DNA of 14,781 bases from Solirubrobacterales bacterium (lineage in GTDB: Bacteria > Actinomycetota > Thermoleophilia > Solirubrobacterales > Solirubrobacteraceae). Every line of letters starts with the position of its first letter. Position 1 is the first letter of the stretch. Under the pieces are notes generated by a model that did no database searches, was not told where the DNA came from, and saw only the letters and a list, made by a program, of their open reading frames with translations. This document shows positions 1 to 14,781 of this stretch, piece after piece. The stretch lies in contig JAATFK010000020.1 in assembly GCA_015655225.1 (NCBI GenBank), forward strand, positions 1-14,781, given 5' to 3'. Made by a program: the position numbers and the translations under genes.

Positions 1-1894
1 CCCGCCGGCGGGCCTCGGCCCAGCGGCCGGCGGCGACATCGTCGAGGGCGATGGTGACGAGCGCCGCGACCGCCGTGCCGCTGGCCCCGGAAGCGACGGC
101 CCTCGCGATCACCCGTTCGTGCGCCGGCCGGCACCGGTCGACCTGATCGGTGAAGAACGCCGCCCGGCCGGCGCGGATCACGACACCTGGCTCCGCGTCG
201 TCGACCCGGCGCAGGTGCTCGCGCAGGCTGGAATGCGCAGCGTCGTCGGCGTGCGCCGGATCGCCGAACAGGCTCGCGCAGACGCCGAGCAGCGGAGGGC
301 ACCGCGGTCCGAGTCGCGCGAGAGCCTTCAGGAACGGATGCCAGAGGTCGACCCGCCCGGCCGAGAACCAGCACACGGCCAGCCATGTCTCGAGCGCGTC
401 GGCGAGGACCTGGTCACTGACGTCCGGCTGCGCCCCCCAACGCTCCACCGCCACGTGGAGGAGCCGATGGGCCGCGTCCACGTCGCCGTCGTCGTTGACC
501 AGGATGTATGCGGCGGCAGTGGCCGCCTCGAGCGAGCGTTCCTGGCCGGGCACGGCCTTCCGCGCACTGATCAGCAACTGCGGCGCGTCGGCCAGCTCCC
601 CGTGCAGGTGGGCGGCGACGAACGCGCTCGCGGCCAGTCGGCGGCTGCGTTCGGCCGGACTCGGGCTGAGATCCGCTGCCCTGAGGAGCGCATCGAGGGC
701 CAGAGGCGCATCGCCGCACGCCACCGCATCGTGAGCCGCTCGCTCGAGCAGACTCGCGATCTCCTCGTCCTCGTCGGACGTCGCGCGGGACAGGTGCCAG
801 ACGCGCAGGTCGCCGTCGGGGGTCAGTGCCTCGGCGAGGGCCAGGTGCGCCTCCCGGCGCTCGGCGGCGGTCGAAGCGCCGAGCACGGCCGAGCCCACGA
901 GCGGATGCCGGAACACCATCGTCCCGTGACGGGTTGCGACCAGCCGGCGCTCCAGCGCGGCAGCGAGCGCGTCCGCCGCGACGATCCCGTCGTCGGCTGC
1001 GTCGACGAACGGGCGGCCGCTGTCCCGGGCCAGCGCCATCAGCAGGAGCAGCCGGCGCGAGGCCGCCGGGAGTGTCGTCAGCCGTTCGGCGAACAGCCGC
1101 TCGATCCGCCCGGCGTGACCGGTGTCCGCCAGCGCGGCATCGGGGGTGCCGCGACGCGGGACGCTCAGGGCGGTGGCCAGTTGCTGGACGGCGACCGGGT
1201 TGCCGTCGGCCTCGCGGACGACCCGCCTGCGTTCGACGGTCGTCAGCGCCGGTTGGTGGGCCTGCGCGAGTCGCGCTGCCGCGCGCGGGGAGAGCGGCCC
1301 GACCGGCAGCGTCGACACGGTCCCGAGCGGGCCGTCGTCCTCGCGCATGGCGATGAGGACGCCCACGCGTGCACCGGGGCGCGCCCGTCGCAGATGCTCC
1401 ATCGTTCGATGCACGACGTCGGCGGTCGCGCGATCGATCCAGTGCGGATCGTCGACGACCAGCAGCAGAGGGCACCGGTCGGCGGCGCGCAAAAGCAGCT
1501 CGGCTGCCGCCGCCGCCACCTCCGGGAGACCGGGCGCCGGCGCCTCGACCCGTCCTGCCGCCGCGGCCAGCACCTCGCGGTGCCTCGGCGCCAACCGCGA
1601 GGCCACATCGTCAAGCGCTGCGAGCAGTTGGTGAAGCCCGGCCAGCAGCAGGTCGGCCTCGAGCTCCATCCCAGTTATCCAGGCGACCCGTGCTCCGTGC
1701 CCGCGAGCTGTCCGGGCGGCGGCGCGCAGGAGCGTCGTCTTGCCGATGCCCGCCTGGCCGACGAGAGCGAGGGTCGTGGAGCTAGCCCGGAGGTCACCGA
1801 CGAACGCGTCGAGCGTCGCGATCTCCCCCTCGCGTTCGATGAGGCCGTGGCTGCTGTCGCTCTCGTGTCGCTCGTTGATGGCCAAGGCCTCCAT
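1..1894 (-). CDS. LAL-family (LuxR-type) ATPase transcriptional regulator, 3'-truncated by window edge
   Basis: The reverse frame from ATG at 1894 stays open to the left edge (631 codons, no stop). An in-frame TGA lies upstream with no other usual start between, which fixes the start. The N-terminus carries an AAA/STAND-type ATPase: Walker A G-Q-A-G-I-G-K-T at residues 46-53 and Walker B L-L-L-V-V-D-D at 143-149, followed by P-H-W-I-D. A long alanine/leucine-rich helical part with an arrangement typical of LAL/MalT-like regulators follows. Family members usually run about 900 residues and end in a LuxR-type helix-turn-helix, so that DNA-binding domain would lie outside the window; I infer it and do not see it. 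It is divergent from the oxidoreductase operon at 2036 and may control it. Long plus-strand frames over this area are arginine-rich shadows. Family assignment is fairly sure; the ligand is unknown. Confidence 0.85.
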   Translation of the reverse strand, partial: MEALAINERHESDSSHGLIEREGEIATLDAFVGDLRASSTTLALVGQAGIGKTTLLRAAARTARGHGARVAWITGMELEADLLLAGLHQLLAALDDVASRLAPRHREVLAAAAGRVEAPAPGLPEVAAAAAELLLRAADRCPLLLVVDDPHWIDRATADVVHRTMEHLRRARPGARVGVLIAMREDDGPLGTVSTLPVGPLSPRAAARLAQAHQPALTTVERRRVVREADGNPVAVQQLATALSVPRRGTPDAALADTGHAGRIERLFAERLTTLPAASRRLLLLMALARDSGRPFVDAADDGIVAADALAAALERRLVATRHGTMVFRHPLVGSAVLGASTAAERREAHLALAEALTPDGDLRVWHLSRATSDEDEEIASLLERAAHDAVACGDAPLALDALLRAADLSPSPAERSRRLAASAFVAAHLHGELADAPQLLISARKAVPGQERSLEAATAAAYILVNDDGDVDAAHRLLHVAVERWGAQPDVSDQVLADALETWLAVCWFSAGRVDLWHPFLKALARLGPRCPPLLGVCASLFGDPAHADDAAHSSLREHLRRVDDAEPGVVIRAGRAAFFTDQVDRCRPAHERVIARAVASGASGTAVAALVTIALDDVAAGRWAEARRR

Positions 1895-2035
1895 CGGTCC
1901 GGAGGAGTTGTCGCACAGGATGGAGCGATTGCCAAGCAGCGATCACCGACGAGAGTCACATGACCCATGCATCGTCGGCGACGTCGACTCGATACTGCGG
2001 ATCGTGTAGTGAAACCAACGACAAGGAGCACAAGC
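1895..2035. promoter_or_regulatory. Divergent intergenic region between LAL regulator and oxidoreductase operon
   Basis: This 141-bp gap separates two divergent start codons and must hold promoters for both directions. An AAGGAG ribosome-binding site at 2023-2028, 7 nt before ATG 2036, serves the rightward operon. Small symmetric elements such as CGTCGGCGACG are present near 1976-1986. I cannot assign -35/-10 boxes or an operator with confidence. Confidence 0.5.
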
Positions 2036-2797
2036 ATGTCTGGACCGCAGACTGGCAAGGTCGCGATCGTCACGGGGGGAACCGCCAACCTCGGCAAGCT
2101 GTTCGCGGAGGCGTTGGCGGCGGATGGCGCGAACCTCGTCGTCCATTACAACTCTCCCAGCCGCAGAGAGGAGGCCGCGCAGGCGGTCGGCGAGCTCGAG
2201 GCGCTCGGGGTCGAGGCGATCTCCCACCAGGGCGACCTGACGCAGGTCGCGGCGATCACGGAGCTGGTCGACGCGACGATCGAGCGCTTCGGCCACTGGG
2301 ACATCCTGGTCAACACCTCAGGCCTGATCATCCGCAAGCCGCTGGTGGAGACGAGCGAGGAGGACTACGACCGGTCTTTCGCGATCAACGCTAAGACCCC
2401 GTACTTCTTCATGCGCGAGGCGTACAACAAGATGGCCGACAACGGGCGCATCATCAACATGGTCACCACCCAGGTCGCGGTCACAGCTGCCACGTACTCC
2501 GCCTACGCTGGCAGCAAGGTACCGGTCGAGCATTTCACCAAGGCCTTCTCCAAGGAGATCGGGCCGCGCGGCGTCACCGTCAACTGCATCGCCCCAGGTC
2601 CCCAGAAGACCAGCTTCTTCTACAACGCGGAGACACCGGAGACGATCGCGTGGCTCTCGGGCATGACGATCAGCGGCGATCTCGGCGATCCGGTCGACGT
2701 CGTGCCGGTGATGCGATTCCTCGCCGCGCCCGAGACGCGGTGGGTGACCGCGCAGACGGTGTACGTCAACGGCGGGATGATCTCCCCCATCAACTGA
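2036..2797 (+). CDS. Short-chain dehydrogenase/reductase (SDR) with atypical active-site residues
   Basis: A 253-residue classical-size SDR, predicted to be a cytoplasmic NAD(P)(H)-dependent oxidoreductase. ATG 2036 is chosen because AAGGAG sits 7 nt upstream and the Rossmann strand K-V-A-I-V-T-G-G begins at residue 8; the 23-codon extension upstream is arginine-rich and unlikely. The nucleotide-binding motif reads T-G-G-T-A-N-L-G (13-20), with Asn18 where the second glycine is usual. N-T-S-G (93-96) replaces N-N-A-G. N118 and the catalytic Y157-x-x-x-K161 (Y-A-G-S-K) are present, but the position 13 residues before the Tyr is Thr144 rather than Ser. The C-terminus has the usual V-N-G-G-M. 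It is the first gene of the three-gene oxidoreductase operon, 8 nt before the next start. The substrate cannot be read from sequence. Confidence 0.93.
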   Translation: MSGPQTGKVAIVTGGTANLGKLFAEALAADGANLVVHYNSPSRREEAAQAVGELEALGVEAISHQGDLTQVAAITELVDATIERFGHWDILVNTSGLIIRKPLVETSEEDYDRSFAINAKTPYFFMREAYNKMADNGRIINMVTTQVAVTAATYSAYAGSKVPVEHFTKAFSKEIGPRGVTVNCIAPGPQKTSFFYNAETPETIAWLSGMTISGDLGDPVDVVPVMRFLAAPETRWVTAQTVYVNGGMISPIN

Positions 2798-2805
2798 GGA
2801 CCCAC

Positions 2806-3711
2806 ATGTCCAAGATCATCGTGGTCACGGGGGCGTCCAGCGGATTCGGCGCTCTCACCGTGCGCGCGCTCGGTCGGGACGGTCACGCCGTCTACGCGGG
2901 GATGCGCGACACCGCGGGGCACAACGCCGGCGCCGTCGCTGGGCTCGAGGCCTTCCGGGACGCCAACGCCGTCGACGTCCAAGCGATCGAGATGGACGTC
3001 GGCGACGAGGCGGCCGTCGACGACGCGATCCAGGCGATCGTCGAGCAGCGGGGCCGGCTCGACGTCGTGATCCACAACGCCGGGCACATGGTCCTCGGAC
3101 CTGCGGAGGCGTTCACCCCCGAGCAGCTCGCCGTGATCTATGACGTCAACGTCCTCTCGACGCAGCGCGTCAACCGCGCCGCGCTCCCGCACCTGCGCGC
3201 TCAGCGGGACGGCCTCGTCATCTGGGTCGGGTCGAGCAGCTCCCGGGGCGGGACGCCGCCGTACCTGGCGCCGTACTTCGCCGCGAAGGCCGCAGAGGAT
3301 GCTCTCGCGGTGAGCTATGCGGCAGAGCTGGCACGCTTCGGGATCGAGACGACGATCGTCGTGCCCGGCTCTTTCACATCCGGGACGAACCACTACGCCC
3401 ACGCCGGCCATCCGGCCGACGGACCGATCGTCGCCGAATACGACGCGCTTTACGGCGGGATGATGGACCAGATCCAGGAGCGCATGACGGCGCTTGAGCC
3501 GGCCGACGCGGACCCCGACGGCGTGGCGCAGGCAATCGCGCGCGTCGTGACGGCGCCGAAGGGGGAGCGCCCGTTCCGCGTCCACTACGACCCCTCCCAC
3601 GACGGTGCCGAGGAGGTGTTCGACCTCGGTGACCGGATTCGGCGGGAGTTCTTCGCGCGCGTGGGGCTCGACGACCTGCTGGCGCCCGCGAGCCAGCCGA
3701 GTGCGGGCTGA
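2806..3711 (+). CDS. Short-chain dehydrogenase/reductase (SDR), classical type with C-terminal extension
   Basis: A 301-residue SDR. ATG 2806 follows a GAGGA that overlaps the previous stop codon, and the Rossmann fold begins right after it. The cofactor motif is T-G-A-S-S-G-F-G (8-15) and D64-V is the usual acidic adenine-contact pair. N-A-G is at 91-93 and N115 is present. The catalytic set is S144, Y157 and K161 (Y-F-A-A-K), so unlike its upstream neighbour it has a full canonical tetrad. About 50 residues beyond the usual 250 form a C-terminal extension that contacts substrate in many SDRs of this size. It is almost certainly cotranscribed with the preceding SDR (8-nt gap). It probably acts on a carbonyl/alcohol pair; the exact substrate is unknown. 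Confidence 0.93.
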   Translation: MSKIIVVTGASSGFGALTVRALGRDGHAVYAGMRDTAGHNAGAVAGLEAFRDANAVDVQAIEMDVGDEAAVDDAIQAIVEQRGRLDVVIHNAGHMVLGPAEAFTPEQLAVIYDVNVLSTQRVNRAALPHLRAQRDGLVIWVGSSSSRGGTPPYLAPYFAAKAAEDALAVSYAAELARFGIETTIVVPGSFTSGTNHYAHAGHPADGPIVAEYDALYGGMMDQIQERMTALEPADADPDGVAQAIARVVTAPKGERPFRVHYDPSHDGAEEVFDLGDRIRREFFARVGLDDLLAPASQPSAG

Positions 3712-3742
3712 CGCCGGGCGCTCGAACGCGGGGGCGGTCGCA

Positions 3743-4690
3743 ATGCGAGCTATCTGGTTGTACGAGTTCGGGGGGCCCGAGGTGCTGACGGTGGGCGACG
3801 CCGCTGAGCCCATCGCCGGCCCCGGTCAGGTCCTCGTCGAGGCCGCGTTCGTCAACGTCTCCTTCTCCGAGACAGCATTCCGGGCGACCGGGCGCGGACC
3901 GTTCCCCGGCGCGCCGCCGCTGATCCCCGGATACGGCGCCGGCGGGGTGGTCGTGTCCGTCGGGGCAGGCGTCGAGCCGGCTCTTGCCGGACAGCGGGTC
4001 GTCGGCGGGACCCGTGGACGCGGCGCCTACGCCGAGCGCGTCGCCCTCGACGCCGCCGGCGTCGTGCCCGTGCCCGATGGGCTCGAGCTCGACAGCGCGG
4101 TCGCCCTCTTTGGGGACGGCCGCACGGCGACGAGCCTCGTCCGCACCGCCGCTGTGCGGCGCGGCGAGCGAGTGCTGGTCGAGGCGGCGGCCGGGGGCGT
4201 TGGCACCCTGCTCGTGCAGCTCGCCCGCGCTGCCGGCGCGACGGTGCTCGCCGCCGCGAGCGGCGGGCGCAAGCTCGCTCTCGCCCGGGAGCTCGGCGCC
4301 GACATCGCGGTCGACTACCGGGTTCCAGGCTGGACCGAGCAGGCCGGCGCGGTCGACGTCGTCTTCGACAGCGTCGGTGGCGATGTCGCGCGCGGCGCCT
4401 TCGGGCTCCTGCGGACAGGCGGGCGGATGGTCAGCTTCGGCCGTGCGAGCGGTCACGACGCCGAGCTTGACCAGGCAGCGGCGCGAGCTGCGGGAATCGC
4501 GCTTCTCTCCATGAGCATGCCGACACCCGAGGAGTTTCACGCCGACGTCGAATACGCGCTTGGCGAAGGCGCCGCCGGCCGTCTCCGCGCCGTGATCGGG
4601 CAGCGCTTCCCGTTCGAGCGCGTCGCCGATGCGCATGCGGCGATCGAGGCCCGGGAGACCGTAGGACGCACGTTGCTCGAGCTCCCATGA
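3743..4690 (+). CDS. Zinc-independent quinone oxidoreductase-like MDR protein (NADPH-dependent)
   Basis: A 315-residue medium-chain dehydrogenase/reductase of the quinone-reductase branch. ATG 3743 gives the expected N-terminus, F-G-G-P-E-V-L at 9-15, as in NADPH:quinone reductases. The N-terminal GroES-like part includes P-G-Y-G-A-G-G (62-68), and the cofactor-binding Rossmann motif A-A-A-G-G-V-G lies at 148-154. The cysteine/histidine ligands of catalytic and structural zinc sites are absent, as expected for this branch. It would transfer hydride from NADPH to a quinone or an activated double bond. It starts 31 nt after the second SDR and closes the operon. A purine-rich GGGGGCGG about 6 nt upstream may be its weak ribosome-binding site. 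Confidence 0.9.
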   Translation: MRAIWLYEFGGPEVLTVGDAAEPIAGPGQVLVEAAFVNVSFSETAFRATGRGPFPGAPPLIPGYGAGGVVVSVGAGVEPALAGQRVVGGTRGRGAYAERVALDAAGVVPVPDGLELDSAVALFGDGRTATSLVRTAAVRRGERVLVEAAAGGVGTLLVQLARAAGATVLAAASGGRKLALARELGADIAVDYRVPGWTEQAGAVDVVFDSVGGDVARGAFGLLRTGGRMVSFGRASGHDAELDQAAARAAGIALLSMSMPTPEEFHADVEYALGEGAAGRLRAVIGQRFPFERVADAHAAIEARETVGRTLLELP

Positions 4691-4702
4691 GGCGCTCTCC
4701 GC

Positions 4703-4852
4703 TCAGGCGACGGAGGGGGCGACCTGATCGTGCGTGTCGTCGTGGTCGGTCGAGATGCTCAGCTCGTGCCAGGTTGCCATCTCGCGCGCGGCGAGATCGA
4801 GCTTCGCCTGCACGCGCGCGACGCAATCGGCGCCGAGCTGGAGGTTGGACGG
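4703..4852 (-). pseudogene. Start-less coding remnant, resembles an SDR C-terminal tail
   Basis: On the reverse strand a 49-codon stretch ends in TGA at 4705-4703. It reads like real protein (N-L-Q-L-G-A-D ... A-T-W-H-E-L-S-I-S-T-D-H-D-D), with balanced acidic content and 45 of 49 codons ending in G or C. The frame is open back to 4915, but no ATG, GTG or TTG lies near a plausible beginning, so it looks like the 3' end of a lost gene. The opposite strand shares the same third positions but encodes a Ser/Arg/Cys-rich peptide typical of a shadow. The W-x-x-x-S-x-S-T-D ending resembles the tails of some short-chain dehydrogenases; this is from memory and not certain. Confidence 0.4.
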
Positions 4853-4876
4853 GCTTGAGCGGCGTATGCCCGGTCT

Positions 4877-4907
4877 GATCCGAGCTGCGTCGGATCGGGG
4901 GTACTCT
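4877..4907 (+). promoter_or_regulatory. Toxin-antitoxin promoter with operator-like inverted repeat
   Basis: A perfect 7-bp inverted repeat, GATCCGA-N6-TCGGATC (4877-4896), sits just before a -10-like TACTCT (4902-4907). The antitoxin ATG follows at 4918. The repeat would overlap the -35 region, as expected for an autorepressed antitoxin-toxin operon. The predicted transcription start (about 4914) leaves almost no leader. Repeat seen directly; function inferred. Confidence 0.55.
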
Positions 4908-4917
4908 TGCGGAAGTC

Positions 4918-5163
4918 ATGGCTACCGCGCGTAGGATCAGCCTGCCGCTCGACGAGGAGTTGATCCGTCGCGCGCGCGAGCAGGACCAGAGCGCCGCCGC
5001 GAAGTCGGACCTGGAAGTGGTGGAGGACGCGTTCGCTGTCTTCCTCGGGCTGCGTGCGCTTGACGAGTCGCGGGCTCAGGGCGCGCTCGAACCTGATGAG
5101 GCGGATCGTCTCGCGGTCGATGAAGTTCGCGCCTTTCGTCGCGCGCGGCGCCGCCAGGCGTGA
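4918..5163 (+). CDS. Putative type II antitoxin (ribbon-helix-helix-like)
   Basis: An 81-residue protein, rich in charged residues. Its N-terminal R-R-I-S-L-P-L-D-E-E-L (5-15) resembles the beta-strand plus helix start of ribbon-helix-helix antitoxins, which bind DNA as dimers. The middle is helical (V-V-E-D-A-F-A-V-F-L) and the end is basic. Its stop overlaps the GTG start of the PIN-domain gene by 3 nt (GTGA), the coupling normal for antitoxin-toxin pairs. A GGAAG is only 2 nt from the ATG, too close for a normal Shine-Dalgarno, so translation may be leaderless. An inverted repeat upstream (4877-4896) fits autoregulation. The subfamily is uncertain; the antitoxin role rests mainly on the neighbour. 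Confidence 0.7.
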   Translation: MATARRISLPLDEELIRRAREQDQSAAAKSDLEVVEDAFAVFLGLRALDESRAQGALEPDEADRLAVDEVRAFRRARRRQA

Positions 5164-5572
5164 CGCGCGCCGTCGTCGATCCCAGCGTCTTCGTCTCGGC
5201 GTTCCTGGCCGGCCTGACGCCGGTCCCGGCCGGGTGGAGCGAGCAGCGCTTCACGCTCGTCGTCTCGCGGCTGCTGTTGGAGGAGCTCGCTGGCGTCCTT
5301 GGCCGCCCGATGTTCGAGCGCTGGGCGAGCAACGGCCGCGCGACCTCCTACGTCGCCGGCATCACCGCCCGCAGTGAGCACCGCCCCAATCCGGCTGCCG
5401 CGCAGCCGAGCGTCCGCGATCCCGACGACGACTATCTCGTCGCGCTCGCGCGTGCGGAGAAAGTCGACGTGCTGGTGTCGCTGACCGCGATCTGCTCGAC
5501 GCGAGACTCGGCGACCTCGTGGTCGAGGACCCGGCGACCTTCGTCGCGCGACTCACCCGACCGCACGGCTGA
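5160..5572 (+). pseudogene. PIN-domain toxin (VapC-like / COG1569-like), broken by a -1 frameshift
   Basis: GTG 5160 overlaps the antitoxin stop. The N-terminus V-V-D-P-S-V-F-V-S-A-F-L has the first PIN acidic residue (Asp7), the middle L-V-V-S-R-L-L-L-E-E-L gives the second, and R-D-P-D-D-D-Y-L-V-A-L-A the third. After V-L-V-S (to 5480) the frame goes wrong. Shifting to the frame starting at 5483 restores D-R-D-L-L-D, then L-V-V-E-D-P-A-T-F-V-A-R-L, and a stop at 5570-5572. That totals about 137 residues, the normal size of these RNases. Without correction the frame runs on to 5795 as unrelated basic sequence. Either one base is missing at about 5481-5484 (a real mutation) or this is a sequencing error. 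An active protein would be a metal-dependent ribonuclease toxin. Confidence 0.75.
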
Positions 5573-5663
5573 AACACTCGCACAGCGCTCCAGGCGCCGC
5601 TGGGAAACCTGCGGTCTGATCCTCAGACTCAGCGGACGGTCCAATGACGCGTGCGGGCGGCTG

Positions 5664-5795
5664 ATGATCCTCGTTCCGCCCCACCGGCGGCGGGACGCGG
5701 TGGCGGCGGCGATCATCGCCGTTGGGGTCTGTGCGCTGTTGTGCGAGCGCTTCGTGGAGCTCGCCGAGGGTGAGGGGGAGGTCGATGCCGCATGA
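5664..5795 (+). CDS. Small hypothetical protein with possible membrane helix
   Basis: A 43-residue ORF from ATG 5664. It has a basic start (P-P-H-R-R-R), one hydrophobic run A-V-A-A-A-I-I-A-V-G-V-C-A-L-L (about 12-26) and an acidic tail. It ends ATGA, overlapping a possible next start at 5792. The frame coincides with the read-through tail of the frameshifted toxin, so its independence is not certain. No family recognised. The short region before it (5573-5663) holds only a small hairpin, GTCTGA-TCC-TCAGAC at 5614-5628. Confidence 0.3.
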   Translation: MILVPPHRRRDAVAAAIIAVGVCALLCERFVELAEGEGEVDAA

Positions 5796-5818
5796 CCCGT
5801 CATGGAGGAGACGAACGG

Positions 5819-5938
5819 GTGAGTGTCGGCGCGGTCACCAGTGTGATCGGAGAGTCGCGCCGAGGGCGAGCGCTCGCCCGTGCGGCGCGCCGTTACCGCC
5901 GCGACGGCGCGGGTGTATGTCGCGCCGGAGGTAGCTGA
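5819..5938 (+). CDS. Small hypothetical basic protein
   Basis: A 39-residue ORF from GTG 5819, preceded by an excellent ribosome-binding site GGAGGAG (5804-5810) at 8 nt. An in-frame ATG at 5792, overlapping the previous stop, is an alternative start (48 residues) and has GGGGGAGG 10 nt upstream. The product is strongly basic (S-R-R-G-R-A-L-A-R-A-A-R-R-Y-R-R) and could bind nucleic acid. A 16-bp palindrome lies inside it. No family recognised, and it may not be real. Confidence 0.3.
   Translation: MSVGAVTSVIGESRRGRALARAARRYRRDGAGVCRAGGS
5864..5879. repeat. Perfect 16-bp palindrome
   Basis: GGGCGAGCGCTCGCCC reads identically on both strands. A second stem, CGCGCCGT (5886-5893) with ACGGCGCG (5904-5911) around a 10-nt loop, follows 6 nt later. 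The pair could form cruciforms or RNA hairpins. No T-tract follows, so it is not a standard terminator. Confidence 0.6.
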
Positions 5939-5959
5939 CTCGGCCGGGGGGTGGTCGCG

Positions 5960-6142
5960 ATGGCGATCGTGGTCGACGGTGTGGAGACGACGGAGTTGCG
6001 GCGGGCGTTGTTGGACGACCTGCAGGGATTTTCTGGTCGATCGACTGGCTGGGCGCCCGTGGCGGTTGCGGTGGATATGCGGCGATATCGGCCGCCTTCC
6101 GCACTTAAGACCGCAAGTGCGGTTCTGGCGCGCTCCCGGTGA
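5960..6142 (+). CDS. Small hypothetical protein
   Basis: A 60-residue ORF from ATG 5960, with GGGGGG about 8 nt upstream; GTG 5951 is an alternative start. The first half looks protein-like (A-I-V-V-D-G-V-E-T-T-E-L-R-R-A-L-L-D-D-L-Q-G-F). The second half, from about residue 25, is less so and overlaps a hairpin, so the gene may be frameshifted or decayed. No family recognised. From 6143 to the promoter at 6248 I see no gene. Confidence 0.3.
   Translation: MAIVVDGVETTELRRALLDDLQGFSGRSTGWAPVAVAVDMRRYRPPSALKTASAVLARSR
6099..6122. repeat. 8-bp inverted repeat (hairpin)
   Basis: CCGCACTT (6099-6106) pairs perfectly with AAGTGCGG (6115-6122) around an 8-nt loop. It lies at the 3' end of the small ORF at 5960 and is followed by TTCTGG, so at best it is an imperfect terminator. 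It could otherwise be a binding site or a scar. Confidence 0.45.
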
Positions 6143-6247
6143 CCGTCAGATGACGGCATGAGATTAGATCACTCGATGCTGGTGGTCAAGCTGGTCCAAT
6201 CTCTGGCCGGCCAGTGCGGCAGTGCCGGGCCTGCTGACGGGGAGAGG

Positions 6248-6284
6248 TTGGACAACGCCTACATACTTAGGGTACCCTAATGCA
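6248..6284 (+). promoter_or_regulatory. SIP1 promoter with 14-bp iron-box-like palindrome
   Basis: TTAGGGTACCCTAA at 6267-6280 is a perfect palindrome whose TTAGG/CCTAA ends match the outer half-sites of DtxR/IdeR boxes. Its 4-bp centre makes it 5 bp shorter than the classical 19-bp box. A -35-like TTGGAC (6248-6253) and a -10-like TACCCT (6273-6278), 19 nt apart, place the start of transcription at about the ATG at 6285, so a bound repressor would cover the -10. A sister copy lies at 10194-10207. Confidence 0.7.
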
Positions 6285-7049
6285 ATGGACATGACCGACC
6301 AGCCCGGCGCGCTGCGGTTCCTCGAGCGATGGGTGCGCCGTGCCGTGGTCGAGCGCGTCGAGGACGTCACGCGCCGGATGCGGCGGGTGACGCTCGCCGG
6401 CGAGGAGCTGGCCGGTCTCGCGTGGGCGCCCGGCCAGCAGGTGCGCGTCCTGTTCAGAGACCCGACGCACGTGCGCTTCTGGTTGTCGCCACGGGAGTTC
6501 GGGGACGCGAGCCGCACCTACTCGTTGTCGAGCTACGACCCCGACGCGGGGCGCTACGAGCTGATCATGCTCGCCCACGACGGCGGCGGCCCGGGCGCGC
6601 GGTGGGCCCGCGACGTCCGCGTCGGCGACCGGATCGCGGTCGGTGCGCCCGAGGGCAAGTTCCTCGCCCGTGTGCCGAGCCCGTATCACCTGTTCGTGGG
6701 TGAGGAGACCGCCGCCGTCTGCTTCGGCGCGATGCTGCGGGCGCTTCCCGCCGACGAGCGCGTGCTCGGGGCGGTGCAGGCCGACACGCCCGAGGATCAC
6801 CTCGCCCTCCCGCGCGGCGAGGACCTGCTGCGCGTCGAGCGCGACGGGGCGAGCGCGTCGCCGTCGACGGCGTTGGTCGACGCGGTCCGCTCGCTCGTCT
6901 TGCCCGAGGAGCCCGGCACCGCCTACCTCGCCGGGGAGGCCAAGACGATCCAAGCGGTCCGGCGGCAGCTGCTCGACGAGCGCGGGTGGACCCGTGCGTC
7001 GATCCTCACGAAGCCGTTCTGGACGCCCGGCAAGCGAGGCCTCGAGTAG
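6285..7049 (+). CDS. Siderophore-interacting flavoprotein (SIP family), SIP1
   Basis: A 254-residue member of the FAD-binding siderophore-interacting/ferric reductase family, which in known members releases iron from imported ferric siderophores by reduction in the cytoplasm. The flavin-binding signature is R-T-Y-S-L-S-S-Y-D (77-85). It is followed by G-P-G-A-R-W-A (102-108), V-G-D-R-I-A-V-G-A-P-E-G (113-124) and a nucleotide-pocket-like V-G-E-E-T-A-A (138-144), and it ends in K-P-F-W-T-P-G-K-R-G (243-252), as SIPs do. ATG 6285 is chosen because the palindromic promoter ends 4 nt upstream; ATG 6291 is an alternative. The motifs diverge from the second SIP at 12823, so this is not a recent duplicate. 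It stands alone, converging on the TetR gene with a 22-nt gap holding only a weak GC hairpin. Iron control is inferred from the palindrome. Confidence 0.88.
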   Translation: MDMTDQPGALRFLERWVRRAVVERVEDVTRRMRRVTLAGEELAGLAWAPGQQVRVLFRDPTHVRFWLSPREFGDASRTYSLSSYDPDAGRYELIMLAHDGGGPGARWARDVRVGDRIAVGAPEGKFLARVPSPYHLFVGEETAAVCFGAMLRALPADERVLGAVQADTPEDHLALPRGEDLLRVERDGASASPSTALVDAVRSLVLPEEPGTAYLAGEAKTIQAVRRQLLDERGWTRASILTKPFWTPGKRGLE

Positions 7050-7071
7050 GGCGCTCGCCCGCCGCGCGCGC

Positions 7072-7692
7072 TCAGTTCGACGGCGCCGGCTCCGTCGCGC
7101 CCAGCATGTCGCGCACGACGGCGCGGAGCTGCTCGGCGAGCTCGTCGATCGGCACGTCGCCGAACAGCCCCTCGCCGGTGGCGAGGACCCCCACGACGGC
7201 GCCGAGCGAGCCCATCATCCGCACGCGCTGGTCGAGCGGGATGGCGGGGCTCTGCAGGATGCGGCGGAACAGCTGTCCCGCGTCTTCGTTCTCGGCCTGG
7301 TTGCGCTCGTCGTCGAGAACTTGCTCGACGGCGTTGTGGTTGCGCTGGTGCAGAAGGACGAGGTCGCGGTTGGCGATCACCTGGTCGATCAGGCGGTCGA
7401 TCAGTCCCGGCCAGGCGTCCACCCGCTGACCGTCGTCGAGGCGCTCGAGCTCCTCCAGCGCCTCGCGTCCGAGCGCGTGCAGGCGCAGGTGAAGCTCCAG
7501 GAGGATGTCCTGCTTGCGCTCGAAGTGGTAATAGAGCGCCGCTTTCGTCGTGCCGAGTCGCGTGGCGATGTCGCGCAGCGAGGTCTTCTCATAGCCCTGC
7601 TCGACGAACAGCGCGAGCGCGATGTCGAGGATCCGCTCCCGCGTCGACGGCTCCGGCTGCGCGCCGTCCGCGGTCGTGCTCGCCTGTGGCAT
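7072..7692 (-). CDS. TetR/AcrR-family transcriptional repressor
   Basis: A 206-residue regulator. The N-terminal TetR domain reads [13 protein letters not shown] (17-29), then the helix-turn-helix [21 protein letters not shown] (37-57). The C-terminal ligand/dimerisation part is helical and variable. ATG 7692 precedes a normal TetR N-terminus; a TAGACT -10-like box on this strand (7705-7700) puts the transcript start at the ATG, so it may be leaderless. It is divergent from the DrrAB-type exporter, with two matching 18-bp operators between them, so it very likely represses both itself and the exporter until an inducer binds. Confidence 0.95.
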
Positions 7693-7704
7693 GCCACGCA
7701 GTCT

Positions 7705-7722
7705 ACTTGCCGGCCGACAAGT
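7705..7722. promoter_or_regulatory. TetR operator 1
   Basis: ACTTGCCGGCCGACAAGT is a near-perfect 18-bp palindrome beside the TetR gene start. It overlaps that gene's -10-like box and the probable -35 of the exporter promoter, whose -10 candidate is TACATT at 7728-7733. It matches operator 2 at 14 of 18 positions. Binding by the adjacent TetR is inferred. Confidence 0.8.
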
Positions 7723-7750
7723 GGTGGTACATTGCCTCGCCTCAGCCCTG

Positions 7751-7768
7751 ACTTGCCGACCGGTAAGG
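7751..7768. promoter_or_regulatory. TetR operator 2
   Basis: ACTTGCCGACCGGTAAGG is the second copy of the palindrome, 46 bp centre to centre from operator 1. It lies downstream of the predicted exporter promoter and overlaps its ribosome-binding site AAGGAG (7765-7770). Two spaced sites allow cooperative or roadblock repression. Confidence 0.75.
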
Positions 7769-7774
7769 AGATCC

Positions 7775-8767
7775 ATGAACGACCTGATGATCGAAGCGCA
7801 CGGCCTCGGGAAGCGCTTCGGCGAGACCGTCGCGTTGGACGGGATCGACCTGGAGGTGCCGACGGGCGCGATCCTGGGCGTGCTGGGACCGAACGGCGCG
7901 GGCAAGTCCACGGCGGTGCGGATCCTCACCACGCTCGCCACGCCGGACGCCGGCTGGGCCCGCGTCGCCGGCCACGACGTGGTCCGCGAGGCGCGCGCGG
8001 TGCAGCGCAAGATCGGGGTGACCGCGCAGGACGCCACGATCGACGAGGTCCTGACCGGCCGCCAGAACCTCGTGATGGTCGGACGTCTCGGCGGCCTGCG
8101 CCGGGGGGACGCCCGGGCGCGCGCGGTCGAGCTCCTCGATCGCTTCGACCTCACCGACGCGGCCGACCGTGTCCTGAAGGGCTACTCGGGCGGGATGCGC
8201 CGGCGCCTCGACCTCGCCGCCGGCCTGATGACGCGGCCGCCCGTGCTGTTCCTCGACGAGCCGACCACCGGCCTCGACCCGATCAGCCGGGCGCGGATGT
8301 GGGGCGTGATCCGCGAGCTGATCGCCGACGGCGTCACCCTGCTGCTGACGACGCAGTACCTCGACGAGGCCGACGAGCTCGCCGACCGGATCGTCGTGAT
8401 CGACCACGGCCACGTGATCGCCAACGGCACCGCGGCCGACCTGAAGGCGCAGACCGGCGGGGCGCGCCTGGAGGTCACGCTCAGCGAGCCCCATCCGGCC
8501 GCCGCGGCGACGCTCGACCCCTTCGTCGCTGGTGCGGTGCACGTCAGCCACGACGGACGGCGCCTGCGCGCGCCGGTCCGCAGCGCCGGTGGGCTGGCGA
8601 CCACGATCGTCCGCGCACTCGACGGCGCCGGCATCACCGTCGACGACGTCGAGGTCCACCAGCCCTCCCTCGACGACGTCTTCTTCGCCCTCACGGGCAC
8701 CCCCGTCGAGGGCGATCCCGCCGCACCGGCGGCACCCGACGCAGACCTGGAGGTCACCCCCCGATGA
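7775..8767 (+). CDS. ABC exporter ATP-binding subunit, DrrA (daunorubicin-resistance) type
   Basis: A 330-residue ABC ATPase. It has Walker [10 protein letters not shown] (38-46), Q-loop Q85, signature Y-S-G-G-M-R-R-R (137-144) and Walker B V-L-F-L-D-E-P (157-163) with D-loop [13 protein letters not shown] (192-199) has Gln in place of the H-loop histidine, as is usual for DrrA-like proteins. The extra 100-residue C-terminus is also typical of DrrA. ATG 7775 is 4 nt after AAGGAG; ATG 7787 is a poorer alternative. The stop overlaps the permease start (ATGA). It powers export of a drug-like, lipid or lipophilic substrate through the next gene's product; the substrate is unknown. Confidence 0.95.
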
Positions 8768-9618
8768 GCACCGCCACCGCTGCTCCGCTCTCCCCGGCCC
8801 CGGACGCCACCCGGTCGTTCGGGCTGGTACAGAAGCTCCGCGAGGTCGTGGTGCTGACCGGACGCAACTTCGTCCACATCGCCCGCGAGCCGTTGCAGCT
8901 CTCCGACGTCACGATCCAGCCGGTCCTGTTCACGCTGCTGTTCGTCTACGTGCTCGGGGCTGGTGTCGTGCTGGCCGGCGGCGGCAGCTACAAGGACTTC
9001 GCGATCCCGGGGCTGCTCGCCCTGAACCTCACCACCTCGGCGATCGGCACCGCGGTCGGCCTCAGCACGGATCTGCGCAGCGGCGTGATCGATCGCTTCC
9101 GGACGCTGCCGATGTGGCGACCCGTCGTCCTCGTCGCGCGCTCGCTGACCGACGTGCTGACCGCGATCATCTGCACCGCCTTCGTGATCGGAACCGGCCT
9201 GGTGATCGGCTGGCGACCCGACAGCACCGCGGGCGACGTGATCGCGGGCGTGGCGATCTTCCTGTTCTTCAACTACGCGCTGTCCTGGGTCTGCGCCTGC
9301 ATCGGCATGGTCAGCGATGACCCCGAGACCGCGCAGGGCCTCGGCCTGGTGGTCCTGTTTCCGCTCGCGATCGTCTCCAACGCGCTGGTCCCCACCGCGC
9401 ACATGCCCGCGGTGCTGAGGGCGATCGCCGACTGGAACCCCGTCAGCGCGGTCACCGCGGCCTGCCGTCACCTGTTCGGCAACCCCAACCCCTCGGCGAG
9501 CATCCACGCCTGGCCGATGCAGCACCCGGTGCTCGCCGCGCTGCTCTGGTCCGTCGCGCTGGTGGCGATCTTCGCTCCCCTGGCGACGCTGCTGTACCGC
9601 CGCCGCACGACCGACTGA
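8764..9618 (+). CDS. ABC-2 type permease, DrrB type
   Basis: A 284-residue integral membrane protein with an ABC-2 permease profile. The N-terminus is cytoplasmic with an amphipathic stretch, and about six membrane spans lie at 51-71, 81-101, 128-150, 158-181, 190-210 and 256-276. The conserved stretch G-V-I-D-R-F-R-T-L-P-M (107-117), which contacts the ATPase in this family, is present, as is the W-N-P-V-S motif (224-228). Its ATG overlaps the ATPase stop by 4 nt, so the two are translationally coupled and form one exporter under the TetR operators. No obvious terminator follows. Confidence 0.94.
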   Translation: MSTATAAPLSPAPDATRSFGLVQKLREVVVLTGRNFVHIAREPLQLSDVTIQPVLFTLLFVYVLGAGVVLAGGGSYKDFAIPGLLALNLTTSAIGTAVGLSTDLRSGVIDRFRTLPMWRPVVLVARSLTDVLTAIICTAFVIGTGLVIGWRPDSTAGDVIAGVAIFLFFNYALSWVCACIGMVSDDPETAQGLGLVVLFPLAIVSNALVPTAHMPAVLRAIADWNPVSAVTAACRHLFGNPNPSASIHAWPMQHPVLAALLWSVALVAIFAPLATLLYRRRTTD

Positions 9619-9640
9619 TCTCGCGGCCCGTGGCTCCCGC

Positions 9641-9684
9641 GCGACACAGAATGACCGGTTCGACCGCTCGGTTTCGCTTACGGT
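9641..9684 (+). promoter_or_regulatory. Promoter of the DtxR-family gene, repeat copy 1
   Basis: GCGACACAGAATGACCG (9641-9657) is followed after exactly 21 nt by a -10-like TACGGT (9679-9684). The ATG is at 9691, so the transcript would start at the ATG (leaderless). The same 17-bp motif with one mismatch and the same 21-nt gap to TACGCT recurs at 10144-10187. The repeat may contain the upstream promoter element or an activator site. Confidence 0.6.
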
Positions 9685-9690
9685 CGCTCG

Positions 9691-10197
9691 ATGAGCACTG
9701 ATGCGGACGACCTGACTCCCGCGATGCAGCGGTACCTGATGGCGATCGTCGACGTGCGGCGTGACGCGAGCGTGACGACGGGCGAGATCGCGCGGGAGCT
9801 GGGCTGCTCGCCGCCGAGCGTCTCCGAGATGCTGCACCGGCTCGAGGAGGCCGGTCACCTGGTGCGGCACGGCGCGCTGCGCCGCGGCGGGTGGCGGCTG
9901 ACGACCCGTGGCTGGTCGCAGGTCGCGGCGATCCGTCGCCGGCAGAGCGTGCTCGAGCTGTTCCTGCGCAGCTGCCTGCGAATGGATGCCGCCGAGGCGG
10001 TTCACGAGGCCGCGCAGCTCGGTCCCTCGGTCTCGAGGGCGCTGGAGCGCCGTCTCTGTGACGCGGTCTGGCCGGTCGGGCGGCCGTGCGGCGCGACGGC
10101 GGGGACGGGGGATGACCCGACGGCCGTGCTGGTTGGCCGATTCGCGACACAGACTGACCGATCGGCGTCCCCGTCGCTGCCTACGCTAGGGACTTAG
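9691..10197 (+). CDS. DtxR/MntR-family transcriptional regulator with degenerate metal site
   Basis: A 168-residue protein with the winged-helix start of metal-dependent repressors: V-T-T-G-E-I-A-R-E-L-G-C-S-P-P-S-V-S (28-45), then M-L-H-R-L-E-E-A-G-H-L-V (47-58) and L-T-T-R-G (70-74). A dimerisation helix contains V-L-E-L-F-L (87-92) and V-H-E-A-A-Q-L (104-110). Aligned by eye with DtxR, residues matching Met10, His79, Cys102, Glu105 and His106 appear to be Arg, Gln, Gln or Ala, Pro and Ser, so classical metal sensing is doubtful. The C-terminal 40 residues are poorly conserved. The stop codon falls inside the iron-box-like palindrome of the next operon. By position it may control that operon and SIP1, but another regulator in the genome could do so. 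Confidence 0.85.
   Translation: MSTDADDLTPAMQRYLMAIVDVRRDASVTTGEIARELGCSPPSVSEMLHRLEEAGHLVRHGALRRGGWRLTTRGWSQVAAIRRRQSVLELFLRSCLRMDAAEAVHEAAQLGPSVSRALERRLCDAVWPVGRPCGATAGTGDDPTAVLVGRFATQTDRSASPSLPTLGT
10144..10187 (+). promoter_or_regulatory. Promoter of the iron-acquisition operon, repeat copy 2
   Basis: GCGACACAGACTGACCG (10144-10160) lies 21 nt before a -10-like TACGCT (10182-10187), matching the layout upstream of the regulator gene. It sits inside the 3' end of the regulator's coding sequence. The predicted start of transcription, about 10194, is the first base of the palindrome. Confidence 0.55.
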
Positions 10198-10207
10198 GGC
10201 ACCCTAA
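10194..10207. promoter_or_regulatory. Iron-box-like palindrome of the secreted-protein/siderophore operon
   Basis: TTAGGGCACCCTAA differs from the SIP1 palindrome (6267-6280) at one central base, and the flanks also match (AC before, T after). An extra half-site-like CTAGGGA sits just upstream at 10186-10192. Placed at about +1 to +14 of the predicted promoter, a bound repressor would block initiation. DtxR-type recognition is inferred from the TTAGG/CCTAA ends. Confidence 0.7.
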
Positions 10208-10261
10208 TCGCCGACTGGCGAGGCGGGTGCGTGTCCCCACCGAGCCGACGAGGAGCCGCCG

Positions 10262-10693
10262 ATGACGATCTACGCGAGACGAACCCGCCACCGAGGCGGG
10301 GCGCTGCTCGCGGTCGCCGTCGCGGTGGCGCTCGGGCTGCTCGCCGCGGGTGCGGCGGCGGTGCCGCCCGGCGGGGCCGAGCCGTCGCACAACGGCGCGA
10401 AGGTCACGCTCGGCAGCACGAAGGCCGGACCCGGCGGTCGGATCCGGGCCTCGGGGACGAGGTTCCCGGCGTCCAAGAGCGTGTCGGTCAAGCTCGACGA
10501 CGACCGGGTCGGCGTGATCGGCGTGCTGAAGGTCAACGCGAGCGGTCGCTTCAGCGGCGTGCTGACGATCCCCTCGAACGTCGCGCGCGTGCTCAAGCCC
10601 GGGCGCCACTGGCTGCGGTTCCTCGCGCCCGCCTCGTCCAAGAACCACCAGTCGAACACCAGCGTGAAGACCTTCTTCACGCTGACGCGCTGA
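10262..10693 (+). CDS. Exported single-domain protein, KLDD/HWLRFL repeat family (P1)
   Basis: A 143-residue secreted protein of unrecognised family. ATG 10262 follows AGGAG (10251-10255) by 6 nt. Residues 1-33 form a signal peptide: basic start, hydrophobic core L-L-A-V-A-V-A-V-A-L-G-L-L, likely cleaved near A-A-A. The mature part is one beta-rich, Ig-like domain: K-V-T-L then A-G-P-G-G (55-59), S-V-K-L-D-D (75-80), N-A-S-G-R-F-S-G-V (92-100) and R-H-W-L-R-F-L-A (115-122). The same landmarks recur three more times in the next two proteins. There is no cysteine, lipobox, membrane anchor or LPxTG. As first gene of an iron-acquisition-type operon it may bind iron, heme or siderophore, or scaffold the surface; this is inference from context. 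Confidence 0.85.
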   Translation: MTIYARRTRHRGGALLAVAVAVALGLLAAGAAAVPPGGAEPSHNGAKVTLGSTKAGPGGRIRASGTRFPASKSVSVKLDDDRVGVIGVLKVNASGRFSGVLTIPSNVARVLKPGRHWLRFLAPASSKNHQSNTSVKTFFTLTR

Positions 10694-10719
10694 CGCCCGC
10701 GCGGCAAGGAGCGATCCCC

Positions 10720-12015
10720 GTGCCGATGAGCAGCAGCAGCAGCCCGGCGTCGACCGTCAGCGTCCGGACGGTCGTGGCGCTGGCCCTCGCGTGCCTCATG
10801 ACGCTCGTGACCGCCGCCTCCGCCGTGGCCGATCCGGTGACCTACCCCGATCCCGCGGGCAGCGACCGCACGATCACGCTCGACGCCGCCACGTACGCGC
10901 CGGGCGCGACGGTCGCCGTCAGCGGCACGGGCTTCCTGGGGACCGACGGCCAGGGCGGGGTGGTGGTCGTCGTCAAGCCCGACGACGACGGCTTCGCCGC
11001 CGCCGGCTTCGGCGGCACGGACGCGACCGCGGCGGTCTCTGGTCATCCGGCGTTCAGCTCGGAGGCCGACGGCAGCTTCGCCGGCTGGGTGACCCTGCCA
11101 AGCGATCTCGCGACGACCGGCCCGGGCACCGGCGCGTACGCCGGCCAGCACTTCCTGCGCTTCCTCGCCGGCAGCCTGGGCAACCCGGGCCCGAGCCTCT
11201 CGCTCCAGGCGTGGTTCGGCGTCGCCGCGCCGGCACCGCCCCCCGCGGCGGTCTCGGCGACGCTCGCGGATATGGCCGTCGCCGCCGGCGGGACGCTCTC
11301 GTTCTCCTTCACCGGCTTCGTGCAGAGCGCCGGCGGCGGCCAGCACGTCGGGCTCAAGCTCGACGACGGCGCGATCGTCGGCTGCGTCCCGGCGAACGCC
11401 GACGGCAGCGGCTCGGGCGCGGTCGCGGTCCCCGCGACGCTCGCGCCGGGCGTCCACACGCTGCGGCTCCTCGGCGGCACCGCCTGCGTCTCGATCGGCG
11501 ACGGCGGCAGCCTCAGCGAGGGCCCGGCGCACAACGCCCTCGTGTCGTTCACGGTGACCGCGCCGGCAGCGCAGCCGCAGCCGCAGCCGGCACCTCAGCC
11601 GCCGGTCGCGTCGCCGGCGCCGACGAAGCCGGCAACACCGGCGACGCCCGTCCCCTACGCGACCCTCGCGACCGGATCGAAGCCGCTGACCGCGCGGGCG
11701 ACGGGCGTCTCGCTGAAGCTCACCGGCCACGGTGCGCGCGGGACGGTGCACGTCACGGTCACGACCGCGCGCAAGGTGCGCCTGCGCAGCGGCAGAGGCA
11801 GAGCCGCGATCGTCACGGTCGCCAGAGCGCGCTCCGTCACGCTCGCGGCGGGCGCGACGCGCACGGTCAGACTCACGCTGACCCGCGACGGCCGGCTGCT
11901 GCTCGCGCGCGTCGCCCACGTGCAGGTGCGCGTCCGCCTCGCCGGCGGCAAGACGGTCGTCGAGACGCTCGCGCTCCGCCCCGCGCCGACCGCGAAGGCG
12001 AAGGCGAAGCGATGA
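10720..12015 (+). CDS. Exported two-domain repeat protein with Pro-rich linker (P2)
   Basis: A 431-residue secreted protein. GTG 10720 is preferred because AAGGAG (10706-10711) is 8 nt away; ATG 10726 lies 14 nt away. The signal peptide spans 1-37 (cleavage near A-V-A). Repeat domain 1 (about 48-168) has K-P-D-D (86-89) and H-F-L-R-F-L (144-149). Repeat domain 2 (about 178-282) has K-L-D-D (213-216), N-A-D-G-S-G-S-G (226-233), H-T-L-R-L-L (246-251) and two cysteines (222, 256) that could form a disulfide. A Pro/Gln/Ala linker (282-312) leads to a C-terminal beta-rich domain (323-420) with L-T-R-D-G-R-L-L-L-A, shared with the next protein. There is no sorting signal; the tail is lysine-rich. 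The stop overlaps the next ATG (ATGA). No known family recognised. Confidence 0.85.
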   Translation: MPMSSSSSPASTVSVRTVVALALACLMTLVTAASAVADPVTYPDPAGSDRTITLDAATYAPGATVAVSGTGFLGTDGQGGVVVVVKPDDDGFAAAGFGGTDATAAVSGHPAFSSEADGSFAGWVTLPSDLATTGPGTGAYAGQHFLRFLAGSLGNPGPSLSLQAWFGVAAPAPPPAAVSATLADMAVAAGGTLSFSFTGFVQSAGGGQHVGLKLDDGAIVGCVPANADGSGSGAVAVPATLAPGVHTLRLLGGTACVSIGDGGSLSEGPAHNALVSFTVTAPAAQPQPQPAPQPPVASPAPTKPATPATPVPYATLATGSKPLTARATGVSLKLTGHGARGTVHVTVTTARKVRLRSGRGRAAIVTVARARSVTLAAGATRTVRLTLTRDGRLLLARVAHVQVRVRLAGGKTVVETLALRPAPTAKAKAKR

Positions 12016-12830
12016 GGCGCGCGGCGGCGGTGCTGCTCGCGGCGCTCGGGATCGCCACGCTCGCCGCCGGCGTGGCGAGCGCACTGCGCGCGCCCGACGA
12101 TCCCGAGGGAGCGAGCGTGCAGATCGCCAGCGCCAGCGTCACGCCCGGCGGGACCGTCGCCTTCACCGGCAGCGGATTCATCGCGACCGGCGGCGGCGGG
12201 CAGGTCGTCACCGTCAAGCTCGACGACACGAGCGTGGCCGGCACCTTCACGGCTGACGCCGGCGGCACGATCTCGGGGACCGTCACGGCTCCGACCTCGA
12301 CGGGCACGCACTGGCTGCGCTTCCTCGCCGGCTCCGGCGGACCGAGCGGCCAGGGCGGCGGCGCGCAGCCGCCCGCGCGCAGTCTGAGTGCCGACTTCAC
12401 CGTCACGGCGGCGAGCTCGCCGCCCGCGACGACGACGAACCCGGCCCCGACGCCGACCACGCCGAGCGTCACGACGCCGACGCCGACGCCGTCGGGACCG
12501 AAGCCGAGCGTGGCAATCCGCTCACGCGCGCTGACCGCCCACGGCACGCGGCTGGACTTGCGGCTGCGATGCGCCGCCGGCGCGGCCTGCCGTGGCACGG
12601 CGACCGTGCGCAGCGCGCGGAAGGTCGTGCTCGGAGGTCATCGCCGCGTCGTGACGATCGCCCGCGGCGCCTACGGGCTGAAGGCGGGAGCGGACAAGGC
12701 GCTCTCCCTGGCGCTCACGCGCGACGGCCGTCGCCTGCTGGCAGCGCACGAGCGGGTCGGCGTGCGCGCCGCGGTCACCCTGCGCGGTTCGAAGTCGCTG
12801 TCGAAGACGCTCACGTTGACGCATGGCTGA
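12012..12830 (+). CDS. Exported repeat-domain protein with C-terminal beta domain (P3)
   Basis: A 272-residue secreted protein. ATG 12012 overlaps the stop of P2. The signal peptide spans 1-24 (R-R-A-A-A-V-L-L-A-A-L-G). One repeat domain (about 34-133) carries T-P-G-G-T-V (44-49), G-S-G-F (53-56), V-K-L-D-D (68-72), I-S-G-T-V (87-91) and H-W-L-R-F-L-A-G-S (100-108). A Pro/Thr linker (135-165) precedes a C-terminal domain (167-271) homologous to that of P2, with L-T-R-D-G-R-R-L-L-A (235-244) and two cysteines (187, 193). There is no anchor. It seems to be a shorter paralogue of P2, implying duplication within the operon. Its end overlaps the SIP2 start by 8 nt. Function unknown; iron or heme handling is suggested by neighbours only. 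Confidence 0.85.
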   Translation: MRRAAAVLLAALGIATLAAGVASALRAPDDPEGASVQIASASVTPGGTVAFTGSGFIATGGGGQVVTVKLDDTSVAGTFTADAGGTISGTVTAPTSTGTHWLRFLAGSGGPSGQGGGAQPPARSLSADFTVTAASSPPATTTNPAPTPTTPSVTTPTPTPSGPKPSVAIRSRALTAHGTRLDLRLRCAAGAACRGTATVRSARKVVLGGHRRVVTIARGAYGLKAGADKALSLALTRDGRRLLAAHERVGVRAAVTLRGSKSLSKTLTLTHG

Positions 12831-13656
12831 GGACCAGCGCGAGGGGACGCGGCCGCGCGTCAAGCGCGTCCGGCACGTCCTGCGCGCCCGCCTGCTCGTC
12901 GTCCGCGACGTCGAGCGGCTGACGCCGAGCCTCGCACGGATCACGCTCACGGGGGACGGCCTGGAGGACTTCGACTCGCGCGCGCCCGACGACCACGTCA
13001 AGCTGCTGTTCGCCCCCGCCGGCGAGGAGCGGCCCTCGCTGCCGAGCTTCGCGCCCGGCACGGCGCGCTACCCCGAGGACGTCACGCCGCCGGTCGCGCG
13101 CGACTACACGCCGCGCCGCTTCGACGCCGCGCGCCGAGAGCTGACGATCGACTTCGTCCTGCATGGCGACGGGCCGGCGTCGGGCTGGGCCGCCAGGGCG
13201 GCGCCGGGGGCCGTCGTCGGTCAGGCCGGGCCGCGCGGCTCGCTGCTCGTCTCCGAGGGCTTCGACTGGTACCTCCTGGCCGGCGACGAGACCGCGCTGC
13301 CGGCGATCGCGCGCCGGCTCGAAGAGCTTTCCGCCGACGTGCGCGCGACCGCGATCATCGAGGTCGCCGATGCCGATCACGAGCTCGAGCTGCGGACCCG
13401 CGCTGATCTCCAGCTGTTCTGGTTGCACCGCAACGGCCGCCCGGCCGGGACGACCGACCTGCTCGAAGCCGCGGTCCGCCGCTGGCGCCCGCCGGCGGGC
13501 GACGGGTTCGCCTGGGTTGCCGCGGAGGCGACGGCCGCACGGGCGCTGCGCTCCTACCTGCGCGAGGAGCAGGGGCTCCCGCGCGAGTGGACGCGGATCA
13601 CCGGCCACTGGCAGCTCGGCGTCGCCGAGCACCGCGACCCGCCCGAGCGTGGCTGA
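12823..13656 (+). CDS. Siderophore-interacting protein (FAD-dependent ferric-siderophore reductase), SIP2
   Basis: A 277-residue typical SIP. It has D-D-H-V-K-L-L-F (56-63), the FAD signature R-D-Y-T-P-R-R-F-D (93-101), H-G-D-G-P-A-S-G-W-A (114-123), G-P-R-G-S (136-140), the G-D-E-T-A-L-P motif (154-160) and the C-terminal W-V-A-A-E ... T-G-H-W-Q-L-G-V-A-E-H-R-D (231-272). Family members reduce the iron of imported ferric siderophores in the cytoplasm, releasing Fe(II). Its ATG lies within the last 8 nt of P3 and its own last 8 nt hold the GTG of the substrate-binding protein, so translation is probably coupled. It is closer to the classical family than SIP1. This is the strongest functional marker for the operon. 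Confidence 0.95.
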   Translation: MAEDQREGTRPRVKRVRHVLRARLLVVRDVERLTPSLARITLTGDGLEDFDSRAPDDHVKLLFAPAGEERPSLPSFAPGTARYPEDVTPPVARDYTPRRFDAARRELTIDFVLHGDGPASGWAARAAPGAVVGQAGPRGSLLVSEGFDWYLLAGDETALPAIARRLEELSADVRATAIIEVADADHELELRTRADLQLFWLHRNGRPAGTTDLLEAAVRRWRPPAGDGFAWVAAEATAARALRSYLREEQGLPREWTRITGHWQLGVAEHRDPPERG

Positions 13657-14674
13657 GGTCGCCGCGCGCTGGCGGGTCGGCGGCGTCCTCGCGCTGCTTG
13701 CGGCGCTCACGCTCGCGGGCTGCGGGTCTGGGTCCGGAGCGAGCCCCGGTGGCACCGCGCCGAGCGGAAGCGCGACGCGCACGATCACCGACGCGCAGGG
13801 CCGCCGCGTCACCGTGCCCGCGCATCCGACGCGCGTGCTGGCGCTGAGCGAGCCGACGCTCGACGGGGCGCTCGCGCTCGGCGTCGCCCCGGTCGGGACG
13901 ACCGACGGACGTGGTCAGAGCGGCGTCTCGGCCTACCTCGCCGGCAGAGCGAAGGGGATTGCGACGATCGGGATCCTCGGCCAGCCCGACATCGAGCGCG
14001 TGCTGGAGCTCCACCCCGACCTGATCCTGACCGACGGCACCTCGATCCAGAGCGACGCGATCCTCGACAAGCTGCGCCACATCGCTCCGACCGTCTACGT
14101 CAGCAAGACCGGTCAGGACTGGAAGACGGCCTTTGCCGCGGAGGCGGACGTGCTCGGCGAGAAGGCACGGGGCACCGCGGTGCTCGGCGCCTTCGACCGG
14201 CGCGTCGCGGCCGTGCGCGGGCAGCTCGGCCCCAACACGAAGGCGACCGTCAGCGTCGTGCGCTGGTCCGGCGTCGGCCTCCCGGACGTGATTCCGGCAG
14301 GGCTCGCCGCCGGTCGCACGCTGACCGCGCTCGGCCTGCGGCGTCCCGGCACGCAGAGCCAGACGGGACCGGGCCACGCGGTCCCGATCAGCCTCGAGAA
14401 CCTCGACCAGCTCGACGCCGACTGGATGTTCTTCGCCTCGCTCGGCGCCGGAGGCCCGAGCGGGGGCGCGAAGGCCGCCAGCGCCGGGGTCGCCGCGAGC
14501 AGACGCGCGCTCGCGCTCGCCCGCGGCACCCCCGGCTTCGAGAACCTGAACGTCGTCAAGGCCGGTCACGTCGAGGTGGTGGACGGGTCCGCGTGGACGA
14601 GCGCCGGCGGTCCGCTCGCCGAGGGGATCGTGCTCGACGACGTCCAGCGCGCAATGGCCGGTAGGGCGAGATGA
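13649..14674 (+). CDS. Iron-siderophore ABC transporter substrate-binding lipoprotein (FepB/FhuD type)
   Basis: A 341-residue periplasmic-binding protein of the iron-compound (class III) fold. GTG 13649 overlaps the SIP2 stop by 8 nt and gives a lipoprotein signal peptide ending in T-L-A-G-C (21-25), so the mature protein is lipid-anchored at Cys25 outside the membrane. The binding domain has R-T-I-T-D-A-Q-G-R-R-V-T-V-P (44-57), R-V-L-A-L-S-E-P-T-L-D (62-72), then A-L-G-V-A-P-V-G (76-83), and P-D-I-E-R-V-L-E-L-H-P-D-L-I-L (113-127), the usual family landmarks. The long helix spanning both lobes fits the middle region. It would capture ferric siderophore or heme and hand it to an inner-membrane permease, probably encoded beyond the window. 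Ligand not readable. Confidence 0.93.
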   Translation: MAEVAARWRVGGVLALLAALTLAGCGSGSGASPGGTAPSGSATRTITDAQGRRVTVPAHPTRVLALSEPTLDGALALGVAPVGTTDGRGQSGVSAYLAGRAKGIATIGILGQPDIERVLELHPDLILTDGTSIQSDAILDKLRHIAPTVYVSKTGQDWKTAFAAEADVLGEKARGTAVLGAFDRRVAAVRGQLGPNTKATVSVVRWSGVGLPDVIPAGLAAGRTLTALGLRRPGTQSQTGPGHAVPISLENLDQLDADWMFFASLGAGGPSGGAKAASAGVAASRRALALARGTPGFENLNVVKAGHVEVVDGSAWTSAGGPLAEGIVLDDVQRAMAGRAR

Positions 14675-14781
14675 GCGACCGCGTCCCCGCTCCGCGCCCG
14701 CCGAAGACGCCGAAGTCGCCCCCCGAGCCGGCGGTCTCCGACGTGCTGCGCGCACTGCGCGACGAGCTCGGGCAGGGACGA
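14671..14781 (+). CDS. 5' part of an unidentified gene at the operon end, truncated by window edge
   Basis: ATG 14671 overlaps the previous stop (ATGA), so the gene belongs to the same operon. Only 37 residues are visible. They form a proline/lysine-rich start (P-A-P-R-P-P-K-T-P-K-S-P-P) then a helix-like V-S-D-V-L-R-A-L-R-D-E-L. There is no signal peptide or membrane segment yet. It could be a cytoplasmic component or a permease or ATPase with an unstructured N-terminus; I cannot identify it. Confidence 0.6.
   Translation, partial: MSDRVPAPRPPKTPKSPPEPAVSDVLRALRDELGQGR

Follow-up and report, generated by a model that had tools for sequence, protein, structure and literature searches.

A repeated, predicted Ig-like domain beside iron-siderophore genes in Actinomycetota: candidate extracellular accessory proteins of ferric-catecholate uptake

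In accounts of Gram-positive bacteria, a membrane lipoprotein is usually the first component of siderophore import, and we know of no extra secreted Ig-like protein family in the bacillibactin and enterobactin uptake systems. For heme, HtaA/HtaB and Cht (PF04213) are uptake surface proteins of Corynebacterium, and the NEAT domains of the Isd system (PF05031) form a heme relay in Firmicutes. Members of the neocarzinostatin family (PF00960) carry a small molecule.

The window analysed here is a stretch of 14,781 nt from Solirubrobacterales bacterium, a soil-type actinobacterium (assembly GCA_015655225.1, contig JAATFK010000020.1, positions 1-14,781, forward strand). An earlier note on this DNA had proposed an iron- or heme-acquisition system built on three adjacent exported proteins, here P1, P2 and P3. 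The features are as follows.

6267..6280, unstranded: second copy of the palindrome, TTAGGGTACCCTAA, 4 bp 5' of the ATG taken as the start of the second siderophore-interacting protein
6285..7049, + strand: second siderophore-interacting protein (PF04954 80 bits, PF08021 66 bits)
9691..10197, + strand: DtxR/IdeR-family metal-dependent regulator gene (PF01325 46 bits against a cut-off of 26)
10194..10207, unstranded: iron-box-like palindrome TTAGGGCACCCTAA, overlapping the regulator stop codon, 54 bp upstream of P1
10262..10693, + strand: P1, secreted, single domain, 143 aa (profile match; signal peptide by eye)
about 10388-10690 (residues about 43-143), + strand: P1 domain (profile match)
10720..12015, + strand: P2, exported, with two domain copies, a Pro-rich linker and a C-terminal part (profile; signal peptide by eye)
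about 10870-11172 and about 11236-11490, + strand: P2 domain copies (profile match)
12012..12830, + strand: P3, exported, with one domain copy, a Pro/Thr linker and a C-terminal part (profile; signal peptide by eye)
about 12096-12356, + strand: P3 domain copy (profile match)
12823..13656, + strand: siderophore-interacting protein (SIP), flavin ferric-siderophore reductase family (PF08021 122 bits, PF04954 131 bits)
13649..14674, + strand: iron-siderophore ABC substrate-binding lipoprotein (SBP), FecB/YfiY-like (PF01497 57.9 bits)
14671..14781, + strand: 5' part of a Fes-type enterochelin esterase gene, interrupted by the contig end (likeness to the esterase of locus L010)

The domain genes had been described as forming a tight run with the SIP and lipoprotein genes, and the coordinates bear this out. 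With the starts chosen from the sequence, P2 and P3 overlap by 4 bp, P3 and SIP by 8 bp, SIP and SBP by 8 bp, and SBP and the next gene by 4 bp; P1 and P2 are separated by 26-32 bp, depending on whether P2 starts at the GTG at 10720 or the ATG at 10726. Most of the solved proteins nearest to the SBP in sequence bind siderophores or iron complexes. The esterase assignment comes from the first 37 codons, whose translation, when compared with four sequences, resembled the N-terminus of the L010 esterase (58% over 26 aa, E 2e-4). The L010 protein is PF11806+PF00756, and its gene follows that of the same lipoprotein. The operon thus holds an SBP lipoprotein, a SIP and the start of an esterase, the composition of a catecholate siderophore uptake operon. 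Permease genes were absent from the contig. On contig C387 the same genome carries homologues of dhbA, dhbC, dhbB and NRPS genes, indicating catechol-siderophore biosynthesis, and a full dhbE was not found alongside them. Rfam gave no match within the window at gathering thresholds.

The iron-box-like palindrome was also confirmed. The pattern TTAGGNNNNCCTAA has two sites in the window, where 0.01 would be expected, and the assembly has six, with none for a control pattern; the six-site set strengthens the regulatory guess. A palindromic box thus lies upstream of the operon, as in a DtxR/IdeR regulon, and the adjacent regulator gene had a PF02742 score of 26.3 bits, slightly below the cut-off of 27. 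The classical DtxR/IdeR box is 19 bp long, and the 14-bp form here is shorter. Iron would repress the operon through such a box. Boxes were not found in the related loci L010, L011 and L050, which counts against an iron-repressed system.

A profile built from 38 sequences outside the window found exactly four domains, one in P1 (114.7 bits), two in P2 (31.5 and 41.4 bits) and one in P3 (61.4 bits), while the best of 3000 residue shuffles reached 9.6 bits. The three exported proteins with four copies of one domain were therefore recovered as first described, with every landmark at its expected residue: KLDD at 77 and HWLRFL at 116 in P1, KPDD/HFLRFL at 86/144 and KLDD/HTLRLL at 213/246 in P2 (GTG numbering), and KLDD at 69 and HWLRFL at 100 in P3. 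In the wider family, all 70 rows keep the Lys, the second Asp and the Arg. The landmark His, kept in all four window copies as the earlier note had said, is not absolute in the family (68/70, with Ser or Tyr in the other two). The invariant K, D, W and R may form a binding site; from strand alternation, K77, D79, W117 and R119 of P1 are predicted to share one outer face of a sheet. The full motif is missing in some copies, including P1 of genome G194 (KLND/YWLRF) and some Streptomyces repeats that have no DD, an observation that speaks against a binding role.

For P1-P3, every Pfam and NCBIfam match stayed below the cut-off of its model, in agreement with the view that the signature belonged to no known family. 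Matches to CBM_6 (13.7 bits), GxPGS (15.1 bits), DUF6330, Invasin_D3, GEVED and others fell below threshold and were not adopted. For GEVED (PF20009, cut-off 24.4 bits), P3 scored 8.7 bits and P1 and P2 had no match, while four of the five Streptomyces relatives tested exceeded the cut-off (52.7, 55.4, 58.7 and 28.4 bits; 18.9 in the fifth, P0168). The family is therefore unmatched in the window, and partly matched in Streptomyces, by the models searched. HtaA PF04213 and NEAT PF05031 had no match in P1-P3 among those listed at E up to 10, nor did neocarzinostatin PF00960 at its threshold of 25 bits, and the P1 profile found no relative among PDB sequences (best E 0.21). In the parts of the open-licence literature that were searched, including portions of PMC7190385, PMC10924467 and PMC12161575, no description of the family was found.

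The domain is predicted to be Ig-like, one of the folds with which comparison had been proposed, and the fold itself is therefore not new. It resembles generic actinobacterial Ig-like domains (profile match 97.7%, with a comparison set found with the same profile). Neocarzinostatin ranked with the top structural matches, level (Z within 1) with galactose oxidase, Spo0M and a repeat from an adhesin. HtaA and NEAT structures were absent among the 50 structure matches listed, an absence that carries no weight against either. Profile-profile comparison with PF00960 gave 34.5% for the P1 set and 78.6% for a Nocardioides set, against 0.1% and 0.0% for shuffled columns. The neocarzinostatin resemblance was rejected as proof of a carrier, as the structure rows were tied and the profile match was weak. 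That the Ig-like fold is common, and that the neocarzinostatin matches are tied in this way, weighs against a binding role.

Conservation of the gene neighbourhood had been set beforehand as a test that could refute the iron link. Domain genes adjoin siderophore genes in all 14 genomes with motif-bearing matches (a capped number of candidates scored per genome). Each genome entered this count once, and L047, L048, L051 and L012, additional stretches from genomes in the set, did not add to it. In L012, a P2-like protein without the motif lies beside dhbA-C-E-B. A match in G611 from the phylum sample (E 8e-12) was left out, the protein having no motif and its 16 kb stretch no reference iron gene. 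That generic Ig-like surface proteins sit beside iron genes by chance is very improbable and already contradicted: broad Ig-like domains are indeed common in these genomes as weak matches, but the linkage recurs in three Actinomycetota groups with different gene orders, and 14 weak Ig-like loci without the motif had no iron gene within 1.5 kb. Finding the same domain next to iron-siderophore genes in distantly related bacteria suggests a new extracellular helper for the capture of siderophores loaded with iron.

The most constant neighbour was the SBP, in 13/14 genomes. In L010, L056, L065, L083 and L084 the stretch that carries the domain also holds dhb or NRPS genes. Together with the secretion of the window proteins, which have no visible anchor, and the neocarzinostatin-like folds among the best structure matches, this would fit a carrier that holds newly secreted apo-siderophore near the cell or protects it, without delivering iron to the importer. 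We consider such a role improbable, given that the SBP is an uptake gene and that in G086, a genome 84% complete in which dhbB was not found, the domain occurs with uptake genes (L049). Some catechol-siderophore genomes do without the domain: G198 has dhb, FecCD, SBP (40%) and Fes genes, G024 and G203 have dhb homologues, and 4/10 dhbB genomes had no strong match (a capped number of candidates scored per genome). Fisher P values calculated for the genome comparison take no account of common descent. The domain is therefore accessory, and these absences count against a binding role, as do L046 and L054, in which the lipoprotein was the only siderophore-type neighbour seen. The 7 kb contig of G133 carries a 45% SBP and lacks a domain gene.

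We give about an even chance to the reading that P1-P3 act outside the cell as accessory proteins in an iron-repressed system for ferric-catecholate uptake. Outside the membrane, the Ig-like domain would bind the siderophore or its iron complex, and it may pass the ferric catecholate to the lipoprotein; FecCD-type permeases would then import it, and SIP and Fes would release the iron. Computation supports this through four homologous domains, a tight gene run, a conserved siderophore neighbourhood, an iron box and an Ig-like prediction.

The main rival to ligand binding is a docking or display module that keeps HtaA, propeller or binding proteins close to the transporter without touching the siderophore. 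The domain is fused to an HtaA domain in the Streptomyces protein P0168 (Pfam 43 bits against a cut-off of 24), and inspection by eye indicates the same fusion in L083 and L084, where the sequence is near-identical or similar. In L053 the domain is fused to a propeller-like region; L054 holds a variant (FDDG/HKLRLIG) in a locus resembling hmuTUV. The HtaA fusion and the hmuTUV-like locus fit a module that surface proteins for heme and for siderophores have in common, which would favour docking over recognition of a ligand. The one to four repeats per protein fit docking as well, as does the C-terminal hydrophobic segment in 90/92 Nocardioides-type relatives; with the LAxTG-like tails seen by eye in Streptomyces relatives, this segment confines the claimed lack of an anchor to the window proteins, where none was visible by eye. 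We nevertheless regard docking as unlikely, because P1 is a lone secreted domain and strict conservation is concentrated in a few polar and aromatic residues.

Fusion to HtaA, the hmuTUV-like genes of L054 and the conserved His would also suit a hemophore-like role in heme acquisition, as the earlier note had also proposed. The exported, iron-linked proteins with one repeated domain stand, but heme is a less likely ligand because the context is catecholate (dhb, NRPS, Fes); with P1-P3 lacking any HtaA or NEAT match and the His replaced by Ser in P0009, among the closest relatives, we consider this role quite improbable.

Beyond the window, we tentatively propose, with somewhat less assurance than for P1-P3, that the family is a surface relay for ferric catecholates in Gram-positive Actinomycetota, the siderophore equivalent of the heme relays built on NEAT and HtaA, and that it is soluble in the window's group and membrane- or wall-anchored in Nocardioides and Streptomyces. 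If true, some Gram-positives use an extracellular capture step for siderophores, as they do for heme. A function would then be available for a group of proteins whose usual name at present, in Nocardioides, Streptomyces and soil actinobacteria, is 'hypothetical protein', and the domain would mark some catechol-siderophore users.

Like HtaA/HtaB and Cht, the family comprises surface proteins that are exported or have a membrane tail, encoded next to an iron-complex ABC transporter and under DtxR-type boxes, and a Streptomyces protein joins both domains; it differs in that P1-P3 have no HtaA match and their neighbours make and use catechol siderophores, not heme. With NEAT/Isd it shares small repeated domains, predicted here to be Ig-like, outside the membrane and, as proposed for the present family, ligand hand-over to a lipoprotein, whereas the window operon has no NEAT match and no heme genes, and lies in a catechol-siderophore context. 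Neocarzinostatin is a secreted actinobacterial Ig-like sandwich of a size similar to that of the present, predicted Ig-like domain, but its gene context is different and P1-P3 do not match PF00960. The GEVED likeness holds in four of five Streptomyces relatives, with the window proteins below the cut-off. The recognisable parts of the operon are of the same kind as those of bacillibactin and enterobactin uptake, namely a binding lipoprotein, FecCD, Fes and SIP.

A profile built from outside sequences only (n = 38; the domain parts of 13 close and 25 Nocardioides-type relatives) identified one domain in the exported protein P1 (114.7 bits), two in P2 (31.5 and 41.4 bits) and one in P3 (61.4 bits), while the best score over 3000 residue shuffles of the three proteins was 9.6 bits. 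By this comparison, the repeated domain proposed in the earlier note is real, and its motif, KLDD followed by HxLRFL, falls at the residues named there when P2 is numbered from its GTG. The window is the whole of contig C441 (14,781 bp) in a 3.9 Mb assembly of 729 contigs that is 77% complete. The general appearance of its proteins suggests a member of the Solirubrobacterales, and the gene run around the three proteins is arranged as follows.

From 9691: DtxR/IdeR-family regulator
10194–10207: palindrome
10262–10693: P1
10720/10726–12015: P2
12012–12830: P3
12823–13656: siderophore-interacting protein (SIP)
13649–14674: iron-siderophore binding lipoprotein
From 14671: Fes-type enterochelin esterase, of which 37 codons are present before the contig ends

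With start codons as chosen, adjacent genes share 4 to 8 bp from P2 onward. Elsewhere in the window, DrrA/DrrB-like ABC exporter genes (7775–9618) lie within the stretch 7072–9618, where they are adjoined by a TetR-like gene, read by eye, on the opposite strand. The gene for a second siderophore-interacting protein, SIP2, is immediately preceded by another perfect copy of the iron-box palindrome (6267–7049).

The pattern TTAGG-N4-CCTAA had two occurrences in the window, one ahead of SIP2 (6285) and one ahead of P1, compared with 0.01 expected. The stricter TTAGGG-N2-CCCTAA had six sites in the assembly and a control pattern had none. Two of the six are those in the window; the other four were placed as follows, with gene names read by eye except for dhb, NRPS, FecCD and ATPase.

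Contig C387 (locus L092): box before a run of AraC-type regulator, flavin halogenase-like gene, dhbA, dhbC and dhbB
A further site: box before a short gene, then a DtxR-family gene
Contig C296 (locus L091): box preceding an ExbB-like gene; HugZ-like, binding-protein, FecCD and ATPase genes lie farther along
Contig C629 (locus L013, 6899–6912): box immediately ahead of a gene resembling rpsD (ribosomal protein S4)

The box-led run on C296 is probably a heme-uptake operon, a reading made mostly by eye. At the C387 locus, an NRPS match on the opposite strand runs from the contig end toward this gene run. The flavin halogenase-like gene there, also named by eye, adjoins dhbA, dhbC and dhbB (L092, 1828–3342), and given this position the siderophore of the window's genome might be chlorinated.

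Matches that carried the motif were obtained from 14 genomes. Seven belong to the window's order (G000, G035, G106, G135, G086, G025, G194), four are Nocardioidaceae records found by two P1 peptide patterns (L053–L056), and the remaining three (G471, G624, G697) come from a single other family, which we call Streptomyces-like because the relatives from the Streptomyces-type search are Streptomyces. The stretches from these genomes were annotated by tblastn, using window proteins and those of relatives as queries. Siderophore genes were present in all 14 stretches and the lipoprotein in 13, the exception (L065) carrying dhbC-E-B, NRPS and Fes. Ten stretches had Fes or at least its start (the window, L010, L011, L045, L049, L050, L053, L055, L056, L065); in G135 it was located on a different contig, and it was not seen in the stretches L054, L083 and L084. 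The lipoprotein was the sole siderophore-type neighbour seen in L046 and in L054, the latter having an additional hmuTUV-like transporter, read by eye. Iron boxes, counted by presence of the same palindrome form or of a sequence differing from the 19-bp DtxR form at no more than 4 positions, occurred in 11 of 14 loci (expected 0.0 from ten first-order random sequences per locus) and were not found in L010, L011 and L050. Gene order was not constant from group to group, an argument against simple inheritance of a single block. The P1 of G194 had a variant motif, KLND/YWLRF, and its remaining copies had KVDD. A fifteenth profile match, in G611 (E 8e-12), was excluded as a generic Ig-like protein without motif or iron genes.

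The family is rare. Within the order, 7 of 232 genomes had strong matches; so did one genome besides the window's own in a 396-genome phylum sample (G611 apart) and 3 of 150 genomes of the Streptomyces-like family. Absences in these searches are soft because the number of candidates scored per genome was capped. Among the 232 genomes, 7 were positive for P1 (E < 1e-30), 8 for the lipoprotein (E ≤ 1e-60), 7 for Fes (E ≤ 1e-40) and 10 for dhbB (E ≤ 1e-30). All seven P1 genomes were among the lipoprotein genomes, six among the Fes genomes and six among the dhbB genomes (Fisher P of 1e-12, 2e-10 and 7e-9, respectively, with shared ancestry ignored). The P1 genome outside the Fes set was the window's own, whose Fes gene runs off the contig. 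The strong loci all bore the motif (7/7, including the G194 variant), and in six of the seven the short stretch also contained the lipoprotein, which in the window lies just past the edge. Thirteen further genomes of the order had only weak P1 matches, and among the weak loci (L022–L034, L041) none of 14 had the motif and none an iron gene within 1.5 kb. Four of the ten dhbB genomes had no strong P1 match, which argues against the domain being essential. Loci were inspected in three of these four, all but G134: G198 had no domain nearby although dhb genes, a 40% lipoprotein, FecCD and Fes were present, and G024 and G203 had dhb homologues without the domain nearby.

In a set of 5.8 billion proteins, P1 had 13 relatives at E ≤ 0.01, itself excluded. 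A Nocardioides query relative gave 92 matches (the top one 98% identical), none with a precomputed Pfam domain. The source names displayed for them were hypothetical or uncharacterized protein, with one cluster additionally labelled LPXTG-anchor, and named sources included Nocardioides, Mumia, Solwaraspora, Nesterenkonia, Microbacterium, Corynebacterium bovis (partial), Propionicimonas and an acidimicrobial MAG. With a four-repeat Streptomyces relative as query, the 8000 best candidates scored contained at least 62 matches (the top one 99% identical), named mainly hypothetical protein, in a few cases Ig-like domain-containing and in one HtaA domain-containing; their precomputed Pfam domain was GEVED, and HtaA on the HtaA-named protein. 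All but two of the 92 Nocardioides-type relatives (90) had a C-terminal hydrophobic segment above a mean hydropathy threshold of 1.6, and one of the exceptions reached 1.56; by eye, no such segment was seen in P1–P3. In an alignment of 70 of 106 sequences (window P1, P0002–P0014 and 56 of the 92 Nocardioides-type relatives), K77, D80, G99, R119 and L121 (P1 numbering) were invariant, D79 and L118 were kept in 69 rows, and H116 and W117 in 68. Predicted strand alternation suggests that K77 and D79 (strand 73–78 and just after) and W117 and R119 (strand 114–122) could lie on one common outer face.

The domain also occurred in combination with other surface proteins. In P0168 it is fused to the heme-uptake surface domain HtaA (PF04213, 43 bits; the one protein in which this region was tested against Pfam) with an LAxTG-like tail, and the same build was recognized by eye in two catechol-siderophore loci (L083, 9933–11471; L084, 9089–10309). 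A fusion in N. insulae (L053, 2831–5608) joins it to a region resembling a propeller (Lactonase, 21.1 bits, slightly below the 21.7 cut-off), and beta-propeller (YVTN/lactonase-like) matches recurred in L011, L049, L053 and L065. In L054 (13833–18471), hmuTUV-like genes are followed by a membrane-tailed protein with a domain variant and a neocarzinostatin match below threshold (19.2 bits against a cut-off of 25). The HtaA, propeller and L054 combinations favour a surface role in iron uptake and would be compatible with either ligand binding by the domain or docking of proteins.

Together, there is a strong case that P1–P3 act outside the cell as accessory proteins in the import of ferric catecholate, with an iron box in front of their genes. 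In the most likely mechanism, to which we give about even chances, the domain would bind the siderophore and then hand it over. In the accessible portions of the open-licence literature searched, no description of the domain family was found, and the available text on the Rothia enterobactin cluster names no such protein (PMC7190385). HtaA proteins are listed among candidate C-terminally membrane-anchored Tat substrates (PMC10924467), and the DmdR1 iron regulon described for Streptomyces coelicolor includes an htaA-hmuTUV locus (PMC12161575).
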